Source: Bradyrhizobium cenepequi
GTDB taxonomy: Bacteria > Pseudomonadota > Alphaproteobacteria > Rhizobiales > Xanthobacteraceae
DNA: 64,000 nucleotides
Assembly (NCBI RefSeq): GCF_020329485.1
Contig: NZ_JAGKJI010000011.1
Location: 62,001 to 126,000 of the forward strand
Reading direction: 5' to 3'
The notes under the pieces were generated by a model. The model saw only the letters and a program-made list of their open reading frames with translations. It made no database searches and had not been told where the DNA came from. Below are positions 1-64,000 of the stretch, piece after piece; position 1 is the stretch's first letter, and the number at the start of each line of letters is the position of its first letter. The translations under genes were made by a program, and so were the position numbers.

Positions 1-759
1 GGCCGGCACGACGTACCACGGAGCATGTTCCGATGCGGTCGCGCGGATGGCTTCCTCGAATGCGTACATATAGTCATCCCAGAACTTGCGCTCGTGCACG
101 TCGGAGGGTGAGAATTTCCAGTGCTTATCCGGCTTGTCCAGCCGCTCCATGAAGCGCTTCTTCTGCTCGTTGCGCGATACATGCAGGAAAAACTTGAGGA
201 TGACCGTGCCTTGCCGCGTGAGGTAGTCCTCGAAATGCGCAATGTCCGAGAGGCGTTGATCCCAGATGTGCGCGCCCACGAGCGGCGCGGGCAGCTTCTG
301 ACGCGACAAGATTTCACGGTGCACGCGCACGACAAGGACTTCTTCGTAGTAGGACCGATTGAAGATTCCGATCCGTCCACGCTCAGGCAAGCATTTTGAG
401 TAACGCCAAAGAAAGTCGTGATCGAGGTCTTCCGACGAGGGTTGCTTGAAGGAGAAAACCTGGCAGCCCTGAGGATTCACTCCCGACATGACGTGCTTGA
501 TCGTGCCGTCCTTGCCGGCTGCGTCCATCGCCTGGAACACCAGCAGCAACGACCAGCGATCCTGGGCGTACAGCATGTCTTGTTCCTCCGCGAGCCACTC
601 AGTGCCGCGCTGGAGGAGTTCGGAGGCCTCTCCCTTGTCGAGCACCAGGCCACTTGTGTCGCCTGGATCGAAATTGTTCAGCTGGAAGCCCTTCCCATTG
701 GTGATGCAGTACGGCCGAACATATTTCTGGATGCGATCGAGGATCTCCTGTCTGGCCAT
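1..759 (-). CDS. ppk2: Polyphosphate kinase 2, class III-like (3' end outside window)
   Basis: Transfers phosphate from polyphosphate to nucleotides in the cytoplasm; class III enzymes of this family act on both AMP and ADP. The 253 visible codons start at an ATG preceded by GGAGG. They show the family opening (FDPGDTSGL near residue 31), the Walker A loop [10 protein letters not shown] around residues 78-87, and the conserved [15 protein letters not shown] and [13 protein letters not shown] segments. The order and spacing of motifs match the single-domain Meiothermus-type PPK2. The frame stays open to base 1, so roughly the last 40-50 residues are missing. It is followed on the same strand, upstream, by the FabI gene 100 bp away. 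Family assignment is firm; preferred nucleotide is inferred. Confidence 0.93.
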
Positions 760-859
760 GGCGCAGCCTCCCTTTTTCAGAGGGCCAGTCTACGCTCAAA
801 ATTCGCAATAATCTTCCCGGCCGAGCTCCGACCAAGCCCCAGCCAAGTTCGACGCAGAC

Positions 860-1651
860 TCAATCGATGATGTGGTAACCACCATCGACATACAAGACAT
901 TGCCAGTGATAAGCTTGGCGCCGTCAAGCGCCAGAAACGCCGTCGCCGCTCCGACGTCATCGATGCTAACGAGACTTCGCGCTGGCGCCTTGCTCTGAGC
1001 TCTGTCCAGCAGCTCATCGAATTCCGGAATGCCGGACGCTGCGCGCGTCGCCAGCGGCCCTGGGGAGATGGCATGCACCCGTATACCCTTTGGGCCTACT
1101 TCGGCTGCGATATAACGTACTGCCGCCTCTAGCGCTGCTTTGGCTACGCCCATGACGTTATAGTTCTCCACGACCACCTGGCTGCCGTAATAGGTCATGG
1201 TGAACATTGTGCCGCCGTTCTTCATCAACGGCTCCGCCAGATGCGCCATTCGCATGAATGACCAGCACGATACCTCCATGGTCTTGAGAAATCCGTCGCG
1301 CGCAACATCAATAACCCGTCCATGCAATGTTTCTCTTGGAGAAAAGGCGATCGAGTGCAGCAGGATGTCGAGCTGCCCCCATTCCTTTCCGATCCGCTCG
1401 AATACCTGCTCCGTCTGCCCTTCGACGTTGACATCCAACGGCATGAAAATCGGCGCTTCCAGCTCCCTAGCGAGCGGTTCGACAAACCTTTTCGCGCGGT
1501 CATTCAGGTAGGTCACAGCCAAGTCGGCGCCCAGGGCCCGAAATGCTTTGGCGCAACCCCAAGCAATAGATTGATCGTTGGCGATCCCTACGATCAGGCC
1601 TTTTCGTCCCTTGAGGGCAACCTTCGTCTCAGGAGATACTGGAATGGTCAT
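860..1651 (-). CDS. fabI: Enoyl-[acyl-carrier-protein] reductase, FabI type
   Basis: NADH-dependent reduction of enoyl-ACP, the last step of fatty acid elongation. The 263-residue protein has the FabI cofactor loop (GLIVGIANDQSIAWG, residues 18-32), the LLHSIAFSPRE segment, and the active-site Tyr-x6-Lys (Tyr164, Lys171 in NYNVMGVAK), which separates FabI from ordinary SDRs with Tyr-x3-Lys. The open frame extends 33 codons further upstream, but the conserved protein begins at MTIPVSPETK, so I place the start at 1651. These bacteria often carry several FabI paralogues and this may not be the principal one. The gene sits upstream of ppk2 on the same strand with a 100-bp gap, so cotranscription is possible. 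Confidence 0.88.
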   Translation of the reverse strand: MTIPVSPETKVALKGRKGLIVGIANDQSIAWGCAKAFRALGADLAVTYLNDRAKRFVEPLARELEAPIFMPLDVNVEGQTEQVFERIGKEWGQLDILLHSIAFSPRETLHGRVIDVARDGFLKTMEVSCWSFMRMAHLAEPLMKNGGTMFTMTYYGSQVVVENYNVMGVAKAALEAAVRYIAAEVGPKGIRVHAISPGPLATRAASGIPEFDELLDRAQSKAPARSLVSIDDVGAATAFLALDGAKLITGNVLYVDGGYHIID

Positions 1652-1927
1652 GATGCTCTCATGCGCATTGAATTGGCTGGATGCATTTGCAAAACAGCGG
1701 CAGTGTATGCTCGGCATGCACCGCCCCGAGATCGCGTCACATTTAGACAAATCCTGAGTAGCAACTCGCGATCCAATTGCTACGTATTCGTGGCCGGGGG
1801 ATAATGTTCCCGATGCCTACCCGGTGGCAGTCCAACGACGACCGCCGATGCTGCCGACGAACGGCCATTTTCGGTCGGATAAGCCCTGAGGTGCGACCGG
1901 CAAATCATTGTTTGTCCTTAGCCCGTG

Positions 1928-1977
1928 GTTGACTCTCAATCAGCGGGACCGGGGTTCGAGCCTTGTTGCGCCCACCA
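1928..1977 (+). other. Degenerate tRNA 3' half (possible att-site remnant)
   Basis: Read 5'-3' this has a perfect 5-bp anticodon stem (GTTGA 1928-1932 with TCAGC 1940-1944, one G-U pair) around a 7-base loop CTCTCAA with T at the position of T33. A 5-base variable loop follows, then a canonical TTCGAGC T-loop, a 7-base acceptor strand TGCGCCC, then A and CCA. All spacings from anticodon stem to CCA equal those of a tRNA. The T-stem is broken (CGGGG opposite CTTGT) and no D-arm or matching 5' acceptor strand lies upstream, so it is not a functional gene. The loop differs by one base from that of a Lys(CTT) tRNA. Duplicated tRNA 3' ends are typical scars of integrative elements, but no integrase is visible. 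Confidence 0.5.
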
Positions 1978-2421
1978 AATAAAGAACCCTTCTTTTCAAT
2001 AGTTTCGCAAGATGACCGCCGAGAACAAAAACGGGTCTCGTGCGACGCCTTTGTGGTCATGCGTCGCGCGCCGTGCGAGGAGTTGACGATGTTCGCTGAT
2101 TGTTCTTGATGGGGCCGGGACGCGGGAGACCGTCGGTAAGCAAGAACGATCGTTGGGAATATCATCGCTAGAAAGAAGCGGAGCGCCGCGGCTGTCGAGG
2201 TCGCGGACCTTTACGGCACGTGGATTAGATGCGGGGATTTCATCATGACGCGGTTTGACGCGTCGTACCGGTGCCGCTCTCTTCATCTCAGGCAGTATCG
2301 GTGTCGCGGAGCCTCAAGGAGCAGTTGTAAGGCAATCAGAGCCAATTTGATGGGCGTTTCTGGGTGTAACCTGCGGGAAGGACGCTTATCTTGGAATCAT
2401 ATTTTGTACAGTGGCGCTTAA

Positions 2422-2436
2422 TGGAAACAGTTTCCA
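2422..2436. promoter_or_regulatory. 15-bp palindrome resembling an IclR-family operator
   Basis: TGGAAAC-A-GTTTCCA is a perfect palindrome with 7-bp arms. It lies 160 bp upstream of the racemase start, inside an otherwise non-coding leader. The shape is close to the E. coli IclR-type site (TGGAAAT-N-ATTTCCA). No IclR-family gene lies in the window, so the regulator would have to be encoded elsewhere. Confidence 0.4.
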
Positions 2437-2596
2437 AAACGGAGGCTCGGATGGTGCAACAACGCAAGCCGTCGATCGGTTGCCGGTGCTAGAGTCCCAT
2501 CAATGGGTGGTCGCGTGGGCAGCTGGCATGACGCTGCGTCCCTTCGCGATCATGGCGACGGAGGTTGCGCCAGCAACCGGATTGCGAGGACTGATG

Positions 2597-3319
2597 ATGA
2601 AGACGATCGGTTTGATTGGCGGAATGAGCTGGGAAAGCACCGCGGTGTATTATCGCCGGCTCAACGAGCAGGTTCGCAATCTCTGCGGCGGCCTGCATTC
2701 TGCCGAGATCGTCATGCGCTCGGTCGACTTCGAGTCAATCGTCGCGATGCAAACTTCAGGCGATTGGGACGGCGCCGCCGGCGTGCTGCAGAAGATCGCG
2801 CGCGAGCTCGAGGCCGCCGGCGCCGATTGTGTGCTGATCTGCACCAACACCATGCACAAGCTCGCCGATACGGTGCAGGCGGCGGTCCGCATCCCGCTGC
2901 TAAATATCATCGACATCTGCGCTCATGAGTTGAAGGCTGCCGGCGCCCGCCGGCCGCTGCTGCTGGCGACCCGCTACACCATGGAGCACGATTTCTATCG
3001 CGAGCGCATGAGCGGTCGGCACGGGCTCGATACCATTGTACCAGAGGCCGACGACCGCGCTGCGGTGCACGACATCATCTTCTCCGAATTGTGCTGCGGC
3101 ATCATTCGTGAGTCCTCGCGGCAACGCTACATGGAGGTCATCAGGCGCGGGCGGTCGGCCGGCGCGGATAGCGTGATTCTGGGCTGCACCGAAATCGGGC
3201 TCTTGATCCGGCCGGAGAACCTTGATTTACCGGCGTTCGACTCGACGCTGCTACACGCCGATGCGGCGGTCGATTTCGCACTCGGCGACGGGCCGCTCGG
3301 TCGCGCCGACGCAGCCTAA
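2597..3319 (+). CDS. Aspartate/glutamate racemase family protein
   Basis: A 240-residue member of the cofactor-independent Asp/Glu racemase superfamily. These enzymes use two cysteines to invert an alpha-carbon; the superfamily also includes maleate isomerases and decarboxylases. The start MKTIGLIGGMSWEST is the family's usual N-terminus and is preceded by GAGGA at 2586-2590; an ATG at 2594 is the alternative, and the frame from 2411 is an upstream extension. Both catalytic cysteines are present, in CTNTMHK (about residue 83) and GCTEIGLL (about residue 195). It is the first gene of a run of closely spaced genes with the MDR dehydrogenase, thioesterase and SDR, which suggests a catabolic rather than cell-wall role. 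Exact substrate is not evident. Confidence 0.85.
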   Translation: MKTIGLIGGMSWESTAVYYRRLNEQVRNLCGGLHSAEIVMRSVDFESIVAMQTSGDWDGAAGVLQKIARELEAAGADCVLICTNTMHKLADTVQAAVRIPLLNIIDICAHELKAAGARRPLLLATRYTMEHDFYRERMSGRHGLDTIVPEADDRAAVHDIIFSELCCGIIRESSRQRYMEVIRRGRSAGADSVILGCTEIGLLIRPENLDLPAFDSTLLHADAAVDFALGDGPLGRADAA

Positions 3320-3333
3320 GGGAGAAGGTTCTA

Positions 3334-4353
3334 ATGCGTGCGATGGTCCTGCGGGAACACGGGGGGCTGGACAAGCTCACTTTCGATCCGAACTTTCCTG
3401 ATCCCGACATCGGGCCAGCCGACGTTCTGTTGCGCGTGCGGGCCACGTCCCTGAACTATCATGACATCTTCACCCGCCGCGGCATGCCGGGGATCAAGAT
3501 CCCGCTGCCTGTGATCATGGGCCTCGATGTCGCCGGCGAGGTCGTCAAGGTCGGTTCCGATGTCGAGGGCTGGAAGGTCGGCGACCGCGTGCTCGTCGAT
3601 CCGCTCAATCGCGTCGAGGGCGGTTTGATGGGGGAGACCATGAATGGCGGTCTTGCGGAGCTGTGCAAGGCACGCGCGCACCAGCTCGTCCGGATTCCCG
3701 ACAATGTGAGCTTCGAGCACGCGGCGGCCCTGCCGGTCGCCTACGGCACCGCGCACCGCATGATGACCACCAACGGTCAGGTCTCGGCGGGTGAGAAGGT
3801 ACTGATCCTCGGTGCCAGCGGCGGTGTCGGTGTGTGTTGCGTGCAACTCGCCAAGATTGCCGGCGCCTATGTCATCGCCTGCGCGGGCTCGGAAGAGAAG
3901 GGGCGGCGGCTCAAGGAACTCGGCGCCGACGAAGTCATCCTCTACACCCAGGAAGATTTCATGCAGGTCGTGCGGCAGCGTCACGGTCGGCCGCAGCGCG
4001 CCGGGGGCGGCTCGTCCGTCAACGGCGGCGTCGATGTCGTCGTCAACTTCACGGGCGGCGACACCTGGGTGAAGTCGCTGCGCACACTGAAGCTCGGCGG
4101 CCGCATCCTTACCTGCGGCGCGACCGCCGGCTACGATCCGGCCGAAGACCTCCGGGTGATCTGGACATTCGAACTGCAGATCCGCGGCTCCAACGGCTGG
4201 GAGCGCGAGGACATCGAGAAGCTGTTCGCGTTGGTTTCCGCCGGCAAACTGAGTGCCCTGATCGACAAGTCGTTCCCGCTGGAGCAGGCGGCAGACGCGC
4301 TACAGATGCTGGATGACCGCACCGTGGTCGGCAAAGTCGTGGTGACGCCATGA
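3334..4353 (+). CDS. MDR-family NAD(P)H oxidoreductase (quinone oxidoreductase-like)
   Basis: Medium-chain dehydrogenase/reductase of 339 residues with an N-terminal GroES-like domain and a Rossmann domain. The nucleotide loop is LGASGGVGVCCVQLAK near residues 154-169. The GDRV and HAAALPVAYGTAH segments are typical. I see no catalytic zinc cysteine/histidine set, so it is more likely a zinc-free enoyl or quinone reductase than an alcohol dehydrogenase, although annotation pipelines often call this family zinc-binding dehydrogenase. It follows the racemase by 14 bp with an AAGGAGAAGG ribosome site, and its stop overlaps the thioesterase start by 4 bp (ATGA), so the genes are translationally coupled. 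Substrate unknown. Confidence 0.85.
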   Translation: MRAMVLREHGGLDKLTFDPNFPDPDIGPADVLLRVRATSLNYHDIFTRRGMPGIKIPLPVIMGLDVAGEVVKVGSDVEGWKVGDRVLVDPLNRVEGGLMGETMNGGLAELCKARAHQLVRIPDNVSFEHAAALPVAYGTAHRMMTTNGQVSAGEKVLILGASGGVGVCCVQLAKIAGAYVIACAGSEEKGRRLKELGADEVILYTQEDFMQVVRQRHGRPQRAGGGSSVNGGVDVVVNFTGGDTWVKSLRTLKLGGRILTCGATAGYDPAEDLRVIWTFELQIRGSNGWEREDIEKLFALVSAGKLSALIDKSFPLEQAADALQMLDDRTVVGKVVVTP

Positions 4354-4760
4354 CCACGCCGCTGGATCAGGGGCAGATCGAGGCGATGCTGAAGCAGTCG
4401 CCGTTCATCTCGTTTCTCGGCCTAACGGTGACCACGCTCGATGCCGACAAGCAGGAAGTCGTCATGCGAGCGCCGATGCGGCCGGAGTTCGAGCGGGAGC
4501 CCGGCACCAAGCAGTGGCACGGTGGTCCGATCGCGTCGATCATCGACACCGTGGGCGACTACGCGCTGGTGATGTTCGTCGGTCGCGGCCTGCCGACCAT
4601 CAACTTCCGTGTCGATTTCTTCCGGCCGGCAATCGATACCGGGCTGATCTGCACCGGTCGGGTGCGCCGGCTCGGCCGCACCGTGGGCGTCGCCGACGTC
4701 GACGTCCATGACATGAACGGCGCTCTGATCGCGATCGGGCGGGCGACCTATGCGATCTAG
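4350..4760 (+). CDS. PaaI-type hotdog-fold thioesterase
   Basis: A 136-residue single hotdog domain of the PaaI/acyl-CoA thioesterase group, which releases acids from CoA thioesters in the cytoplasm. The helix segment WHGGPIASIIDTVGDYAL (about residues 55-72) corresponds to the family's HGG-x3-S-x2-D motif. The later segment NFRVDFFRPAIDTGL is the usual central strand. Its ATG overlaps the stop of the dehydrogenase gene and a 24-bp gap separates it from the SDR gene. With the CoA ligase at 7802 it suggests CoA-thioester intermediates in this pathway. Confidence 0.85.
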   Translation: MTTPLDQGQIEAMLKQSPFISFLGLTVTTLDADKQEVVMRAPMRPEFEREPGTKQWHGGPIASIIDTVGDYALVMFVGRGLPTINFRVDFFRPAIDTGLICTGRVRRLGRTVGVADVDVHDMNGALIAIGRATYAI

Positions 4761-4784
4761 AACGTCCGCGAGCGCAGGGTCGCG

Positions 4785-5546
4785 ATGAAGCTACTTGCTG
4801 GCAAGATCGCTCTCGTCACCGGCGCAAGCCGCGGCATCGGCCGAGCGATCGCTATCCGGCTGGCGCAAGATGGCGCAGTCATTGGCGTTCATTATCGGGT
4901 CCAAGGCGACAAGGCGAAGCAGACGCTCGACCTGATCCGCGCGCAAGGTGGTGACGGCTTCCTGGTCGCGGCGGATCTCGCCGATGCTGCCGGCGCCAGT
5001 CGGCTTGCGGAGGCGCTGATCGGCGAGCTCCGCGCGCGACGCGATCCGCCGTTGCTCGACATTCTCGTCAACAATGCCGGCATCGACGACCGCAAGACCA
5101 TTGAGCAGGTGACGGAAGCCGACTTCGACCGCATGCTGCAGATCAACTTCAAGTCACCGTTCTTCCTGATTCAGAAGCTGCTCCCGGTCATGGCGGACGG
5201 TGGCCGCATCATCAACATCTCGTCGATGGCGGCGCGGCTGTCCTTCCCGACCATGCCGGTCTACGCGTCGACCAAGGCAGCGCTGTCGACGCTCAGCCGC
5301 GTGCTCGCCGCGCATCTCGGGCCGCGCGGCATCACCGTTAACGCGGTGCTACCGGGTGCAACCTCGACCGACCTCAACCCCGCCGCGTCGGATCCGCAGC
5401 GCAGCAGCGCGATCCGCGACACCGTGGCGCTCGGCCGGATTGCCGACCCCGGCGATATCGCACCGGTCGTCGCGTTTCTTGCATCGCGGGAGGGCGGTTG
5501 GATCACCGGCGAGACCATCGAAGCGAGCGGCGGCCAACGCTTATGA
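4785..5546 (+). CDS. SDR-family oxidoreductase (3-oxoacyl-ACP reductase-like)
   Basis: Classical short-chain dehydrogenase of 253 residues. The cofactor motif TGASRGIG is at residues 12-19, NNAG at 96-99, and the catalytic Ser147, Tyr160 and Lys164 (Tyr-x3-Lys in VYASTKAAL) are all present. The C-terminal GGWITGETIEASGGQ is the FabG-like ending. It probably oxidises or reduces a hydroxy- or keto-acyl intermediate made by the neighbouring genes. It is the last of four tightly packed genes; an Lrp-type regulator begins 180 bp downstream. Confidence 0.87.
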   Translation: MKLLAGKIALVTGASRGIGRAIAIRLAQDGAVIGVHYRVQGDKAKQTLDLIRAQGGDGFLVAADLADAAGASRLAEALIGELRARRDPPLLDILVNNAGIDDRKTIEQVTEADFDRMLQINFKSPFFLIQKLLPVMADGGRIINISSMAARLSFPTMPVYASTKAALSTLSRVLAAHLGPRGITVNAVLPGATSTDLNPAASDPQRSSAIRDTVALGRIADPGDIAPVVAFLASREGGWITGETIEASGGQRL

Positions 5547-5725
5547 GGACGCATCCCGACCGAGATTTTTTATTCCCTAACGCCGGCGCCGGCGCAAAGA
5601 TCTGCTCTTGCATGCGCCATCGCGAGGATGGCCGTTACGAAGATGCTGCGGCATCTTCCGCGTTCCCTCATGTGCAGTGCATTCTGTAAAGTCAGTGCGT
5701 GGTCTGTGTTGGAGGCAGGACGCTG

Positions 5726-6190
5726 ATGGATCGCATCGATCTTAAAATTCTCGGTTCCCTGCAGGAGGATGCGATGATGCCGCTCGCGGCCGTCGCCGAG
5801 AAGGCAGGGCTGTCGAGTTCGCCCTGTTGGCGGCGGATCCAAGCGCTGATCGAGAAGAAGATCATCCGCCGGCGCGTCGCGCTGCTCGATCCAAATATGG
5901 TCAACGTGCCGGTGACGGTATTCGTCACGCTAAAGACCAACAGGCATCATACCAAGTGGATGACGTCGTTCGCCCGCGAGGTTGCGAAGATTCCGGAGGT
6001 GACCGAATTCTATCGCATGAGCGGCGAGGTCGACTATCTGCTTCGCATCGTCGTGCCGGATGTAGCGGCATACGACGGCGTCTATAAGCGACTTATCAGC
6101 GCGGCAGAACTCTTCGATGTGAGTTCGAGCTTCGCGATGGAGACGATCAAATACTCCACTGCGCTGCCGCTTAACTACGTCAAGATATGA
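5726..6190 (+). CDS. Lrp/AsnC-family transcriptional regulator
   Basis: A 154-residue one-component regulator. The N-terminal winged helix-turn-helix (MDRIDLKILGSLQED, then VAEKAGLSSSPCWRRIQAL) binds DNA. The C-terminal RAM domain (from about residue 65) binds small ligands and forms oligomers. The start at 5726 is chosen because GGAGG lies at 5711-5715 and the family begins M-x-IDLKIL; the open frame extends nine codons upstream. Family members usually sense amino acids, which fits the adjacent Asp/Glu racemase and Liv-type binding protein. It likely controls the genes on either side. Confidence 0.88.
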   Translation: MDRIDLKILGSLQEDAMMPLAAVAEKAGLSSSPCWRRIQALIEKKIIRRRVALLDPNMVNVPVTVFVTLKTNRHHTKWMTSFAREVAKIPEVTEFYRMSGEVDYLLRIVVPDVAAYDGVYKRLISAAELFDVSSSFAMETIKYSTALPLNYVKI

Positions 6191-6396
6191 ACCGCGCTGC
6201 GACCCGTCCGTTGATTGATGAGGCAGGGGTCAGCTCGCCCCCCGCCGAGGCGCTGTTCAACTCGCCTTTGCAGGTCAAGCGCGCGTGCTGTAAGCCGACG
6301 CGCGTGCCGCCGCCCCCTCGTAAGAAGCCTTTCAAGCGGTTTCATACCCGAAAGCATGAAGCCAGATAGCTATACGATCGCCTGGTTGGAGGAACT

Positions 6397-7653
6397 ATGA
6401 AGAACATTTACCGTAGGATTGTGATGAAGCGGCTGGCGACGGCCGCTTTTTGTGCAGGGCTCGGCACCGCGAGCCTGGGCATCGGTAGCGCGTCAGCTCA
6501 GCACAAGGCGGCGGATGCCTCGCCGGTGCGGATCGGGGTGCTTACCGACATGTCCGGCGTTTTTGCCGACATTTCCGGTCCGGGCGCGGTGACCGCGGTC
6601 AAGATGGCAGTCGACGATTTCGGCGGCAAGGTGCTTGGGCGTCCGATCGAGGTCATTTCCGCCGACCATCAGAACAAGGCGGATGTGGGCGTGGCACTCG
6701 CGCGCGAGTGGATCGACGAGAAGAACGTGGTGATGCTCGCCGATCTGATGAACTCGGCGGTGGCGCTCGGCGTGATGGAACTCGCGAAGTCGAAGGACCG
6801 CGTCGCGATCGTAAACGGGGCGAGCACCTCGGTGATCACCAACGAGAAGTGCACGCCGAACAGCATCCACTATACGTGGGACACCTATGCGCTGGCCCGC
6901 GGCACGGCCAATGCCGTCGTCCACCGTGGCAAGAAAAAGTGGGCGATCCTCGAAGCCGATTACGCCTACGGCCACCAGCTTGCTAACGATAGCCGGCGCT
7001 TCGTCGAGCAGGTGGGCGGCACCGTGGTTTCGGAGATCAGACATCCAATCAATACGAGCGACTTCTCCTCATTCCTGCTGCAGGCGCAGAACTCGGGCGC
7101 CGACGTCATCGCGCTCGCCAACGGCGGCGCCGATACCATCAATTCAATCAAGTCGGCGGCCGAATTCGGCATCGGCCGCGACGGCAAGCAGCAGGTCGTT
7201 GGTCTCGCGATCAATCTCAACGACACCAAGGCGCTCGGCCTCAGCTCCGCGCAAGGGCTGTTGCTCACCGAGGCGTTCTATTGGGATCTGAATGACGAGA
7301 CCCGCGCCTGGTCGAAACGCTTCATGGAGAAATTCGGCAAGACGCCGACTTCGACTCAGGCCGGCGACTACTCGTCCACGATGCACTATCTCAAAGCGGT
7401 CGCTGCGGCCGGTACGCTGGACGCGCAGACCGTGATGGCCAAGATGCGCGAGATGCCGATCAACGACTTCTTCGCGCACGACGGTCACATTCGGATCGAT
7501 GGTCGCATGGTGCATGACATGTATCTCGCGGAAGTGAAGAAGCCATCGGAGTCGAAGGGCCCGTGGGATTTCTACAAGATCCTTGAGACGATCCCGGCGG
7601 ATCAGGCGTTCCGCCCGTTATCGGAAAGTGCCTGCCCGCTGGTCAAGAAGTGA
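6397..7653 (+). CDS. Branched-chain amino acid-type (LivK) ABC substrate-binding protein
   Basis: Periplasmic binding protein of 418 residues, type I fold (peripla_BP_6). A basic N-terminus, a hydrophobic stretch and an ASA/Q-like cleavage region (residues 1-36) form a signal peptide. The mature part starts VRIGVLTDMSGVFADISGPG, the usual ligand-lobe opening. GGAGGAACT directly before the ATG fixes the start; a second ATG is at 6424. No Liv permease or ATPase genes are adjacent, so it must use a transporter encoded elsewhere (a complete Liv set is at 30302-34782, more than 20 kb away). Neighbouring CoA ligase and dehydrogenases suggest an organic acid or aromatic ligand rather than leucine. 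Confidence 0.87.
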   Translation: MKNIYRRIVMKRLATAAFCAGLGTASLGIGSASAQHKAADASPVRIGVLTDMSGVFADISGPGAVTAVKMAVDDFGGKVLGRPIEVISADHQNKADVGVALAREWIDEKNVVMLADLMNSAVALGVMELAKSKDRVAIVNGASTSVITNEKCTPNSIHYTWDTYALARGTANAVVHRGKKKWAILEADYAYGHQLANDSRRFVEQVGGTVVSEIRHPINTSDFSSFLLQAQNSGADVIALANGGADTINSIKSAAEFGIGRDGKQQVVGLAINLNDTKALGLSSAQGLLLTEAFYWDLNDETRAWSKRFMEKFGKTPTSTQAGDYSSTMHYLKAVAAAGTLDAQTVMAKMREMPINDFFAHDGHIRIDGRMVHDMYLAEVKKPSESKGPWDFYKILETIPADQAFRPLSESACPLVKK

Positions 7654-7801
7654 CCGATCGGGCTTCCGAGTGTGGCCGTCAACCCAGCGGCAAACCTGGC
7701 CGGGCTATCTTGCCGCCCTGCACGGCGATTATATCATCTCGATGGTCCGCACGCATTCGGCGAGCGGATCATCGCGTTGAGCTTTCTCTGGAGTGGAAGT
7801 G

Positions 7802-9310
7802 ATGTCCTGGCCTTCTCGTAACCTCGGTTGCTGCTTCGATCCGTCAAAAGATCCTGCCAAGGTTGCGATCATCGATCTTCGTCAACCGGACCGGCCGGAA
7901 GAAGTCACCTACGCCGGGCTTGATGCCGCTTGCAATGCGGTGGCCCGCGGCCTGCTCGCCAAGGGGCTGAAGCAGGGCGACCGCATCGGCATCATGTCGC
8001 TGAATTCGGCGCGGATGATCGCAGTCTATCTCGGGATCATGCGGGCCGGCATGGTCGCGGTGCCGATCTCATTCAAACTAGCGCGGGAAACCGTCAATTA
8101 CATCGTCAGGGACGCCGATCTTCGGGCGGTGTTCCACGATCACGAGCGGGCGTCGCTGGTGCCAGATCATTTGCTCGGCATCGACTTCGATACCGCCGAG
8201 GGCTACGCAGCGCTGCTCGACCACGGTCCGTTCACCGCGTTCGAACCGAATGGCCGGGAGATCGCCACGATCCTCTATACCTCCGGCTCGACCGGCATGC
8301 CGAAAGGCGTGGTGCTCTCGCATGCGTCGCAGATGTGGGCGCTGGATACCGCGGCACGGGCCGGTGATCGCTCGCAGCACCGTTACATCGTCGCCGCGCC
8401 GATGTTCCACATGAATGCGACGATCAGCGTCAAGACGGCGCTGCACGCCCGAGCATCGATGGTGTTGCTGCCCGCCTTTGATGCGCGGCCTTACGCCCAG
8501 GCGATCGCCAAATATCGGGTCACCTGGCTGACATCGGTGCCGACCATGATGGCGATGCTAGCGCGTGAGCGCGACCTCATCGGAATGCTCGATTTCTCGT
8601 CGGTGACCAACGTGATGATGGGATCGGCGCCGCTGACCAAGTCGCTGGTCGAGAAGGTCCAAAATCTTTTCCCAGGTGCAGCGATCAGCAACGCTTACGG
8701 CACCACCGAGGCGGGACCGGGCGTGTTCGGTCCGCATCCCGACGGGGTGCCGCGGCCGGATACGGCACTGGGCTATCCGGTGCCGGGCGCGCTGGCCGAG
8801 CTTCGGGAAGGGCCATCTCCGTACGAGGGCGTGCTTTACATGAAGAGCCCGATGTTGACGGAGGGCTACAACAACCAACCCGAAAAGACCGCTCAAGTGA
8901 TGCGCGACGGATGGTATCGCTCCGGCGATATCATGCGTCGCGACGAGAACGGCTTCTTCCACTTCCTCGGCCGCGCCGACGACATGTTCGTGGTCGGCGG
9001 CGAGAATGTCTGGCCGGGTGAAGTCGAAAAGCTGATCGAGCGGATGCCGGGTATACACCAGGCCGCGGTCGTGCCTGTGCCCGACGAAATCAAGGGCATG
9101 CTGCCATTCGCCTTCGTCGTGCCGCAGGACGGCGCCAAGGTCGACGAGGCCGCGATTAAGAAATTCACGATCGATAATGGACCCGCCTTCGCGCATCCGC
9201 GTTTCGTCGAATTCCGGTCTGCGATTCCGCTGTCGGCGACCAACAAACCCGATCGCCGCCTGCTGACCGAGGAAGCCGAACGGATCGTGCTCCGGCGCCG
9301 CGCCCGATGA
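7802..9310 (+). CDS. Acyl-CoA ligase, AMP-forming
   Basis: Adenylate-forming enzyme of 502 residues that activates a carboxylic acid with ATP and CoA. The P-loop-like motif ILYTSGSTGMPKGVV is at about residues 157-171. The AYGTTEAGPG motif, the YRSGDIMRRDENGFF hinge region and the FVVGGENVWPGEVE segment follow in order. The ATG at 7802 has GGAG 8 bases upstream; a GTG at 7793 is an in-frame alternative. It lies 148 bp after the binding protein and probably supplies the CoA thioester used by the thioesterase, SDR and dehydrogenase genes upstream. Substrate chain type cannot be read from the sequence. Confidence 0.87.
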   Translation: MSWPSRNLGCCFDPSKDPAKVAIIDLRQPDRPEEVTYAGLDAACNAVARGLLAKGLKQGDRIGIMSLNSARMIAVYLGIMRAGMVAVPISFKLARETVNYIVRDADLRAVFHDHERASLVPDHLLGIDFDTAEGYAALLDHGPFTAFEPNGREIATILYTSGSTGMPKGVVLSHASQMWALDTAARAGDRSQHRYIVAAPMFHMNATISVKTALHARASMVLLPAFDARPYAQAIAKYRVTWLTSVPTMMAMLARERDLIGMLDFSSVTNVMMGSAPLTKSLVEKVQNLFPGAAISNAYGTTEAGPGVFGPHPDGVPRPDTALGYPVPGALAELREGPSPYEGVLYMKSPMLTEGYNNQPEKTAQVMRDGWYRSGDIMRRDENGFFHFLGRADDMFVVGGENVWPGEVEKLIERMPGIHQAAVVPVPDEIKGMLPFAFVVPQDGAKVDEAAIKKFTIDNGPAFAHPRFVEFRSAIPLSATNKPDRRLLTEEAERIVLRRRAR

Positions 9311-9819
9311 TCTTTAACTAGGTAAAATCAGTCCGCCACATCTCGTTCGGAGGGGGCCACCTTCCGGAGGCCTCAGGCAACATTTCAGTTACCGCGCATT
9401 TGCGACGCGCGGTGATGGCTATGTTGAGGAGAACTTCGATACCTTGCCGGGCAAGTGACGTCAGGGCGACTTCGGCCAGCCGCCCCATTCCCTAGTCCTT
9501 GGAAAACGCGCGCCGCGGAAAAAATCAACAACTTAGAGAGTGCTCACTGCGTGGGACGCGGGTCTCGTTTGGCTGCACTTGGCGTCCTCGTGCAGAGCAT
9601 AGGCATCTGCAATTCGACCAACCGTAAGTATCCGGTGTTGCGAGCCTCGGAGTGAACCTACTCAGTTAAAGGCTCAAGGCCTGGTTGGATCGCGCACCGC
9701 ATCATCACGGAGCGAAATAGTCGAATTTTCGATTTGAATTGGACGGCAATCCTCGGCTCGTCGATCAATCCGCGACGAGAGCTCCGGCGCCCAGAAGGCC
9801 GGACGGGGGAGGTTGAAGA
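9311..9819. other. Intergenic stretch with no convincing gene
   Basis: About 510 bases between the CoA ligase and the MFS carrier gene. A 66-codon frame at 9455-9655 has no recognisable domain or good ribosome site. A short palindrome, TCGAA-TT-TTCGA at 9721-9732, lies 88 bp before the carrier and might be a regulator site. Nothing else was recognised. Confidence 0.5.
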
Positions 9820-11232
9820 ATGGCGCGATCCGCCGAACTCATCGATATCAACGCGGGCGAGCGCCTCGACCGGCTGCCGATTTGCGGTTTCCATTGGCGC
9901 ATCCTGGCCCTGATCGGCGCCGGCATGTTCCTCGACGCGTTTGACATCTATCTCGCCGGCGGTGTGCTCGGGACGGTGCTCAAGGAGGGCTGGTCCACGC
10001 TCGAGCTCAACGCCGCGTTCGTCTCCGCGACTTTCGTCGGAATGACGATCGGTGCATGGTTCTCCGGCATCCTCGGCGACCGCTTCGGCCGCCGCTTCTC
10101 CTACCAGGTAAACCTCGCGATCTTCGGCCTGGCGTCGATCGCTGCGGCCTTCGCGCCCAGCATGGTCATCCTGATCGGCCTGCGCTTCATCATAGGCATC
10201 GGCCTCGGCGCGGAGATCGTCGTCGGCTACGCCACCCTGACGGAGTTCGTGCCGGCGTCCTCGCGCGGGCGCTGGATCGGACTGTTGGCCGTGATCACCA
10301 ATTTCTCGTTGTTCGCGTCCTCCATGGTTGGCCTGTGGGTGATTCCGACGTTCGGATGGCGCTACATGTTCGGCCTCGTCGGCGTTCTCGCCATGATCGT
10401 CTGGTTCCTGCGCAAGTCGATGCCGGAATCACCCCGCTGGCTCGCGGCGAACGGGCGCGCGGACGAAGCCGAGAAGATTCTTGAGGCCATCGAGGCGGAG
10501 GCGGCGCGCAAGGGGACGCTCGCGCCCGTCGCCGCAAAGACATCTACGGAAGACAGCGCCGGCCCGGTCTGGCGACTGTTCCAGCCGCCATACCTTGGAC
10601 GCACGCTGCTTGGCAGTTTGTTGCACATCGTCGTCGGGTTCAGTCTCTACGGTTTCATCGGCTGGCTTCCGACTTTCATGGTGAAAGGCGGCCACAGCAT
10701 CGTCTCCTCGCTTGGCTACACGACGGTGATGGCGTTGGGTGGGCCGGTCGGGTCGCTGATCGGACTCGCGCTCGCAGACCGGCTCGGGCGCAGGCTGTCG
10801 ATCGTCGGATCGTCGATCGTGGCGGCGGCGCTCGGTATCGCGTACCCGCACATGTCGGACGGCGTCGCACTCGCGTGCACGGGCTTCCTGCTCGTCACGT
10901 CAATCTACGTCATGCTAGCGACAGGCTTTGCCATGCACGTTCCCGAACTCTTCCCGACGCGCTATCGGCTTCGCGGCACGGCCATCTGCGCGACTTCAGG
11001 ACGCATCGCGACCGCGCTGGTCCAGTACGTCGTGGTCGCGATCTTCGCCTGGCAGGGCCTGACCGGCGTACTGACGACCTTGGCTGGCATTCTCGTCTTC
11101 CAAGCTGTGATCTTCCTGGTCTTCGGTTTCGAGACGAAGGGGCGGTCCTTGGAGAGCGCCTCGGCGGTGACGGACACGCATAGCGAAAGCCCGGCCTCGG
11201 TTTCGCAAAGGCCGGCGGACATCGGCGTCTAG
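9820..11232 (+). CDS. MFS transporter (metabolite:proton symporter type)
   Basis: Inner-membrane carrier of 470 residues with about twelve hydrophobic segments. The MFS loop signature is GDRFGRRFSYQ after the second segment (about residue 87) and is repeated in weaker form as ADRLGRRLSI in the second half. The RWIGLLAVI/YRLRGTAIC pattern resembles the aromatic-acid and sugar-acid proton symporters. GGGGGAGG precedes the ATG. It is followed, with convergent ends overlapping by 4 bp, by the LysR gene, and beyond that by a HAD hydrolase and a CoA-transferase. It probably imports the acid those enzymes process. Confidence 0.85.
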   Translation: MARSAELIDINAGERLDRLPICGFHWRILALIGAGMFLDAFDIYLAGGVLGTVLKEGWSTLELNAAFVSATFVGMTIGAWFSGILGDRFGRRFSYQVNLAIFGLASIAAAFAPSMVILIGLRFIIGIGLGAEIVVGYATLTEFVPASSRGRWIGLLAVITNFSLFASSMVGLWVIPTFGWRYMFGLVGVLAMIVWFLRKSMPESPRWLAANGRADEAEKILEAIEAEAARKGTLAPVAAKTSTEDSAGPVWRLFQPPYLGRTLLGSLLHIVVGFSLYGFIGWLPTFMVKGGHSIVSSLGYTTVMALGGPVGSLIGLALADRLGRRLSIVGSSIVAAALGIAYPHMSDGVALACTGFLLVTSIYVMLATGFAMHVPELFPTRYRLRGTAICATSGRIATALVQYVVVAIFAWQGLTGVLTTLAGILVFQAVIFLVFGFETKGRSLESASAVTDTHSESPASVSQRPADIGV

Positions 11233-12131
11233 CTCAGGTCGGAGCAGACCGCTCTGATCCGATCGCGAAGCCACCCGTTCGCACTGCTCTGATCGTACCG
11301 CCGATGCCAGTACAACATCCAATCGAAAAGCACGGACTCGAAGGGCAACTCCTCCATCCTGAGGTCGTTCTCCATCAGGACGGCGGCGAGATGCTTGGGC
11401 ATCACCACGAGCAGATCGGTCCCCTTCAGCACGTGAGGCACGACGAGCCAATGCGGCACATTCAAAGCGATCTTTCTTCGGTGACCGCGCTCGGCGAGCA
11501 CGTCGTCGACGAAGCGAAGGTCTGTCGGGCTCATGGAAACCTTCATCTGCTCCTGGGCAATGAAGCGCTCAAAGGTCAGCCGTCCGCGCTTGATCGGATG
11601 GCGATCGCGCATCAGGCAGACCATGCGGTCGCGGAGAAGCGTCTCCGATCGGATCGACGCGGAGTGCTCCAGACCCATGCTGACCGCGACGTCGATCTCG
11701 TCCCGCTCGAGCGCGTCTACGGTCAGCGACGGCGGCAGGTGGATCGTGTTGTAGGAGATCCGGGAGCCCACCGGCCTTGCGGCGGCTAGTTTCGGAAGCA
11801 GGAGGCAGGCGAGAATGTCCGACATCCTGATGGTGAAGGTGCGTTCCGTTCGGTTCGGATCGAAAGCGGCATCGCTCACCATCACGCGCTCGACCTGGCG
11901 CAGGACTTGGCGCAGCGGCTCCGCCAATTCGGTTGCCCGGGGCGTCGGCTTCATTCCGGTCGTTGTTCGCACCAGAAGCTCATCGTCGAACATCGCACGC
12001 AACCGGTTGAGCGCATTGCTCATCGCCGGCTGGCTGAGGCCAACGCGGTCGGCTGCCTTCGTCACATGGCGCTCGGTCAGGAGGGCGTCCAGCGCAACGA
12101 GCAGATTGAGGTCGATGGAGCGAAGGTTCAT
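11229..12131 (-). CDS. LysR-family transcriptional regulator
   Basis: A 300-residue LysR protein of the NodD/LinR-like branch. The helix-turn-helix is residues 1-60 (MNLRSIDLNLLVALDALL, then VTKAADRVGLSQPAMSNAL) and a type II periplasmic-like effector domain follows from about residue 90. It is divergent from the HAD gene with 94 bp between them. That gap contains a T-N11-A site at 12137-12151, so it probably controls both itself and the HAD/CoA-transferase pair, and perhaps the MFS carrier. Confidence 0.9.
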   Translation of the reverse strand: MNLRSIDLNLLVALDALLTERHVTKAADRVGLSQPAMSNALNRLRAMFDDELLVRTTTGMKPTPRATELAEPLRQVLRQVERVMVSDAAFDPNRTERTFTIRMSDILACLLLPKLAAARPVGSRISYNTIHLPPSLTVDALERDEIDVAVSMGLEHSASIRSETLLRDRMVCLMRDRHPIKRGRLTFERFIAQEQMKVSMSPTDLRFVDDVLAERGHRRKIALNVPHWLVVPHVLKGTDLLVVMPKHLAAVLMENDLRMEELPFESVLFDWMLYWHRRYDQSSANGWLRDRIRAVCSDLS

Positions 12132-12136
12132 CGCTC

Positions 12137-12151
12137 ATTCATAGTGTGAAT
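12137..12151. promoter_or_regulatory. Likely LysR box (ATTCA-N5-TGAAT)
   Basis: Perfect inverted repeat ATTCA-TAGTG-TGAAT fitting the LysR T-N11-A rule. It lies between the divergent LysR gene (start 12131) and the HAD gene (start 12226), where a recognition site for autoregulation and activation would be expected. Confidence 0.55.
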
Positions 12152-12225
12152 AACGAGAGAGCACAAATCCATTTCATCGATGGCGGCAGGGTTCGTACAA
12201 CGCGAGTCCAAACAAGGAAGCGCAA

Positions 12226-12927
12226 GTGAGCTTTGAGACGATCAAGAGCGAAGTGAAGCTCTGCATGTTCGACCAGTACGGCACGGTCGTGGACATGCAG
12301 GGCGGCCTGACCAAGATCGCCGCGCCGCTCCTCGAGAAGAAGGGATGGAACGGTGATCCAAACTCATTTGTCACCTGGTGGCGGCGTACGCACTTCGAGA
12401 ACTCCATGATCGACGCGCTGCTCCATCGCGAGCACACGCCGTACCGTGAGATCGGCCACCGCGCCGTCGCCCACGTCATGGACCGCGCGAAGATCGCCTA
12501 CACGATGGACGACGTCCGCTACCTGGTTGGCGAGATCGAGAAGCTGATGCCGTTTCCCGAGGTCCCGGAAGCGCTCGCGCGGCTGCAGACCAAATACAAG
12601 CTCGTCGTCCTGTCGAACGGCGATCCGGATATGCTCGAGACCGCGAAGAAGTACCACAAGATCCCATTCGATCGGGTGATCTCCGTGGCCGAAGCCAATT
12701 CCTTCAAGCCGCACGCCGCGACCTACACAAGGGCGGCCGAGATCATGGGCGTTAAGCCCGAGCAGGTCCTGTTCGTCGCCAATCACGCCTTCGACTGCAT
12801 CGGAGCCAAATCCGCCGGCATGCGAACGGCCTTTATCGATCGGCGCAGCCGGTCGTTCGGCATCACACCGCATCAGCCCGACATCCTGGTGCCGACGATG
12901 AAGGATCTCGCCGATGCGATCGTCTGA
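12226..12927 (+). CDS. HAD-superfamily hydrolase, haloacid dehalogenase type II-like
   Basis: A 233-residue HAD hydrolase starting with GTG. Motif I is FDQYGTVVD, with nucleophile Asp16 and Thr20. Motif II is LSNGDP, the motif III lysine is in SFKPHAATY, and the terminal acidic motif is in FVANHAFDCIGAK. The overall layout is that of L-2-haloacid dehalogenases. However, the positions matching Ser175 and Asn177 of Pseudomonas L-DEX appear to be Ala and His, so dehalogenase activity is doubtful and phosphatase or another 2-substituted-acid hydrolase is possible. It overlaps the CoA-transferase gene by 14 bp, so the two products probably act in one pathway. Confidence 0.82.
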   Translation: MSFETIKSEVKLCMFDQYGTVVDMQGGLTKIAAPLLEKKGWNGDPNSFVTWWRRTHFENSMIDALLHREHTPYREIGHRAVAHVMDRAKIAYTMDDVRYLVGEIEKLMPFPEVPEALARLQTKYKLVVLSNGDPDMLETAKKYHKIPFDRVISVAEANSFKPHAATYTRAAEIMGVKPEQVLFVANHAFDCIGAKSAGMRTAFIDRRSRSFGITPHQPDILVPTMKDLADAIV

Positions 12928-14167
12928 TCGCGAACCGCTATCCGGCATCAAGGTCCTCGACCTCTGCCGGGTCGTCTCCGGTCCGTTCGCCACGATGCAA
13001 CTTGGCGACCTCGGAGCCGACATCGTCAAGATCGAGGATCCCCGCCACGGCGACGAAAGTCGCCGCTATGGGCCACCCTTCATCGCTGGCGAGAGCGCCT
13101 ACTTTCTTTCCGTGAACCGCAACAAGCGAAGTTGCGCGATCGATCTGAAGTCGGCGTCAGGTCGCGACACCGTGCTGGATCTGGCGTCCGTCGCCGACGT
13201 CGTGATCGAAAACTTCCGCCCCGGCACCTTGGAGAAGTGGGGACTCGGTTTTGGGGCGCTGCGGTCCAGAAAGCCGGACGTTATCCTGTGCAGCATTTCG
13301 GGGTTTGGCCGTACTGGCGGTGACGCCGGGCGCCCGGGCTATGATCTGATCCTCCAGGGCGAGTCCGGCGTGATGGACATCACCGGAGACCCGCACGGGC
13401 CGCCCACCAAGGTCGGAACATCGATTGCCGATCTCGTTACCGGCCTGTATACGTCCCAGTCGGTGCTGGCCGCGTTGATGCGCAAGAGCCGAACCGGCGA
13501 AGGCGGGCGGCTCGACGTCTCGATGCTCGACGCCATGGCCTCGCTCCTGACCTTCAACGCCGGCATGTACTTCGCCACGGGGCAGAGCCCCAGGCGTCGC
13601 GGAAACGTCCACCCTACGATTTCCCCGTATGAACCGTTTGAAGTCAGGGACGGCTGGATCAATGTTGGGGTCGCGAACGACAAGTTCTGGACGGCGTTCT
13701 GCGAGGTGATCGATCGGCCGGATCTGCTACAGGACGCACGTTTCGAAACTGCACCGCAGCGCGCCGCGAACAGGAACGAGCTCGTCGCGATCATCTCTCC
13801 AATCTTCGCGACTAAAACCCGCGTCGAGTGGCTCCAGGCGCTCGGCACGGCCGGCATCCCGTGCGGAGCGATCAAGTCCGTCGGCGAGGTATGCGAAACG
13901 CCTCAACTCAACGAGCGGGGGATGGTCCAGACCGTCCGACATCCGGTCGCGGGCGACGTGCGGTTCATCGCCAGGCCAACGCGCTTCGCAGACCAACCGC
14001 CGGCGCCCTCGACGCCGCCGCCGATGCTCGGCGAACACACGCGCGAAGTGCTTGCGGAATGGCTCGGTTGGTCGGACGATCGGATCGAGAATATTGCCGC
14101 CGAAGGAGCGTTTGGAGAGCGGCCAACCGCCGCTCTATCGGAATACAAGACGCGACTGCGACTGTGA
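12914..14167 (+). CDS. CaiB/BaiF (family III) CoA-transferase
   Basis: A 417-residue family III CoA-transferase, which moves CoA between carboxylates such as formyl-, succinyl- or crotonobetainyl-CoA and an acid acceptor. The opening GIKVLDLCRVVSGPFATMQL, the FRPGTLEKWGLG segment and Asp173 in VGTSIADLVTG (the position of the catalytic aspartate in formyl-CoA transferase) are clear. It starts inside the end of the HAD gene. Its 3' end overlaps by 33 bp the end of the PLP-enzyme gene on the other strand. It likely activates the acid imported by the MFS carrier. Confidence 0.9.
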   Translation: MRSSDREPLSGIKVLDLCRVVSGPFATMQLGDLGADIVKIEDPRHGDESRRYGPPFIAGESAYFLSVNRNKRSCAIDLKSASGRDTVLDLASVADVVIENFRPGTLEKWGLGFGALRSRKPDVILCSISGFGRTGGDAGRPGYDLILQGESGVMDITGDPHGPPTKVGTSIADLVTGLYTSQSVLAALMRKSRTGEGGRLDVSMLDAMASLLTFNAGMYFATGQSPRRRGNVHPTISPYEPFEVRDGWINVGVANDKFWTAFCEVIDRPDLLQDARFETAPQRAANRNELVAIISPIFATKTRVEWLQALGTAGIPCGAIKSVGEVCETPQLNERGMVQTVRHPVAGDVRFIARPTRFADQPPAPSTPPPMLGEHTREVLAEWLGWSDDRIENIAAEGAFGERPTAALSEYKTRLRL

Positions 14168-15448
14168 CGCGGCGCGAAACTGTTGCTTCTCGTGCACTGA
14201 CCACCATTGGGCTACGGCTTGAGCGACCTGGTCCCAAAGTGATGTAGGCAGGTCTGGGATCGCGATCCGAACTAGGTGGCGATCGTGTGTCTTGTCGTGG
14301 AACCATTCTGCCGCACCGAAATCGAAGCCGAAACTTCCTGCATGACGCAACGGCAATCCGGCCTTGCTCAAGTCGTAGCACAAATCGGCCGCCATCTGCT
14401 TCGCCTGCCTCTCATCCAACATTCGCTTCGGCGCGAGCGTCACATAGAGTCCGTGAGCGAAACGAAGTTCCGCCAACGAGCCGGCGAGCGCGGATGCAAA
14501 ATAGCGCGCAGTCCTCCTGCCGTTCCGCAAGATTGCCGAGACCCGCTTGTTGGTGAGATCCCAATAGGCTTCCGTTCCGACATAGGGCGGGAAATGCGCT
14601 GGCAACGCTGCGCCGCCGAACAGGCGAACGGCCTTTCGCATTTCCCCGGCAAGGTCCTTCAGTTGCGCGTGATTCATGCAGCGCTTTTCGCAGTCGACGA
14701 AGACCGCGGAGCCGAGCCGGCCGTATTCCAACCCGAGGGAGTCGAGCTTGGTATGGCTGCGTACGAGCACAATTGGAATTTCCCAACGATGGGCCCAGCT
14801 CAGAACGCGGCGGATGCGTCCGGAGCTGCCCGAGAAACAGGTCGTATCGAAAACGACGAGATCCAGGCGCGGGCTCGCACAGCGGAGGGTCGCCTCGAAC
14901 GTGGCCGCGGGGGCACATGAATCCAGGAGAAGCACCCGCAATCCGCCGACTTGAGACGCGATCTCGTCGGGGGAACCTTTCAATACGACTAGCCGCAAAT
15001 GCCTGACATGGCTTTCGATCAGCTCCAGGGTTTCACTATAAGAGCCAGGTAATACCAATATGTCCGCGTCAGGCATCAATGGCGCCGATGCCAACAGCAG
15101 CGCCGATATCGCGGCCATCCCTGAAGAAGTATAGATCGTCTCATTGGCTGCCGAGTCGTCGAATTGATAATAGGATGGGCCGCGTACTTCCAAGTCGGCG
15201 CGTTGGTAGTCGTAGCTGAACTCGAATGGTCCCACGCGCAGTCGGCCCGGATACGCCCAGGCGGTCTCCGTGAGCGCCCAATCATGCAGCGCATGTTCCG
15301 CCTTCAGAGCCGCCGCCAGTTGAAATTTGTGCTCAATGACCTCAGCTATCGAGCCGGGCTGCCGCAGCAACAAAGGAGTGCCGAGGAAGCTGTTCAGCAA
15401 ACTAAGCTCTTTGTGCTTCCTGTGGAGATATGCCTCGAGTGTTTCCAT
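14135..15448 (-). CDS. PLP-dependent fold type I enzyme of unassigned function
   Basis: A 437-residue protein with the layout of fold type I PLP enzymes. A phosphate-binding YTSSGMAAISAL lies near residues 106-117, Asp201 in VVFDTTCF is the likely pyridine-nitrogen ligand, and SHTKLDSLGLEYGRLGS has Lys234 as the likely Schiff-base lysine. The SHTK-LD context recalls the Cys/Met-metabolism (cystathionine gamma-synthase) group, but the flanks do not match a family I can name. It stands alone: convergent with the CoA-transferase and divergent from the DUF6496 gene. No sulfur- or amino-acid-metabolism partner is adjacent. Function is open. Confidence 0.7.
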   Translation of the reverse strand: METLEAYLHRKHKELSLLNSFLGTPLLLRQPGSIAEVIEHKFQLAAALKAEHALHDWALTETAWAYPGRLRVGPFEFSYDYQRADLEVRGPSYYQFDDSAANETIYTSSGMAAISALLLASAPLMPDADILVLPGSYSETLELIESHVRHLRLVVLKGSPDEIASQVGGLRVLLLDSCAPAATFEATLRCASPRLDLVVFDTTCFSGSSGRIRRVLSWAHRWEIPIVLVRSHTKLDSLGLEYGRLGSAVFVDCEKRCMNHAQLKDLAGEMRKAVRLFGGAALPAHFPPYVGTEAYWDLTNKRVSAILRNGRRTARYFASALAGSLAELRFAHGLYVTLAPKRMLDERQAKQMAADLCYDLSKAGLPLRHAGSFGFDFGAAEWFHDKTHDRHLVRIAIPDLPTSLWDQVAQAVAQWWSVHEKQQFRAASQSQSRLVFR

Positions 15449-15649
15449 GCCCGGCCTTCAGTCGTCCCCGCGCATCAGCATTAACGTGTCCGGAGGGAAT
15501 TGGCTCCTTGGCCGCGCCTCCCGGGTTTTAGCCGTAAGACGCCTCGCGCTTGGGGCAGATGACTTCCGCAGTGCCCGGTTCCCATTATTGGATCGTTTCG
15601 TCGCTCCATACGTTGCCTCGTACGTGCTGAATCTTGATTGGAGCATGCG

Positions 15650-16153
15650 ATGCCACGAAAGGAGACCGTCCGAAAGGCCAAGCAGGACAAACGTGCGGGC
15701 AAGTCGCCGACCACGCAGGCCGGCGAGTTCGTGCGCGAAGAGATGGACAAGATTCGCCGCGGCGAGCATGGAGCAAGGTCACCGCAACAGGCCGTTGCGA
15801 TCGGTCTTTCCGAAGCGCGCCGTGCCGGCGTCGATCTTCCTCCGCCCACGAAACGGAAAGCCAAGGCGCGCACGCGCCGCAGCGCCAAGTATGCCTATGA
15901 GGCAGGCCAAGGCCGGCGCAAGACGCGGCGCCAGCCGCGCGTTTCGCGCGCAGTCAAGCAGGTGCTGAAACGCGAACCGCGAAGTTCGGCTTCGAAGCCT
16001 GCGTTGTCGCAACAGGCCAAGCGCGCCGCGAGCCGACGCAGTGCGGCATCACGTTCGGCTGCCGCCCGCAAGGCGGTCCGTACCAAAGGTACGAAGATCC
16101 GTTCGGCCGCAGCAAAGAAGGCCGCGCGCACGAGGACGCGGCGGAAACGTTGA
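15650..16153 (+). CDS. DUF6496 protein with basic histone-like tail
   Basis: A 167-residue protein in two parts. Residues 1-60 are a DUF6496-type domain (TTQAGEFVREEMDKIRRGEHG, then SPQQAVAIGLSEARRAG). From about residue 65 on it is almost only Lys, Arg, Ala and Ser with SAAARKA/RSAAAKKAA-like repeats, resembling histone H1 or AlgP tails. Such a tail should bind DNA or another polyanion without sequence specificity. The ATG at 15650 has GGAG six bases upstream and fits the domain start; TTG at 15638 is an alternative. Neighbours give no functional hint. No catalytic residues seen. Confidence 0.75.
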   Translation: MPRKETVRKAKQDKRAGKSPTTQAGEFVREEMDKIRRGEHGARSPQQAVAIGLSEARRAGVDLPPPTKRKAKARTRRSAKYAYEAGQGRRKTRRQPRVSRAVKQVLKREPRSSASKPALSQQAKRAASRRSAASRSAAARKAVRTKGTKIRSAAAKKAARTRTRRKR

Positions 16154-16367
16154 AGACGCCCGAGGTGAACGACAGTCGTGTTCTGAACGGTATCTAACGG
16201 CATCTGTTGGGCACGTTGGCGCGACCTGCCGGATCAGTACACGCGCTCTTTGGCGGGATCTGTAGTGGAGACGCGCGCGGCCATCATCGTCGAGCCAGAT
16301 TGCCGATACACATTGGTTTAGAGCTTCGCGGCGCCAGTCGGCCTGCGCGTTGCTTAGGGGTACGAAT

Positions 16368-17309
16368 ATGGAGCTCCGAACCGTTCTATCGACCGTCGCG
16401 GCGCTCGTCACGGGTCATGGCGCCCGGGCCGCGGCCCTGCCATCGACTTCGGCCACGATCACCTATCGTCGCGTACAGGTAGATGGCGTCGGCATTTTCT
16501 ACCGTGAAGCGGGGCCGAGCGACGCGCCGACGATCGTGCTGTTGCACGGCTTTCCGTCTTCTTCGCGGATGTTCGATACTTTGATTCCGCTTCTTGCCAC
16601 CCGCTATCACCTGATCGCACCGGACTATCCGGGGTTCGGCCAGAGCGAGGCTCCGCCGCCCTCGCGCTACGCTTACACCTTCGACCATCTCGCCCAGACC
16701 ACGAACGCCTTGCTCGAGCAGCTCAAGATCAGCCGCTATATCCTGTACCTGCAGGACTATGGCGGTCCGGTTGGCTATCGCATCATGGTGGCTCATCCCG
16801 AGCGGGTGCGCGCGCTTGTGATTCAGAATGCGAACGCCTACAGGGAGGGGTTCGGCTCCAAATGGAGCGGCATTGCGCAATATTGGGCCGATCGTGATGC
16901 CCACCCGGAGCAGGTCGAGGCTTTCACCTCGCTCGAAGGCGCCAAGCTCCGTCATATTGGCAACAGCCCCAATCCTGAGCGCTACAATCCCGATACTTGG
17001 ACCGACGAATATGCGTTCTTGTCGCGACCCGGGCAGCGCGAAATCCAGGCGGAGCTGCTTTACGACTATCGTACGAACGTGGCTTCTTACCTCGCATGGC
17101 AGGCGTTTCTGCGCGAGCACAAGCCGCCGACGCTGATCGTGTGGGGACGCTATGATCCATCCTTCATTGCGCCGGGCGCAGACGCGTTCAGGCGCGACCT
17201 GCCGGACGCCGAGATTCATCTGCTGGACGCCGGTCACTTCGCGCTCGACGAGAAGGTCGACGATATAGCGCGTCTCGTGATCGATTTCCTGTCCAGGCAC
17301 CCCGAATAG
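16368..17309 (+). CDS. Alpha/beta hydrolase, haloalkane dehalogenase/epoxide hydrolase type, exported
   Basis: A 313-residue alpha/beta hydrolase. The first 27 residues (hydrophobic, ending GARAAA) look like a Sec signal peptide, so the enzyme is probably periplasmic. LLHGFPSSSRMF carries the oxyanion HG motif. The nucleophile elbow is LQDYGGPVG, with Asp instead of Ser, as in haloalkane dehalogenases, fluoroacetate dehalogenases and epoxide hydrolases. WGRYDPSF and DAGHFALDE supply the acid and histidine. The ATG at 16368 follows AGGGG; a TTG at 16350 is possible. It is a lone gene between the DUF6496 gene and the LysR gene. Confidence 0.83.
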   Translation: MELRTVLSTVAALVTGHGARAAALPSTSATITYRRVQVDGVGIFYREAGPSDAPTIVLLHGFPSSSRMFDTLIPLLATRYHLIAPDYPGFGQSEAPPPSRYAYTFDHLAQTTNALLEQLKISRYILYLQDYGGPVGYRIMVAHPERVRALVIQNANAYREGFGSKWSGIAQYWADRDAHPEQVEAFTSLEGAKLRHIGNSPNPERYNPDTWTDEYAFLSRPGQREIQAELLYDYRTNVASYLAWQAFLREHKPPTLIVWGRYDPSFIAPGADAFRRDLPDAEIHLLDAGHFALDEKVDDIARLVIDFLSRHPE

Positions 17310-17410
17310 GCCTGACGCGAACGATACAAGATGGGGACGCGTCGACCGTCGATGTGCATTGTCGGATCGCGCGCCGACGATGTGTTTGTTCTAATTGAAG
17401 AAAACATTTA

Positions 17411-17454
17411 GGTGGGGCATAACTCGCGGCGATTGAAGCGCTGATTGCCCCACC
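17411..17454 (+). promoter_or_regulatory. Stem-loop abutting the LysR start codon
   Basis: GGTGGGGCA (17411-17419) pairs perfectly with TGCCCCACC (17446-17454), leaving a 26-base loop. The right arm ends 3 bases before the ATG at 17458, where a ribosome-binding site would be, and no Shine-Dalgarno is visible. It could be a translational control hairpin, a DNA operator, or a terminator for the hydrolase gene; it lacks a T-tract. Confidence 0.4.
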
Positions 17455-17457
17455 ATT

Positions 17458-18381
17458 ATGACCAGGCCCCGGGTTCCATCCCTCGTCGCATTAAGAGCTT
17501 TTGAAGCTGTTGGCCGCACCGGCAGCATGCGTGCGGCTGGCGATGAGTTGGCGGTGAGCCATACGGTCGTTTCGCGTCACATCCAAAACCTGCAGGAAAG
17601 CCTCGGCGTCACGCTTGTCCGGGCCCAGGGTCGCGGCGTCATGCTCACCGAACGAGGTTCGTTCCTCCATGAGCAGTTGTCGCAGGCGTTCGATATCATC
17701 GCGCGCGCCACGGTCGCGGTGCGCCCTCCGTCGCGAACCACCCTGAACATCTGGTGTATTCCCGGCATTGCCAACCGTCGTTTGCTGCAGAGACTTCCCG
17801 AACTGACGGGCCCACCAAACCGATGGGAGGTCAACCTGCAGCCGACATTGTCGCATCCCGATCTCTCGCGAGGTGAGGCGGATGCCGAGATCGTCTATGC
17901 CGACGTGATCACCACGCATCTCGATCTCGCATCCGAGCCCTTGATCCGGCCAAGGGTCTTCCCCGTGGCCAGCCCGAGCTATCTGGCGCGCCATCCTGCT
18001 ATCACGAGCCTGAAGGACCTGGCCTCGATCGCATTGATCCACGAAGAGTCGACCGAGCAATGGGAGCGCTGGTTTCGGCTGGCCGGCTTGGTCGATTTGC
18101 CGCAGCTCGGCGGCCAGCGCCTTTGGCACGCCCACCTCGCCATCGAGGCGGCGCGACTGGGGCAGGGCGTGGCGATCGCCAACGACGTCCTTGTCGAGGA
18201 CGACCTTCGCACCGGCGCATTGGTCGAGGTCCTCTCCACCTCCGTCTATATGGGAACGTATCAATTGGTCGCCTTGAAGGAGCGCTGGCGCGACCCGGCA
18301 ATTGTTGCATTGCGGAATTGGCTACAAAATGTGCTGGCTGGCGCACCGAACGGTCCGATCGGTGCATGTGAGTCACCATAG
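17458..18381 (+). CDS. LysR-family transcriptional regulator (GcvA-like)
   Basis: A 307-residue LysR protein. The opening MTRPRVPSLVALRAFEAVGR and the recognition region GDELAVSHTVVSRHIQNLQ (residues 27-45) are those of the GcvA-type branch, and a full effector domain follows. It lies immediately upstream of, and in the same direction as, the aminotransferase/deacylase/ABC operon, so it is the probable regulator of that operon. There is no recognisable Shine-Dalgarno; a stem-loop ends 3 bases before the start. Confidence 0.9.
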   Translation: MTRPRVPSLVALRAFEAVGRTGSMRAAGDELAVSHTVVSRHIQNLQESLGVTLVRAQGRGVMLTERGSFLHEQLSQAFDIIARATVAVRPPSRTTLNIWCIPGIANRRLLQRLPELTGPPNRWEVNLQPTLSHPDLSRGEADAEIVYADVITTHLDLASEPLIRPRVFPVASPSYLARHPAITSLKDLASIALIHEESTEQWERWFRLAGLVDLPQLGGQRLWHAHLAIEAARLGQGVAIANDVLVEDDLRTGALVEVLSTSVYMGTYQLVALKERWRDPAIVALRNWLQNVLAGAPNGPIGACESP

Positions 18382-18426
18382 CGAGATAATAAAACTGGTT
18401 GTTCGTTCGAAGGCGCCAACTACGGT

Positions 18427-18443
18427 TTCCTCAACTTGAGGAA
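18427..18443. promoter_or_regulatory. 17-bp palindrome covering the aminotransferase ribosome site
   Basis: TTCCTCAA-C-TTGAGGAA is a perfect palindrome with 8-bp arms, ending 7 bases before the aminotransferase ATG. Its right arm is the Shine-Dalgarno itself (GAGGAA). It may be an operator for the upstream LysR protein or another regulator, or an RNA element that hides the ribosome site. Confidence 0.45.
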
Positions 18444-18450
18444 GTAAGTA

Positions 18451-19728
18451 ATGGCGCTAAACTCCGAACTGATGTCGCGAAGACAGTCTGCGGTGGTGCG
18501 TGGCGTTGGTCATGCCACGCCGGTTTTCGTTGACCGGGCAATCAACAGCGAGCTCTGGGACGTCGAAGGACGACGTTACGTTGATTTTGCCGGCGGTATT
18601 GCGGTTCTCAACACCGGTCACCGCCATCCGCAGGTGATCAAGGCGGTTCGCGATCAGTTGGATCGCTTTACGCATACTTGTTTCCAGGTCGCCGCCTATG
18701 ACTCCTATGTCGAGCTCGCGGAGCGTCTCAACGCGCTGGCGCCGATCAGCGGTCCGCTAAAGTCGATCCTGCTCACAACCGGTGCCGAGGCTACCGAAAA
18801 TGCGGTCAAGATCGCTCGTGCGGCAACCGGCCGCAGCGGGGTCATCGCGTTCACGGGGGGCTTCCACGGGCGCACAGCCTTTGCGTCGGTGATGACGGGG
18901 AAAGTCGTCCCCTACAAGAAGGGTGTCGTTTCTCCTCTGCCCGGCGTGTGGCATGTGCCATTCCCCATCAGTGGCAGCGAGGTCACCGTCGACGACGCAT
19001 TGCGCTATATCGGCTTCATTTTCAAGGCCGACATCGATGCATCTCAGGTGGCGGCGATCATCATCGAGCCCGTGCAGGGCGAGGGCGGCTTCCACCAGGC
19101 TCCGCCCGAACTGATGCGTGGGCTGCGTCGCATTTGCGACGAGAATGGAATCGTGCTGATCGCGGACGAGGTTCAGACCGGATTCGGTCGGACCGGAAAG
19201 ATGTTCGCGATGGAGCACTATGACGTCAAGCCAGACCTTATCTGCGTCGCGAAAAGCCTTGCCGGTGGTTTGCCGCTGTCGGGCGTGATCGGACGTGCCG
19301 CGATCATGGACGCGGCGGAGCCGGGTGGCCTCGGTGGCACATATGCCGGCCATCCGCTGGCATGCGCGGCCGCGATTGCGGTCCTCGATGTGTTCGAACA
19401 AGAGAACCTTCTCGCACGCGCCAATGCGATCGGCGCGCGCTTGCGCGATGTGATCGACCGCTTTGCGCAGGCCAACCATCTGCTGCCGATTTCCCGGGCT
19501 CGCGGACTGGGTGCGATGATCGCCTTTGATGTGCTCAAGCAGCGGGGAAGCAGCGAGCCGGACGCTGAAGCGACCGGTCAGGTCACCAGGCTCGCGCACC
19601 AAAACGGTCTGATCCTTCTTTCCTGCGGTACGACTGCGAACACGATTCGGATTTTGGTGCCACTGACCGCATCGGATGAGATCGTGGACGAAGGGCTTTC
19701 GATCCTCGAATCTTGCCTCGTCGCGTGA
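18451..19728 (+). CDS. gabT: Class III aminotransferase, 4-aminobutyrate aminotransferase type
   Basis: PLP enzyme of 425 residues that moves an omega-amino group, classically from 4-aminobutyrate to 2-oxoglutarate. VDFAGGIAVLNTGHRHP, the TGAEATENAVKIAR phosphate-binding region, DEVQTGFGRTG with the PLP aspartate, and the Schiff-base lysine in CVAKSLAGGLPLSG are all conserved. It is the first gene of a long operon with an M20 deacylase and a peptide-type ABC importer. The true amine donor may therefore be an amino acid released from an imported N-acyl compound rather than GABA. Symbol given by similarity only. Confidence 0.85.
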   Translation: MALNSELMSRRQSAVVRGVGHATPVFVDRAINSELWDVEGRRYVDFAGGIAVLNTGHRHPQVIKAVRDQLDRFTHTCFQVAAYDSYVELAERLNALAPISGPLKSILLTTGAEATENAVKIARAATGRSGVIAFTGGFHGRTAFASVMTGKVVPYKKGVVSPLPGVWHVPFPISGSEVTVDDALRYIGFIFKADIDASQVAAIIIEPVQGEGGFHQAPPELMRGLRRICDENGIVLIADEVQTGFGRTGKMFAMEHYDVKPDLICVAKSLAGGLPLSGVIGRAAIMDAAEPGGLGGTYAGHPLACAAAIAVLDVFEQENLLARANAIGARLRDVIDRFAQANHLLPISRARGLGAMIAFDVLKQRGSSEPDAEATGQVTRLAHQNGLILLSCGTTANTIRILVPLTASDEIVDEGLSILESCLVA

Positions 19729-19832
19729 AGGAACAGATGACCCTCAATCTTCATGCGTCCACGAGCGACGAACATCGGCCAGAACACCAACGAGCATGCG
19801 GGTGAATTCAACCCTGCGAACAGGAGAGGACC

Positions 19833-21128
19833 TTGGAAACAGAGCTCACCAAGACCAACAGCCTTACGGAAGAATTGGGGGCTGCCGTCGATCGTAACTT
19901 TGACGACCAAGTAGCCTTCCTCACCCGACTGGTGCAATTTCGCAGTCTCCGCGGTCAGGAGGCCCCGCTCCAAGCCTGGATGGCCGAACGCCTGGCCGAG
20001 CGCGGCTACAAGGTCGATGCCTTTAGCCTCGCCGATGTCGATCTGATGAGCCATCCGAAGGCGGCCCCGATGGATGGGATCGATCTTGCCGGCTCAAGGC
20101 AGGTCGTGGCGACCTATGACGGCGGCGGGAAGGGACGCAGCCTGATCATGCAGGGCCATATCGACGTGGTGCCGGAAGGCCCGGTCGACTTCTGGGACTT
20201 TCCGCCGTTTGACGGTGTGGTGCGCGACGGCTGGATGCATGGCCGCGGCGCTCAGGACATGAAGGCCGGCGTCTCGGCAATGATCTACGCGCTCGATGCG
20301 ATCCGCGCCGCGGGCTACGCACCGCAGGGCCGGATCCACCTGCAGACAGTCACCGAGGAAGAAAGCACCGGCAATGGCGCGCTGTCGACCTTGATGCGCG
20401 GCTATCGCGCCGACGCGTGCCTGATCCCCGAGCCGATCGGCCACAAGCTCTTGCGCGCGCAGGTCGGCGCGATCTGGTTCCGCGTGCGGGTGCGGGGCAC
20501 GCCGGCGCATGTTGCGTATTCCGAGACGGGCACTAGCGCCATCTTGTCTGCTATGCACGTGATCCGTGCGTTCCAGGACTATACCAAGCAGCTCAACGAG
20601 CAGGCCGTGGATCATCCATGCTTCAAGACCGTCAAATCGCCGATCAAATTCAATGTCGGCATCATCAGGGGTGGTGACTGGGCAAGCTCGACGGCGGCTT
20701 GGTGCGAGTTCGATTGCCGGCTTGGCCTGCTTCCTGGAACGACTCCGCAGGAGGCGATGCGTGGCATCGAGAAGTGTCTCGCCGAAGCACAGAGCACCGA
20801 CAGCTTCCTCTCAAGCAATCCGGCTGAATTGATCTGGAGCGGCTTCCAGGCGGATCCGTCAGTCTGCGAACCCGGAAGTGAAGCTGAGCAGGTGCTCGCC
20901 TCGGTGCATCAAGTGGTTTTCAACGAGCCGATGCAGTTGCAGATCGGCACCGCCGTCACCGACACGCGCTACTACAACGTCGATTATGGAATTCCGGCGC
21001 TGTGCTACGGCCATTACGGCATCGGGCCTCATGCGTTCAATGAGCGCGTCGATCTCGAAAGCGTCCGCAAGATTACACTGAGCATCGCGTTGTTCGTTGC
21101 CAATTGGTGCGGGCTGAAGAAGCTGTGA
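19833..21128 (+). CDS. M20-family deacylase (ArgE/DapE type)
   Basis: Zinc-dependent amidohydrolase of 431 residues that removes an acyl group from an N-acyl amino acid or a related amide. The metal and catalytic residues are in order: GHIDVVP (about residue 109), GRGAQDMKAG, TVTEEESTGNG with the paired glutamates, and the C-terminal histidine in YGIGPHAFNE. The start is TTG at 19833, with GGAGAGGA just upstream. It sits between the aminotransferase and a dipeptide/oligopeptide-type binding protein, which suggests the imported substrate is cleaved here and the freed amine then transaminated. Confidence 0.87.
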   Translation: METELTKTNSLTEELGAAVDRNFDDQVAFLTRLVQFRSLRGQEAPLQAWMAERLAERGYKVDAFSLADVDLMSHPKAAPMDGIDLAGSRQVVATYDGGGKGRSLIMQGHIDVVPEGPVDFWDFPPFDGVVRDGWMHGRGAQDMKAGVSAMIYALDAIRAAGYAPQGRIHLQTVTEEESTGNGALSTLMRGYRADACLIPEPIGHKLLRAQVGAIWFRVRVRGTPAHVAYSETGTSAILSAMHVIRAFQDYTKQLNEQAVDHPCFKTVKSPIKFNVGIIRGGDWASSTAAWCEFDCRLGLLPGTTPQEAMRGIEKCLAEAQSTDSFLSSNPAELIWSGFQADPSVCEPGSEAEQVLASVHQVVFNEPMQLQIGTAVTDTRYYNVDYGIPALCYGHYGIGPHAFNERVDLESVRKITLSIALFVANWCGLKKL

Positions 21129-21194
21129 TGGTCGTCGCCGCATCTTTGGCGGCGTCTCATTTGAAGAGCCATGTAAACGGGAGTGGGGGGTATC

Positions 21195-22790
21195 ATGGGA
21201 ATGAACAGGCGTGAATTCGGCAAGCTGGGACTGACCGCGGCAATGGCCAGCGTCGCAGGAATTCCGCTCGGCTTGCAGCGTGCCGCGGGGCAGACGCGCG
21301 GTGGCACGCTCAACACCATTACCCATCCGGAGCCGGCCATGCTGGTCACCGCGATCAGTCAGCTCCAGCCGACGCTGACGGTCGGCGGCAAGATCTATGA
21401 GAGCCTGCTGCGCTACGATTTTGACCTGAAGCCGATTCCGGGACTGGCGCAATCTTGGAGTGTCTCGCCCGACGGGTTGACCTATACGTTCAAGCTCTTC
21501 CCGAACATCACCTTTCACGACGGCAAGCCGCTGACGGCGGACGACGTGATCTTCTCGATGACGAAGGTCCTGCCCGAAACGCATGCGCGAGCCCGGCCGA
21601 TCTTTACCCGCATCGAAAGCGCTGAAGCTCCGGATCCGTTGACCGTTGTCTTCAAGCTCAAGTCGCCGTTTTCTCCGTTCCTGGGAGCGTTCGACTGCAC
21701 CACAGCTCCGATCGTGCCGAAGCACATCTACGAAGGAACCGACTTCAAGACCAACCCGGCGAATGACAAGGCAATCGGTTGCGGTCCGTTCAAGCTGAAG
21801 GAATGGGTGCGGGGATCGCACATTCACCTGGTCAAGCATGAAGGCTACTACCGCGCCGGTGAGCCTCATATCGACGAGATCATCTACCGGGTGATTCCGG
21901 ATGCCGCGGCGCGTTCGGTTGCGCTCGAGCAGGGAACCGTCAAGCTGACGCAGTGGAGCGACATCGAGCAGTACGACGTCGCTCGCCTCGCCAAGCTGCC
22001 TCATCTCGACATGACCACGAAGGGATATGAATACTTCGCGCCACATCTTTGGCTCGAGTTGAACAACCGCATTGCGCCGATGAACGACAAGCGCTTCCGT
22101 CAGGCGGTGATGTACGCCATCGACCGCAACGCCCTGCTCAAGCGCGTCTACTTCGGTCTCGGCAAGATTGCGACGGGTCCGATCTCGTCGAAGACCCGTT
22201 TCTACGAGAAGAACGTAAAGCAGTACGAACATTCGCCGGACAAGGCAAAGGCTCTTCTCGACGAAATGGGGTTGAAGCCGGGCGCGGACGGCAAGCGGAT
22301 CACCGTTCCATTCCTGGTCACGCCATCGGGCGAACTCTATCGTCGTGTCGCGGAGTTCTTGCGACAATCGCTGCTGCGAGTCGGCATCGACCTGCAGTTT
22401 GAAGGTACCGATGTCGCAGGCTGGATCCAGAAGGTCAGCAACTGGGAGTACTCGATGACGACGAATCTCGTCTATCAGCTCGGGGACCCCGCTGTCGGCG
22501 TATCGCGCAGCTACATTTCGTCGAACATCCGCAAGGGCATCATGTTTTCCAACACGGCCGGATATTCCAATCCGGAAGCCGACCGCCTGTTCGAGGAGGC
22601 GGCGACCGCCACGTCGGACGAAAAGCGCCAGGAACTCTATAGCGCGGTGCAGAAGATCGTGGTCGAGGATGTGCCGATCGCATGGCTGTTGGAGCAGGAC
22701 TTTCCGACGTTCACCGACAAGAAGCTCAAGAATGTGACCACGACCGCCATCGGTGTTCACGAAACCTTCGGCGCGGTCCGGTTCGAATGA
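21195..22790 (+). CDS. ABC transporter substrate-binding protein, peptide/nickel (family 5)
   Basis: Periplasmic binding protein of about 531 residues, SBP_bac_5 fold. The N-terminus MNRREFGKLGLTAAMASVAG is a twin-arginine-type signal. The mature part has the family motifs AQSWSVSPDGLTYTFKL and FHDGKPLTADDVIFSM. Starts at 21195 (ATG after GGGGGG) or 21201 are likely; a GTG at 21183 also reads in frame. Its stop overlaps the first permease start (ATGA). It is the ligand-recognition part of the importer encoded by the next three genes. Family 5 ligands include peptides, opines and glutathione, so the ligand is open. Confidence 0.88.
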   Translation: MGMNRREFGKLGLTAAMASVAGIPLGLQRAAGQTRGGTLNTITHPEPAMLVTAISQLQPTLTVGGKIYESLLRYDFDLKPIPGLAQSWSVSPDGLTYTFKLFPNITFHDGKPLTADDVIFSMTKVLPETHARARPIFTRIESAEAPDPLTVVFKLKSPFSPFLGAFDCTTAPIVPKHIYEGTDFKTNPANDKAIGCGPFKLKEWVRGSHIHLVKHEGYYRAGEPHIDEIIYRVIPDAAARSVALEQGTVKLTQWSDIEQYDVARLAKLPHLDMTTKGYEYFAPHLWLELNNRIAPMNDKRFRQAVMYAIDRNALLKRVYFGLGKIATGPISSKTRFYEKNVKQYEHSPDKAKALLDEMGLKPGADGKRITVPFLVTPSGELYRRVAEFLRQSLLRVGIDLQFEGTDVAGWIQKVSNWEYSMTTNLVYQLGDPAVGVSRSYISSNIRKGIMFSNTAGYSNPEADRLFEEAATATSDEKRQELYSAVQKIVVEDVPIAWLLEQDFPTFTDKKLKNVTTTAIGVHETFGAVRFE

Positions 22791-23809
22791 GCGTCGTCGC
22801 CATCACCCGGTACGGAGGCCGCCTGTCGGCCTACGTGCTGGGCATCGCCTCCGGAGCGGTGAAGATTATCGGCGTGATCCTGGTCATCGCGACCTTCAAC
22901 TTCATCCTCGTTCACGCGGCGCCCGGCGACCCGGCGCAGGTGATCGCCGGACAAAGCGGTGCCGCCGACGAAACATTGCTCCGCCAGGTACGATCGGCCT
23001 ACGGTCTGGACCAGCCGTACCTGGTGCAACTGGCCAGCTCCCTGAAGAAAACGCTGACACTCGATCTCGGTTATTCCTATCGACAGCAGCGTACCGTGTT
23101 GTCGCTGCTGCTCGAGCGGTTACCCGCGACCTTGCTGCTCACCGGTACGGCGTTCATTTTGTCGCTCGTCCTCGGCACGGCGCTCGGAACAATAGCCGGT
23201 ACGCGTGCGGGAAAATGGTCCGACACCTTCTTTACCATCGTTTCGCTGCTGCTTTATGCCTTGCCGGTGTTCTGGCTCGGTCTGATGCTTGTGCTGCTGT
23301 TTTCCGTGCAGCTCAATTGGCTTCCTCCATTCGGCTACGTGACCGTCGGCGTCGAGATGACGACGTGGCAGCGCATAGCGGACATTGCCTGGCACATGGT
23401 CCTGCCGACCCTGTCGTTGGCCGCTGTCTATCTCGCGATCTACGCCAGGCTGATGCGTTCCTCGATCATCGAGGTGAAACAGCAGGATTTCATCAAGACG
23501 GCGCGTGCCAAGGGCGTGACCGAGTCCCGGATCGTTATGCACCATCTGCTTCGCAACGCGATCCTGCCCGTTATCACGGTTGCCGGAATGCAGGCCGGCG
23601 GCGTAGTCGGGGGCGCCGTGGTCGTCGAGACGGTGTTCGCCTGGCCCGGCTTGGGGCGGCTGATCTATGACGCCGTGTTGCAGCGCGACTATCCGGTCAT
23701 GCAGGGCATCTTCCTGGTCATGTCGGTTGTTGTCATCGGGCTGAACCTGCTCACCGAAGCGGTCTATCGCATGGTGGATCCGCGCATCTCGGTACGGAGC
23801 GTGACGTGA
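22787..23809 (+). CDS. ABC transporter permease, DppB type
   Basis: Inner-membrane permease of 340 residues with about six hydrophobic helices. The conserved DppB/OppB opening (residues 22-45, ILVIATFNFILVHAAPGDPA) is present. The cytoplasmic EAA loop that contacts the ATPase is at KTARAKGVTESRIVMHHLLR. The ATG at 22787 overlaps the stop of the binding-protein gene, and its own stop overlaps the next start (GTGA). The open frame continues upstream, but that part is out-of-frame coding for the binding protein. Confidence 0.9.
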   Translation: MSVVAITRYGGRLSAYVLGIASGAVKIIGVILVIATFNFILVHAAPGDPAQVIAGQSGAADETLLRQVRSAYGLDQPYLVQLASSLKKTLTLDLGYSYRQQRTVLSLLLERLPATLLLTGTAFILSLVLGTALGTIAGTRAGKWSDTFFTIVSLLLYALPVFWLGLMLVLLFSVQLNWLPPFGYVTVGVEMTTWQRIADIAWHMVLPTLSLAAVYLAIYARLMRSSIIEVKQQDFIKTARAKGVTESRIVMHHLLRNAILPVITVAGMQAGGVVGGAVVVETVFAWPGLGRLIYDAVLQRDYPVMQGIFLVMSVVVIGLNLLTEAVYRMVDPRISVRSVT

Positions 23810-24657
23810 GGCGAGCCGTGAAGACTCTGGCATCCTTTCTTCGGCATCCGGCCGGCGTCATCGGACTGGTCATCCTGACCGGGGTCGTCGTGCTGGCTAT
23901 CGTGGCGCCGACTCTATTTCCGGTCGATCCCTGGGACATGGTGGCCGCGCCGTTCGAGCCGCCGTTCGACGGCGAGACGTGGCTCGGCTCCGATATGCTC
24001 GGTCGCGACGTCGCGGCCTGCATTGCCTATGGCGCGCGGGTCTCGCTCCTCATTGGCGTGTCGTCGACGCTTGCGGCGCTCGTGATCGGCGTCACCGTAG
24101 GAGCCATCGCCGGCTATTTCGGTGGCCGCGTCGATGAAGTTCTGATGCGCCTCGTCGAATTGTTCCAGACGATTCCGGGCTTCATTCTTGCCATCCTGCT
24201 GGTGGCGACACTCGGGCCTTCGCTGAGCAACGTGATCCTCGCGATCGGTGCGGTGAGCTGGCCTCAGCTGGCCAGGCTCACCCGCGCCGAGTTTCTGCGG
24301 CTGCGGAGCAGGGAGTTCGTGCAGGCCGCGGTCTGTCAGGGACAGCCACCGCTATCAGTGGTGTTGCGTCACATCCTGCCCAACGCCGTGTCGCCGATCA
24401 TCGTCACCGGCTCGCTGATGATCGCGAGCTCGATCCTGATCGAAAGCGCTCTGAGCTTCATGGGGCTCGGTGATCCCAATCTGATGTCCTGGGGCTTCAT
24501 GATCGGCGCGTCCCGTTCGGTGATGCGCCAGGCGTGGTGGATGAGCGTATTCCCTGGGATAGCCATCTTCCTCACCGTGCTGGCGATCAACCTCGTTGGC
24601 GAAGGACTGAACGATACCCTGAACCCGAGACTGTCGCGGAAGGCGCGAGCTGCATGA
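23806..24657 (+). CDS. ABC transporter permease, DppC type
   Basis: Second permease of the importer, 283 residues, starting with GTG inside the stop of the first. An N-terminal helix (VIGLVILTGVVVLAIVAPTL) is followed by the DppC hallmark WLGSDMLGRDVAACIAYGAR and an EAA loop VQAAVCQGQPPLSVVLRHIL. It ends with the overlapping ATGA of the ATPase gene, so all four importer genes are translationally coupled. Confidence 0.9.
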   Translation: MRRAVKTLASFLRHPAGVIGLVILTGVVVLAIVAPTLFPVDPWDMVAAPFEPPFDGETWLGSDMLGRDVAACIAYGARVSLLIGVSSTLAALVIGVTVGAIAGYFGGRVDEVLMRLVELFQTIPGFILAILLVATLGPSLSNVILAIGAVSWPQLARLTRAEFLRLRSREFVQAAVCQGQPPLSVVLRHILPNAVSPIIVTGSLMIASSILIESALSFMGLGDPNLMSWGFMIGASRSVMRQAWWMSVFPGIAIFLTVLAINLVGEGLNDTLNPRLSRKARAA

Positions 24658-26309
24658 CGGACGAACCGCTGCTTGCAATTGAGAATCTGTCCGTTGCTTT
24701 GCCGAAGGGCGGCGACCGGCAGTTCGCGGTGGAGAACGTCTCGCTCGCCGTGCGCCGCAACGAGATCGTTTGCCTGGTCGGCGAATCCGGTTCGGGCAAG
24801 TCGATTACCGCGCACGCCGTGCTCCGGCTCTTGCCGCCCGGTCTCGACGTCGCCGCAGGCGCTATCCGGTTCAAGGACATGGACCTTGCGCGGGCGGATG
24901 AGGGGACAATGCGGGCGCTGCGAGGTGGCCCGATATCCATGATCTTTCAGGAGCCGCTCAGCGCGCTCAATCCGCTCACGCGTGTTGGTCAGCAGATCGG
25001 GGAAGCCATCAGCACTCACGCCGGCGCGAAGCTGTCCCGCGCTGAACTGGACGCCCGGGTCATCGATCTCATCGCGGCGGTCGGCCTGCCTGATCCGCCG
25101 GCACTCGCCCGCAGCTATCCGTTCCAGCTCTCCGGAGGTCAGCGCCAACGCATCATGATCGCGATCGCGATGGCTAACGAGCCGGCACTCCTGCTCGCCG
25201 ACGAACCGACGACGGCACTTGACGTAACCACGCAAAAGCAAATCCTTGGCTTGGTTCGGCGGTTGCAGGCTGAGCGAGGGATGGGCGTCCTGTTCATCAC
25301 GCACGACTTTGGCGTTGTTGCCGATATCGCCGACCGCGTCGTCGTCATGCGCAACGGGTGCGTGGTCGAGCAGGGCACGGTCGCTGAGGTGCTCCGCGCT
25401 CCGAAGAACGAATACACCAAGGCCCTCATTGCGGCAGTGCCCGGCGGTCGGCCAGCCGCGATGCGCAGCCATGCTCTGGGGAGCGATCCGTTGTTGGAGG
25501 CCCGCGGCCTCAACAAGGTGTTCACGTCACGTCAGGGCGCATTCAGGCCGGTGCGACGCGTGCCAGCCGTGCAGGACGTTGCGCTCACGCTGCGACCACG
25601 CGAGACGGTCGCCGTCGTCGGTGAGTCCGGATCGGGCAAGTCGACGCTCGCGCGCATGATCATGCGGCTGATCGAGCCAGACGCCGGTGCGATCGATTTC
25701 GATGGAGTGGACTTTCTCAAATTGAGAGGCGTGCAGCTGCGTGCGATCCGCCGCAAGGTGCAGATCGTCTTTCAAGATCCGTTTGCGGCCCTCGATCCGC
25801 GACAGAAGGTTGGCGAAGCGATCGCGCGCGGACCGATCACCTATGGGACGCCGCCAGTCGAGGCGATTGCGGAAGCAAAACGGCTGTTGGCGCGGGTCGG
25901 TCTGAAGGAGAGCGCATACGAGCGTTATCCTCATGAATTCTCCGGCGGGCAACGCCAGCGCATCTGTATCGCGCGCGCCATCGCGTTGAAGCCGCTGGTG
26001 CTGGTCGCGGACGAGGCCGTTTCTGCGCTCGACGTTTCAGTGCAGCAGCACATCCTGGAATTGCTGGCCGAGTTGCGCGAGGAAATGAACATGGCAATGC
26101 TGTTCATCACGCACGACCTGCGTGTCGCATCCGAGATTGCCGACAGGATCGTGGTGATGCGGTGCGGCGAAATTGTTGAGCAGGGTGAGACGCAATCGGT
26201 ATTTGGTGCGCCGCAGCACGCTTACACCCGCGAGCTGCTCGAGGCCATTCCTGGGCGTTCGTTGTTCGGCCGACCTCACGAGCCGTCAGTCAATATATGT
26301 TTTGCCTAG
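24654..26309 (+). CDS. Fused dipeptide-type ABC ATPase (DppD-DppF)
   Basis: A 551-residue protein with two complete ABC ATPase modules, so one gene supplies both ATPases of the importer. The first module has Walker A GESGSGKS at residues 43-50 and LSGGQRQR near 160. The second has Walker A GESGSGKS near 323 and FSGGQRQR near 428, each followed by a Walker B aspartate (LLADEPTT and LVADEAVS). The start overlaps the preceding permease stop. The first module's LLADEPTTALDV is canonical, while the second has DEAVSALDV, a common variant. Confidence 0.9.
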   Translation: MTDEPLLAIENLSVALPKGGDRQFAVENVSLAVRRNEIVCLVGESGSGKSITAHAVLRLLPPGLDVAAGAIRFKDMDLARADEGTMRALRGGPISMIFQEPLSALNPLTRVGQQIGEAISTHAGAKLSRAELDARVIDLIAAVGLPDPPALARSYPFQLSGGQRQRIMIAIAMANEPALLLADEPTTALDVTTQKQILGLVRRLQAERGMGVLFITHDFGVVADIADRVVVMRNGCVVEQGTVAEVLRAPKNEYTKALIAAVPGGRPAAMRSHALGSDPLLEARGLNKVFTSRQGAFRPVRRVPAVQDVALTLRPRETVAVVGESGSGKSTLARMIMRLIEPDAGAIDFDGVDFLKLRGVQLRAIRRKVQIVFQDPFAALDPRQKVGEAIARGPITYGTPPVEAIAEAKRLLARVGLKESAYERYPHEFSGGQRQRICIARAIALKPLVLVADEAVSALDVSVQQHILELLAELREEMNMAMLFITHDLRVASEIADRIVVMRCGEIVEQGETQSVFGAPQHAYTRELLEAIPGRSLFGRPHEPSVNICFA

Positions 26310-26360
26310 ACGCTTGTGCAGCCTGGCTGGACGCGAACGGGAAACACGGGGCGCAATGAC

Positions 26361-27920
26361 ATGAAAACTGGTGCGGATCATCTCTGTGACGCGCTGCTCG
26401 CGCTTGGCGTCGATACCTGCTTCGCCAATCCGGGAACGTCGGAGATGCACTTTGTCGCCGCGCTCGATCGTCGGCTGGACATGCGGTGCGTGCTCGGCCT
26501 GTTTGAGGGCGTTGTCACCGGAGCTGCCGATGGCTATGGCCGGATGACGGACCGGCCTGCGGCCACGCTGTTGCACCTCGGTCCGGGCCTCGCGAACGGG
26601 CTCGCCAACCTCCACAACGCCGGGCGGGCCGGCACGCCGATCATCAACATCGTCGGCGAACATTCGACCGCCCATCTTCCACTCGACGCGCCGCTAACGA
26701 GCGACATCGAGACGCTCGCCCGGCCGATGTCGGCGTTTGTGCGCCGGATCGGCAGCGCGGCCTCGATCGAGCAGGATGTCACTGATGCCTGGGACGCAAG
26801 CCTGGCAAATGGCATCGCGACGCTGATTCTGCCGGCGGACATGGCCTGGTCGGAACGGCGGGCTGGGGCTCCGCTCAAGAGGCGCTCACCGCCGCCCAGG
26901 CGCGAAGTCGATCCGGACAAGTTCAAGACGGTCGTCGAGCGGCTGCGCAGCGGTTGCAAAGCGGCATTGATTTTGTCGGGGCAGGGCTTGCGTGCGGATG
27001 CGCTCGCGGATGCCGAGAGGATTTGCGCCAAGACCGGCGCGCGGCTGTTTGCGCAAGGCGTCAACGGGCGCATCGAGCGCGGGCGCGGTCGGGCGCCGAT
27101 CGAAAAGATATCCTTCGCCTGGGAGCCGGGTCGCGCCGCATTGGCGGGCCTCGATATGATCGTGCTGATCGGTGCCAAGGAGCCGGTCACATTCTTTGGC
27201 TACCCAACGCAGTCGGGTCGTCTCGTGCCTGAGGGCTCAAGCGTGGTCGAACTCGGCGGGCTCGGTCACGATCTGAAAGGAATTCTTGCCAACCTCGCGG
27301 AAGCTGTCGGTGCCAAGTCGGCGGCACGTTCGCATGCTGGCCCTCCAGCAGGAGCTGAGGTGTCTCTCCCGGCCAGCGGAACTCTGACCGCCGACATGAT
27401 CAATCGCGTGGTTGCCGCGAAACTGCCGGAGAACGCGATCGTGTGCGACGAGGCGATCACTTCTGCCGGATTCTACGAGCTGTCCTACCATGCGCCAGCG
27501 CATGATTATCTGCAGATCACCGGCGGCGCCATCGGCATCGGAATGCCGATGGCGGCGGGCGCTGCGATCGCCTGCCCGGGACGCAAGGTGGTGTCGCTTC
27601 AGGCTGATGGCAGCGGCCTCTACACGCTTCAGGGGCTCTGGACGCAGGCGCGCGAGAAACTGGATATTGTGACCATCATCTTTGCCAATCGCGGCTATGC
27701 CATCCTCCATGGCGAAATGCGCAAGGTTGGCGTCGCTAGCCCGGGCCAAAATGCCCGCCGGATGCTCGACATCGAGGATCCCGAGATCGATTGGGTCAAG
27801 CTTGCCGGCGGCATGGGTGTCGCAGCGGAACGCGTCTCCACCGTTCAGCGTTTCGCAGAAGTGTTCGACGCTGCGCTTCGGCAGCGCGGGCCGTTCGTGA
27901 TCGAGGCATCCTTGCTATAA
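26361..27920 (+). CDS. Thiamine-diphosphate enzyme, acetolactate synthase large subunit-like
   Basis: A 519-residue three-domain TPP enzyme of the pyruvate decarboxylase/acetolactate synthase group. The catalytic glutamate is Glu49 in GLFEGVVTGAADGYGR. The TPP-binding segment runs from LQADGSGLYTLQGLW to FANRGY. It lacks an adjacent small regulatory subunit, which argues against true acetolactate synthase; 2-oxo-acid decarboxylases such as benzoylformate decarboxylase have this length and layout. The ATG at 26361 matches the family opening TGADHLCDALLALGV. It lies 51 bp after the ABC ATPase and 30 bp before the molybdoenzyme. It may decarboxylate the 2-oxo acid produced by transamination. Confidence 0.85.
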   Translation: MKTGADHLCDALLALGVDTCFANPGTSEMHFVAALDRRLDMRCVLGLFEGVVTGAADGYGRMTDRPAATLLHLGPGLANGLANLHNAGRAGTPIINIVGEHSTAHLPLDAPLTSDIETLARPMSAFVRRIGSAASIEQDVTDAWDASLANGIATLILPADMAWSERRAGAPLKRRSPPPRREVDPDKFKTVVERLRSGCKAALILSGQGLRADALADAERICAKTGARLFAQGVNGRIERGRGRAPIEKISFAWEPGRAALAGLDMIVLIGAKEPVTFFGYPTQSGRLVPEGSSVVELGGLGHDLKGILANLAEAVGAKSAARSHAGPPAGAEVSLPASGTLTADMINRVVAAKLPENAIVCDEAITSAGFYELSYHAPAHDYLQITGGAIGIGMPMAAGAAIACPGRKVVSLQADGSGLYTLQGLWTQAREKLDIVTIIFANRGYAILHGEMRKVGVASPGQNARRMLDIEDPEIDWVKLAGGMGVAAERVSTVQRFAEVFDAALRQRGPFVIEASLL

Positions 27921-27950
27921 CTCCTGAGAGGCATAGACGGACAACGCCAG

Positions 27951-30287
27951 ATGACGCATTCCGACGCGACCGATCGTGAGGCGGCCTTCGCGACGCACAG
28001 CGCGCATTGGGGGGCGTTTTCTGCGCGCTGGGACGGTCGGGATGTCTCGATCCTGCCCTACGGCGGCGATCCGGCGCCATCGCCGATCCTCGGCAATTTC
28101 AAAGGTGCCTTGCGCCACAAGGCGCGCATCCTGAAGCCGATGGTCCGCCGCAACTGGCTCGAGCATGGACCAGGCCCGCAGCGGCGCGAAGTCGGCGACG
28201 ATTTCGTCGAATGCGGGTGGGACACTGCGCTCGATCTACTCGCCGGCGAACTCGCGCGCGTTCGCGACAATTTCGGTCCGCAGGCGATTTATGGCGGCTC
28301 GTACGGCTGGGCCAGCGCCGGACGTTTTCATCATGCGCAGAGCCAGATCCACCGCTTTCTCAACCTGGTTTGCGGCGGCTATGTGCGTTCGGTCAATAGT
28401 TACAGCGCCGGCGCGTCGTCAGTCATTCTGCCGTATGTGATGGGACCGTTCGAGGCGCTTTCGCGGCGTAATGTCACCTGGGATCAGGTGCGCACCCACA
28501 CCGACGTCGTGCTCGCATTCGGCGGCATGCCGATCAAGAACTCGATGATCGCGAGCGGCGGGTTGAGCCGTCACGTCGAGCCTGACGCCATGCGCGAGGC
28601 GGTCAAGCGAGGCACGCGGTTTATCTCGATCAGCCCGTTGCGCGATGATTTTCCGCCCGAGGCCAAGGCTGAGTGGATTCCGATTCGGCCGGGCACCGAC
28701 GTCGCCGTGATGCTCGCGATGGCGCACACCTTGCTCGTCGAGAACCTTTGCGACCGAGCTTTTGTCGGCCGCTATACGACAGGCTTTGACGTGTTCGAGC
28801 GCTATTTGCGCGGCGACAGCGACGGACAGCCCAAGCACGCCGAGTGGGCGGCTGCGATCAGCGGAATTGCGGCCGACAGGATCAGGGATATCGCGCGCTC
28901 GCTTGTGCATAGCCGCAGCCTCATTGCCGTGGCCCACGCGCTGCAGCGCGCGCAATATGGCGAGCAGCCGGTGTGGGCCGCCGCGGCACTTGCTGCGACG
29001 GTCGGTCAGATTGGGTTGCCGGGTGGTGGTTACAACTACGCGCTAGGCGCCATGGGGCACACTGGCCGGCAGGTCAACGCTGTGCCAATTCCGACGATGC
29101 CGCAAGGCGCAAATCCGGTTCGCGAGTTTATTCCGGTCGCGCGGATTTCCGACATGCTGCTGAATCCGGGCGCGCCATTCGCGTACAACGGCGGCGAGCT
29201 GCATTATCCCGACATCAAGCTTGTGTATTGGGCTGGCGGCAATCCGTTTCATCACCACCAGGACATTCATCGTCTGCGTCAGGCATTTGCGCGTCCTGAC
29301 ACGATCGTGGTCCATGAACTCGCCTGGACCGCGATGGCGCGGTCCGCCGACATTGTGCTGCCTGCCACGATGACGCTGGAGCGCGACGATATCGGCGCCG
29401 CGGCAACCGATCCTCGATTGATTGCGATGCGCCAGGTCGCTCCGCCGATCGGTGAGGCGCGTGACGACTTCGCAATTCTCTGCGATCTCTCGGAGCGGCT
29501 TGGCGCCGCAAACGTCTTTGCCGAAGGACGCGATGCCGCGCAGTGGATGCGTCATCTGTATGAGCCGACGCGGCGCGCTTTGGCTGAGCGCGGCTGGGAG
29601 GCGCCTGATTTCGAGGAGTTCTGGGATCGCGGCGAACTGGTGCTTCCATCGGAGCCGGACGACGGAGGCATCCTGCGTCGTTTTCGAACGACGCCAGAGG
29701 CAAATCCGCTGCCGACGCCCAGCGGCAAGATCGAGATATTCTCGCAGACGATTGCCGGCTACGGCTACGACGATTGCCCGGGTCATCCCACTTGGCTTGG
29801 TTCCACCGAACAACCAAGCGCAGACGCTCCATTGTGGCTGGTCGCCAATCAGCCGGCCACGCGACTTCATGGCCAGCTCGATTTCGGCGGGTACAGCCAG
29901 TCCAAAAAGATCGAGGGCAGGGAAGTCGCGCGTATGCATCCGGATGACGCCGCGCCGCGCGGGATCGTTGACGGTGATGTCATCAGGATTTTCAATGCGC
30001 GCGGCGCCTGCCTCGCGGCGGTGCAGCTGACCGACGACGTGATGCGGGGCGTCGTTAATTTGCCGACCGGCGCCTGGTACGATCCTGATCCTGCACCGGG
30101 TGACGCCAAGAGTCCCCTTTGCCTCCACGGCAATCCCAATGTGCTGACGCGGGACGTCGGCACGTCACGGCTGGCTCAGGGCTGCTGCGGGCAAATCACT
30201 GTCGTCGATTGCGAGAAGTTCGTTGGAACGGCTCCGGCCGTCCGGGCATACGAGCCGCCGATACCTGTGAAATTTCTCTCGCGGTAG
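27951..30287 (+). CDS. Molybdopterin oxidoreductase, BisC/TorZ type
   Basis: A 778-residue DMSO-reductase-family enzyme. It has no signal peptide and no N-terminal iron-sulfur cysteines, which places it with the cytoplasmic BisC/TorZ S- and N-oxide reductases. The YGGSYGWASAGRFHHAQSQI segment and NSYSAGAS (about residue 151, with the serine expected to bind molybdenum) are diagnostic. The C-terminal cofactor domain has WLVANQPATRLHGQL. It closes the operon that starts with the aminotransferase, an unusual partner set. It may reduce a sulfoxide or N-oxide form of the imported compound, such as a methionine- or biotin-sulfoxide-like molecule; that is inference. Confidence 0.87.
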   Translation: MTHSDATDREAAFATHSAHWGAFSARWDGRDVSILPYGGDPAPSPILGNFKGALRHKARILKPMVRRNWLEHGPGPQRREVGDDFVECGWDTALDLLAGELARVRDNFGPQAIYGGSYGWASAGRFHHAQSQIHRFLNLVCGGYVRSVNSYSAGASSVILPYVMGPFEALSRRNVTWDQVRTHTDVVLAFGGMPIKNSMIASGGLSRHVEPDAMREAVKRGTRFISISPLRDDFPPEAKAEWIPIRPGTDVAVMLAMAHTLLVENLCDRAFVGRYTTGFDVFERYLRGDSDGQPKHAEWAAAISGIAADRIRDIARSLVHSRSLIAVAHALQRAQYGEQPVWAAAALAATVGQIGLPGGGYNYALGAMGHTGRQVNAVPIPTMPQGANPVREFIPVARISDMLLNPGAPFAYNGGELHYPDIKLVYWAGGNPFHHHQDIHRLRQAFARPDTIVVHELAWTAMARSADIVLPATMTLERDDIGAAATDPRLIAMRQVAPPIGEARDDFAILCDLSERLGAANVFAEGRDAAQWMRHLYEPTRRALAERGWEAPDFEEFWDRGELVLPSEPDDGGILRRFRTTPEANPLPTPSGKIEIFSQTIAGYGYDDCPGHPTWLGSTEQPSADAPLWLVANQPATRLHGQLDFGGYSQSKKIEGREVARMHPDDAAPRGIVDGDVIRIFNARGACLAAVQLTDDVMRGVVNLPTGAWYDPDPAPGDAKSPLCLHGNPNVLTRDVGTSRLAQGCCGQITVVDCEKFVGTAPAVRAYEPPIPVKFLSR

Positions 30288-30301
30288 CGGCTAGTCGTTC
30301 G

Positions 30302-31012
30302 TCAACCCGGTCCTCCCAGAAAGGCGTCCGAGACAGCGGGATCTTCGATCATCTTCTGCGCCGGGCCCGATGCCACAACGCGGCCGGTCTCAAGCACGTA
30401 TGCCCGATCCGCTACTTTCAACGTTTGACGCGCCTTTTGCTCGACCAATAGCACGGATAATCCTTCGGCGCGGGTCTCGGCAATGACGCCGAAGAGGTAA
30501 GCCGTGGCCTGTGGAGCAAGGCCGAGCGATGGTTCATCAAGGAGCAAGAGCTGCGGTCTCGATAGCAGTGCGCGCGCCGTCGCCAGCAGTTGCTGCTCGC
30601 CGCCGCTGAGCAGGCTCGCTGCGTTGTGACGCCGCTGCCCCAGGATCGGAAAGCGTTCCTGCATGCGCTTGAGGTCTGCGATCGCCTGGCTTTTGTCCGC
30701 GCGGGTGTAGATCCCCATCGCCAGGTTTTCCTCGACCGTCATACGTCCGAGGATGCCGCGCCCTTCAGGCACCAGCACGACGCCGCGGCGAACGTTGCGT
30801 TCGGCGTCGTTCGGCCTGAGCTTCTGGCCTTTGTAGACGATCTGGCCCTGGAAAGGTAACAGGCCGGCGATCGCACGGGCGATCGTGCTCTTGCCTGCGC
30901 CATTCGCGCCAAGCAACGCGACGATCTCGCCTTCGGCGACGTCGATGTCCACGCCACGCACCGCGGTGATGGCGCCATAGCGAACCTTGAGCTCCCGCAC
31001 CGAGAGTATCAT
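30302..31012 (-). CDS. livF: Branched-chain amino acid-type ABC ATPase LivF
   Basis: Second ATPase of a Liv importer, 236 residues. Walker A GANGAGKST (about residue 34), signature LLSGGEQQLLATARAL, and Walker B LLLLDEPSLGLAP are present, the last being the usual LivF form. Its start overlaps the livG stop by 4 bp. It is the last gene of the minus-strand operon and ends 14 bp from the convergent molybdoenzyme gene. Confidence 0.92.
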   Translation of the reverse strand: MILSVRELKVRYGAITAVRGVDIDVAEGEIVALLGANGAGKSTIARAIAGLLPFQGQIVYKGQKLRPNDAERNVRRGVVLVPEGRGILGRMTVEENLAMGIYTRADKSQAIADLKRMQERFPILGQRRHNAASLLSGGEQQLLATARALLSRPQLLLLDEPSLGLAPQATAYLFGVIAETRAEGLSVLLVEQKARQTLKVADRAYVLETGRVVASGPAQKMIEDPAVSDAFLGGPG

Positions 31013-31761
31013 TCGTCCTTACCGAGATAGGCGTCGAGGACACGAGGGTTCGTTCGAACTTCGCCTGGCGTGCCTTCTGCGATCAGCACGCCGAAATCCA
31101 GCACATAGAGGTAATCGCATAGCCGCATCACGAAGTTCATGTCATGCTCGATGAGAAGGATCGTCACTCCGGTGGCGCGAAGCTTAAGCATCAGTTGCCG
31201 GACTTCTTCCGCCTCGTCATGGTTCATGCCGGCCACGGGTTCGTCGAGCAGCAATAGTTTCGGCCGCGCGGTGAGGGCACGCGCCATCTCGACCCGGCGC
31301 TGCAATCCGTAAGGCAGCGATTTGGCGGGACGGTCACGCAGGCCGGTCAGGCCGAAGAACTCCATCACCTCCTCGGCGCGCACCTGCGCAGCGGGGTCGC
31401 CCCAGCCGACCGGTAGCAATCGGCGCCACCAGGATTCGCCGTGCGGCTGCGCCACAAGCAGATGCTCCCAGACCGTCATGCTGGGGAAGAGACGGATGTT
31501 CTGGAAGGTTCGCGCAATGCCTTCGCGCGCGATTCGGTGGGGAGGCAGGCCGTTCAGCGCCGTGCCATTCAGGCGGACGGCGCCGGAATCCGCGCGATAG
31601 GCACCGGTGATGACGTTGAAGAGCGTCGTCTTGCCGGCCCCGTTGGGACCGATGATGCCGACGATCTTGCCCTCGGGCACCCCGCTGGTCACGGCAGAAA
31701 GCGCATGAATGCCGCCGAAGCTCTTGGTGACCTCGGTAAGTTGAAGCAGCGGCGCGCTCAT
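31009..31761 (-). CDS. livG: Branched-chain amino acid-type ABC ATPase LivG
   Basis: First ATPase of the Liv importer, 250 residues. It starts LLQLTEVTKSFGGIHALS, with Walker A GPNGAGKTTLFN (about residue 37). The GIARTFQNIRLFPSMTV Q-loop region and LLLLDEPVAGMNHDE Walker B are typical of LivG. The signature loop reads LPYGLQRRVEMARAL, the normal degenerate form for LivG. Both ends overlap neighbouring genes by 4 bp. Confidence 0.92.
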   Translation of the reverse strand: MSAPLLQLTEVTKSFGGIHALSAVTSGVPEGKIVGIIGPNGAGKTTLFNVITGAYRADSGAVRLNGTALNGLPPHRIAREGIARTFQNIRLFPSMTVWEHLLVAQPHGESWWRRLLPVGWGDPAAQVRAEEVMEFFGLTGLRDRPAKSLPYGLQRRVEMARALTARPKLLLLDEPVAGMNHDEAEEVRQLMLKLRATGVTILLIEHDMNFVMRLCDYLYVLDFGVLIAEGTPGEVRTNPRVLDAYLGKDE

Positions 31762-32597
31762 GATGCCGCCTTCCTGAACGTAAGCCCGCGCAGCAGCATG
31801 CGGTCGACGATGCCCTGGCGACGCAGCAGGAGCACCAGGATCAGCAGCGTGCCGAAAGCGGCGAGGCGCCAGTCGGCGATCGGTCGGAGGAACTCAGGCA
31901 GGAAGACCAGCAGTATCGCGCCGATCAGCGAGCCCAGCCCGAGCGTGGAGCCGCCGAGGATGGTCGCGAGCACGAAGTCGATCGAGCGCTCGAAGCCGAA
32001 ATTGGCGGGTTCGATATAGACGTGATGATGCGCAAACAGCCCACCGGAGATCGCAGCAACAGCGGCGCCGATCCCGAATGCGCTCACCTTGATCGCCACG
32101 GTGTTCAGTCCGACCAGCCCTGCCGCGGTCTCGTCGTCGTGTACGGCCTGCATCTCGAGCCAGACGCGCGAGCGTTCGACCAGGATCAGGACGGCAAGGA
32201 TGCCTCCGGCCCATGCCCAGATATAGCCGACCGAAATGTGCGCCATGCCGTGAAAGCCGCCGGACCCGCCCATCGCTGGGAAGTTGATGAAGAAGCTGCG
32301 CATCATCTCGCCGAAGCCGAGCGTGGCCATCGCAAGATAGATGCCCTTCAGCCGAAGCGCCGGGAAGCCCACGATCACGCCGATGATGCCGGCCGCGATC
32401 GCTGAGACAATCAACGCCGGCGTGACCGGCATGCCGATCGCGACCGTGAGGTAGGAACTCAGATAGGCGCCGATTGCCATGAAGGCCGCGTTGCCGAGCG
32501 ACAATTGGCCGGTCGCGAGGATGATGTAAACGCTGAGCGCGCCGAGCAAGAGGATGCCGGCTTCAGCGAACAGGCTGGCGTAATAGGTCGACATCAC
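31758..32597 (-). CDS. livM: Branched-chain amino acid-type ABC permease LivM
   Basis: Inner-membrane permease of 279 residues with about eight hydrophobic segments. The LivM hallmark LATGQLSLGNAAFMAIGAY (about residues 28-46) and the later FGRS/VRDDE-like cytoplasmic loop (here MQAVHDDETAAGLVGLN) are present. Its ATG overlaps the livH stop. The ligand of the whole importer is unknown; its position beside the MarR/HpaB/UbiD genes suggests an aromatic or heterocyclic acid rather than leucine. Confidence 0.9.
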   Translation of the reverse strand: MMSTYYASLFAEAGILLLGALSVYIILATGQLSLGNAAFMAIGAYLSSYLTVAIGMPVTPALIVSAIAAGIIGVIVGFPALRLKGIYLAMATLGFGEMMRSFFINFPAMGGSGGFHGMAHISVGYIWAWAGGILAVLILVERSRVWLEMQAVHDDETAAGLVGLNTVAIKVSAFGIGAAVAAISGGLFAHHHVYIEPANFGFERSIDFVLATILGGSTLGLGSLIGAILLVFLPEFLRPIADWRLAAFGTLLILVLLLRRQGIVDRMLLRGLTFRKAAS

Positions 32598-33472
32598 ACG
32601 CGCTGGCCTTGGTCGGAACGCGCGCCGCCGAGCAAACCTTGTGGGCGCAGCAGGAGGATCAGAATCATGAAGCCGTACACAACGAAGTCGCGGACCTGCG
32701 AGCCGCCGTAGGCCACGGTGAGCACCTCGACCACGCCGATCAGGGGACCTGCAAGCAGCGCGCCCCAGATGTTGGTGGTGCCGCCGATCACCATGACGGC
32801 GACCGCCTTCAGCCCGATCTCGACGCCAAGATATGGCGTGATGGCGCCGTAATGCAGCGCGATCAGGACGCCGGCAACGCCGGCCAGCGCGCCTGACAGC
32901 GCGAAGGCAAACAAGGTCAGCCGGTCCGCCGAGACGCCGAGCAGGCGCGAGACTTCGCGATTCTCAGCGACCGCGCGCAACGCGCGGCCGATGGTCGTTC
33001 GCTGTACGGTGTAGGCGACCAGCATCACCAGCACGATGGTGGCGCCCACCACGATCAGCTGCATCTGCCCCACGTTGATCGGGCCGAGCGTGTACTGCCG
33101 CCCCAGATACTCGTCAGGCAGTTGCAACGGGTCGGAGCCCCAGAGGTTGGTCGCGACGTTCTGCAGGATGATCGAGAAGCCGAGCGTGCTGAGCATCGGC
33201 GTGACGACCGGGGCACCACGCAACGGCTGATAGCCGATCCTCTCGATCAGCATGGCGGCGATGGCAGCGCCCGCCATGCCGCCGAGCACAGCGACGGGAA
33301 GGGGGAAGTTCGCTGCGATCAGCGTGAATCCGAAATAGCCGCCGATCATGAAGAGTTCGGCGATCGCCAGGTTGAGGATGCCGAGGATACCCATCACGAT
33401 GGAGAACGACAGCGCCAGCAGCGTGTAGATCGCTCCTAGCGTGAGACCGTTCACGAGTTGCTGCCACAGCAT
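32594..33472 (-). CDS. livH: Branched-chain amino acid-type ABC permease LivH
   Basis: Permease of 292 residues. I place the start at MLWQQLVNGLTLGAIY, the conserved LivH N-terminus; the open frame runs 45 codons further upstream into non-coding sequence after the binding-protein gene. LGILNLAIAELFMIGGYFG and LRAVAENREVSRLLGVSADR (the EAA-like loop) identify the family. It overlaps livM by 4 bp and follows the binding-protein stop by 80 bp. Confidence 0.9.
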   Translation of the reverse strand: MLWQQLVNGLTLGAIYTLLALSFSIVMGILGILNLAIAELFMIGGYFGFTLIAANFPLPVAVLGGMAGAAIAAMLIERIGYQPLRGAPVVTPMLSTLGFSIILQNVATNLWGSDPLQLPDEYLGRQYTLGPINVGQMQLIVVGATIVLVMLVAYTVQRTTIGRALRAVAENREVSRLLGVSADRLTLFAFALSGALAGVAGVLIALHYGAITPYLGVEIGLKAVAVMVIGGTTNIWGALLAGPLIGVVEVLTVAYGGSQVRDFVVYGFMILILLLRPQGLLGGARSDQGQRV

Positions 33473-33552
33473 GAAGTTTTCAGTCGGTAGATTTGATGCG
33501 CGTTGGAGAGAGCGGCCGGGCAGACCCGGCCACTGAATGGCTGCTGCGTCGA

Positions 33553-34782
33553 TCAGCAGCCGGCATGGTTGGGTGCGGAGCTGCATCCTCGCACCTTGGT
33601 GTCCCAAGTGCCGTTCTGCCCCTGCAACACGTAGAACGCCTTGATCGCGTCGCCCTCGTCGTTGAAGCCGATCGGCCCGCCGAGCCCCTGGAAGCCTTCC
33701 AGCTTGGCGAGATGGTCGCGGATCTTGGCGCGGTCGGCCTCGACGTCGGCGGGCTTGCCGGTCACGCCGGATTTCTTGATGGCATCGATATACATGCTGA
33801 CGATCTCGTAGATGTTGGCGTCATACATGCTGGGTTCGATCTCGGCCGGCAAACCGCTCTCCTTGCGCAATAGCGGCTGCAGGTTCGCGACGAACTTCTC
33901 GGCCGCTTCGCCTTTCATGGTGGCGAAGAAGGTCGCCGGCGCAACGATCGGAATTTCGGGCGCGGCCTTGAGGATCGCCGACGAGATCAGCTGGGTGGCG
34001 CCGACCACCGGCTTGATCAAGCCCTGGCGCTTCATCTCGCGCAGCACCGTGATGGCCTGGCTGTAGTCCGCGCTGACGACCACACCGTCCGGGTTCAGCG
34101 ACTTCAGCTTGGTGACCTGGGCGCTGACGTCGAGATCGCCAGTGTTGAACGACAGCGGATCGGATTCGTTGACGATGGCGATCTCGTTTGCCTTCAGCAC
34201 GGCGGGCATGATCGCCTTGCCGACGGTCGCTGCGGTTGCGTCCTTGGCATCGAAGATGATGCCGACGGTCTTGATGTTGAACGCCTTCTTGAAATAAGGC
34301 ACCGTCGTCTTGGCGAGCACGCCTTCGTCGATCGTGTTGCGGAAGGCCCAGGGGCGGTTGAGCTTGGCCACCCCAGGTTTCGAGGAAGCTTGCGAGGTCG
34401 CAACCAGCTTCATTTCATTGGCGACCGGAAACGTCACTTCGGCGGCGCTGCTGGTCAGCGGGCCTGCGATGGCGAGAACCTTTTCGTCGCCCGCCAGCTT
34501 GCGCAGCGAGCTCGCCGCCTGCGCCGGCTTGGCGCCGTCGTCGAGAATGGTGATCTTCAGCTTTGCGCCGTTGATGCCGCCTGCATCGTTGGTCTGCTTT
34601 TCCAGCATCCGCAATGTCACGCTGTTACTGCGGCCCCATTCGGCGAAGGGCCCGCTGCTCGGCACGATCGCGCCGAGCGCGATCTCCTGAGCTTGCGCCG
34701 ACGCGCTGCCCGCGCCCAGTGCGACGGCGAGAGCGGCGAGGGTGCCTAGCAGACGCGACGGTTTCGGTTTGAGCTTCAACAT
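33553..34782 (-). CDS. Liv-type ABC substrate-binding protein
   Basis: First gene of the liv operon, a periplasmic binding protein of 409 residues. I start it at MLKLKPKPSRLLG, giving a clean signal peptide that ends ASAQA. The frame is open further upstream, with an ATG at 34809. The mature protein opens EIALGAIVPSSGPFAEWG and continues as a peripla_BP_6 domain. The next gene upstream is a MarR regulator 154 bp away on the same strand, so the regulator may control it or be cotranscribed. Confidence 0.88.
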   Translation of the reverse strand: MLKLKPKPSRLLGTLAALAVALGAGSASAQAQEIALGAIVPSSGPFAEWGRSNSVTLRMLEKQTNDAGGINGAKLKITILDDGAKPAQAASSLRKLAGDEKVLAIAGPLTSSAAEVTFPVANEMKLVATSQASSKPGVAKLNRPWAFRNTIDEGVLAKTTVPYFKKAFNIKTVGIIFDAKDATAATVGKAIMPAVLKANEIAIVNESDPLSFNTGDLDVSAQVTKLKSLNPDGVVVSADYSQAITVLREMKRQGLIKPVVGATQLISSAILKAAPEIPIVAPATFFATMKGEAAEKFVANLQPLLRKESGLPAEIEPSMYDANIYEIVSMYIDAIKKSGVTGKPADVEADRAKIRDHLAKLEGFQGLGGPIGFNDEGDAIKAFYVLQGQNGTWDTKVRGCSSAPNHAGC

Positions 34783-34935
34783 CGAATTCGTTCCGTTGCT
34801 GTTAACCATGGCTGCCCTGACCGCAGCCGATCTCGGAAGCATGCAATGCACACGGCGTGCCAGCGGCCCCGCGGGGACGTCAATGTTCCAATAGATCTGG
34901 CTTTTTGACAAACGAAAATTTGAGAGCTTTGCAGA

Positions 34936-35640
34936 TTAGTTCTCTTTGGAAGCTATTTTTTTCGGCATTGAGGTGAAGTTTGCGGCAACCTGTCGCGCCT
35001 TTCCGGTCTTCCGCGGCTTCGATGAGGATTTGCGCGACGGCGGGGTGATGGGCTCGATGTTGGTTTCGGCCAGGTAACGCTGCAGCGCAATAGCGCGATC
35101 GCTCGACTCGACCAGGCGCTGCACCAGGTCGAGCAGCAGCTCGAACTCCCGTGCGCTCAGGCAGCCGAATTCTACGTCGTTGATCTGCATTTGCGTCGGC
35201 GCCAGCCGCTCGAGCAATTCGGCGCCCCGCCGTGTGACGCTGAGCGAGAGCCGTCTGCGGTCGCCCTGATGGGCCGCCTTTTCGATCAAGCCCTTGCTTT
35301 CCAGCTTGTTGGTCACGGTGGTGACGAAGGCGCCGCTGAGATGGAGGTGATCGGCGACGGTCTTGACGTGGACATCACCCTGCAAGGCCAGATGCCGGAT
35401 CGCGATCAACGTGGTGTATTCGATTCCGGGAAGACCGATGACGGCGGCATGGCCGTCGCGCAGGGTTTGATGCCGGACCAGGAATCCGAACAGGCTGTGC
35501 ACCAGTTTGCGAAACTGCTGGTCGGAACCGTCTACGAGCAGTTCGGGTCGGGAGGTCGTGAGCGCAGCGCGATGGGCGATGCGTCCGGCGCCGGGCTTGG
35601 TGGTGATGGCGCGCGCTGCTGATTTAGGCAAGGGATTCAT
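34936..35640 (-). CDS. MarR-family transcriptional regulator, copy 1
   Basis: A 234-residue MarR protein with a core winged helix (VHVKTVADHLHLSGAFVTTVTN, then DRRRLSLSVTRRGAELL at the wing). Both ends carry extensions, the C-terminal one rich in Lys, Arg and Ser. It is clearly paralogous to the MarR gene at 39253: both share the helix HLHLSGAFVT, a long basic N-terminus and the SDQQFRKLVHSLF/SDPAFRHFIHDTL segment. It is divergent from the first HpaB gene, and the shared gap contains a TAGCT-N9-AGCTA site. It probably represses until an aromatic ligand binds. Confidence 0.88.
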   Translation of the reverse strand: MNPLPKSAARAITTKPGAGRIAHRAALTTSRPELLVDGSDQQFRKLVHSLFGFLVRHQTLRDGHAAVIGLPGIEYTTLIAIRHLALQGDVHVKTVADHLHLSGAFVTTVTNKLESKGLIEKAAHQGDRRRLSLSVTRRGAELLERLAPTQMQINDVEFGCLSAREFELLLDLVQRLVESSDRAIALQRYLAETNIEPITPPSRKSSSKPRKTGKARQVAANFTSMPKKIASKEN

Positions 35641-35747
35641 CTCATTGAATTGGGTTCGTCCGAAGATTGAACGCTCCGAACAGCAATTGCAATGCTTGCG
35701 CCCGGATGAGCACAGCGTTTATTGCCGCCTTGACATTCAGTCCATAA

Positions 35748-35766
35748 TAGCTTCGGATATTAGCTA
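35748..35766. promoter_or_regulatory. MarR-type operator, copy 1 (TAGCT-N9-AGCTA)
   Basis: Perfect inverted repeat, extended by one pair to ATAGCT...AGCTAT (35747-35767). It lies between divergent MarR copy 1 and the first HpaB gene. A consensus -35 box TTGACA at 35730-35735 puts the site across the expected -10 region of the HpaB promoter, where bound protein would block RNA polymerase. The same 19-bp pattern recurs at 39189, 39968 and 43688. Confidence 0.75.
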
Positions 35767-35827
35767 TCTAATTCTACAACCGGCTGGCAGGAGATGCCAT
35801 TGGTCGGTGTTCTTTTTGGGGATCGCG

Positions 35828-37330
35828 ATGGGCGAGGCATCATCCGGGGCGACTGCGGGCGGTTTGGTCAAGAACGGCGCCGAGCACATCGCAAGCGTGC
35901 GTGACGGCAGGGCGGTCTTTCTCGACGGCGAGCGCATCGCCGATGTATCGACGCATCCCGCGTATCGTCACGCCGTCGAATCGGCCGGAGTGCTGTACGA
36001 CTACCAGGCGCATTCCGACAATCTGGAGCGGATGACCTTTGACGTCGGCGGCGGCCGGCGCGTCAACCGCGCCTGGCAGCTCCCCAGGAGCTACGAGGAT
36101 CTGGTCGAGCGTCGAGAGGCGCTGGTAGAGTGGGCCGAACTGTCGTGCGGCTATCTCGGCCGGTCGCCCGACCACGTCGCCTCTTCGATGTCCGGCATGA
36201 TGATGGGCATCGAGGTTTTCGAGAACTATGATGTGAAGCGCGCCCAGGCGTTTCGGGACTGGTTCGACTACGCCCGCAGGAACGACCTGTTTCTGACCTA
36301 CGTCATCAACAACGTGCAGGGCGACCGCTCCAAGGCATTTGGCAGCCAGGGCAAGGGCGCCGAAGACATGGTGGCCCGCATCGTCGACGAGGACGCCTCC
36401 GGCATCACCATTCGTGGCGCCAAGCTATTCGCCACCAGCGCGATCATGGCCAATGAGCTGTTTGTGAGCTCCGGCCAGCCGCTCCGGCCGGGCGAAGAGC
36501 ATCTGGCATTTTCCTGTGCGCTGCCGATGGGCACCAAGGGATTGAAGATGCTGTCGCGGAAGTCGTTCGAGGCGCACGCGGTCAGCGAGTACGATAATCC
36601 TCTCGCCTATCGCTACGACGAGAACGACGCGTTGGTGTTCTTCGACGACGTCAAGGTGCCGTGGGAGCGGGTTTTCCTGCTGCGCAACACCGATATGTGC
36701 CGGGCGCAACTGCATGATACGCCGGCGCACATCTATCAGAACTACCAGGCGCAGATCCGGCTTTCAGTCAAGTTGCGGTTCCTGGTCGGCCTGGCGCGCG
36801 GCATCGCGCAGACCATCGGCACCATCAATTTTCCGCCGGTGGTCGAGACGCTCGGCAAGCTTGCGTCGCAGGCAGCGCTGATCGAGGGCATGGTGTTCGG
36901 CATGGAAGCCGGCGGCGCCATGCGCGGTGAATATTTCCTGCCCAACAAGCATTTGCTTTATGCGGCGCAGGTGCAGTCGCAGGAAATGTACCCGCAGATC
37001 ATCAGCACCATCCGCGAATTGGCCGGTGGGGCGCTGCTGATGCTGCCGTCATCGGTGCGGGATTTCGCCAATCCGGAATTGGCCGACATCATCTCGCTCA
37101 CCCAGATCTCGCCGGCGATGAGCGGCGAGCAGCGGGTCAAAATGCTGAAAATGACCTGGGACGCGGTCGGCTCGGAATTCGCCTCGCGCCATCTGCAATA
37201 CGAGATGTTCTACGCCGGCGCGCAGTTCGTCACCCGGGGCCACAGCTACCGCACTTACGACTGGGATCGCGCCTCCAGCCTCGCCGACCGATTGGCGAGC
37301 AAGTACCGATTGCCGGATTTCGAGAGCTAA
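35828..37330 (+). CDS. HpaB-type FADH2-dependent monooxygenase, copy 1
   Basis: A 500-residue member of the 4-hydroxyphenylacetate 3-monooxygenase (HpaB) family, which hydroxylates aromatic rings with reduced flavin supplied by a separate reductase. The family core LGRSPDHVASS (Arg112), DENDALVFFDDVKVPWERVF and TWDAVGSEFASRHLQYEMFYAG is present. In E. coli HpaB the substrate residues are Arg113, Tyr117 and His155. Here the matching positions are Arg112, His116 and Tyr158, so the Tyr and His are exchanged. The start at 35828 follows GGGG; the open frame upstream is non-coding. It ends convergently with the amidohydrolase gene (4-bp overlap). The reductase is probably the HpaC-like gene at 40008. 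Confidence 0.87.
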   Translation: MGEASSGATAGGLVKNGAEHIASVRDGRAVFLDGERIADVSTHPAYRHAVESAGVLYDYQAHSDNLERMTFDVGGGRRVNRAWQLPRSYEDLVERREALVEWAELSCGYLGRSPDHVASSMSGMMMGIEVFENYDVKRAQAFRDWFDYARRNDLFLTYVINNVQGDRSKAFGSQGKGAEDMVARIVDEDASGITIRGAKLFATSAIMANELFVSSGQPLRPGEEHLAFSCALPMGTKGLKMLSRKSFEAHAVSEYDNPLAYRYDENDALVFFDDVKVPWERVFLLRNTDMCRAQLHDTPAHIYQNYQAQIRLSVKLRFLVGLARGIAQTIGTINFPPVVETLGKLASQAALIEGMVFGMEAGGAMRGEYFLPNKHLLYAAQVQSQEMYPQIISTIRELAGGALLMLPSSVRDFANPELADIISLTQISPAMSGEQRVKMLKMTWDAVGSEFASRHLQYEMFYAGAQFVTRGHSYRTYDWDRASSLADRLASKYRLPDFES

Positions 37331-38523
37331 TGCGCGCCGCCTGAGAAGTCGCGCGGCAGGCGGTTTTCCGCGACGCGTATGTTGCGGATGCCGGCCGGTG
37401 TGTTGCGGCTGCGACCCACAAAGCGCGGAACGCCTGCCGTCAACACGGCGGATACTGCGGGAACGTCTCCGTTGCGCAATGCCGACAAGGCGCCGTCCTG
37501 CGAGCCGCCGGCGCAGGCATCGATGAGCAGCACGTCGGCTTCCTTGCCGGGCTGCAGCAGACCGGTGTTGAGCCGATAGACGCGCGCATTATTGCCAGTG
37601 GCGGCTGCGATCGCCTGTTCCGGCGGCATGCCACCGAGGCTGGCGAGGTGGCTGATCGTGTAGAACATGCCGAGCGGCATGATGCCGCTTCCGGTGGGCG
37701 TATCCGTGGCGATCAGCAGCCGCTCCGGCTGTCCCGCTTGGTCGAGCAGTTTGGCCGTGAGCAGCGCGGTGCGCAGATTGCCCGCGGTGCAAAGCTGCAA
37801 GGCGATGGTGCTCTCATTGACCAGCCGGGCAAAGCCTGCCTCCGGCATCGCCACCGGACCGCCATTGACGTGAAACGATACGGTCGGATTGGACGCCAGC
37901 ACGTGCTCCGCCCAGATGCCTGACGAGCCGGGGATCGATGAGCCGCCGGTGTGCATGGTGGTCACCATGCCCAATCGCCGCGCCGCCAGCATCAATGGTG
38001 CATAGTCGAATGGCGTGGCGAAGGCACCGAATCCTGCCTTGGCGAGCCAGATTCCGGCATTTGCGAGTTCTTCGAGGTCAGCTTCTGTGAGACCGGGCTC
38101 GAGAATGACCGAGCCGGCGTGAACCCGCACGCCGCCGGGGCGGTAGTCCAGGAAGCAGGCCCGCGCCGCCAGCGCCAACGCCTTAACGCCGGTCGCATCC
38201 TTCGGCCGGCCCGGCACATGCACTTCCGATGCGGTGATCGCCGTCGTCGTGCCGCCGTGCAGATAGCTTTCGAGATAGCCGACGACGCGCTGGCGCGGGG
38301 TGTAGTCGCCGAACGTGATGTGCACGTGGCTGTCGATCAGTCCGGGCACTGCCGTCGTTCCCGCGGCATCGATCACCACGTCGCAAGCCGCGACCGCGTC
38401 AGCGGAAAGGGTCCCGACCTCGACGATCATGCTGTCGTTGATGAGGATGCCGTCACCCTTGGCGAAGGGCATGGCAAGGTCGCCCGTCACGATGGTGCCG
38501 ATGTTGACGATCGCGGTGCGCAT
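37327..38523 (-). CDS. Amidohydrolase, enamidase-like
   Basis: A 398-residue metal-dependent amidohydrolase. The first metal motif is DSHVHITFG (about residue 63). Histidines in MVTTMHTGG and VSFHVNGGP follow, and the late aspartate is in LIATDTPTGSGIMPLGM. The TDTPTGSGIMPLG segment and the overall length recall enamidase, which hydrolyses a cyclic enamide (6-oxo-tetrahydronicotinate) in Eubacterium barkeri; dihydropyrimidinase-like activities are an alternative. It follows the DUF1185 gene by 21 bp as a two-gene operon. A MarR-type operator sits before the operon, which ties it to the HpaB and UbiD genes and suggests ring opening of a lactam intermediate. Confidence 0.8.
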   Translation of the reverse strand: MRTAIVNIGTIVTGDLAMPFAKGDGILINDSMIVEVGTLSADAVAACDVVIDAAGTTAVPGLIDSHVHITFGDYTPRQRVVGYLESYLHGGTTTAITASEVHVPGRPKDATGVKALALAARACFLDYRPGGVRVHAGSVILEPGLTEADLEELANAGIWLAKAGFGAFATPFDYAPLMLAARRLGMVTTMHTGGSSIPGSSGIWAEHVLASNPTVSFHVNGGPVAMPEAGFARLVNESTIALQLCTAGNLRTALLTAKLLDQAGQPERLLIATDTPTGSGIMPLGMFYTISHLASLGGMPPEQAIAAATGNNARVYRLNTGLLQPGKEADVLLIDACAGGSQDGALSALRNGDVPAVSAVLTAGVPRFVGRSRNTPAGIRNIRVAENRLPRDFSGGAH

Positions 38524-38544
38524 GGTGTGGTCCGTATCGCTAGG

Positions 38545-39126
38545 TTAGTGCAGCCCGTCCTCGCCGACGATGGCGTCGGCGGACAGGCCGCCAACGCGCG
38601 CGTTGAGGCGGCCGCGATTGGCAAGGCAGACGATCAGCGCGATTTCATCGGCGGCCGGCGCATCCGGCGGCAGCGTGACCGAGACGCCGTCGTAGTGTGA
38701 GCGGACGTACAGGGCGTCCTTATGGGCCAATGGAACGTCGATCAGGCATCCCGGCGCCGCGAGTTTCGTGAAGGAAGGGATCCAGGCCTTGCCACCGCCC
38801 ACGGCCTCCCGGAGCGGCGTCGCAAAGGTCGTGGTCAGCAGGGCGTTGGCATGCTCGAGTTCACCGCCGAGGCCGACGACGCCGCCCTTGCCGTAGCTTT
38901 CAGCCTTGTGCGGCCCGAGCGCCTCGACTGCCAGTTTGGCCAATATTGCTCCGATCTCCGCGCTGGCGGCCGTCCCCTCGGACAGGTCCTCGACGTAGCG
39001 GCCGGCATAGGGGTTCTGGATGATCGCGACCGCAGCGACGCGGCGCAGCGGCCTGGCGTGCCGTCGGCCGGCCTCGACCTCCTTGTGGTCGGTGAAACAG
39101 AGCATGCGCCTGACATCGAGTTTCAT
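38545..39126 (-). CDS. Amino acid synthesis family protein (DUF1185, PF06684)
   Basis: A 193-residue protein matching the PF06684 (AA_synth/DUF1185) family: RRVAAVAIIQNPYAGRYVEDL, the GKGGVVGLGGELEHANALL segment and the HYDGVSVTLPP ending are characteristic. Known structures of the family show a chorismate-mutase-like variant fold, and no reaction has been firmly assigned. Its operon with the enamidase-like amidohydrolase suggests it binds or transforms a cyclic amide or amino-acid-like intermediate, but this is inference. It starts 62 bp downstream of a TAGCT-N9-AGCGA site. Confidence 0.83.
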   Translation of the reverse strand: MKLDVRRMLCFTDHKEVEAGRRHARPLRRVAAVAIIQNPYAGRYVEDLSEGTAASAEIGAILAKLAVEALGPHKAESYGKGGVVGLGGELEHANALLTTTFATPLREAVGGGKAWIPSFTKLAAPGCLIDVPLAHKDALYVRSHYDGVSVTLPPDAPAADEIALIVCLANRGRLNARVGGLSADAIVGEDGLH

Positions 39127-39188
39127 TCTAAGTCGTCTCTCTCAAAATAGCCGCCGCAAATCCTGCCGCATCAAATATGTTTGAGCAA

Positions 39189-39207
39189 TAGCTTAGTTGC
39201 AAAGCGA
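39189..39207. promoter_or_regulatory. MarR-type operator, copy 2 (TAGCT-N9-AGCGA)
   Basis: Same 19-bp pattern with one mismatch in the right arm. It lies upstream of the DUF1185/amidohydrolase operon. On the minus strand a candidate promoter overlaps it: TTGCAA at 39202-39197 and CATATT at 39179-39174 with a 17-base spacer, so the site covers the -35 region. Confidence 0.6.
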
Positions 39208-39252
39208 GAGCATGGCGGGCGTGTGAAGCGCGAGGGTAGCCAATCGGGAAGT

Positions 39253-39849
39253 CTAGCGATCCCACAGCGCGCGCTGGCGGCTGCGTAATGTATTCTTGAT
39301 CAGGTGTGCGGCCTCGTCCGCGGCATCGACCATGCCGGACATCAGCTTGCGCAATTTCTTGAAATCGCTTGCCGACAATCCGCGAAACAGCATGTCGTTG
39401 ACCGGACGTTGCGCTGCCGCCAATTCGCTCAGCAAGGCTCGGCCCTTTGGGCTCACCGCCAGGATGACCCTCCGCCGATCCTCCGAATCGATGTGTTTCC
39501 GGACAAGGCCTCTGGCGACGAGCTTGTTGATCTCCATTGTAACGAAGGCGCCGCTGAGGTGCAGGTGCTCGGCGACCTGATTCACTCCAATCTTCCTATC
39601 CTTGCCGCTCAGATGTGCGACCGCAAGCAGCACCGTATACTGCGTTCCGGACAGTCCGATCACCGTGCCGAGTTGACTCCGTACCGCCTGCAATCTTGCT
39701 GAAAAGGCGAGCGTATCGTGAATGAAATGTCGGAAGGCTGGATCGGATCCATCCGCCATCAAATGCGGGATCGAGACCGTTGGCTCAATTCCAGGCTTTT
39801 GTGCCTTCCGATTGGTCTTGGCCGTCCGTGATCGTGTCTTCGTCAGCAT
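39253..39849 (-). CDS. MarR-family transcriptional regulator, copy 2
   Basis: A 198-residue MarR protein. The winged helix is IGVNQVAEHLHLSGAFVTME, followed by DSEDRRRVILAVSPKGRALL, with dimerisation helices at both ends. I place the start at MLTKTRSRTAK because GAGGAA lies eight bases upstream; the frame extends to a GTG at 39948, but that would overlap the promoter of the flavin-reductase gene. It is a paralogue of MarR copy 1 and is divergent from the HpaC/HpaB2/cupin/UbiX operon, with an operator in between. Repressor of the same regulon is the natural reading. Confidence 0.87.
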   Translation of the reverse strand: MLTKTRSRTAKTNRKAQKPGIEPTVSIPHLMADGSDPAFRHFIHDTLAFSARLQAVRSQLGTVIGLSGTQYTVLLAVAHLSGKDRKIGVNQVAEHLHLSGAFVTMEINKLVARGLVRKHIDSEDRRRVILAVSPKGRALLSELAAAQRPVNDMLFRGLSASDFKKLRKLMSGMVDAADEAAHLIKNTLRSRQRALWDR

Positions 39850-39938
39850 GAGTTCCTCGCTGTTGCGGCGCGATATGACGTCTGGCACAAGCACGGACAG
39901 CTTGAGTTGCGCTGCCGCAAAGTTCGGCATCAGTTTGC

Positions 39939-39966
39939 TTGACAGCACTCTTTTTGCCTCGATAAT
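39939..39966 (+). promoter_or_regulatory. Strong candidate promoter of the HpaC operon
   Basis: TTGACA (39939-39944), a 16-base spacer, and GATAAT (39961-39966), close to the sigma-70 consensus. Transcription would start near 39973, inside the operator at 39968-39986, and reach the flavin-reductase ATG at 40008. Confidence 0.65.
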
Positions 39967-39967
39967 A

Positions 39968-39986
39968 TAGCTTTGTTAGAAAGCTA
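39968..39986. promoter_or_regulatory. MarR-type operator, copy 3 (TAGCT-N9-AGCTA)
   Basis: Perfect 19-bp site whose arms extend to 7 bp (TAGCTTT-N5-AAAGCTA). It directly follows the -10 box of the HpaC promoter and covers the expected transcription start, a classical repressor position. It lies in the divergent gap shared with MarR copy 2, which would allow autoregulation. Confidence 0.78.
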
Positions 39987-40007
39987 ATTATGAGCTTGTG
40001 ACTCTCG

Positions 40008-40538
40008 ATGACTGCAACCTCAGATCCCGATGCACGTGCCTTCCGCCGGGCGTTGGGGCAGTTTGCCACCGGGGTTGCCGTGATCACCGCGCAGGCGGCG
40101 GACGGAAGCGCGATCGGGCTGACCATGAGCTCGTTCAATTCCGTCTCGGTCGATCCACCGCTGATCCTGTTCTCGATCGACCGCAAGGCGTTCAGCCTGG
40201 CCGCGATGACGGAGGCCAAGGGCTATGCGGTGAACATCCTGGGGCATGATCAGGAACATCTGTCGAACCAGTTCGCCCGGGCGCTCGGCGACAAGTGGGC
40301 CGTCGTGGAGCACACGATCGGCCATATGTCGGCGCCGCTGCTTGCCGGCGCGTTGGCGCATTTCGAATGCGTGCCCTATGCACAGTATGACGGCGGTGAT
40401 CATCTGATCTTCGTCGGGAGGGTTGTGCAGTTTTCCGCCCATCCTTCCAAAGAACCGCTTATATTCTTTCGCGGGGCCTATCGCAGCCTTGCCGGAACCG
40501 AAAGCAGCCCGGAATGGCCGCTTCCAATGCACTACTAA
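40008..40538 (+). CDS. Flavin reductase (HpaC-type)
   Basis: A 176-residue NAD(P)H:flavin reductase that feeds FADH2 to the monooxygenase. FRRALGQFATGVAVITAQ, GLTMSSFNSVSVDPPLILFSI (flavin-binding core, about residues 42-62) and HFECVPYAQYDGGDHLIFVGRV are the conserved family blocks. It is the first gene of the operon, 27 bp before the second HpaB gene, and is the only reductase in the window, so it probably serves both HpaB copies. Confidence 0.9.
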   Translation: MTATSDPDARAFRRALGQFATGVAVITAQAADGSAIGLTMSSFNSVSVDPPLILFSIDRKAFSLAAMTEAKGYAVNILGHDQEHLSNQFARALGDKWAVVEHTIGHMSAPLLAGALAHFECVPYAQYDGGDHLIFVGRVVQFSAHPSKEPLIFFRGAYRSLAGTESSPEWPLPMHY

Positions 40539-40565
40539 ATCCATCCAAGGGATCTCGAGGCCTTC

Positions 40566-42065
40566 ATGATCAAGACTGGCGCACAGCACATTGCGAGCCT
40601 ACGCGATGGACGCGAAGTTTATCTCGACGGCAAGCTGGTAACCGATGTCACCACCCATCCGGCGTTCCGTGGCGCAGTAGCCTCTGTCGGTCGGATGTTC
40701 GATTTCCAGAGCGCGCCGGAAAATCGCGATCTGATGACATTCGAGACCGATACCGGCACGCGCGCCAATCGCATCTGGGAGTTGCCTGGCAGCTACGAGG
40801 CGTTGGTCAGGCGCCGGCGCGGGCTGGAAGCGTGGACCGAACTGCATGCCGGCTTCATGGGCCGGGCGCCGGACCATGTCGCCTCCTGCATCGCGGGCAT
40901 GTATATGGGGCTCGAGGTCTTCGAGGCCTATGACAAGGAGCGCGCCAAGGCGCTTGCGGACTATTATCGCTACGCGCGCGACAACGATCTCTACCTGACT
41001 TACGTCATCATCAATCCGCAGGCGGACCGCTCGAAGAGCGCTGCCGGGCAGGCCGATCCATACTTGTCCGCGGGCATCGTGTCGCGCGATGCCGACGGCA
41101 TCACCGTGCGTGGCGCCAAGATGCTGGCGACCGGCGGGATCATGGCCAATGAGGTGTTCGTCACCTGCATCCAGCCGCTGCAGCCCGGCGACGAGAAATA
41201 CGCGATCTCGTTTGCGATCCCGATGAACACCAAGGGTCTGAAAATCCTCTCGCGCAAATCCTATGAGGCTGGGGCGGGGGCTGTGTTTGATAGCCCGCTG
41301 GCGAGCCGCTTCGACGAGAACGATGCTGTTCTGTATTTCGACGACGTCAAGGTGCCCTGGAACAGGGTGTTCATCGTCGACGACATCGCGATGTGCCAGA
41401 AGCAATTCCATGTCACGCCGGCGCACGTCTATCAGAATTACCAGGCCATGATCCGCCTCTCGATCAAGTTGCGCTTCCTTGCGGGAATTGCGCATCGCAT
41501 CGCGGAAACCAATGGCATCATCGGCTTCCCGCAGGTGAAGGAGACGCTCGGCCAGCTCGCCGCCGAAGTCAGCATGGTGGAAGCGTTCATGGTCGCGATG
41601 GAGACCAAGGGCCAGCAGCGCGGCGCCTATTTCGTGCCGGATCGGCAGATGCTCTACGGGGCGCAGACCATGACGCAGCAGCTCTATGCCAAGATCATCA
41701 ACGCGCTGCGCGAACTTGCCGGCGGCGGCATGATCATGCTGCCGTCCTCCGTGAAGGATTTCGACAATCCGGATCTGGCCAAGCTGATCGGCAAGACCCA
41801 GCAGTCGCCGGCGGCGAACGCTGTGGACAAAGTGAAGTTCTACAAGCTCGCCTGGGATGCGGTCGGATCGGAATTTGCCTCCCGGCACACGCAATATGAA
41901 ATGTTCTATGCCGGCGCGACCTTCGTCACCAAGGGGCATGCCTTCCGCACCTATGACTGGCAGAAATCGGCGGTGTTGCTGGACAAGATGCTGTCGAGCT
42001 ACGATCTGGCGGACGAATTGACCAACGAGAAAAAACCGGCTTCATCGTCCCGGGCGGTCGCCTAA
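40566..42065 (+). CDS. HpaB-type FADH2-dependent monooxygenase, copy 2
   Basis: A 499-residue HpaB-family oxygenase closely similar to copy 1 over its whole length (MGRAPDHVAS, DENDAVLYFDDVKVPWNRVF, AWDAVGSEFASRHTQYEMFYAG). The residues matching E. coli HpaB Arg113, Tyr117 and His155 are Arg100, His104 and Tyr146, again with Tyr and His exchanged. It follows the flavin reductase by 27 bp and precedes the cupin by 18 bp, so reductase and oxygenase form a two-component system. Substrate probably differs from classical 4-hydroxyphenylacetate; a phenol or hydroxylated heterocycle released by UbiD decarboxylation would suit the operon. Confidence 0.9.
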   Translation: MIKTGAQHIASLRDGREVYLDGKLVTDVTTHPAFRGAVASVGRMFDFQSAPENRDLMTFETDTGTRANRIWELPGSYEALVRRRRGLEAWTELHAGFMGRAPDHVASCIAGMYMGLEVFEAYDKERAKALADYYRYARDNDLYLTYVIINPQADRSKSAAGQADPYLSAGIVSRDADGITVRGAKMLATGGIMANEVFVTCIQPLQPGDEKYAISFAIPMNTKGLKILSRKSYEAGAGAVFDSPLASRFDENDAVLYFDDVKVPWNRVFIVDDIAMCQKQFHVTPAHVYQNYQAMIRLSIKLRFLAGIAHRIAETNGIIGFPQVKETLGQLAAEVSMVEAFMVAMETKGQQRGAYFVPDRQMLYGAQTMTQQLYAKIINALRELAGGGMIMLPSSVKDFDNPDLAKLIGKTQQSPAANAVDKVKFYKLAWDAVGSEFASRHTQYEMFYAGATFVTKGHAFRTYDWQKSAVLLDKMLSSYDLADELTNEKKPASSSRAVA

Positions 42066-42083
42066 ACTTCAGGAAAGTCGAAA

Positions 42084-42464
42084 ATGGCAATCAACAAGCT
42101 TCACGACGAGTTTCGCGCCATCGATATGTCGAGCGGGTGGGAGACGCCGGCGGGCTATCCGGCCGGCATCCAGCAGAAGATCCTCTCGGGCGCCCTGGAT
42201 GAGGTGAACAAGCGCGGCAGCCGCACCCGGCTGCTTCGGTTCGAGCCGGGCGTTTACACGACCAAGCCGTTCGTGCACGAATATTGGGAAGAGGTCTTCC
42301 TGTTTTCGGGCGACCTGATCGTCGGCAATGACGAGCAGGGTAATGGTGGTGAGTCGTTCAAGCCGAATACCTATGCCTGCCGCCCGCCGGGTGTCTATCA
42401 TGGACCGTTCAAGTCGGTGACCGGCTGCCTTCTGATGGAGATTCACTATTTCGATCCGGCCTGA
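42084..42464 (+). CDS. Cupin-domain protein (ChrR-like)
   Basis: A 126-residue single cupin. The RLLRFEPGVYTTKPFVHEYWEEVFLFSG block (about residues 48-75) has the cupin-1 pattern with likely metal ligands in HEYWEE. PPGVYHGPFKS supplies the second-motif histidine. Small cupins next to aromatic oxygenases may be dioxygenases or isomerases, or simply bind a metabolite. Its last 17 bases overlap the best candidate start of the UbiX-family gene. Confidence 0.8.
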   Translation: MAINKLHDEFRAIDMSSGWETPAGYPAGIQQKILSGALDEVNKRGSRTRLLRFEPGVYTTKPFVHEYWEEVFLFSGDLIVGNDEQGNGGESFKPNTYACRPPGVYHGPFKSVTGCLLMEIHYFDPA

Positions 42465-43059
42465 GGGCGAGCCGAGACGTCTGATCGTCGGCATCACTGG
42501 AGCGTCCGGCGCCATCTATGGCGTCCGGCTGTTGCGGCTGTTGAAATCGGCGTCGATCGAGACTCATCTGGTGATGAGCCGTTCGGCAAAAATCACGCTG
42601 ACCCAGGAACTCGACGTCAAGGTCTCGGACGTGACGGCCTTGGCTGATGTCGTCCACCAGGTCGACAATATCGGCGCCCCGATCTCGAGCGGCTCGTTCA
42701 AGACGGTCGGCATGGTAATCGCGCCGTGTTCGATGCGAAGCCTTGCCGAGATCGCCAGCGGTGTGACGTCGTCGCTGGTGACCCGCGCAGCCGACGTGGT
42801 CTTGAAAGAGCGCCGCCGGCTCGTGCTGATGGTGCGCGAGGCGCCGCTGCATCTCGGGCATCTCAAGTCGATGGCGGCCGCGACCGAAATCGGCGCCATC
42901 ATCTACCCGCCCGTGCCGGCGTTCTACGCCCGCCCGGAAAGCCTCGAGCAAATGGTCGACCATACGCTCGGCCGCGTCCTCGACCTCTTTGATATCTCGA
43001 CCGACGTGGTCAGTCGCTGGCAGGGACTCGCGCCTGCCGATACCAAGGAATCGCGTTGA
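42448..43059 (+). CDS. UbiX-family flavin prenyltransferase (non-canonical start)
   Basis: Makes prenylated FMN, the cofactor needed by UbiD decarboxylases. The conserved opening RLIVGITGASGAIYGVRLL lies at 42475-42531, and the family blocks APCSMRSLAEIASG, REAPLHLGHLKSMA and PPVPAFYARP follow in order. There is no ATG, GTG or TTG in frame before the flavin-binding GITGASG motif; the first is TTG at 42532, which would remove it. The best candidate is ATT at 42448, seven bases after GGAG and inside the end of the cupin gene (203 residues). CTG at 42481 is the alternative. The frame is otherwise intact. The next gene overlaps its stop. Confidence 0.8.
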   Translation: MSIRPEGEPRRLIVGITGASGAIYGVRLLRLLKSASIETHLVMSRSAKITLTQELDVKVSDVTALADVVHQVDNIGAPISSGSFKTVGMVIAPCSMRSLAEIASGVTSSLVTRAADVVLKERRRLVLMVREAPLHLGHLKSMAAATEIGAIIYPPVPAFYARPESLEQMVDHTLGRVLDLFDISTDVVSRWQGLAPADTKESR

Positions 43060-43631
43060 GCGGCGACGCGCCACGGCCGGCGCGCGGCGCCACGGCTGGC
43101 GCGAGCCAGGCGATCGATGCGGAAAGCTGGGCGTTCGCGCTAGAGCTTTATGCGGAGCCCGGCGTCAGTGATGCCTGCCTTCAATTGCAGAACGAATGCG
43201 GCGTCGACGTCATGATGTTGTTGATGGCGACGTTCGCTGCGGTCCGCCGCGGGATCATGTTGACGCCAACAGATGTTGCAGAGATGGATGCGGCATGTCG
43301 CGGCTGGCGTGAGCAGATCGTGCTCCCCCTGCGCGCGCTCCGCACGACGTTGAGATCGGGGCCGCCGCCGGCGCCGAACGAGCAGACCGAGAAACTGCGG
43401 TCGAGCATCAAGGCGGCCGAGCTGTCCGCCGAACGGCTGCAGAATGACGTGCTCGCGCAATGGCTTGCGAAGCTGCCATCGCAGTCGCGTGCACTGCAGC
43501 GTAAGGACATCATCAGCGCATTGCGAGCCGTGGTCGATCTTGCGTTGCAAGGGCGCCGCGGACAGCCGAGCGCAGCGCAGCTCTCGCTGATCGACGTGAT
43601 CGTCGGTAAAGCGGTTGGGATTTCCAACTAA
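43056..43631 (+). CDS. TIGR02444 family protein (DUF2390)
   Basis: A 191-residue protein with the TIGR02444 pattern: WAFALELYAEPGVSDACLQL and NECGVDVMMLLMATFAA at residues 24-62, then an all-helical remainder. The family has no assigned reaction. The start is TTG at 43056, overlapping the UbiX stop (TTGA), so the two are translationally coupled. Its place between UbiX and UbiD suggests a helper role in the decarboxylase system, which is inference only. Confidence 0.75.
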   Translation: MSGDAPRPARGATAGASQAIDAESWAFALELYAEPGVSDACLQLQNECGVDVMMLLMATFAAVRRGIMLTPTDVAEMDAACRGWREQIVLPLRALRTTLRSGPPPAPNEQTEKLRSSIKAAELSAERLQNDVLAQWLAKLPSQSRALQRKDIISALRAVVDLALQGRRGQPSAAQLSLIDVIVGKAVGISN

Positions 43632-43682
43632 GCCGGTCAGCCCACGCGTACATCTTCACCACTGTGTGCCTAGCAAGCAGGC

Positions 43683-43710
43683 TTGACTAGCTTTATTGCT
43701 TAGCTATTCT
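43683..43710 (+). promoter_or_regulatory. Candidate promoter of the UbiD-TTT operon
   Basis: TTGACT (43683-43688), a 16-base spacer and TATTCT (43705-43710). An operator of the TAGCT-N9-AGCTA type fills the spacer, so the unit can be transcribed separately from the UbiX operon but under the same control. Confidence 0.45.
43688..43706. promoter_or_regulatory. MarR-type operator, copy 4 (TAGCT-N9-AGCTA)
   Basis: Perfect 19-bp match to the pattern at 35748 and 39968. It lies 134 bp upstream of the UbiD start, between the candidate -35 and -10 boxes. Confidence 0.75.
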
Positions 43711-43726
43711 TGTTTAACAATTTTTC

Positions 43727-43775
43727 GAGCATGATCCGGAAAAGTGGAAACCGGTTTTCCGAAAAGATCATGCTC
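43727..43775. repeat. Palindromic intergenic repeat (GAGCATGATC...GATCATGCTC)
   Basis: A 49-bp imperfect palindrome whose ends GAGCATGATC and GATCATGCTC are exact reverse complements, with GGAAACCGGTTTTCC-like complementarity in the centre. I recognise it as a repeat common in intergenic DNA of Bradyrhizobium, Rhodopseudomonas and Nitrobacter. It lies in the leader between the UbiD promoter region and the UbiD start, so it would fold in the mRNA. Confidence 0.75.
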
Positions 43776-43788
43776 CAACAAAGAGATG

Positions 43789-43826
43789 AGATCATGATCC
43801 GATCCGTTCCAATCGGATCATGATCT
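43789..43826. repeat. Perfect 15-bp inverted repeat in the UbiD leader
   Basis: AGATCATGATCCGAT (43789-43803) and ATCGGATCATGATCT (43812-43826) are exact reverse complements separated by 8 bases. The structure ends 13 bases before the UbiD start and contains the ATCATGATC core also found in the adjoining repeat. It forms a strong hairpin right before the ribosome site. Confidence 0.7.
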
Positions 43827-43839
43827 AATAGGATCGATC

Positions 43840-45261
43840 TTGCAGCCTGAAGTTCTCGATACGCGTTTCCGTTCGGCGCTGGCCCGTCTGGCACAGCGTG
43901 GCCGCATCCTCAGCTATGAAAAGCCAGTCGATCCGCATCTCGAGCTCGCTGCGATACTGAAGAAGCACGACGGCAAACAGGTGTTGCTGTTTCCGTCGGT
44001 CAAGGGCGCGGACGCTCCGGTCGTCGGCAACCTCCTGAGTTCGAGGGAAAATTGCGAAGCCGGCTTCGGACTGGATTTCAGAGGCATCCGCGGTCTCGTG
44101 CAGCGCGCGCTCGGTGGTCCGCTGAAGCCGGAGCTCGTGAGCGAAGTTCCTGTTCAGGAAGTGGTGCTGCGCACCGGCTTTGACATCACGAAGATCATTC
44201 CCGCGTTGTTTCATGCGCCGGGCGATGCTGGGCGTTACATCACCGCCGGCATTGTGGTGGTGAAGGATCCGGTCACCGGCGTCTACAACGCCTCCTACCA
44301 TCGCCTGCAGCTGTTGGGACCGGACCGGGTCGCAATCAAGCTCGACTTCGGCCGTCATTTGCGGCTTGCGTTCGAGCGCGCCAAGGAGCAGGGCAGGTCG
44401 CTGCCGGTCGCGGTCTGTATCGGCACCGACCTCGCGCTGCACTTCACGGCGGCGACCATGGGTTCGCAGATGCCGGAAAGCGCCGACGAGCTTGCCGTCG
44501 CCGGCGGGCTGGCGGGTCGGCCGCTCACGGTTGGTAGAGCGGTATCGCAGGACATCTTGGTGCCGGCGGAGAGCGAGTTTGTTCTTGAAGGCGAGATCTT
44601 GGCCGACGAGCTGGCTCCCGAGGGGCCATTCGGCGAATTCGTCGGCTTCGCCGCGCCGGCGGCCGATGCGCCGGTGTTGAAGATCACTGCGGTCACGCAT
44701 CGGCTGCGTCCGATCTACCACGTCATCAATGGCTTCGGGCGGGAGACCATCATCCTGCGGAAATACGTGCTGGAGGCCAGCCTCCTCAAAGTGCTGCAGT
44801 CGGCGATTCCGATCGTGACCGACGTCGAGATGACGTCAGGTGGCCTGCATCGCTTCCATGCAGTAATCCAGGTCCACAAGCAGAGTCGGCAGCACAATGG
44901 GCTTCAGCGCAATGCGATCTTGGCGGCGTTCGGCGCTTTGAAGGATCTCGATCTCATCACCGTTGTCGACCACGACATCGACATCCGCGATCCCATCGAC
45001 GTGGAATATGCAGTGGCGACGCGCATGGAAGCATCTTCCGATCTGTTTCTCATCCCGGGCGCGCGCGGGCACGAATATGTGCGCGTCAGCAAGGAAGGCG
45101 TGCGCACCAAGCTCGGCATCGACGCCACGGTGCCGTTCGAGGATCAGGTCAAGTTCCGGCGCGTCGAGTTTGCGCCGACGCCGGTCGAGCTCAGCGAATT
45201 CACGGCGGGTGAGGCAGTCGCCAGAAGCGCGCTCGGTCTTGCCGGATCGAACATCACCTGA
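43840..45261 (+). CDS. UbiD-family prenyl-FMN-dependent decarboxylase
   Basis: A 473-residue UbiD-family enzyme for reversible decarboxylation of aromatic or unsaturated acids. The family blocks are present: the YEKPVDPHLELAAI opening, YNASYHRLQLLGPDRVAIKL, and APEGPFGEFVGF, which carries a catalytic glutamate, with further acidic residues in DHDIDIRDPIDVEYAVATR. The start is TTG at 43840 with AGGA six bases upstream. The UbiX homologue that would make its cofactor lies 0.8 kb upstream, and a solute transporter follows directly. The shared operator suggests that decarboxylation is one step of the HpaBC/amidohydrolase pathway. Confidence 0.9.
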   Translation: MQPEVLDTRFRSALARLAQRGRILSYEKPVDPHLELAAILKKHDGKQVLLFPSVKGADAPVVGNLLSSRENCEAGFGLDFRGIRGLVQRALGGPLKPELVSEVPVQEVVLRTGFDITKIIPALFHAPGDAGRYITAGIVVVKDPVTGVYNASYHRLQLLGPDRVAIKLDFGRHLRLAFERAKEQGRSLPVAVCIGTDLALHFTAATMGSQMPESADELAVAGGLAGRPLTVGRAVSQDILVPAESEFVLEGEILADELAPEGPFGEFVGFAAPAADAPVLKITAVTHRLRPIYHVINGFGRETIILRKYVLEASLLKVLQSAIPIVTDVEMTSGGLHRFHAVIQVHKQSRQHNGLQRNAILAAFGALKDLDLITVVDHDIDIRDPIDVEYAVATRMEASSDLFLIPGARGHEYVRVSKEGVRTKLGIDATVPFEDQVKFRRVEFAPTPVELSEFTAGEAVARSALGLAGSNIT

Positions 45262-45301
45262 ATCCTTTTCAACAAATAGATCACACGCGGGGAAACGAAA
45301 G

Positions 45302-46267
45302 ATGATGCGAATTGCAGCGGCCATTCTGTCGGCAGGCATGGCATTGGGCGCCACGACGGCATCGGCGCAGGAGTGGCCGAGCAAGACGATCAAGCTGGTC
45401 GTGCCCTATGCACCGGGTGGCTACACCGATTCAGTCGCGCGCATCGCGGCGCGATATCTCGAGAAGGAATTGGGGCAGACGGTGATCGTCGACAACCGCG
45501 CCGGCGGCGGCGGCATCGTCGGCTCCGACATCGTGGCGAAGTCGCCGGGCGACGGTTACACACTCTGCATCTGCAGCGTCGGCGCCATCTCGGTCGCTCC
45601 GGTCGCGCAAACGACGTCGTATGATCCGGTGAAGAGCTTCAAGCCGGTCAGCATCGTCAGCACGATTCCGCAGACCGTGATCGTCAATCCGTCGCTCCCG
45701 ATCAATACGATGCAGGATCTCGTTACGTATGCCAAGGCGAACCCGGGCAAGCTGAGCTATGGGTCGAGCGGTGCCGGCGGCCTGATGCACTACTCGGTGC
45801 AGCTCTTCGATGCGCGGAACGGGACCAAGATGACCCACGTTCCCTTCAAGGGCGGCTCGCCGGCCACGGCCGCCGTGGTCTCGGGCGAAGTCAATCTGTC
45901 CTTCACCAACATGACCGATGCATTGCCGCAGATGGAAGCCAACAAGGTGCGTGCGCTGGCGGTGACGTCTGCAAAGCGCAACGAGTTCGCGCCGCAATTG
46001 CCGACCGTCTCTGAAACGGTGACACCGGGCTACAGCGTCGAGTCATGGAATGGCGTGATGGCGCCAGCCAGCACGCCGGATCCCATCATCGCCAAACTGT
46101 CCGATGTGCTGAAGAAGATGGCGGCCGACCCCGAGATGAAGAAGAGCATGGCGGTAGTCGGCGCCTCGACGGTGTTCACGACACCAGAGGAATATAAGGC
46201 GCAGATCGCGGCTGAAGTCGAGCAGTGGCGCGCGCTGCTCAAGGAAATCGCCGAGAAGAAGAACTGA
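45302..46267 (+). CDS. Tripartite tricarboxylate transporter binding protein (TctC/Bug)
   Basis: Periplasmic binding protein of 321 residues with a signal peptide ending TTASAQ. The mature start EWPSKTIKLVVPYAPGGYTD is the Bug-family signature. The central segment FTNMTDALPQMEANKVRALAV is also conserved. ATGs at 45302 and 45305 follow GGGGAAACG. It sits 40 bp after UbiD and is followed by TctB and TctA genes, so the three form a complete importer. Such systems carry carboxylates including aromatic dicarboxylates. Confidence 0.9.
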   Translation: MMRIAAAILSAGMALGATTASAQEWPSKTIKLVVPYAPGGYTDSVARIAARYLEKELGQTVIVDNRAGGGGIVGSDIVAKSPGDGYTLCICSVGAISVAPVAQTTSYDPVKSFKPVSIVSTIPQTVIVNPSLPINTMQDLVTYAKANPGKLSYGSSGAGGLMHYSVQLFDARNGTKMTHVPFKGGSPATAAVVSGEVNLSFTNMTDALPQMEANKVRALAVTSAKRNEFAPQLPTVSETVTPGYSVESWNGVMAPASTPDPIIAKLSDVLKKMAADPEMKKSMAVVGASTVFTTPEEYKAQIAAEVEQWRALLKEIAEKKN

Positions 46268-46305
46268 CTGGCCTCAGAACAGGTCAGCGGGGAGGCAATA
46301 TCAGC

Positions 46306-46758
46306 ATGAGGTCACCTGCCGGGCGCGGCCATAACACCGACTTCTATTCCGGCTTGCTGCTGGTAGCGGTCGCGACCGTGGCGCTGCTTTATATCCGAAC
46401 GCTTGAAGTCGGCACCGTTCTGGAGATGGGGCCTGGCTACTTTCCGCTCGGGCTTGCGCTCGTCTTGTTGGGCATGGGACTTTGCCTCGCCGTCAAGGGG
46501 CTGCTCGCCGAAGGCAGTCCGATTGGATCGTTCCATCTGCGGCCGTTGATCTGCATCCTGCTGTCCTTCACAGCCTTCGGCGTGCTGGTCGAGCGCGCCG
46601 GGTTGATTATTGCGATCCTGGCGCAGGTGGCGATCGCGCATTTCGCGTCCGTCGAGACCCGTTGGCGGCAAAGCCTTGTGAGCGGCGTGCTGCTGGCGGC
46701 GGCGTCAGCCGTGATCTTTGTCTGGCTTCTCAAGATCCCGGTGGACCTGCTGCCATGA
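46306..46758 (+). CDS. Tripartite tricarboxylate transporter small membrane subunit (TctB)
   Basis: Small inner-membrane subunit of 150 residues with four hydrophobic helices. LEMGPGYFPLGLALVLLGMG (about residues 46-65) is the TctB family block. The start at MRSPAGRGH fits; GGGGAGG lies 10 bases upstream. Its stop overlaps the TctA start by 4 bp. Confidence 0.88.
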   Translation: MRSPAGRGHNTDFYSGLLLVAVATVALLYIRTLEVGTVLEMGPGYFPLGLALVLLGMGLCLAVKGLLAEGSPIGSFHLRPLICILLSFTAFGVLVERAGLIIAILAQVAIAHFASVETRWRQSLVSGVLLAAASAVIFVWLLKIPVDLLP

Positions 46759-48257
46759 CCGATGTCTTTGCCGCACTTGGCCACGGCTTTGCCGTCGCCG
46801 CGACGCCGATCAACCTGTTCTTCTGCCTGGCCGGGGCCATCTGCGGCACGCTGATCGGCGTGCTGCCTGGCCTTGGACCGGTCGCCACGATCTCGCTATT
46901 GCTGCCTGCGACCTATGCGCTCAGTCCGGTCTCCGCGATCATCATGCTGGCCGGCATCTACTACGGCGCCCAGTATGGCGGCTCGACGACGGCGATCCTG
47001 GTCAACATTCCCGGCGAATCCACCTCCGTGGTCACCGCCATCGATGGCTACAAGATGGCCCAGCAGGGCAGGGCGAGCGAGGCGCTCGCGATCGCTGCGA
47101 TCGGGTCGTTCATCGCCGGCTGCATCGGTACGGTCGTCATCGCGCTTCTTGGACCGCCGCTCGCCCTGATGACGCAGCAGTTTGCCTCGCCGGACTATTT
47201 TTCGCTGATGGTGCTCGGGCTCGTGTCGGCCGTGGTGCTCGCCAATGGTTCCGCGTTCCGCGCCATCGCGATGATCTTTCTCGGCCTGCTGCTCGGCATG
47301 GTCGGCATGGACCTCAACACCGGCGAAGCCCGCATGACGTTCGGCCTTGTCGAATTGTCCGATGGCATCAATTTCGTCGCGCTCGTCATGGGGCTGTTCG
47401 GCGTCGCCGAGGTGATCTCCAACCTCGAAGGCGCGTCGGTGCGTATCGTCAACAAGATGCGGATCGGCACCATCTGGCCGTCATTCAAGGCGTTGCGAGG
47501 TGCCTGGGGCGCGGTTCTGCGCGGCACCGCGCTCGGTACGCTGTTCGGCATCCTGCCGGGCGGTGGCGCCACTATCGCGTCATTCTCGGCCTACGCCCTC
47601 GAGAAGCGCGTCGCCAGGGATCGGTCACGCTTCGGCAATGGCGCCATTGAAGGGGTGGCGGGGCCCGAAAGCGCCAACAATGCCGCGGCGCAGACCTCGT
47701 TCGTGCCGCTCCTGACAATGGGCATCCCGACCAGCGCCACCATGGCGCTGATGGTCGGCGCGTTGACGCTGCATGGCATCGCGCCCGGACCGATGATCAT
47801 CTCCCGGCAGCCCGACCTGTTCTGGGGCCTGATTGCCAGCATGTTCCTCGGCAATGCCATGCTGGTGATCATCAATCTGCCGATGATCGGCATTTGGGTT
47901 CGTCTGCTCGCGGTTCCCTATCGGCTGCTCTATCTGGTGATCGTCGTGATCTGCGCGATCGGCGTCTACTCGGTGAACAATTCGAGCTTCGACGTCTACA
48001 TGACGGTCGGCTTCTCCCTGCTGGGCTACGTCCTGCGCAAGCTCGACGCCGAGCCGGCGCCACTGTTGATGGGATTTGTGCTCGGACCCATGGTCGAGGA
48101 GAATTTTCGGCGCAGCCTGATCACCTCGCATGGCGATCCCATGATCTTCCTGCAGCGGCCGATCAGTCTCGCGCTGCTCCTGGTCTCGGCGGCGTTGCTG
48201 ATCTCGATCATGATGCCGGCGGTCCGGCAGCGCCGCGTCGAAGTATTCCAGGAATGA
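46755..48257 (+). CDS. Tripartite tricarboxylate transporter large membrane subunit (TctA)
   Basis: Large membrane subunit of 500 residues with about twelve helices. GVLPGLGPVATISLLLP (about residues 36-52), YYGAQYGGSTTAILVNIPGE and GILPGGGATIASFSAYALEK are the conserved TctA motifs. The ATG lies inside the stop of TctB. The large upstream in-frame extension seen in the raw reading frame is the out-of-frame TctB gene. Confidence 0.92.
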   Translation: MTDVFAALGHGFAVAATPINLFFCLAGAICGTLIGVLPGLGPVATISLLLPATYALSPVSAIIMLAGIYYGAQYGGSTTAILVNIPGESTSVVTAIDGYKMAQQGRASEALAIAAIGSFIAGCIGTVVIALLGPPLALMTQQFASPDYFSLMVLGLVSAVVLANGSAFRAIAMIFLGLLLGMVGMDLNTGEARMTFGLVELSDGINFVALVMGLFGVAEVISNLEGASVRIVNKMRIGTIWPSFKALRGAWGAVLRGTALGTLFGILPGGGATIASFSAYALEKRVARDRSRFGNGAIEGVAGPESANNAAAQTSFVPLLTMGIPTSATMALMVGALTLHGIAPGPMIISRQPDLFWGLIASMFLGNAMLVIINLPMIGIWVRLLAVPYRLLYLVIVVICAIGVYSVNNSSFDVYMTVGFSLLGYVLRKLDAEPAPLLMGFVLGPMVEENFRRSLITSHGDPMIFLQRPISLALLLVSAALLISIMMPAVRQRRVEVFQE

Positions 48258-48297
48258 GCGGCCGGCAGGACGCCGTAACGCAATCAGGAACGCGCCC

Positions 48298-49968
48298 GTG
48301 AACAAGCATGATCCCGTGGAGCCGGCTGGTCCGATAACGGTCCTGCGCAGCGGCGGCCAGCTACTGGTCTCCGCATTGCGCGTCAATGGGATCGACCGAA
48401 TGTTCGGCGTGCCCGGCGAAAGCGCGCTGCCCATTTTTGATTCGCTCTTGGACGCGGGCATCCAGTTCGTTACGTGTCGTCACGAGGCCACGGCCTCGCA
48501 TATGGCTGAGGCAGACGGCAAGATGTCCGGGCGCCCCGGCGTTTGCGTCGTCAGCCGCGGCCCCGGCGCGATGCACGCCGCGATCGGGTTGCATACCGCC
48601 TGGCAGGATTCCACGCCGATGATCCTGATCATCGGACAGGTGCCGCGCAGCCACCGTGGCCGCGAGGCGTTCCAGGAGATCAACTACGTCAGGACATTCG
48701 CCGATATGACGAAGTGGGTCGGCGAGGTCCAGTCGCCGGATCAGATTCCGGAGTTCGTCAATCGCGCGTTCCACATTGCGATGCAGGGGCGGCCTGGCCC
48801 GGTGGTGCTGTCGCTTCCGGAAGACGTCCTCAGTGCCATGAGTGATGTTGCCGATGCGTTTCCTGCGCAGATTGTCGAGACCGCGCCGTCGGATCAACAA
48901 ATGGCTGAGGTCCGCGAACTGCTCGGCCGTGCCGAGAGGCCGCTCGTTATCGCCGGCAATCTCGGCTGGACGGTTGAGGCGACCGAGCAATTCAAGGCGT
49001 TCGTCGCGCGCAACGACCTGCCGGTCGTCGCAGGCTTCCGATCGCAGGACGTGCTGGACAACAGAAGCCCGCACTATGTCGGCGATCTCAGCCTCGGCTG
49101 CAGCAAGGCCTTGATGGAGCGCGTCAAGGCGGCCGACCTGCTCCTGGTGATCGGTGACAGGCTTGGTGACGTCACAACCAATCATTTCTCGCTGCTCGAC
49201 ATGCCGACGCCCAAGCAAGTCCTGATCCACGTATTTCCGGGAGCCGAAGAGCTCGGCAGGACCTACAATCCGACGCTCGCGATCCAGTCGAAGTCGTCCA
49301 GTTTCGCAGCCGCGCTCGCGAAGCTGCCGCCGCTGGATGCAAAGCCGTGGGCTGCGTGGCGCGAGGAGGCACGCCAGGCTCTGGCCAATTATCAGTCGCC
49401 GCGGCCCGATACGGCGAGCTTTGACCTCTCCAAAGTGATCGCCCATCTCAATCACGTGCTGCCCGATGATGCAGTTGTCACCAATGGCGCCGGGAACTAC
49501 ACGATCTGGCTGCATCGCTATTACTGCTACCGGCAGCTCGGCACCCAGCTTGCGCCGAAGTCGGGCTCGATGGGCTACGGGTTGCCCGCCGCGATCGCAG
49601 CGAAGCTGCGTCACCCGAGCCGCACAGTGGTCTGTCTCGCCGGCGATGGCTGCTTCATGATGGCCTCGCAGGAGTTCGCGACCGCGGTTCAGCACAGGCT
49701 TCCGATCATTGTCGTCATCGTCAATAACGGCATGTACGGCTCGATCCGGATGCATCAGGAAAACCATTTTCCCAATCGGCCAAGCGGCACGGATCTGTTG
49801 AACCCGGATTTCGCGGCCTTGGCGAGGTCGTACGGGGCACATGGCGAGGTCATCGATCACCACGATCAATTCTCCGATGTCTTTGCCCGGGCGGCGAGAG
49901 CGGATCGGCTGACCGTCATCGAATTGCGCATCAATCGCAATCAGCTCACCCCGGATCGCAGCTTGTAA
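48298..49968 (+). CDS. Thiamine-diphosphate enzyme, acetolactate synthase-like
   Basis: A 556-residue TPP enzyme starting with GTG. The catalytic glutamate is Glu63 in CRHEATASHMAEADG. The TPP/Mg segment runs from AGDGCFMMASQEFATAV to VIVNNGMYGS. There is no small subunit nearby, so it is more likely a 2-oxo-acid decarboxylase or carboligase than biosynthetic acetolactate synthase. It follows TctA by 40 bp in the UbiD operon and precedes DUF2848 by 43 bp. It may process a 2-oxo acid made after ring opening. Confidence 0.87.
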   Translation: MNKHDPVEPAGPITVLRSGGQLLVSALRVNGIDRMFGVPGESALPIFDSLLDAGIQFVTCRHEATASHMAEADGKMSGRPGVCVVSRGPGAMHAAIGLHTAWQDSTPMILIIGQVPRSHRGREAFQEINYVRTFADMTKWVGEVQSPDQIPEFVNRAFHIAMQGRPGPVVLSLPEDVLSAMSDVADAFPAQIVETAPSDQQMAEVRELLGRAERPLVIAGNLGWTVEATEQFKAFVARNDLPVVAGFRSQDVLDNRSPHYVGDLSLGCSKALMERVKAADLLLVIGDRLGDVTTNHFSLLDMPTPKQVLIHVFPGAEELGRTYNPTLAIQSKSSSFAAALAKLPPLDAKPWAAWREEARQALANYQSPRPDTASFDLSKVIAHLNHVLPDDAVVTNGAGNYTIWLHRYYCYRQLGTQLAPKSGSMGYGLPAAIAAKLRHPSRTVVCLAGDGCFMMASQEFATAVQHRLPIIVVIVNNGMYGSIRMHQENHFPNRPSGTDLLNPDFAALARSYGAHGEVIDHHDQFSDVFARAARADRLTVIELRINRNQLTPDRSL

Positions 49969-50011
49969 AGCTTGGCTTGGAAAATCGGGCACGTGCCCAC
50001 ATGGAACGGAC

Positions 50012-50701
50012 ATGAAGAACGATATCGAATTCACTTTGGTTGCCAAGAACGGCACGACGCCACTCAAACTGTCGATCACGCAGGCGGTGATCGCCGGCTG
50101 GACCGGGCGCGATCCGGTCGCGCGCGACAAGCACATCGCCGAGCTTGCGGCGCTCGGCATAGCGCCGCCGGCCTCGACGCCGATCTATTATCGATGTGCC
50201 GCGCGCAGGCTGACGACCGCCGGCAGCATCGAATGCACCGGGACCGAGTCGAGCGGGGAGGTCGAGTTCGTGCTGTTTGGCTTCGAAGGGCGCACGCTTG
50301 TCGGCGTCGGCTCTGATCATACCGACCGCAAGGTCGAAACGTACAACATCACGGTGTCCAAACAGATGTGCGACAAGCCGGTGGCGCCGATGCTGTGGGA
50401 TCGCGCTGAAGTTGAGGGCCACTGGGACCAGATCATACTGCGATCCTGGGCGACGATCGGCGGCGAACGCGTGCTTTATCAGGAAGGCGCGCTGAGTGGA
50501 ATGCTGCCGGTGTCCGATCTGATCGAGCGCGGATTTGGCCGCGCCCGACTGCCCGATGGTTGCGCCATGTTCTGCGGCACCTTCGCCGCCAAGGGCGGCA
50601 TCCGCCCCGCCAGCCGCTTCGACTACGTGATCGAAGATCCCGTCCTGAAGCGCAGCATCAGCCACGGATACGAGATCATCACTCTGCCGGTACTAGGCTA
50701 G
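50012..50701 (+). CDS. DUF2848 family protein (FAH-like)
   Basis: A 229-residue DUF2848 protein. The GSDHTDRKVETYNITVSKQMC segment (about residues 98-118), DRAEVEGHWDQIILRSW and FCGTFAAKGGIRPAS are family blocks; the GSDHTDR stretch recalls the metal site of fumarylacetoacetate hydrolase-fold enzymes. No reaction is assigned to the family. It is probably the last gene of the UbiD operon, where an FAH-like C-C or amide hydrolase would be useful. Its end overlaps by 9 bp the end of a small gene on the other strand. Confidence 0.85.
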   Translation: MKNDIEFTLVAKNGTTPLKLSITQAVIAGWTGRDPVARDKHIAELAALGIAPPASTPIYYRCAARRLTTAGSIECTGTESSGEVEFVLFGFEGRTLVGVGSDHTDRKVETYNITVSKQMCDKPVAPMLWDRAEVEGHWDQIILRSWATIGGERVLYQEGALSGMLPVSDLIERGFGRARLPDGCAMFCGTFAAKGGIRPASRFDYVIEDPVLKRSISHGYEIITLPVLG

Positions 50702-50902
50702 GTCCTCGCGCCCGGAGTTCATGCGGGATCCGGTCGGCGGCTTCCGATCCGGGTCTCCATCATCCTTGGTGCCTTCGGACAGGTGGATGCGCCGCTCATA
50801 GTGGTGAGCCAACTGCAGCAGGCGCCGCTTGATGAAGGGGTCTGCTTGCTCCGCAATAGCCCGAACCGCGCGCGCTCTTTCTCTGCAAAACTCGTCGTCC
50901 AT
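50693..50902 (-). CDS. Small hypothetical protein
   Basis: A 69-residue cytoplasmic protein starting MDDEFCRERARAVR, with GGGGA eight bases before the ATG. It has one predicted helix rich in Arg, Glu and Ala (residues 5-40, including RRLLQLAHHYERR) and a polar tail. Short proteins with this ER-RA-R-LAE...LL-LA-YERR pattern are common hypothetical genes in Bradyrhizobium. No function can be assigned. Confidence 0.6.
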   Translation of the reverse strand: MDDEFCRERARAVRAIAEQADPFIKRRLLQLAHHYERRIHLSEGTKDDGDPDRKPPTGSRMNSGREDLA

Positions 50903-50965
50903 CGATTTGTCCCCGCAGACATTCAGCAAGCGCGGGAGACCTTAGCGCGGCTGGCCCGATCTCGT

Positions 50966-50981
50966 TGTGATCGAGATCACA
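50966..50981. promoter_or_regulatory. Perfect CRP-like palindrome (TGTGA-N6-TCACA)
   Basis: TGTGATC-GA-GATCACA matches the E. coli CRP consensus exactly and is a perfect 16-bp palindrome. It lies between the small minus-strand gene (start 50902) and the metN-like gene (start 51163), about 180 bp before the latter. A CRP/FNR-family protein is the likely binder. Confidence 0.55.
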
Positions 50982-51162
50982 CCTCTTGGTCGAAAGTCGA
51001 AGCCAAAAAGCCCGCGCGTTCGTTCGGCTTGCATGAATTTTCTCTCGCTGACGCCGACAGGGAAAGCCTGGCCCACATCTCCGGCAATATCTGGAATTGC
51101 CAGCGGCATGCGCTTGCGCAATTTTGCAGTGCAGCGCGCAGCCGAAAGACCGGAATTCAGCA

Positions 51163-52284
51163 ATGAATGTGCATCAATCTCTCGCGGCCTCACGACCGCC
51201 GGAGCCATTTCCGCCCATCGCCCCCGATGTCATCGCCGAGGACGCGATGGTGCGGTTCGAGGCCGTCTCGAAGGCCTATCCTGCCTATCGCGGCAAGCCG
51301 AGCGTCAAGGCGCTCGAGGATATCGATTTCGCTATTCCCCGCGGTGCGATCACCGGCGTGATCGGTCGCTCCGGCGCAGGCAAATCAAGCCTGGTTCGGC
51401 TGATCAACGGGCTGGAGAAACCAACGACTGGCCGTGTGATCGTCGATGTCAGCGACATCTCGGCGCTTTCCGGTCGCGAATTGCGGCTGGCGCAACGCTC
51501 GATCGGTATGATCTTCCAGCACTTCAACCAGCTGTCGTCGCGGACGGCGGCGGACAATATCGCCTTGCCGCTCGAGATTGCCGGCTGGCCGAAAGCTGAA
51601 ATCGCCGCGCGCGTCTCGGAGCTGCTTGACCTTGTCGACATCGCCGACAAACGCAACCGCTATCCGTCCGAACTCTCCGGCGGCCAGAAGCAGCGCATTG
51701 GAATTGCGCGTGCGCTGGCGACACGGCCGAGCGTGCTGTTGTCGGACGAGGCGACCTCGGCCCTCGATCCGCAGACGACGCGTTCGATCCTCGACCTGCT
51801 CGCCAATATCAACCGCGAACTTGGCGTGACCATCATCCTGATCACCCACGAGATGTCGGTCGTACGACAGCTCGCCAAGGAGGTGATCGTGCTCGATGCC
51901 GGGCACATCGTCGAGCGCGGTCATGTGGCCGATATCTTCACCCATCCGCAACATGCGATTACCCAGAGCTTCCTCTCCGAGATCCTCGGCGATGCCGTTC
52001 CGGTCTCCTTGTCGAGCCGATTGCAGCACCAGCCAACGGCAGGCAGCCAGGCTGTGATCCGTGTGGTCGTCCGCGGTGATGGCGGCGACCGGCTGCTGGC
52101 GCGCCTGTCGCGCGAGCTCGCGATCGACGCCGCGCTATTGTCGGCCCGGATCGACGAGATCGGCGGCCAGCAGGTCGGGTCACTGACGCTTGGCGTGCCC
52201 GGCGAGGAAGCTGTGGTTGCGCGCGTGCTGTCCTTCCTCGTCCAACATCGGTTTTCCGCGGAGCGTCTTGGCTATGTCGCCTGA
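51163..52284 (+). CDS. metN: Methionine-type ABC transporter ATP-binding protein
   Basis: A 373-residue MetN-type ATPase. A roughly 30-residue N-terminal extension precedes the ABC domain, with Walker A GRSGAGKSSLVRLING (about residues 66-81). The Q-loop IFQHFNQLSSRT, signature LSGGQKQRIGIARAL and Walker B LLSDEATSALDP follow. The C-terminal 75 residues form a NIL-like regulatory domain. Its stop overlaps the permease start by 11 bp. Importer for methionine or a related compound. Confidence 0.9.
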   Translation: MNVHQSLAASRPPEPFPPIAPDVIAEDAMVRFEAVSKAYPAYRGKPSVKALEDIDFAIPRGAITGVIGRSGAGKSSLVRLINGLEKPTTGRVIVDVSDISALSGRELRLAQRSIGMIFQHFNQLSSRTAADNIALPLEIAGWPKAEIAARVSELLDLVDIADKRNRYPSELSGGQKQRIGIARALATRPSVLLSDEATSALDPQTTRSILDLLANINRELGVTIILITHEMSVVRQLAKEVIVLDAGHIVERGHVADIFTHPQHAITQSFLSEILGDAVPVSLSSRLQHQPTAGSQAVIRVVVRGDGGDRLLARLSRELAIDAALLSARIDEIGGQQVGSLTLGVPGEEAVVARVLSFLVQHRFSAERLGYVA

Positions 52285-52939
52285 ACTCATTAATCTCATC
52301 ATCCAGGCGACCGGCGAAAGCCTGTTCATGGTCGCAGTGTCAGCCTCGCTTGGCACGTTGTTCGGCCTGCCGATCGGCGTCTTCCTCGCTACCAGCCGCA
52401 AGGGCGAGCTGTTTGCCGCGCCGGCGGCGAACGCAATCCTTGGCGTGATCGTCAATGCGACGCGCTCCACGCCCTTCATCATCCTTGTGGTTGCGATCAT
52501 CCCGTTCACGCGCCTGGTCGCGGGTACCTCGATCGGATCGGGAGCGGCGATCGTTCCGCTCACCATCGCCGCGACGCCTTTCATCGCGCGCCTCGTCGAG
52601 GGCGCGATCCGCGAGGTCGATGCCGGCTTGATCGAAACCGCGTCATCGTTTGGCGCCACTCCGCTGCAGGTCGTGCTCAAGGTCCTGATTCCCGAGGCGC
52701 TGCCGGGACTCGTGCTGTCGCTCACGCTCGCGGTGGTCAGCCTGCTCGGCTATTCGGCGATGGTCGGCGCGGTCGGCGGCGGCGGACTGGGCGATCTCGG
52801 CATCCGCTACGGCTATCAGCGCTTCATGCCGGAGATGATGCTGGCCGTCGTGGTGGCCCTGATCGCGCTGGTGCAGACGGTGCAGACCGCCGGCGACTAT
52901 CTGGCGCGCCGGGTCAACCGCCGGCTGCGCCATCGTTGA
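52274..52939 (+). CDS. metI: Methionine-type ABC transporter permease
   Basis: A 221-residue MetI permease with five hydrophobic helices. NATRSTPFIILVVAIIPFTR (about residues 58-77) and the EAA loop IETASSFGATPLQVVLKVLI are family-typical, and GYSAMVGAVGGGGLGDLGIR is the MetI signature. The ATG at 52274 lies within the end of metN. Confidence 0.92.
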   Translation: MSPELINLIIQATGESLFMVAVSASLGTLFGLPIGVFLATSRKGELFAAPAANAILGVIVNATRSTPFIILVVAIIPFTRLVAGTSIGSGAAIVPLTIAATPFIARLVEGAIREVDAGLIETASSFGATPLQVVLKVLIPEALPGLVLSLTLAVVSLLGYSAMVGAVGGGGLGDLGIRYGYQRFMPEMMLAVVVALIALVQTVQTAGDYLARRVNRRLRHR

Positions 52940-53012
52940 AGCCGCTGGCTTTGGCTACGAACCCTTCGGCACCTCGGTGGTGCCGACCTTTGTCGTATCT
53001 TTGGAGAGATTT

Positions 53013-53789
53013 ATGAGAATCCTTACCGCGATCGTCGCGGCAGCGGCATTGTTTGCCGGCGCCGCAAAGGCTGAAACCATCCGCGTCGGCGTCACCGCCG
53101 GGCCGCACGCCGAGATCCTAGAGGTGGTGAAGAAAGTGGCTGCCGAGCGCGGCCTCGACATCAAGGTCGTGGAATTCACCGATTACGTCATTCCCAATCA
53201 GGCGCTGGCACTGAAGGATCTGGAAGCGAATTCATTTCAGCACAAGCCTTATCTGAAGAACCAGATCTCCAAGACCGGCTGGAAGATCGTGAAGGTCGCC
53301 AATACCATCGCTTCGCCGCAAGGCGTCTACTCGCTGAAATACAAGAAGTTGTCGGATTTGCCGGAGGGCGCGCGGGTGGCGATCGCCAACGATCCGTCGA
53401 ACGGCGCACGCGGACTGATGATCCTCGCCCTTCATGGCGTCATCAAGCTGAAGGACCAGAATAACGTCGCCTCGACGATTGCCGACATTACCGACAATCC
53501 GAAGAAGCTGCGATTCGTCGAGCTCGATGCGGCACAGCTCCCACGCTCGCTGCAGGATGTCGACCTCGTCTCGATCAACAACAACTATGCGGTGCAGGCC
53601 GGCCTCAATCCCGCGACCGACGCGATCGCGCATGAGACGAAAGACGGCCCGTGGGTCAACATCATCGCGGTGCGCGAGGAAGACAAGGACAAGCCTTGGG
53701 TCAAGCAGCTGGTCGACGCCTATCACTCGGATCCCGCAAGGGCGTTCATCGAGAAGCGGTTCAAGGGCACCTACATCGCCACCTGGTAA
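53013..53789 (+). CDS. metQ: MetQ/NlpA-family substrate-binding protein
   Basis: A 258-residue MetQ-family binding protein. The signal peptide ends AKAE and has no lipobox cysteine, so unlike the usual MetQ lipoprotein it should be a soluble periplasmic protein. IRVGVTAGPHAEILEVVKK, DLEANSFQHKPYL and VSINNNYAVQAGLNP are the family blocks. GGAGAG precedes the ATG at 53013. It follows metI by 73 bp. Confidence 0.9.
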   Translation: MRILTAIVAAAALFAGAAKAETIRVGVTAGPHAEILEVVKKVAAERGLDIKVVEFTDYVIPNQALALKDLEANSFQHKPYLKNQISKTGWKIVKVANTIASPQGVYSLKYKKLSDLPEGARVAIANDPSNGARGLMILALHGVIKLKDQNNVASTIADITDNPKKLRFVELDAAQLPRSLQDVDLVSINNNYAVQAGLNPATDAIAHETKDGPWVNIIAVREEDKDKPWVKQLVDAYHSDPARAFIEKRFKGTYIATW

Positions 53790-53811
53790 CGAACCGATTT
53801 GTCCGATCCGC

Positions 53812-53844
53812 GCCGCCGAACAGTCAATCGCACTATTCGGCGGC
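53812..53844. terminator. Candidate bidirectional terminator hairpin
   Basis: GCCGCCGAA (53812-53820) pairs exactly with TTCGGCGGC (53836-53844) across a 15-base loop. It lies between the convergent metQ-like and GGDEF genes. No T-tract follows, so it is a weak intrinsic terminator at best. Confidence 0.4.
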
Positions 53845-53875
53845 CTAGGGCCTTCATCTCGGCCGGGCTCAACAG

Positions 53876-55072
53876 TCAGGGCGAGCTGCGCACGATCGGC
53901 GCTGCGTCGCGATCGGCTGGCGTCACAGCGTGCAGGATGCTGGTCCGACTGCGTCCCGCCTTCTTCGCCGCGTACAGGGCAGAATCGGCTGCCGAGATGA
54001 GCCGGTCAAGGACGATCCCGTGCGCGCGATCGATTGATAGGCCTGCGCTTGCGGTGGCCGCAATTTCGATCTTGTCATGAAGGATCGGCGCATCGCCGAA
54101 GGCGGCTCGGATGCGATCGACGACGAGCCTTGCATCGTTGAGCGTGGTATTTGGCAGCAGCAGCGCGAATTCTTCTCCGCCGATCCTGCCAAGGATATCG
54201 CCCTGTCGGATCGCGTGTGCGGCGCGTTTCGCGAATTCGGCGATCACCTTGTCTCCGGCCGGATGGCCATATTTGTCGTTAATGGCTTTGAAGTAATCGA
54301 TGTCAAAGAGGGCAATCGCGATCTCGCACGACGTTCCGGATAGTTCGGCGAGGCGGGCTGCGCTGGCCTCAAAGAAGCCGCGTCGATTGAGGACGCCGCT
54401 TAGCTGATCGTTCATCGCGAGCTCGCGGAGCCGACGCTCGGAGCGCTCGCCGATCATCAGTATGCCGAGAACGACGATCGCGACCATCGCGACGGCGGAT
54501 TGGAAGGGCGCAAACGTCAACCATCCCCGGAGCGGGCCCTGGCCGATCTCGTCGCGCATCGCAAAGATGGCGATGGCCTGGCTGTAACTGACCACCGTTT
54601 CAAACAGGCAGATCAGCGCGATGCAAAGCCGCGGCGAAAGTTCCCGGGAGGATGTGCGCGAGAGATCCAGCCCTATCAAGAGCGTCATCGTCCCGATCGC
54701 GAGATTGTAGTCGATCTGGCGAAGCGCATAGCTCGGGTACGCGAACGGCAGTCCCACTGCCCAGATCAACGGCGGCAGCAACGCCAATTTCGGCAGCGGT
54801 CGTTGGTCGAAGACGCGCAAGCCACACCAGAGCGCGCCCGCGCCAAACAGAGCGAAAAATCCGGGAACGCCCAAGGCCGAGAGCTGGGGCAGCGCCTGGC
54901 GCTGGGCCGCAAGAATGACGCCAAGCCCGGACAGCAGAAACCCGAGGATCCACCAGGAATATGATCTAGTGGACCGATCCCGCATCCACGTGATCAAAAT
55001 GATCAAGCAACCGATCGCGCATGCGGCCTCGGCCAACAGCCCGACGGTGAACATATCGAACAAGGACCACAA
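53876..55072 (-). CDS. Membrane-bound diguanylate cyclase (GGDEF)
   Basis: A 398-residue protein. The N-terminal 210 residues hold about six hydrophobic helices, forming a membrane sensor with no named domain. The C-terminal 170 residues are a GGDEF domain that makes cyclic di-GMP from GTP. NDQLSGVLNRRGFFE, FDIDYFKAINDKYGHPAGD and the active-site RIGGEEFALLLP (GGEEF form) are intact, so the enzyme should be active. The position four to five residues before GGEEF lacks a clear RxxD inhibitory site. Monocistronic. Confidence 0.9.
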   Translation of the reverse strand: MWSLFDMFTVGLLAEAACAIGCLIILITWMRDRSTRSYSWWILGFLLSGLGVILAAQRQALPQLSALGVPGFFALFGAGALWCGLRVFDQRPLPKLALLPPLIWAVGLPFAYPSYALRQIDYNLAIGTMTLLIGLDLSRTSSRELSPRLCIALICLFETVVSYSQAIAIFAMRDEIGQGPLRGWLTFAPFQSAVAMVAIVVLGILMIGERSERRLRELAMNDQLSGVLNRRGFFEASAARLAELSGTSCEIAIALFDIDYFKAINDKYGHPAGDKVIAEFAKRAAHAIRQGDILGRIGGEEFALLLPNTTLNDARLVVDRIRAAFGDAPILHDKIEIAATASAGLSIDRAHGIVLDRLISAADSALYAAKKAGRSRTSILHAVTPADRDAAPIVRSSP

Positions 55073-55323
55073 ACTCCGGACCTTTCCCCGGCACGATGAG
55101 CTATCGAGCCGACCTTAATGGACCGGGAGCAAATTCACTACAATTCGATCGACTGAATCGGTTGTGACCAATGATGTGGGCTATGGCGCGCCATGCACGC
55201 ACACTTTCATGCGTCATGATGCTGTCCTATGGAAATGCAAACCGCGTCGGCACATACGTTCGACGGACACGATGCTCGCCGCCGATCATCACCGATCACG
55301 GCCGTTGCGGGCTGCGTAACCCG

Positions 55324-55566
55324 CTAGGTTTCGCGCCTGCGGACGGACGCGATATCGCAGCGGGACAGTCCGATGTCGCGCAGCATTCGGTCGTCGAGCT
55401 CCCGGAGCTCTGCCATGGCACGGCGTATCGCCAGTTCGTCACGCACCTTCGAGAGCAGGAACATCACCATCGCGCTGATCGAGACGTACCATCGCGGAGC
55501 GTTCGGCGCCCGTTGCGTCCGTTTCGGGTATGGGCGGGTGTAGAACAGCTGATCGGTGTACGACAT
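55324..55566 (-). CDS. DUF1127 small protein
   Basis: An 80-residue protein whose C-terminal half is a DUF1127 (YjiS-like) motif, RRAMAELRELDDRMLRDIGLSRCDI (residues 48-72), preceded by a hydrophobic patch. These small Arg-rich proteins can bind RNA and affect phosphate, carbon or stress responses in alphaproteobacteria. GGAG lies seven bases before the ATG. Confidence 0.85.
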   Translation of the reverse strand: MSYTDQLFYTRPYPKRTQRAPNAPRWYVSISAMVMFLLSKVRDELAIRRAMAELRELDDRMLRDIGLSRCDIASVRRRET

Positions 55567-55842
55567 CGATATCTCCGGGCAAAATATCAGTCAGGGAGAC
55601 TCTGACGCGGTCATGTTTCCGGAACATTCCGGCGCAGGAAAATATGGCTACAGCCGTAACGCGAGAGGTTGCGCCACCCCGCTCTCGATGGAGTGGGCGA
55701 TTTTTGCGCCAATCGACGCCTGCACGCCGCAATGCGTGCGTTGGCAAAAAAATACGATGACATCGCACCGATCTCAGCCGACCATGCTATGAAGAGTTCG
55801 GCGCAGTTGCCGTCTCTCCAAAACAACCCCAAGGACTTTCGT

Positions 55843-56958
55843 ATGAAAGTGGTCAAGCTCTTCGGTCTAACAGTAAGTATGTCACTCGTGCTGTCTTCTG
55901 CAGCGCTGGCCCAAGACATCAGGGTGGCGGTTGCCTCATCGATGACCGGCGGCGAAGCCGCGTTCGGCCGCCAGTTCCAGAATGGCGCCGAGCAGGCGGT
56001 GGCCGATATCAATGCCGCCGGCGGCCTCCTCAACAGGAAGCTGGTACTTGATGTCAACGACGATGCCTGCGATCCCAAGCAGGCGCGCTCGGTGGCCGAG
56101 AAGATCGCCAGCGCGAGAATTCCGTTCGTCGCCGGCCACTATTGTTCTTCATCGTCAATCCCGGCGTCGGAAGCCTATGCGGACGGCAACGTGCTGCAGA
56201 TTTCGCCGGGCTCGACCAATCCGCTGCTCACGGAGCGCAAGCTGTGGAACGTGCTGAGGGTGTGCGGCCGGGACGACCAGCAGGGCCTGGTTGCCGCCGG
56301 CTATATCGCGAAGAATTTCGCCGGCAAGAACATCGCGATCCTCAACGACAAGACCACCTATGGCAAGGGACTTGCTGACGAGACCAAGAAGGCGCTCAAC
56401 AAGGCCGGCGTCACCGAGAAGATGTTCGAGTCCTTCAACAAGGGGGACAAGGATTTCAACTCCATCGTGTCGCGGTTGAAGCGCGACAACATCGATCTCG
56501 TCTTTGTCGGCGGCTATCATCAGGAAGCAGGCCTGATCCTGCGTCAGATGCGCGATCAGGGGCTGAAGACGGTGCTGATGGCGGGCGATGCGATCAACGA
56601 CAAGGAGTTCGCCTCGATCACCGGTCCTATTGCGGAAGGCACATTGTTCACCTTCGGTCCCGATCCACGCGAGAAGCCGACCGCAAAGGCGATCGTCGAG
56701 AAGTTCAAGGCCAAGAACATCGACCCCGAGGGTTACACGCTCTACACCTACGCAGCGTTCCAGGTCTGGTCGCAGGCGGTGGCGAAGGCCGGTACGACCG
56801 ACCCGAAGAAGGTGATCGATACGATCAAAGCCGGTGAATGGGACACGGTGCTCGGCAAGATGGCATTCGATGCAAAGGGTGACATCAAGGCCATCGACTA
56901 TGTCGTCTATAAGTGGGACGGCAAAGGCGGCTACGCACAGGTCGACAAGGGGCTGTGA
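55843..56958 (+). CDS. Liv-type ABC substrate-binding protein (orphan)
   Basis: Periplasmic binding protein of 371 residues. The signal peptide (MKVVKLFGLTVSMSLVLSSA, then ALAQ) is followed by DIRVAVASSMTGGEAAFGRQFQ and a peripla_BP_6 domain with conserved GHYCSSSSIPASEAY. It resembles LivK/LivJ amino acid binders. AAGGA seven bases before the ATG at 55843 fixes the start. No permease or ATPase is adjacent; it ends convergently with an efflux gene. Confidence 0.88.
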   Translation: MKVVKLFGLTVSMSLVLSSAALAQDIRVAVASSMTGGEAAFGRQFQNGAEQAVADINAAGGLLNRKLVLDVNDDACDPKQARSVAEKIASARIPFVAGHYCSSSSIPASEAYADGNVLQISPGSTNPLLTERKLWNVLRVCGRDDQQGLVAAGYIAKNFAGKNIAILNDKTTYGKGLADETKKALNKAGVTEKMFESFNKGDKDFNSIVSRLKRDNIDLVFVGGYHQEAGLILRQMRDQGLKTVLMAGDAINDKEFASITGPIAEGTLFTFGPDPREKPTAKAIVEKFKAKNIDPEGYTLYTYAAFQVWSQAVAKAGTTDPKKVIDTIKAGEWDTVLGKMAFDAKGDIKAIDYVVYKWDGKGGYAQVDKGL

Positions 56959-57001
56959 AGTAGCGCAACTGCCGCCGCCTTCGCGCCGCGCCTGATGTCC
57001 A

Positions 57002-57032
57002 AGACCAACGGGTGGGTTCCGCCCGTTGGTCT
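57002..57032. terminator. Bidirectional terminator hairpin
   Basis: AGACCAACGGG (57002-57012) and CCCGTTGGTCT (57022-57032) are exact reverse complements with a 9-base loop. The hairpin is located between the convergent binding-protein and MFS genes. A strong 11-bp stem, but no long T-run. Confidence 0.65.
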
Positions 57033-57046
57033 ATGTGGGCGCCGTC

Positions 57047-58267
57047 TCAAGACGGCATCACGGCCTGTTGCCTGGCTCGCCCCATTGCCATCCCGAAGAA
57101 TAGCAGTGCAAGAAGCGAGCAGAATTCCATCACGCCGGCCATCGATAGCGACGTCCGCCCGTCGAAGAGAACGGCCGTGAGCGCGCTGCTCAATGAGCCG
57201 GATACCATTATAAGACAGTTGACTGCGGCGCTGACGGTGCCCGCCATTTTCGGCAGCTGTTGCAGAGCGCCCTGCATGAGGCCCGGCGCGCCGATCCCTC
57301 CGCTGAATGTGATGGCGACGAAGAGCAGAACGACGACGGTGGTCGGCGTCCAGTTTAAGAACGTCATGGCCAGCAGGACGGTTGATGCAAGCGCCTGAAT
57401 GGTGAATCCGATCGACAACGAGTAATGCGATGGAACGCCCCACGCGTTGAGCCGGCCGTCGAGGAACGCTCCGGCCATCCCGGCCAGTGCCGTCAGGCCG
57501 AAGATGATGCCGTATCGAGTTGAGCTCAACCCGGCGACCTGGACCAGGAAGAGGGCGGATCCTGTCGCATAGGCGGCGACGACTCCGAAGGACGCCGCGG
57601 CGGCAAGGAGGTATGCACGACAGGTCGGATGCGACAGGACGCAGCGATAATCTCCGACAAGTGTCCGCAAGCTCAAGCGGGTCGCCGACCGCGGCTTGAG
57701 GCCATTGTCGGGGCCAAAGCGCAGGCCTGTCAGCAGGAGAATCCCGAGCGCCGCAAGGCTTGCATAGATCGCGCGCCAGCCCGCGAGCTCGAGCAAGGCC
57801 GCTCCGGCCATCGGCGCGGCGATCGGCGAGACGTAGATCGCCATGACGATGCTCGACAGCTTTTGGCGGACGACGGTATCGTCGAACGTGTCGCGGGCGA
57901 TCGCGATGGCAAGCGTCATGGCTGCCGCGCCGATGCCCTGGATGATGCGGCACGCAATCAGCGCCGGCAGTGACGGTGCCAGCGCGCATCCGACCGAGGC
58001 AATGATGAAGATGATGGTACCGAGCGTGACCACCGGTTTGCGGCCGTAGCGATCCGACAGTGGCCCGAACGCCAGCGGAGCAAGGCCGAAGCTGATCATG
58101 TAACTGCTGATCGTCAGGCCGGCGCTATGTACCGGAACCGCGAGAGACGTGGCCGTGTCTGCGAGGGCCGGCAGTGCCATGTCGGTGCCGAAGCCCGGCA
58201 GCGTGGCCATCAAACCGAGCAGACAGGTGAACGCGAGCGAGTCCGTTTTGCCTGGAGGCGCCGTCAT
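57047..58267 (-). CDS. Bcr/CflA-type MFS efflux transporter
   Basis: A 406-residue carrier with about twelve helices. The DHA1 motif A, GPLSDRYGRKPVVTLG, lies near residue 68. IIQGIGAAAMTLAIAIARD is the helix-4 to helix-5 region with the conserved Bcr arginine, followed by SPIAAPMAGAALLELAGWR. The family exports drugs and small metabolites such as bicyclomycin, chloramphenicol or cysteine. It is divergent from the glycosyltransferase gene, with a 16-bp palindrome in the gap. Confidence 0.87.
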   Translation of the reverse strand: MTAPPGKTDSLAFTCLLGLMATLPGFGTDMALPALADTATSLAVPVHSAGLTISSYMISFGLAPLAFGPLSDRYGRKPVVTLGTIIFIIASVGCALAPSLPALIACRIIQGIGAAAMTLAIAIARDTFDDTVVRQKLSSIVMAIYVSPIAAPMAGAALLELAGWRAIYASLAALGILLLTGLRFGPDNGLKPRSATRLSLRTLVGDYRCVLSHPTCRAYLLAAAASFGVVAAYATGSALFLVQVAGLSSTRYGIIFGLTALAGMAGAFLDGRLNAWGVPSHYSLSIGFTIQALASTVLLAMTFLNWTPTTVVVLLFVAITFSGGIGAPGLMQGALQQLPKMAGTVSAAVNCLIMVSGSLSSALTAVLFDGRTSLSMAGVMEFCSLLALLFFGMAMGRARQQAVMPS

Positions 58268-58377
58268 TTGGATTGAGCTTGTCGAAGTTTTATGTCGTCC
58301 GCCGAGCGGCCGCTCGAGGCATCTCGCCCAACACTGTCAGCGGATTATTGCGCACTGATTTCAGTCCGCACGCACTC

Positions 58378-58393
58378 CGTTACGTCGGTAACG
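58378..58393. promoter_or_regulatory. Candidate operator CGTTAC-N4-GTAACG
   Basis: Perfect 16-bp palindrome in the 288-bp gap between the divergent efflux and glycosyltransferase genes. Size and symmetry suit a TetR- or MarR-type repressor. No regulator gene is adjacent. Confidence 0.4.
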
Positions 58394-58555
58394 CCAAGCT
58401 GCTTCGACAAGAATTGTTGCGGCTGTAGCGCGTTCGTCCGCTTCGGTGACCTAACCGTAACAGCGGCCGAACAATAATGCGCGGCGTGCTCGGCCCGTCG
58501 CAGTCGACGAGCCCAGTGACCTCGGCTCAACCGTTCAGCTCAACGGAGATCATGC

Positions 58556-59887
58556 ATGAAGGCGCTTCTCGTCTCGTCCCCGATGACGGGGCATCTCCAT
58601 CCAGTAGTGGGAGTAGGGCGGATACTGATCGCCGACGGCTGGGAGGTCATGGGCCTGACATCGAGCTATCTGCGAAACCGCGTCGAAGAGATCGGCGCCA
58701 AATTCCGCAGTTTCGTGCCGGCGGCCGACATCGATACGCGAAATCTCGCCGATTCATTTCCAGAAATCGTGGCGGCGGCACCCGGCGCACAGCAGCTACG
58801 GCTGATCCTGGAGCGTGGGGTCGCCGATTTCATGCTGGCTCAATATGAGAGCATCAAAATCGTTGTGCGGGAGTTTGCTCCCGACATCATCATCGGCGAT
58901 CATCTCATGCTGGGTGTGTTGCCGATGCTGCTCGGTCCCCGCGCGGAGCGGCCGTCCATAGCCTTGCTTGGAACTACATATCTCCTGTCACGTCGGGACG
59001 ACGGCGCTCCGAACGATGCAGGCGTTCCGCCCGCGCGCAACGACCAGCAACAAAGGCAGTATGCCGCGCTCTTTCAAGCGTACGAACAGGCGGTGTTTGG
59101 TCCGGTAGGACGATGCGTAAACGAGTATCTGGTCCAGATCGGAGTGAGCCCGTTGCGAATGAATCTTTATGAAGCGATGGTGGAACTGCCCGATATCTAT
59201 CTGCAGCTGACGGTGCCGCGGTTCGAGCTGCCGCGCCGCGAACTACCGCGTTCGGTACACTTCGTCGGCCCGCTGCCGATCATGCCGAACCGGGCCCCAG
59301 TACCCTGGTGGGCCTACGAACTGGATGGCTCACGCAAAGTCGTCCTTGTCACTCAGGGCACCTTGACCAACAACGACTTCAGCGAGCTGATCCTGCCGAC
59401 GCTGGAGGCGCTGGCGAACGAGCCGGATGTTCTCGTCATCGTCACGACCGGCGGACGTCCGATCGATGTGCTCGGTGGCCCGCTGCCTCAAAATGTGCGC
59501 GTTGCCCAGTATCTCCCGTTTGAGTGGGCGTTGTCGAAAGCCGATGCATTCGTGACGAATGGCGGCTACGGCAGCGTCAATCAAGCCTTGAGTTACGGTG
59601 TCCCCATCGTCGTCGCGGGAACGACAGGCGATCGAGGCGATGTCAGCGTCCGCGTCGCCTGGTCGGGGGTGGGGGTCAATCTGGCAACCAACGCGCCTAC
59701 AGCAGAGCAATTGCGCCTCGCCGTGCGCTCGGTGCTGGATGATCCGAAGTATCGCGAACGCGCAGCGTCGCTGGCGGAGGACATTCGCGAGATCGATACC
59801 ACATCAGAGGTTCGTTGGATTCTTCGGCAACAGATCTCGGTCGCCTCTCAATATGACCTGCGCGCCAGCAAGGCCGCGCAGCGATAA
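58556..59887 (+). CDS. UGT-like glycosyltransferase (GT1, MGT type)
   Basis: A 443-residue GT-B glycosyltransferase of family 1. SPMTGHLHPVVGVGR (residues 8-22) is the acceptor-domain opening. KVVLVTQGTLTNNDF and the donor-site segment VRVAQYLPFEWALSKADAFVTNGGYGSVNQAL (about residues 312-343) match macrolide, flavonoid and rhamnosyl transferases. Acceptor is probably a small lipophilic molecule. It faces an efflux pump gene divergently, which suggests glycosylation and export of a toxic or secreted compound. Confidence 0.87.
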   Translation: MKALLVSSPMTGHLHPVVGVGRILIADGWEVMGLTSSYLRNRVEEIGAKFRSFVPAADIDTRNLADSFPEIVAAAPGAQQLRLILERGVADFMLAQYESIKIVVREFAPDIIIGDHLMLGVLPMLLGPRAERPSIALLGTTYLLSRRDDGAPNDAGVPPARNDQQQRQYAALFQAYEQAVFGPVGRCVNEYLVQIGVSPLRMNLYEAMVELPDIYLQLTVPRFELPRRELPRSVHFVGPLPIMPNRAPVPWWAYELDGSRKVVLVTQGTLTNNDFSELILPTLEALANEPDVLVIVTTGGRPIDVLGGPLPQNVRVAQYLPFEWALSKADAFVTNGGYGSVNQALSYGVPIVVAGTTGDRGDVSVRVAWSGVGVNLATNAPTAEQLRLAVRSVLDDPKYRERAASLAEDIREIDTTSEVRWILRQQISVASQYDLRASKAAQR

Positions 59888-60154
59888 GGCCTCATCTGCC
59901 ATCACATAGTCGACGGTGTTATTGTCCGACAGAGAGAGGTGCGCAATGTTTTCAGGCGATTTCTTAAAAAGTCGATAAGTTACAGCAGTTTACCGGAAGA
60001 TCAAAGGTCCTCGGAACATTGAATTCTCTGGGACCGGTTGCACGCCTGGCAGCATTGGCGCTAGTTTTGGTCCGACAATAATGGCTCTCGCTCCGTCGGG
60101 GACGGGCGGTAGGCGAAGGCTTGAACTTGTATTGGATGGGGAGGCCGAGGCCGC

Positions 60155-61243
60155 GTGATTGCTGATCCGCCGCCTGGACATGCGGGACTATTGTCGGCCG
60201 CGGACACCGCGCCGTCCGACTGGGATCGCCTTGCGCGCTATCTGGAAGCGCACGGTATGCGCCTCGATCTGACGCAGCCGATCCGGCAGTTCGCCGGCGG
60301 CCTCGCCAATCGCAACTATCTCCTGATCGTCAACGGTGCTCCGGCGGTGCTGCGTCGTCCGCCCGATGGCGATCTGCCGCCGGGCGCCCATGACATGGCA
60401 CGCGAGCATCGCATCCTGTCGCGGCTTGCGGATGCGCTCCCGTTCATCGCAAGAGGCCTGCACTACTGCGGCGACCGCAGCATCATCGGCGTTCCCTTTC
60501 AACTGATCGAGTACCGCGCGGGGCTCGTGATCCGCGGCGCCGATCTCTCGCCGCTGCAACGACGCGATGATGCGCCCGAGATTCTCTCGGAGATGATGGT
60601 TGCGACGCTGGCCGCGCTGCACGGGGTCGACGCGCGCGCCATCGGTCTTGAGGACCTTGGCCGCCCCGAGGGATTCATCGCCCGCGCGATTGCCGGCTGG
60701 TCGAAACGCGGGGCGCTGGTTGCCGAGGACGGCGCGTTGCAAGGTCTGCTGCAGGACATCTCAAAGTGGCTGTTCCGGCAGACATTCCGCGAGCGGACGC
60801 CGACGCTTCTGCACTGTGATTTCAAGCTCGACAATCTGATCCTGAATCCCGAGACGCTCTCGCCGGTCGCGCTGGTCGACTGGGACATGGGCACGCGGGG
60901 CGATCCGCTGTTCGACCTGGCGACGCTCTTGAGCTACTGGGCGCAGCCAGACGATTCGCCGGCGCTGCAGCGCCTGCAGCAGATGCCGACGACTCATACC
61001 GGATTCTGGCGACGTGCCGACGTCGCCCGGCGCTATGCCGACCTCACCGGACTTGACATCGACGACCTGCCGGCAATGCGCGTGCTTGCGCTGTTCAAGC
61101 TCGGCATCGTGTTCCTGCAACTGCACCGGCAATGGGTCAATGGCGCGGTGAAGGACCATCGCTATGCCGAGTTCGCCCGCCTTGGCGAAGACATTCTTCT
61201 GGTGGCGCGCGACGCTACGACCGGAGCTGAACAAGGAATCTGA
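60155..61243 (+). CDS. APH-family small-molecule kinase (ACAD10/11- or LvaA-like)
   Basis: A 362-residue phosphotransferase of the aminoglycoside-phosphotransferase fold, starting with GTG. The catalytic loop is HCDFKLDN (His220, Asp222, Asn227) and the metal-binding motif is VDWDMGTRGDPLFDLA (Asp242). Kinases of this type next to acyl-CoA dehydrogenases phosphorylate 4-hydroxyacyl-CoA, as in LvaA of Pseudomonas putida and the N-terminal half of human ACAD10/11. The stop overlaps the dehydrogenase start, so the two are coupled. True antibiotic resistance is unlikely in this setting. Confidence 0.87.
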   Translation: MIADPPPGHAGLLSAADTAPSDWDRLARYLEAHGMRLDLTQPIRQFAGGLANRNYLLIVNGAPAVLRRPPDGDLPPGAHDMAREHRILSRLADALPFIARGLHYCGDRSIIGVPFQLIEYRAGLVIRGADLSPLQRRDDAPEILSEMMVATLAALHGVDARAIGLEDLGRPEGFIARAIAGWSKRGALVAEDGALQGLLQDISKWLFRQTFRERTPTLLHCDFKLDNLILNPETLSPVALVDWDMGTRGDPLFDLATLLSYWAQPDDSPALQRLQQMPTTHTGFWRRADVARRYADLTGLDIDDLPAMRVLALFKLGIVFLQLHRQWVNGAVKDHRYAEFARLGEDILLVARDATTGAEQGI

Positions 61244-62439
61244 TGATGCACCAACTCGACATGAACTTTTCGCTGCCGCCACGCGTGTCCGAACTGGCCG
61301 ATCGCGTGAAAGCGTTCGTCAAGGACACCGTCGTTCCGTTCGAGAAGGACAAGCGCTGGACCTCCCATGGGCCAACGGATGATCTGCGGCGCGAGCTTAA
61401 TGCGCTGGCGCGCCAGGCCGGTGTATTCGCGCCGCACGCGCCGACGGAATATGGTGGCCAGCACCTGTCGCATATCGGTCGCGCCGCTGTGTTCACCGCC
61501 GCTGGCTATTCCATGCTGGGTCCCGTGGCGCTGCATTGCGCCGCGCCTGATGAGGGCAACATCCATCTGCTTGATGTCGTCGCCCGGCCCGATCAACGTG
61601 GGCGCTACCTCAAGCCGCTCGCGACCGGCGAAGTCCGCTCCTGCTTCTGCATGACGGAGCCTGCCCCCGGCGCTGGCTCCGATCCCGGCCAGTTGCAGAC
61701 CACGGCGCGGCGCGACGGCAATGACTGGGTGATCGACGGCGAGAAATGGCTGATCACGGGCGCAGAGGGTGCGGCGTTTGCGATCATCATGGCCAAGACG
61801 AGCGGTGCAGGAATGGAGGGGGCAGCCACCATGTTCCTCGCTGATATGTCTGATCCCGCCATTAGGATCGAACGCACGCTCGACACCATCGATTCCTCCT
61901 TTGTCGGTGGGCACGCGGTGGTCCGCTTCAATGGACTTCGCGTGCCCGCCGACGCCGTGCTCGGCGAGATCGGACAGGGATTTCGGCACGCCCAGGTTCG
62001 CCTCGCGCCGGCGCGGCTCACGCATTGCATGCGCTGGCTCGGCGCGGCGATCCGGGCCCAGGAGATCGCAACCGAGTTCGCGCGCCGTCGCACCGCGTTT
62101 GGCAAGCCGCTCGGCGAGCACGAGGGCGTCTCCTTCATGCTGGCCGACAACGCGATGGATATCCACCAAGCGCAACTGACGATCTGGCACACAGCGTGGC
62201 TGCTCGACAAAGGCGAGCGTGCGTCGACCGAGAGCTCGATGGCGAAGGTGATCTGCTCGGAAGCGATCGCGCGCGTCGCCGACCGCTCGCTGCAGATCCT
62301 CGGCGGACTCGGCACCACGCGCGACACGGTGGTCGAGCGGTTCTACCGCGACATCCGCGCCTTCCGCATCTATGACGGCCCATCGGAAGTGCACCGCTGG
62401 GCGATCGGACGGCGGATCGTGACCCATGGCGGAAGATAG
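61243..62439 (+). CDS. Acyl-CoA dehydrogenase, ACAD10/11-like
   Basis: A 398-residue FAD-dependent acyl-CoA dehydrogenase fold. CFCMTEPAPGAGSDP is the FAD/substrate segment (about residues 130-144), TAFGKPLGEHEGVSFMLAD is the helix region, and QILGGLGTTRDTVVERFYRD the tail motif. At the site of the catalytic glutamate of MCAD (IYEGTSQIQ) the protein reads IYDGPSEVH, with Asp378. The same change is seen in ACAD10/11, which act on phosphorylated 4-hydroxyacyl-CoA. Coupled to the kinase upstream; the acyl-CoA synthetase follows by 64 bp. Confidence 0.9.
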   Translation: MMHQLDMNFSLPPRVSELADRVKAFVKDTVVPFEKDKRWTSHGPTDDLRRELNALARQAGVFAPHAPTEYGGQHLSHIGRAAVFTAAGYSMLGPVALHCAAPDEGNIHLLDVVARPDQRGRYLKPLATGEVRSCFCMTEPAPGAGSDPGQLQTTARRDGNDWVIDGEKWLITGAEGAAFAIIMAKTSGAGMEGAATMFLADMSDPAIRIERTLDTIDSSFVGGHAVVRFNGLRVPADAVLGEIGQGFRHAQVRLAPARLTHCMRWLGAAIRAQEIATEFARRRTAFGKPLGEHEGVSFMLADNAMDIHQAQLTIWHTAWLLDKGERASTESSMAKVICSEAIARVADRSLQILGGLGTTRDTVVERFYRDIRAFRIYDGPSEVHRWAIGRRIVTHGGR

Positions 62440-62503
62440 GGGGCAGTAAGGGCCGCCGAAGGACAGAACAACAAGCGCAAAACGCGCGAACAGGGAGGAA
62501 ATG

Positions 62504-64000
62504 ATGCGCGATATCTGGACACCGCCCAACAAGCCTGCGGTTGAAGGCTATGAAAGCCTGTGCGCCGATTTCCGCTGGCAGGTGCCAGAGACCTTCAATT
62601 TCGGCACCGACATCATCGACCGCCGCGCGCGCGAGCAGGATGGCGCGGCGCTGATCTGGGAGAACGCCGCGGGCGAGACGCGACGCTACAGCTATTCCGA
62701 TCTGTCGCTGCTAGCGAACCGGCTCGCCAATGTGCTGCGGGCGAACGGCGTGGAGAAGGGCGACCGTGTCATCATCATGTTGCCGCGGCTGGCGGAATGG
62801 TTCATCGCGCTGATTGCGGCGATGAAGATCGGCGCGGTGCCGATCCCGTGCATCGAGATGCTGACGGCGCGCGACATCGAGTATCGCGTCGCCAATGCCG
62901 AGGCCAAGGCGGCGATCTGCCGTCCCGAGCAGATCGGCAAGTTCGCCTCCGTGGAGAAGCTGATTGCTGTGAAGATCGCGCTCGGCGAGGCGGCGGGCTG
63001 GCTCGATTGGAATAGCGAACTGGCGCGCGCCTCCGAGACGATCGAGCCGGCGATCGTCCGGGCCGAAGATCCTGCGATCATGTACTATACGTCAGGTTCG
63101 ACCGGCCATCCGAAGGCCGTCGTCCATGCGGCGCGCGCGATCTATGCGTGGCGGGTCTCGGCGATCTACTGGCTCGATCTGCGTCCCGGCGAGGTGATCT
63201 GGTGCACGGCAGACACCGGCTGGAGCAAGGCGGGCACGAGCATCATCTTCGGTCCCTTGAGCTGCGGCGCCTGCGCGTTCTTCTTCGACGGTCCGTTCGT
63301 GCCGAAGGATCGGCTCGAACTCGTGCGCAAGCATCAGGTCACCGTCTACTGCGCGCCCGGCACGGAGCTATCGCGCGTCGTTGGCGAAGTCCGCGCACGC
63401 AGCGATCTCGGCCGGCTGCGCCGCGTCGTCACCGCGGGCGAGGCCATGAACCCCGTCGTCGCCGAGCGCTGGGAAGCGGCGACCGGCATCCGCATCGATG
63501 AAGCCTACGGGCAGACCGAAGCCCTGATGGTTGCGCTGAACTACCCGGGCGAGCGGGTCCGTTACGGTTCGATGGGACGTCCGTCGCCGGGCTCCGATCT
63601 TGATGTGATCGACGCGAGCGGCAACCGCTTGCCGCCGGGTCAGGAAGGCGATCTCGCGTTGAAGATGCCCAGCCCGCAATTGATGCTCGGCTACTGGAAG
63701 GATGCGGAGCGCACCGCGGCCTGCTTTGTCGATGGCGCCGACGGGCGCTGGTTTCTGACCAGCGATCGCGCGGAGAAGGATGCCGACGGCTATCTCTGGT
63801 ATCGCGGACGTTCCGACGATGTCATCAATTCGGCCGGATATCGCATCGGGCCGATCGAGGTCGAGAACGCGCTCGCCGAGCATCCGGCGGTGCAGATGTG
63901 CGCGGTGGTCGGCAGCCCCGATGCCGAGCGCGGCGAGATCGTGAAGGCATTCGTCGTGCTGCGGCAAGGCCATGCGCCATCACCTGAGCTGACGCGCGAA
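62504..64000 (+). CDS. Acyl-CoA synthetase, AMP-forming (3' end outside window)
   Basis: Adenylate-forming synthetase, 499 codons visible and open to the last base. MYYTSGSTGHPKAVVHA (about residue 193) is the P-loop motif. WCTADTGWSKAGTS, DEAYGQTEALMVALNYP and the hinge YRGRSDDVINSAGYRIGPIE follow; the last puts it with medium-chain and acetyl-CoA synthetase-like enzymes. GGAGGAA lies just upstream; ATG at 62504 has better spacing than 62501. As the third gene after the kinase and dehydrogenase it would supply the CoA thioester they act on. Only the final segment of the C-terminal domain is missing. Confidence 0.9.
   Translation, partial: MRDIWTPPNKPAVEGYESLCADFRWQVPETFNFGTDIIDRRAREQDGAALIWENAAGETRRYSYSDLSLLANRLANVLRANGVEKGDRVIIMLPRLAEWFIALIAAMKIGAVPIPCIEMLTARDIEYRVANAEAKAAICRPEQIGKFASVEKLIAVKIALGEAAGWLDWNSELARASETIEPAIVRAEDPAIMYYTSGSTGHPKAVVHAARAIYAWRVSAIYWLDLRPGEVIWCTADTGWSKAGTSIIFGPLSCGACAFFFDGPFVPKDRLELVRKHQVTVYCAPGTELSRVVGEVRARSDLGRLRRVVTAGEAMNPVVAERWEAATGIRIDEAYGQTEALMVALNYPGERVRYGSMGRPSPGSDLDVIDASGNRLPPGQEGDLALKMPSPQLMLGYWKDAERTAACFVDGADGRWFLTSDRAEKDADGYLWYRGRSDDVINSAGYRIGPIEVENALAEHPAVQMCAVVGSPDAERGEIVKAFVVLRQGHAPSPELTRE

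Follow-up and report, generated by a model that had tools for sequence, protein, structure and literature searches.

A conserved inverted repeat beside two MarR-family genes as the probable operator of one local catabolic regulon

The locus lies in a 64-kb stretch of DNA (the window) and holds two MarR-family regulator genes among genes for transporters, monooxygenases and UbiX/UbiD-type enzymes (Table 1). Both regulators belong to family MarR_2 (PF12802), with 39.0 bits for MarR1 and 42.7 bits for MarR2 against a cut-off of 27, and they share the helix stretch LHLSGAFVT. HpaB1 and HpaB2 reached at most 264.8 and 356.9 bits against the HpaB-1 and HpaB-2 equivalog cut-offs of 480.2 and 885.2; hence, we placed both in the HpaB superfamily only. 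For the amidohydrolase, several NCBIfam families of this class gave weak matches, every one far under its cut-off. The genes for the TPP enzyme and the DUF2848 protein probably belong to the ubiD-tctCBA operon.

Table 1. Genes and operator sites of the locus (positions in the window)
Feature	Position	Strand	Remarks
livKHMGF, branched-chain-type ABC transporter operon	30302..34782	-	Pfam
marR1, MarR-family regulator	34936..35640	-	Pfam MarR_2; 44% identical to MarR2
hpaB1, flavin-dependent monooxygenase, HpaB family	35828..37330	+	Pfam HpaB_N + HpaB; 57% identical to HpaB2
amidohydrolase	37327..38523	-	Pfam Amidohydro_1
AA_synth/DUF1185 protein	38545..39126	-	Pfam PF06684
marR2, MarR-family regulator	39253..39849	-	Pfam MarR_2
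hpaC-like flavin reductase	40008..40538	+	Pfam Flavin_Reduct
hpaB2, flavin-dependent monooxygenase	40566..42065	+	Pfam; best solved relatives are 4-hydroxyphenylacetate 3-hydroxylases
small cupin	42084..42464	+	weak Cupin_7/ChrR match, 25.2 bits vs gathering score 27
ubiX, flavin prenyltransferase	42451..43059	+	NCBIfam NF004685 above cut-off; start codon uncertain
DUF2390/TIGR02444 protein	43056..43631	+	family match
ubiD family decarboxylase	43840..45261	+	family match; structure relatives 6h6v/6h6x, 7p9q
tctCBA, tripartite tricarboxylate transporter	45302..48257	+	
TPP enzyme and DUF2848 protein	48298..50701	+	downstream of tctA, gaps of about 40 bp
operator site 1	35748..35766	+	perfect; divergent gap marR1/hpaB1; one TAGCTTC half-site; matrix score 23.5
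operator site 2	39189..39207	-	1 mismatch; upstream of AA_synth (DUF1185)/amidohydrolase operon; matrix score 22.1
operator site 3	39968..39986	+	perfect; divergent gap marR2/hpaC; TAGCTTT flavour; matrix score 36.0
operator site 4	43688..43706	+	perfect; upstream of ubiD; matrix score 29.1
operator site 5	34937..34955	-	1 mismatch; upstream of livK; TAGCTTCCAAAGAGAACTA on LivK strand; matrix score 14.3

Scanning the window for TAGCT-N9-AGCTA gave three perfect copies and two with one mismatch. An earlier note on this DNA had listed three perfect copies and one with a mismatch before four transcription units, two of them in divergent gaps with the MarR paralogues; our repeat scan returned the same positions, and sites 1 and 3 lie in those gaps. 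All four sites were real; the count was too low, since a fifth precedes the livKHMGF operon. Site 5, placed upstream on the assumption that LivK starts at 34782 on the minus strand, overlaps the marR1 stop codon, has the fifth best matrix score in the window, and is present in four of four close relatives and in the Tardiphaga-like loci L074, L075 and L076. Site 1 is identical in the window and four relatives. The operator extends beyond the TAGCT/AGCTA core into a palindrome of 19-23 bp with the consensus ATAGCTT-N7-AAGCTAT, and its best cases read ATAGCTTTGTNNCAAAGCTAT.

When two mismatches were allowed, the window held 12 matches against 7.79 expected, and 6 of 100 shuffles reached 12. Hence, this threshold was dropped as too loose, and we treated only sites with at most one mismatch as informative. 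The window's own genome (8.47 Mb) has 39 such sites, five of them perfect; five of the 39, and three of the five perfect ones, fall in the 8.8-kb segment 34937-43706. The 34 sites elsewhere would lead us to expect about 0.035 in 8.8 kb (Poisson P for at least five, about 5e-10). With a weight matrix made only from relatives (58 distinct sites, L086 excluded), the five sites took ranks 1-5 in the window; the next scores were 9.9, for a match at 39176-39194 that overlaps site 2, and 6.3, and none of 40 shuffles attained 12. The other two perfect matches in the genome scored 6.0 and -0.9, against 23.5-36.0 for the three here. Among the other own-genome sites that we scored, a subset of the perfect and one-mismatch list (L001, L005-L008, L011-L015, L196-L202), the best were L199 (13.7) and L202 (13.1), near the LivK site, and their adjoining genes have no evident connection. 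The genes inspected, beside three of the scored sites, encode a beta-lactamase family protein, an ammonium transporter with P-II, and a protein without a Pfam match, and show no link. Outside the cluster, the motif is at background level, which does not refute a regulon.

We also considered overlapping double operators. Second sites shifted by 13 bp, overlapping the first, are clear in the Rhodopseudomonas loci L113, L115, L120, L121 and L127. In the window only the match at 39176 attains 9.9 and other shifted matches score below 3; since AGCT is itself palindromic, partial shifted matches are expected, and we claim no double operators there.

The sites bear a close relation to promoter elements at three of the five positions. 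At site 3, TTGACA-16-GATAAT stops one base short of the operator, and TTGACA-18-TAATAT enters it by one base; hence, the expected start point lies within the site, which agrees with the earlier proposal that this copy covers the start of a near-consensus promoter. TTGACT overlaps the first base of site 4, and TTGACA ends 12 bp ahead of site 1, so that the -10 would fall inside it. Promoter elements are clear at these three sites; for livK and AA_synth, a simple sequence scan gave no convincing promoter. MarR-family regulator genes typically lie in or beside the promoters that they control, and the operator is an inverted repeat at promoter elements, as with CouR; we found this arrangement here.

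Conservation was assessed in 80 loci of relatives collected through the MarR recognition helix, so site coverage is conditional on the regulator, and 66 of the 80 hold a site with at most one mismatch. For upstream counts, such a site had to lie within 320 bp; we excluded matches that fell short of the identity thresholds and any with under 320 bp of sequence ahead of the gene. We found a site before HpaC in 52 of 60 cases (34 perfect) and none within 320 bp in the other 8. The remaining first genes had one in 7/13 (UbiD), 4/8 (HpaB1), 3/8 (AA_synth) and 1/5 (LivK) cases, and UbiX in 2/7. Internal genes had almost none: HpaB2 1/60, cupin 0/53, TctC 0/10, TctA 0/9, TPP enzyme 0/7 and amidohydrolase 0/8. 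The site thus stands before orthologous first genes and is rare before internal ones, most strongly for HpaC and more weakly for UbiD, HpaB1, AA_synth and LivK.

Four further genomes of the genus keep all five sites. In Tardiphaga-like genomes the cluster is split into two unlinked halves, each of which retains the operator, and in G066 a distance of 1.5 Mb separates the two modules, again with sites at both. Good copies occur in Bradyrhizobium, Tardiphaga, Xanthobacter, Rhodopseudomonas, Methylobacterium, Roseomonas and Azoarcus. Copies in Paraburkholderia and Pandoraea are poorer, and betaproteobacterial sites besides those of Azoarcus are poor palindromes. Many Alphaproteobacteria, and Azoarcus, keep the motif in the promoters of orthologous genes. 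Fourteen of the 80 loci have no site with at most one mismatch; eight of these (L101, L104, L107, L116, L151, L153, L154, L164) have matrix scores of 15-31, and six (L112, L119, L132, L136, L144, L148) score at most 11.7. In further relatives with MarR1 homologues at 55-61% (L079, L082, L186, L190-L192), the matches are weaker and reach only 12-16. Some loci are not independent: judged by length, L086 and L179 share one contig (297971) and L096 and L181 another (559013), and several of L046-L085 are contigs already among the 80.

The operator comes in two flavours, TAGCTTT in the MarR2 group and TAGCTTC in the MarR1 group. Half-sites at MarR2-only loci were TT 75, TC 1 and others 8; at MarR1-only loci they were TC 10, TT 6 and others 11 (Fisher 1e-8 on TT/TC, a test that ignores relatedness). 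We assigned the groups by eye from a tree in which identical proteins were merged (121 to 116), with node support of 0.996 for MarR1 and 0.67 for MarR2. Identical site contexts were removed for this count and for the helix count below; we set aside loci whose regulator could not be placed clearly in a group (19 listed, with 9 distinct sites, TT 12, TC 0) and those carrying both groups (8 listed, with 23 sites). The flavours also track one helix residue: Thr after GAFVT goes with C 13 and T 8, and other residues with C 0 and T 83, in a count that left out the window and any locus whose helix was mixed or unread. Without G369, the Thr class is C 11 and T 6. A MarR2-like case in Azoarcus (L123) combines the helix Thr with TAGCTTCG. 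Since the two flavours follow the two MarR groups, the targets of the paralogues probably overlap without being identical, and each probably favours the module that it belongs to but can act on the other.

We propose that the motif is the MarR operator of one local regulon of these units (probability about 0.87). The earlier note had likewise taken it to define a regulon that makes one system of scattered genes, and the background-level genome scan and the conserved orthologous promoters support this. MarR1 and MarR2 would bind the palindrome as homodimers at or beside promoters, and the bound dimers would block five units: livKHMGF; hpaB1; AA_synth-amidohydrolase; hpaC-hpaB2-cupin-ubiX-DUF2390; and ubiD-tctCBA-TPP-DUF2848. 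Since two sites lie in divergent gaps, both marR genes are probably repressed too. A pathway substrate or intermediate would then release both regulators and jointly switch on uptake, UbiX/UbiD decarboxylation, HpaB/HpaC-type hydroxylations and amide opening. We are less sure that each paralogue acts on both modules than we are of the core regulon.

The regulon probably serves the catabolism of an aromatic, possibly heteroaromatic, acid. Among solved structures, the best relatives of UbiD are 6h6v/6h6x, of which we take 6h6v to be the furan-2,5-dicarboxylate decarboxylase HmfF, and AnInD (7p9q), presumably an indole-3-carboxylate decarboxylase; at two loci (L131 and L117) an amidase gene lies between the cupin or hpaC gene and the DUF2848 gene. 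Together, these observations suggest a heteroaromatic acid.

The closest competitor to a single regulon is a variant of it, which we regard as possible though clearly the less probable: MarR1 would serve only liv, hpaB1 and AA_synth, MarR2 only hpaC and ubiD, and the common motif would reflect the ancestry of the paralogues instead of joint control. The split of half-site flavours by MarR group would fit this, as would the modules found apart in other genomes. However, G369 (L177) has lost marR2, its best MarR2 match being MarR1 itself (E 4.6e-35), and retains all five sites, those of hpaC and ubiD included, although this is a single case and sites may persist after a recent loss. Also against separate control, in another single case, the hpaC/ubiD module of G236 (L187) adjoins a regulator 87% identical to MarR1. 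An in-frame TAG in marR2 of G232 was considered as a second natural loss and rejected; no more than a few C-terminal residues are cut off, and G369 is therefore the sole loss counted. It is unlikely that the MarR proteins act from these sites as activators or dual regulators: some MarR proteins do activate (PMC4737184), and the livK and AA_synth sites are not clearly on a core promoter, but at hpaC, hpaB1 and ubiD the site falls on the -35, -10 and start-point sequences or between them, and a dimer bound there should obstruct polymerase.

The assignment to MarR proteins comes from sequence comparison, and a different, unlinked regulator could own a motif that merely lies near marR genes; G302 has a site (score 35.7) before hpaC and no MarR gene in the 10 kb examined. 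We consider this very improbable, as the regulator gene usually adjoins the site over many genera and gene orders and one base of the half-site changes along with the recognition helix of the MarR protein, the Azoarcus case included. Moreover, three genomes with an HpaB homologue and no nearby site (G316, G414, G261; best score 5.1; L189, L193, L195) have no close MarR2 homologue genome-wide (best 26-27% identity), whereas G302 has one (51% identity) on a different contig. Chance recurrence of a short palindrome might account for a window near expectation at two mismatches, but it is, in our view, refuted by the conservation at orthologous promoters, and the clustering in the own genome, the upstream counts and the matrix ranking also speak against it.

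On the reading of one regulon, about 20 genes, many known by family only, would become parts of a single predicted catabolic system that includes two transport systems, and the predicted operator is directly testable. New here are the two flavours tracking one helix residue, the MarR2-loss relative with all five sites, and the MarR1-type regulator at a MarR2-type module. With their paired flavours, the sites offer a natural data set on whether and how the DNA specificities of MarR paralogues come apart. As a speculative extension, which we hold only tentatively, two paralogues joined with their modules may share one regulon through the two-flavour operator. One helix residue after GAFVT (Thr on one side, mostly Ile, Met or Asn on the other) would set the preference for C or T at half-site position 7. 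Through the shared core, MarR1 or MarR2 alone could control all the units, as the MarR2-loss relative suggests, and a pair of effectors from different parts of a single heteroaromatic-acid pathway could be read together.

In the open-access literature, no title or abstract opening among the matches listed concerned this operator or cluster, and the search gave no paper on DUF2848. Three known MarR systems invite comparison. HpaR represses an hpa operon of 4-hydroxyphenylacetate catabolism (PMC7180172), and the targets here also include HpaB/HpaC-type genes. HpaR (TIGR02337) is the best NCBIfam match of MarR1, but MarR1 reaches 35.7 bits and MarR2 26.7 bits against an equivalog cut-off of 121.2; hence, MarR1 is not an HpaR member. 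HmgS, a MarR regulon of tyrosine degradation, was predicted in the same way, by comparative genomics from a MarR protein with a conserved operator, for other genes and other taxa (Alteromonadales), as PMC5343134 describes. CouR, a MarR-type repressor of p-hydroxycinnamate catabolism named with FerC and R. palustris CouR, differs in that a single regulator uses cATTGA and TCAATg around a 5-bp spacer, where this locus has AGCTT/AAGCT half-sites and two paralogues, and the regulon genes scanned here include no CoA-ligase (AMP-binding) domain. As described in PMC4737184, CouR resembles the present system as a local MarR repressor with one inverted repeat in several catabolic promoters, one such repeat in a divergent gap being proposed to serve two promoters.

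We found by pattern scan all three perfect copies of TAGCT-N9-AGCTA reported in the window by the earlier note and its copy with one mismatch; its count of four was too low, as a fifth copy, also with one mismatch, lies 5' of livK (table). The gene names were borne out in substance by Pfam and NCBIfam scans.

Predicted operator sites and genes of the cluster
Feature	Position	Strand	Details	Matrix score
livK site (site 5)	34937		one mismatch; 5' of livK, overlaps marR1 stop codon	14.3
hpaB1 site	35748		perfect	23.5
AA_synth site	39189		one mismatch	22.1
hpaC site	39968		perfect	36.0
ubiD site	43688		perfect	29.1
livFGMHK		-	Pfam/NCBIfam
marR1	34936..35640	-	Pfam/NCBIfam
hpaB1		+	Pfam/NCBIfam
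amidohydrolase, AA_synth/DUF1185		-	Pfam/NCBIfam
marR2	39253..39849	-	Pfam/NCBIfam
hpaC, hpaB2, cupin, ubiX, DUF2390 (in order)		+	Pfam/NCBIfam; cupin match sub-threshold
ubiD, tctC, tctB, tctA, TPP enzyme, DUF2848 protein (in order)		+	Pfam/NCBIfam

The motif is rare, as had been estimated: scanning the own genome (8.47 Mb) gave 39 sites with at most one mismatch (5 perfect), and 5 of the 39 cluster in 34937-43706 versus about 0.035 expected there by arithmetic from the remaining 34. With at most two mismatches, the 12 window matches are unremarkable (7.79 expected). At two loci of relatives (L176 and L178), the marR1 frame ends at an earlier stop, yet the livK site is retained; hence, coding constraint does not explain the site at these two loci.

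We found the motif is also kept at orthologous promoters. Of 198 genomes of the family searched for MarR2, 82, counting the own genome, matched with an E value no higher than 1e-20, and 40 stretches of at most 19 kb were read; a scan with an alignment of 15 MarR proteins (A1) led to 80 named loci (the best 80 of 162), of which 66 have a site with at most one mismatch. Of the 60 HpaC genes, 52 have a site of this kind no more than 320 bp upstream (perfect in 34), versus 0/53 for cupin, and the other operon-internal genes gave 1/60 (HpaB2), 0/10 (TctC), 0/9 (TctA), 0/8 (AmHyd), 0/7 (TPP) and 0/7 (DUF2390). Within the same distance, a site precedes UbiD in 7/13, HpaB1 in 4/8, AA_synth in 3/8, UbiX in 2/7, DUF2848 in 3/24, LivK in 1/5, MarR2 in 33/68 and MarR1 in 4/14. 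At five Rhodopseudomonas loci (L113, L115, L120, L121 and L127), two operators overlap 5' of HpaC, shifted by 13 bp with one half-site in common, and could hold two dimers.

We built a two-strand weight matrix from 58 distinct sites 5' of HpaC, UbiD, HpaB1, AA_synth, LivK and UbiX in named relatives, omitting the close relative L086; the training sites were picked by the core pattern, so the matrix adds only flanks and inner bases. The five sites rank first to fifth in the window, followed by 39176 (9.9, overlapping 39189) and 28743 (6.3); across 40 Markov-shuffled versions of the window, scores peaked at 10.1. Of the 14 loci lacking a site with at most one mismatch, 8 score 15 to 31 (for example, L107 30.7, L101 25.8, L116 23.6) and 6 reach only 11.7 or less (L112, L119, L132, L136, L144 and L148).

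Site and regulator were also compared for presence and absence. Three genomes of the genus (L189, L193 and L195) have an HpaB homologue with no site nearby (best score 5.1) and no close MarR2 homologue genome-wide (best 26-27%); a fourth HpaB locus without a site (L194) has a MarR relative at 37% and no score above 2.6. Genome G302 has a perfect site before hpaC (L188:3629-3647, score 35.7); the 10 kb stretch examined there contains no MarR gene, and the 51% MarR2 homologue of this genome is on another contig, an arrangement that fits action in trans.

The same operator might be shared merely as a by-product of neighbourhood. Over the stretches read, synteny of the cluster is conserved in four other genomes of the genus (G327, G369, G232 and G301), which retain all five sites (the fifth on a separate contig in G327). 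In Tardiphaga-like genomes, it is split, and its two modules are unlinked. One has hpaC-hpaB2-cupin and marR2, plus ubiX and ubiD-tctCBA in some genomes; the other has liv and marR1 relatives, plus hpaB1, amidohydrolase and AA_synth in some. In one of these genomes, G066, a single contig carries both modules, separated by about 1.5 Mb and each with operators. Hence, sharing is not a by-product of neighbourhood; these scattered genes very probably form one system, as claimed. HpaB1 at 96% identity or more was found in the own genome and only four others among 265 genomes of the genus searched, and this rarity of the full cluster (30302-50701) in the genus suggests an accessory island. Related palindromes lie far from the cluster in G066, preceding a dehydrogenase E1 component gene (L203:3026-3044) and a phosphate-selective porin gene (L204:3060-3078), and, of the 6 Tardiphaga-like genomes, 4 and 5, respectively, have them at such distant places; they are possibly a regulon extension or the site of another regulator.

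We found the operator comes in two flavours. In a regulator tree, the MarR1 group (support 0.996) is apart from the MarR2 group (0.67), with some regulators unplaced. After TAGCT, half-sites at MarR2-group-only loci have TT (75), TC (1) or others (8), and those at MarR1-group-only loci TC (10), TT (6) or others (11); the TT/TC split gives a Fisher P of ~1e-8, uncorrected for shared ancestry. The lone TC fits locus L123 of Azoarcus, where the regulator, like MarR1 proteins, has Thr after GAFVT in the recognition helix. Grouped by this residue, Thr goes with C 13, T 8, G 3 and A 2, counting G369 under Thr because only MarR1 is left there (C 11, T 6 without it), and other residues with T 83, G 2 and C 0. 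In the window, the hpaC and ubiD sites are MarR2-type, the hpaB1 and livK sites MarR1-type, and 39189 is not clearly of either type.

Two genomes bear on overlap between the paralogues. In G369, marR2 is cleanly missing between the AA_synth and hpaC sites (L177 8870-9150), the best MarR2 match genome-wide is MarR1, and all five operators remain despite the loss. In G236, the regulator adjoining the hpaC-ubiD module shares 87% identity with MarR1, and both half-sites of the ubiD operator and one of the hpaC operator read TAGCTTC. These single cases suggest MarR1-type proteins can serve the MarR2-type module.

Both HpaB1 and HpaB2 fall within the HpaB superfamily with scores under the 4-hydroxyphenylacetate cut-offs, the closest solved relatives of UbiD are 6h6v/6h6x and AnInD, and the amidohydrolase is joined by an amidase in some relatives. 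Our guess is that the substrate is an aromatic acid, maybe with ring nitrogen or oxygen. Between the ubiD operator and ubiD lies a palindromic repeat, GGAAAAGTGGAAACCGGTTTTCC, with flanks (43710-43830, pattern at 43738-43760), which has 59 own-genome copies at no more than one mismatch. The repeat stretch is present in the ubiD leader of L177 and absent in those of L178 and L179, and therefore looks like a mobile intergenic repeat.

Placement in promoter regions was confirmed by sequence at hpaC, hpaB1 and ubiD, where -35, -10 and start-point sequences overlap or flank the sites; the promoter call is weak for the livK and AA_synth sites. The first three positions fit repression by occlusion and induction by ligand: a dimer at the hpaC, hpaB1 and ubiD sites would occlude the promoter until ligand induces. 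The observed motif is real, and its reading as the operator of a predicted local MarR regulon holds, with five sites rather than four and two flavours. As judged from sequence, the system is of an ordinary kind, a local MarR regulon; its interest lies in the paired MarR paralogues and the natural variation of operator and helix. Among the matches listed by a literature search, titles and abstract openings included none on this operator or cluster. CouR is described as repressing by occlusion with induction by ligand (PMC4737184), and the regulation predicted here would resemble it in both respects.
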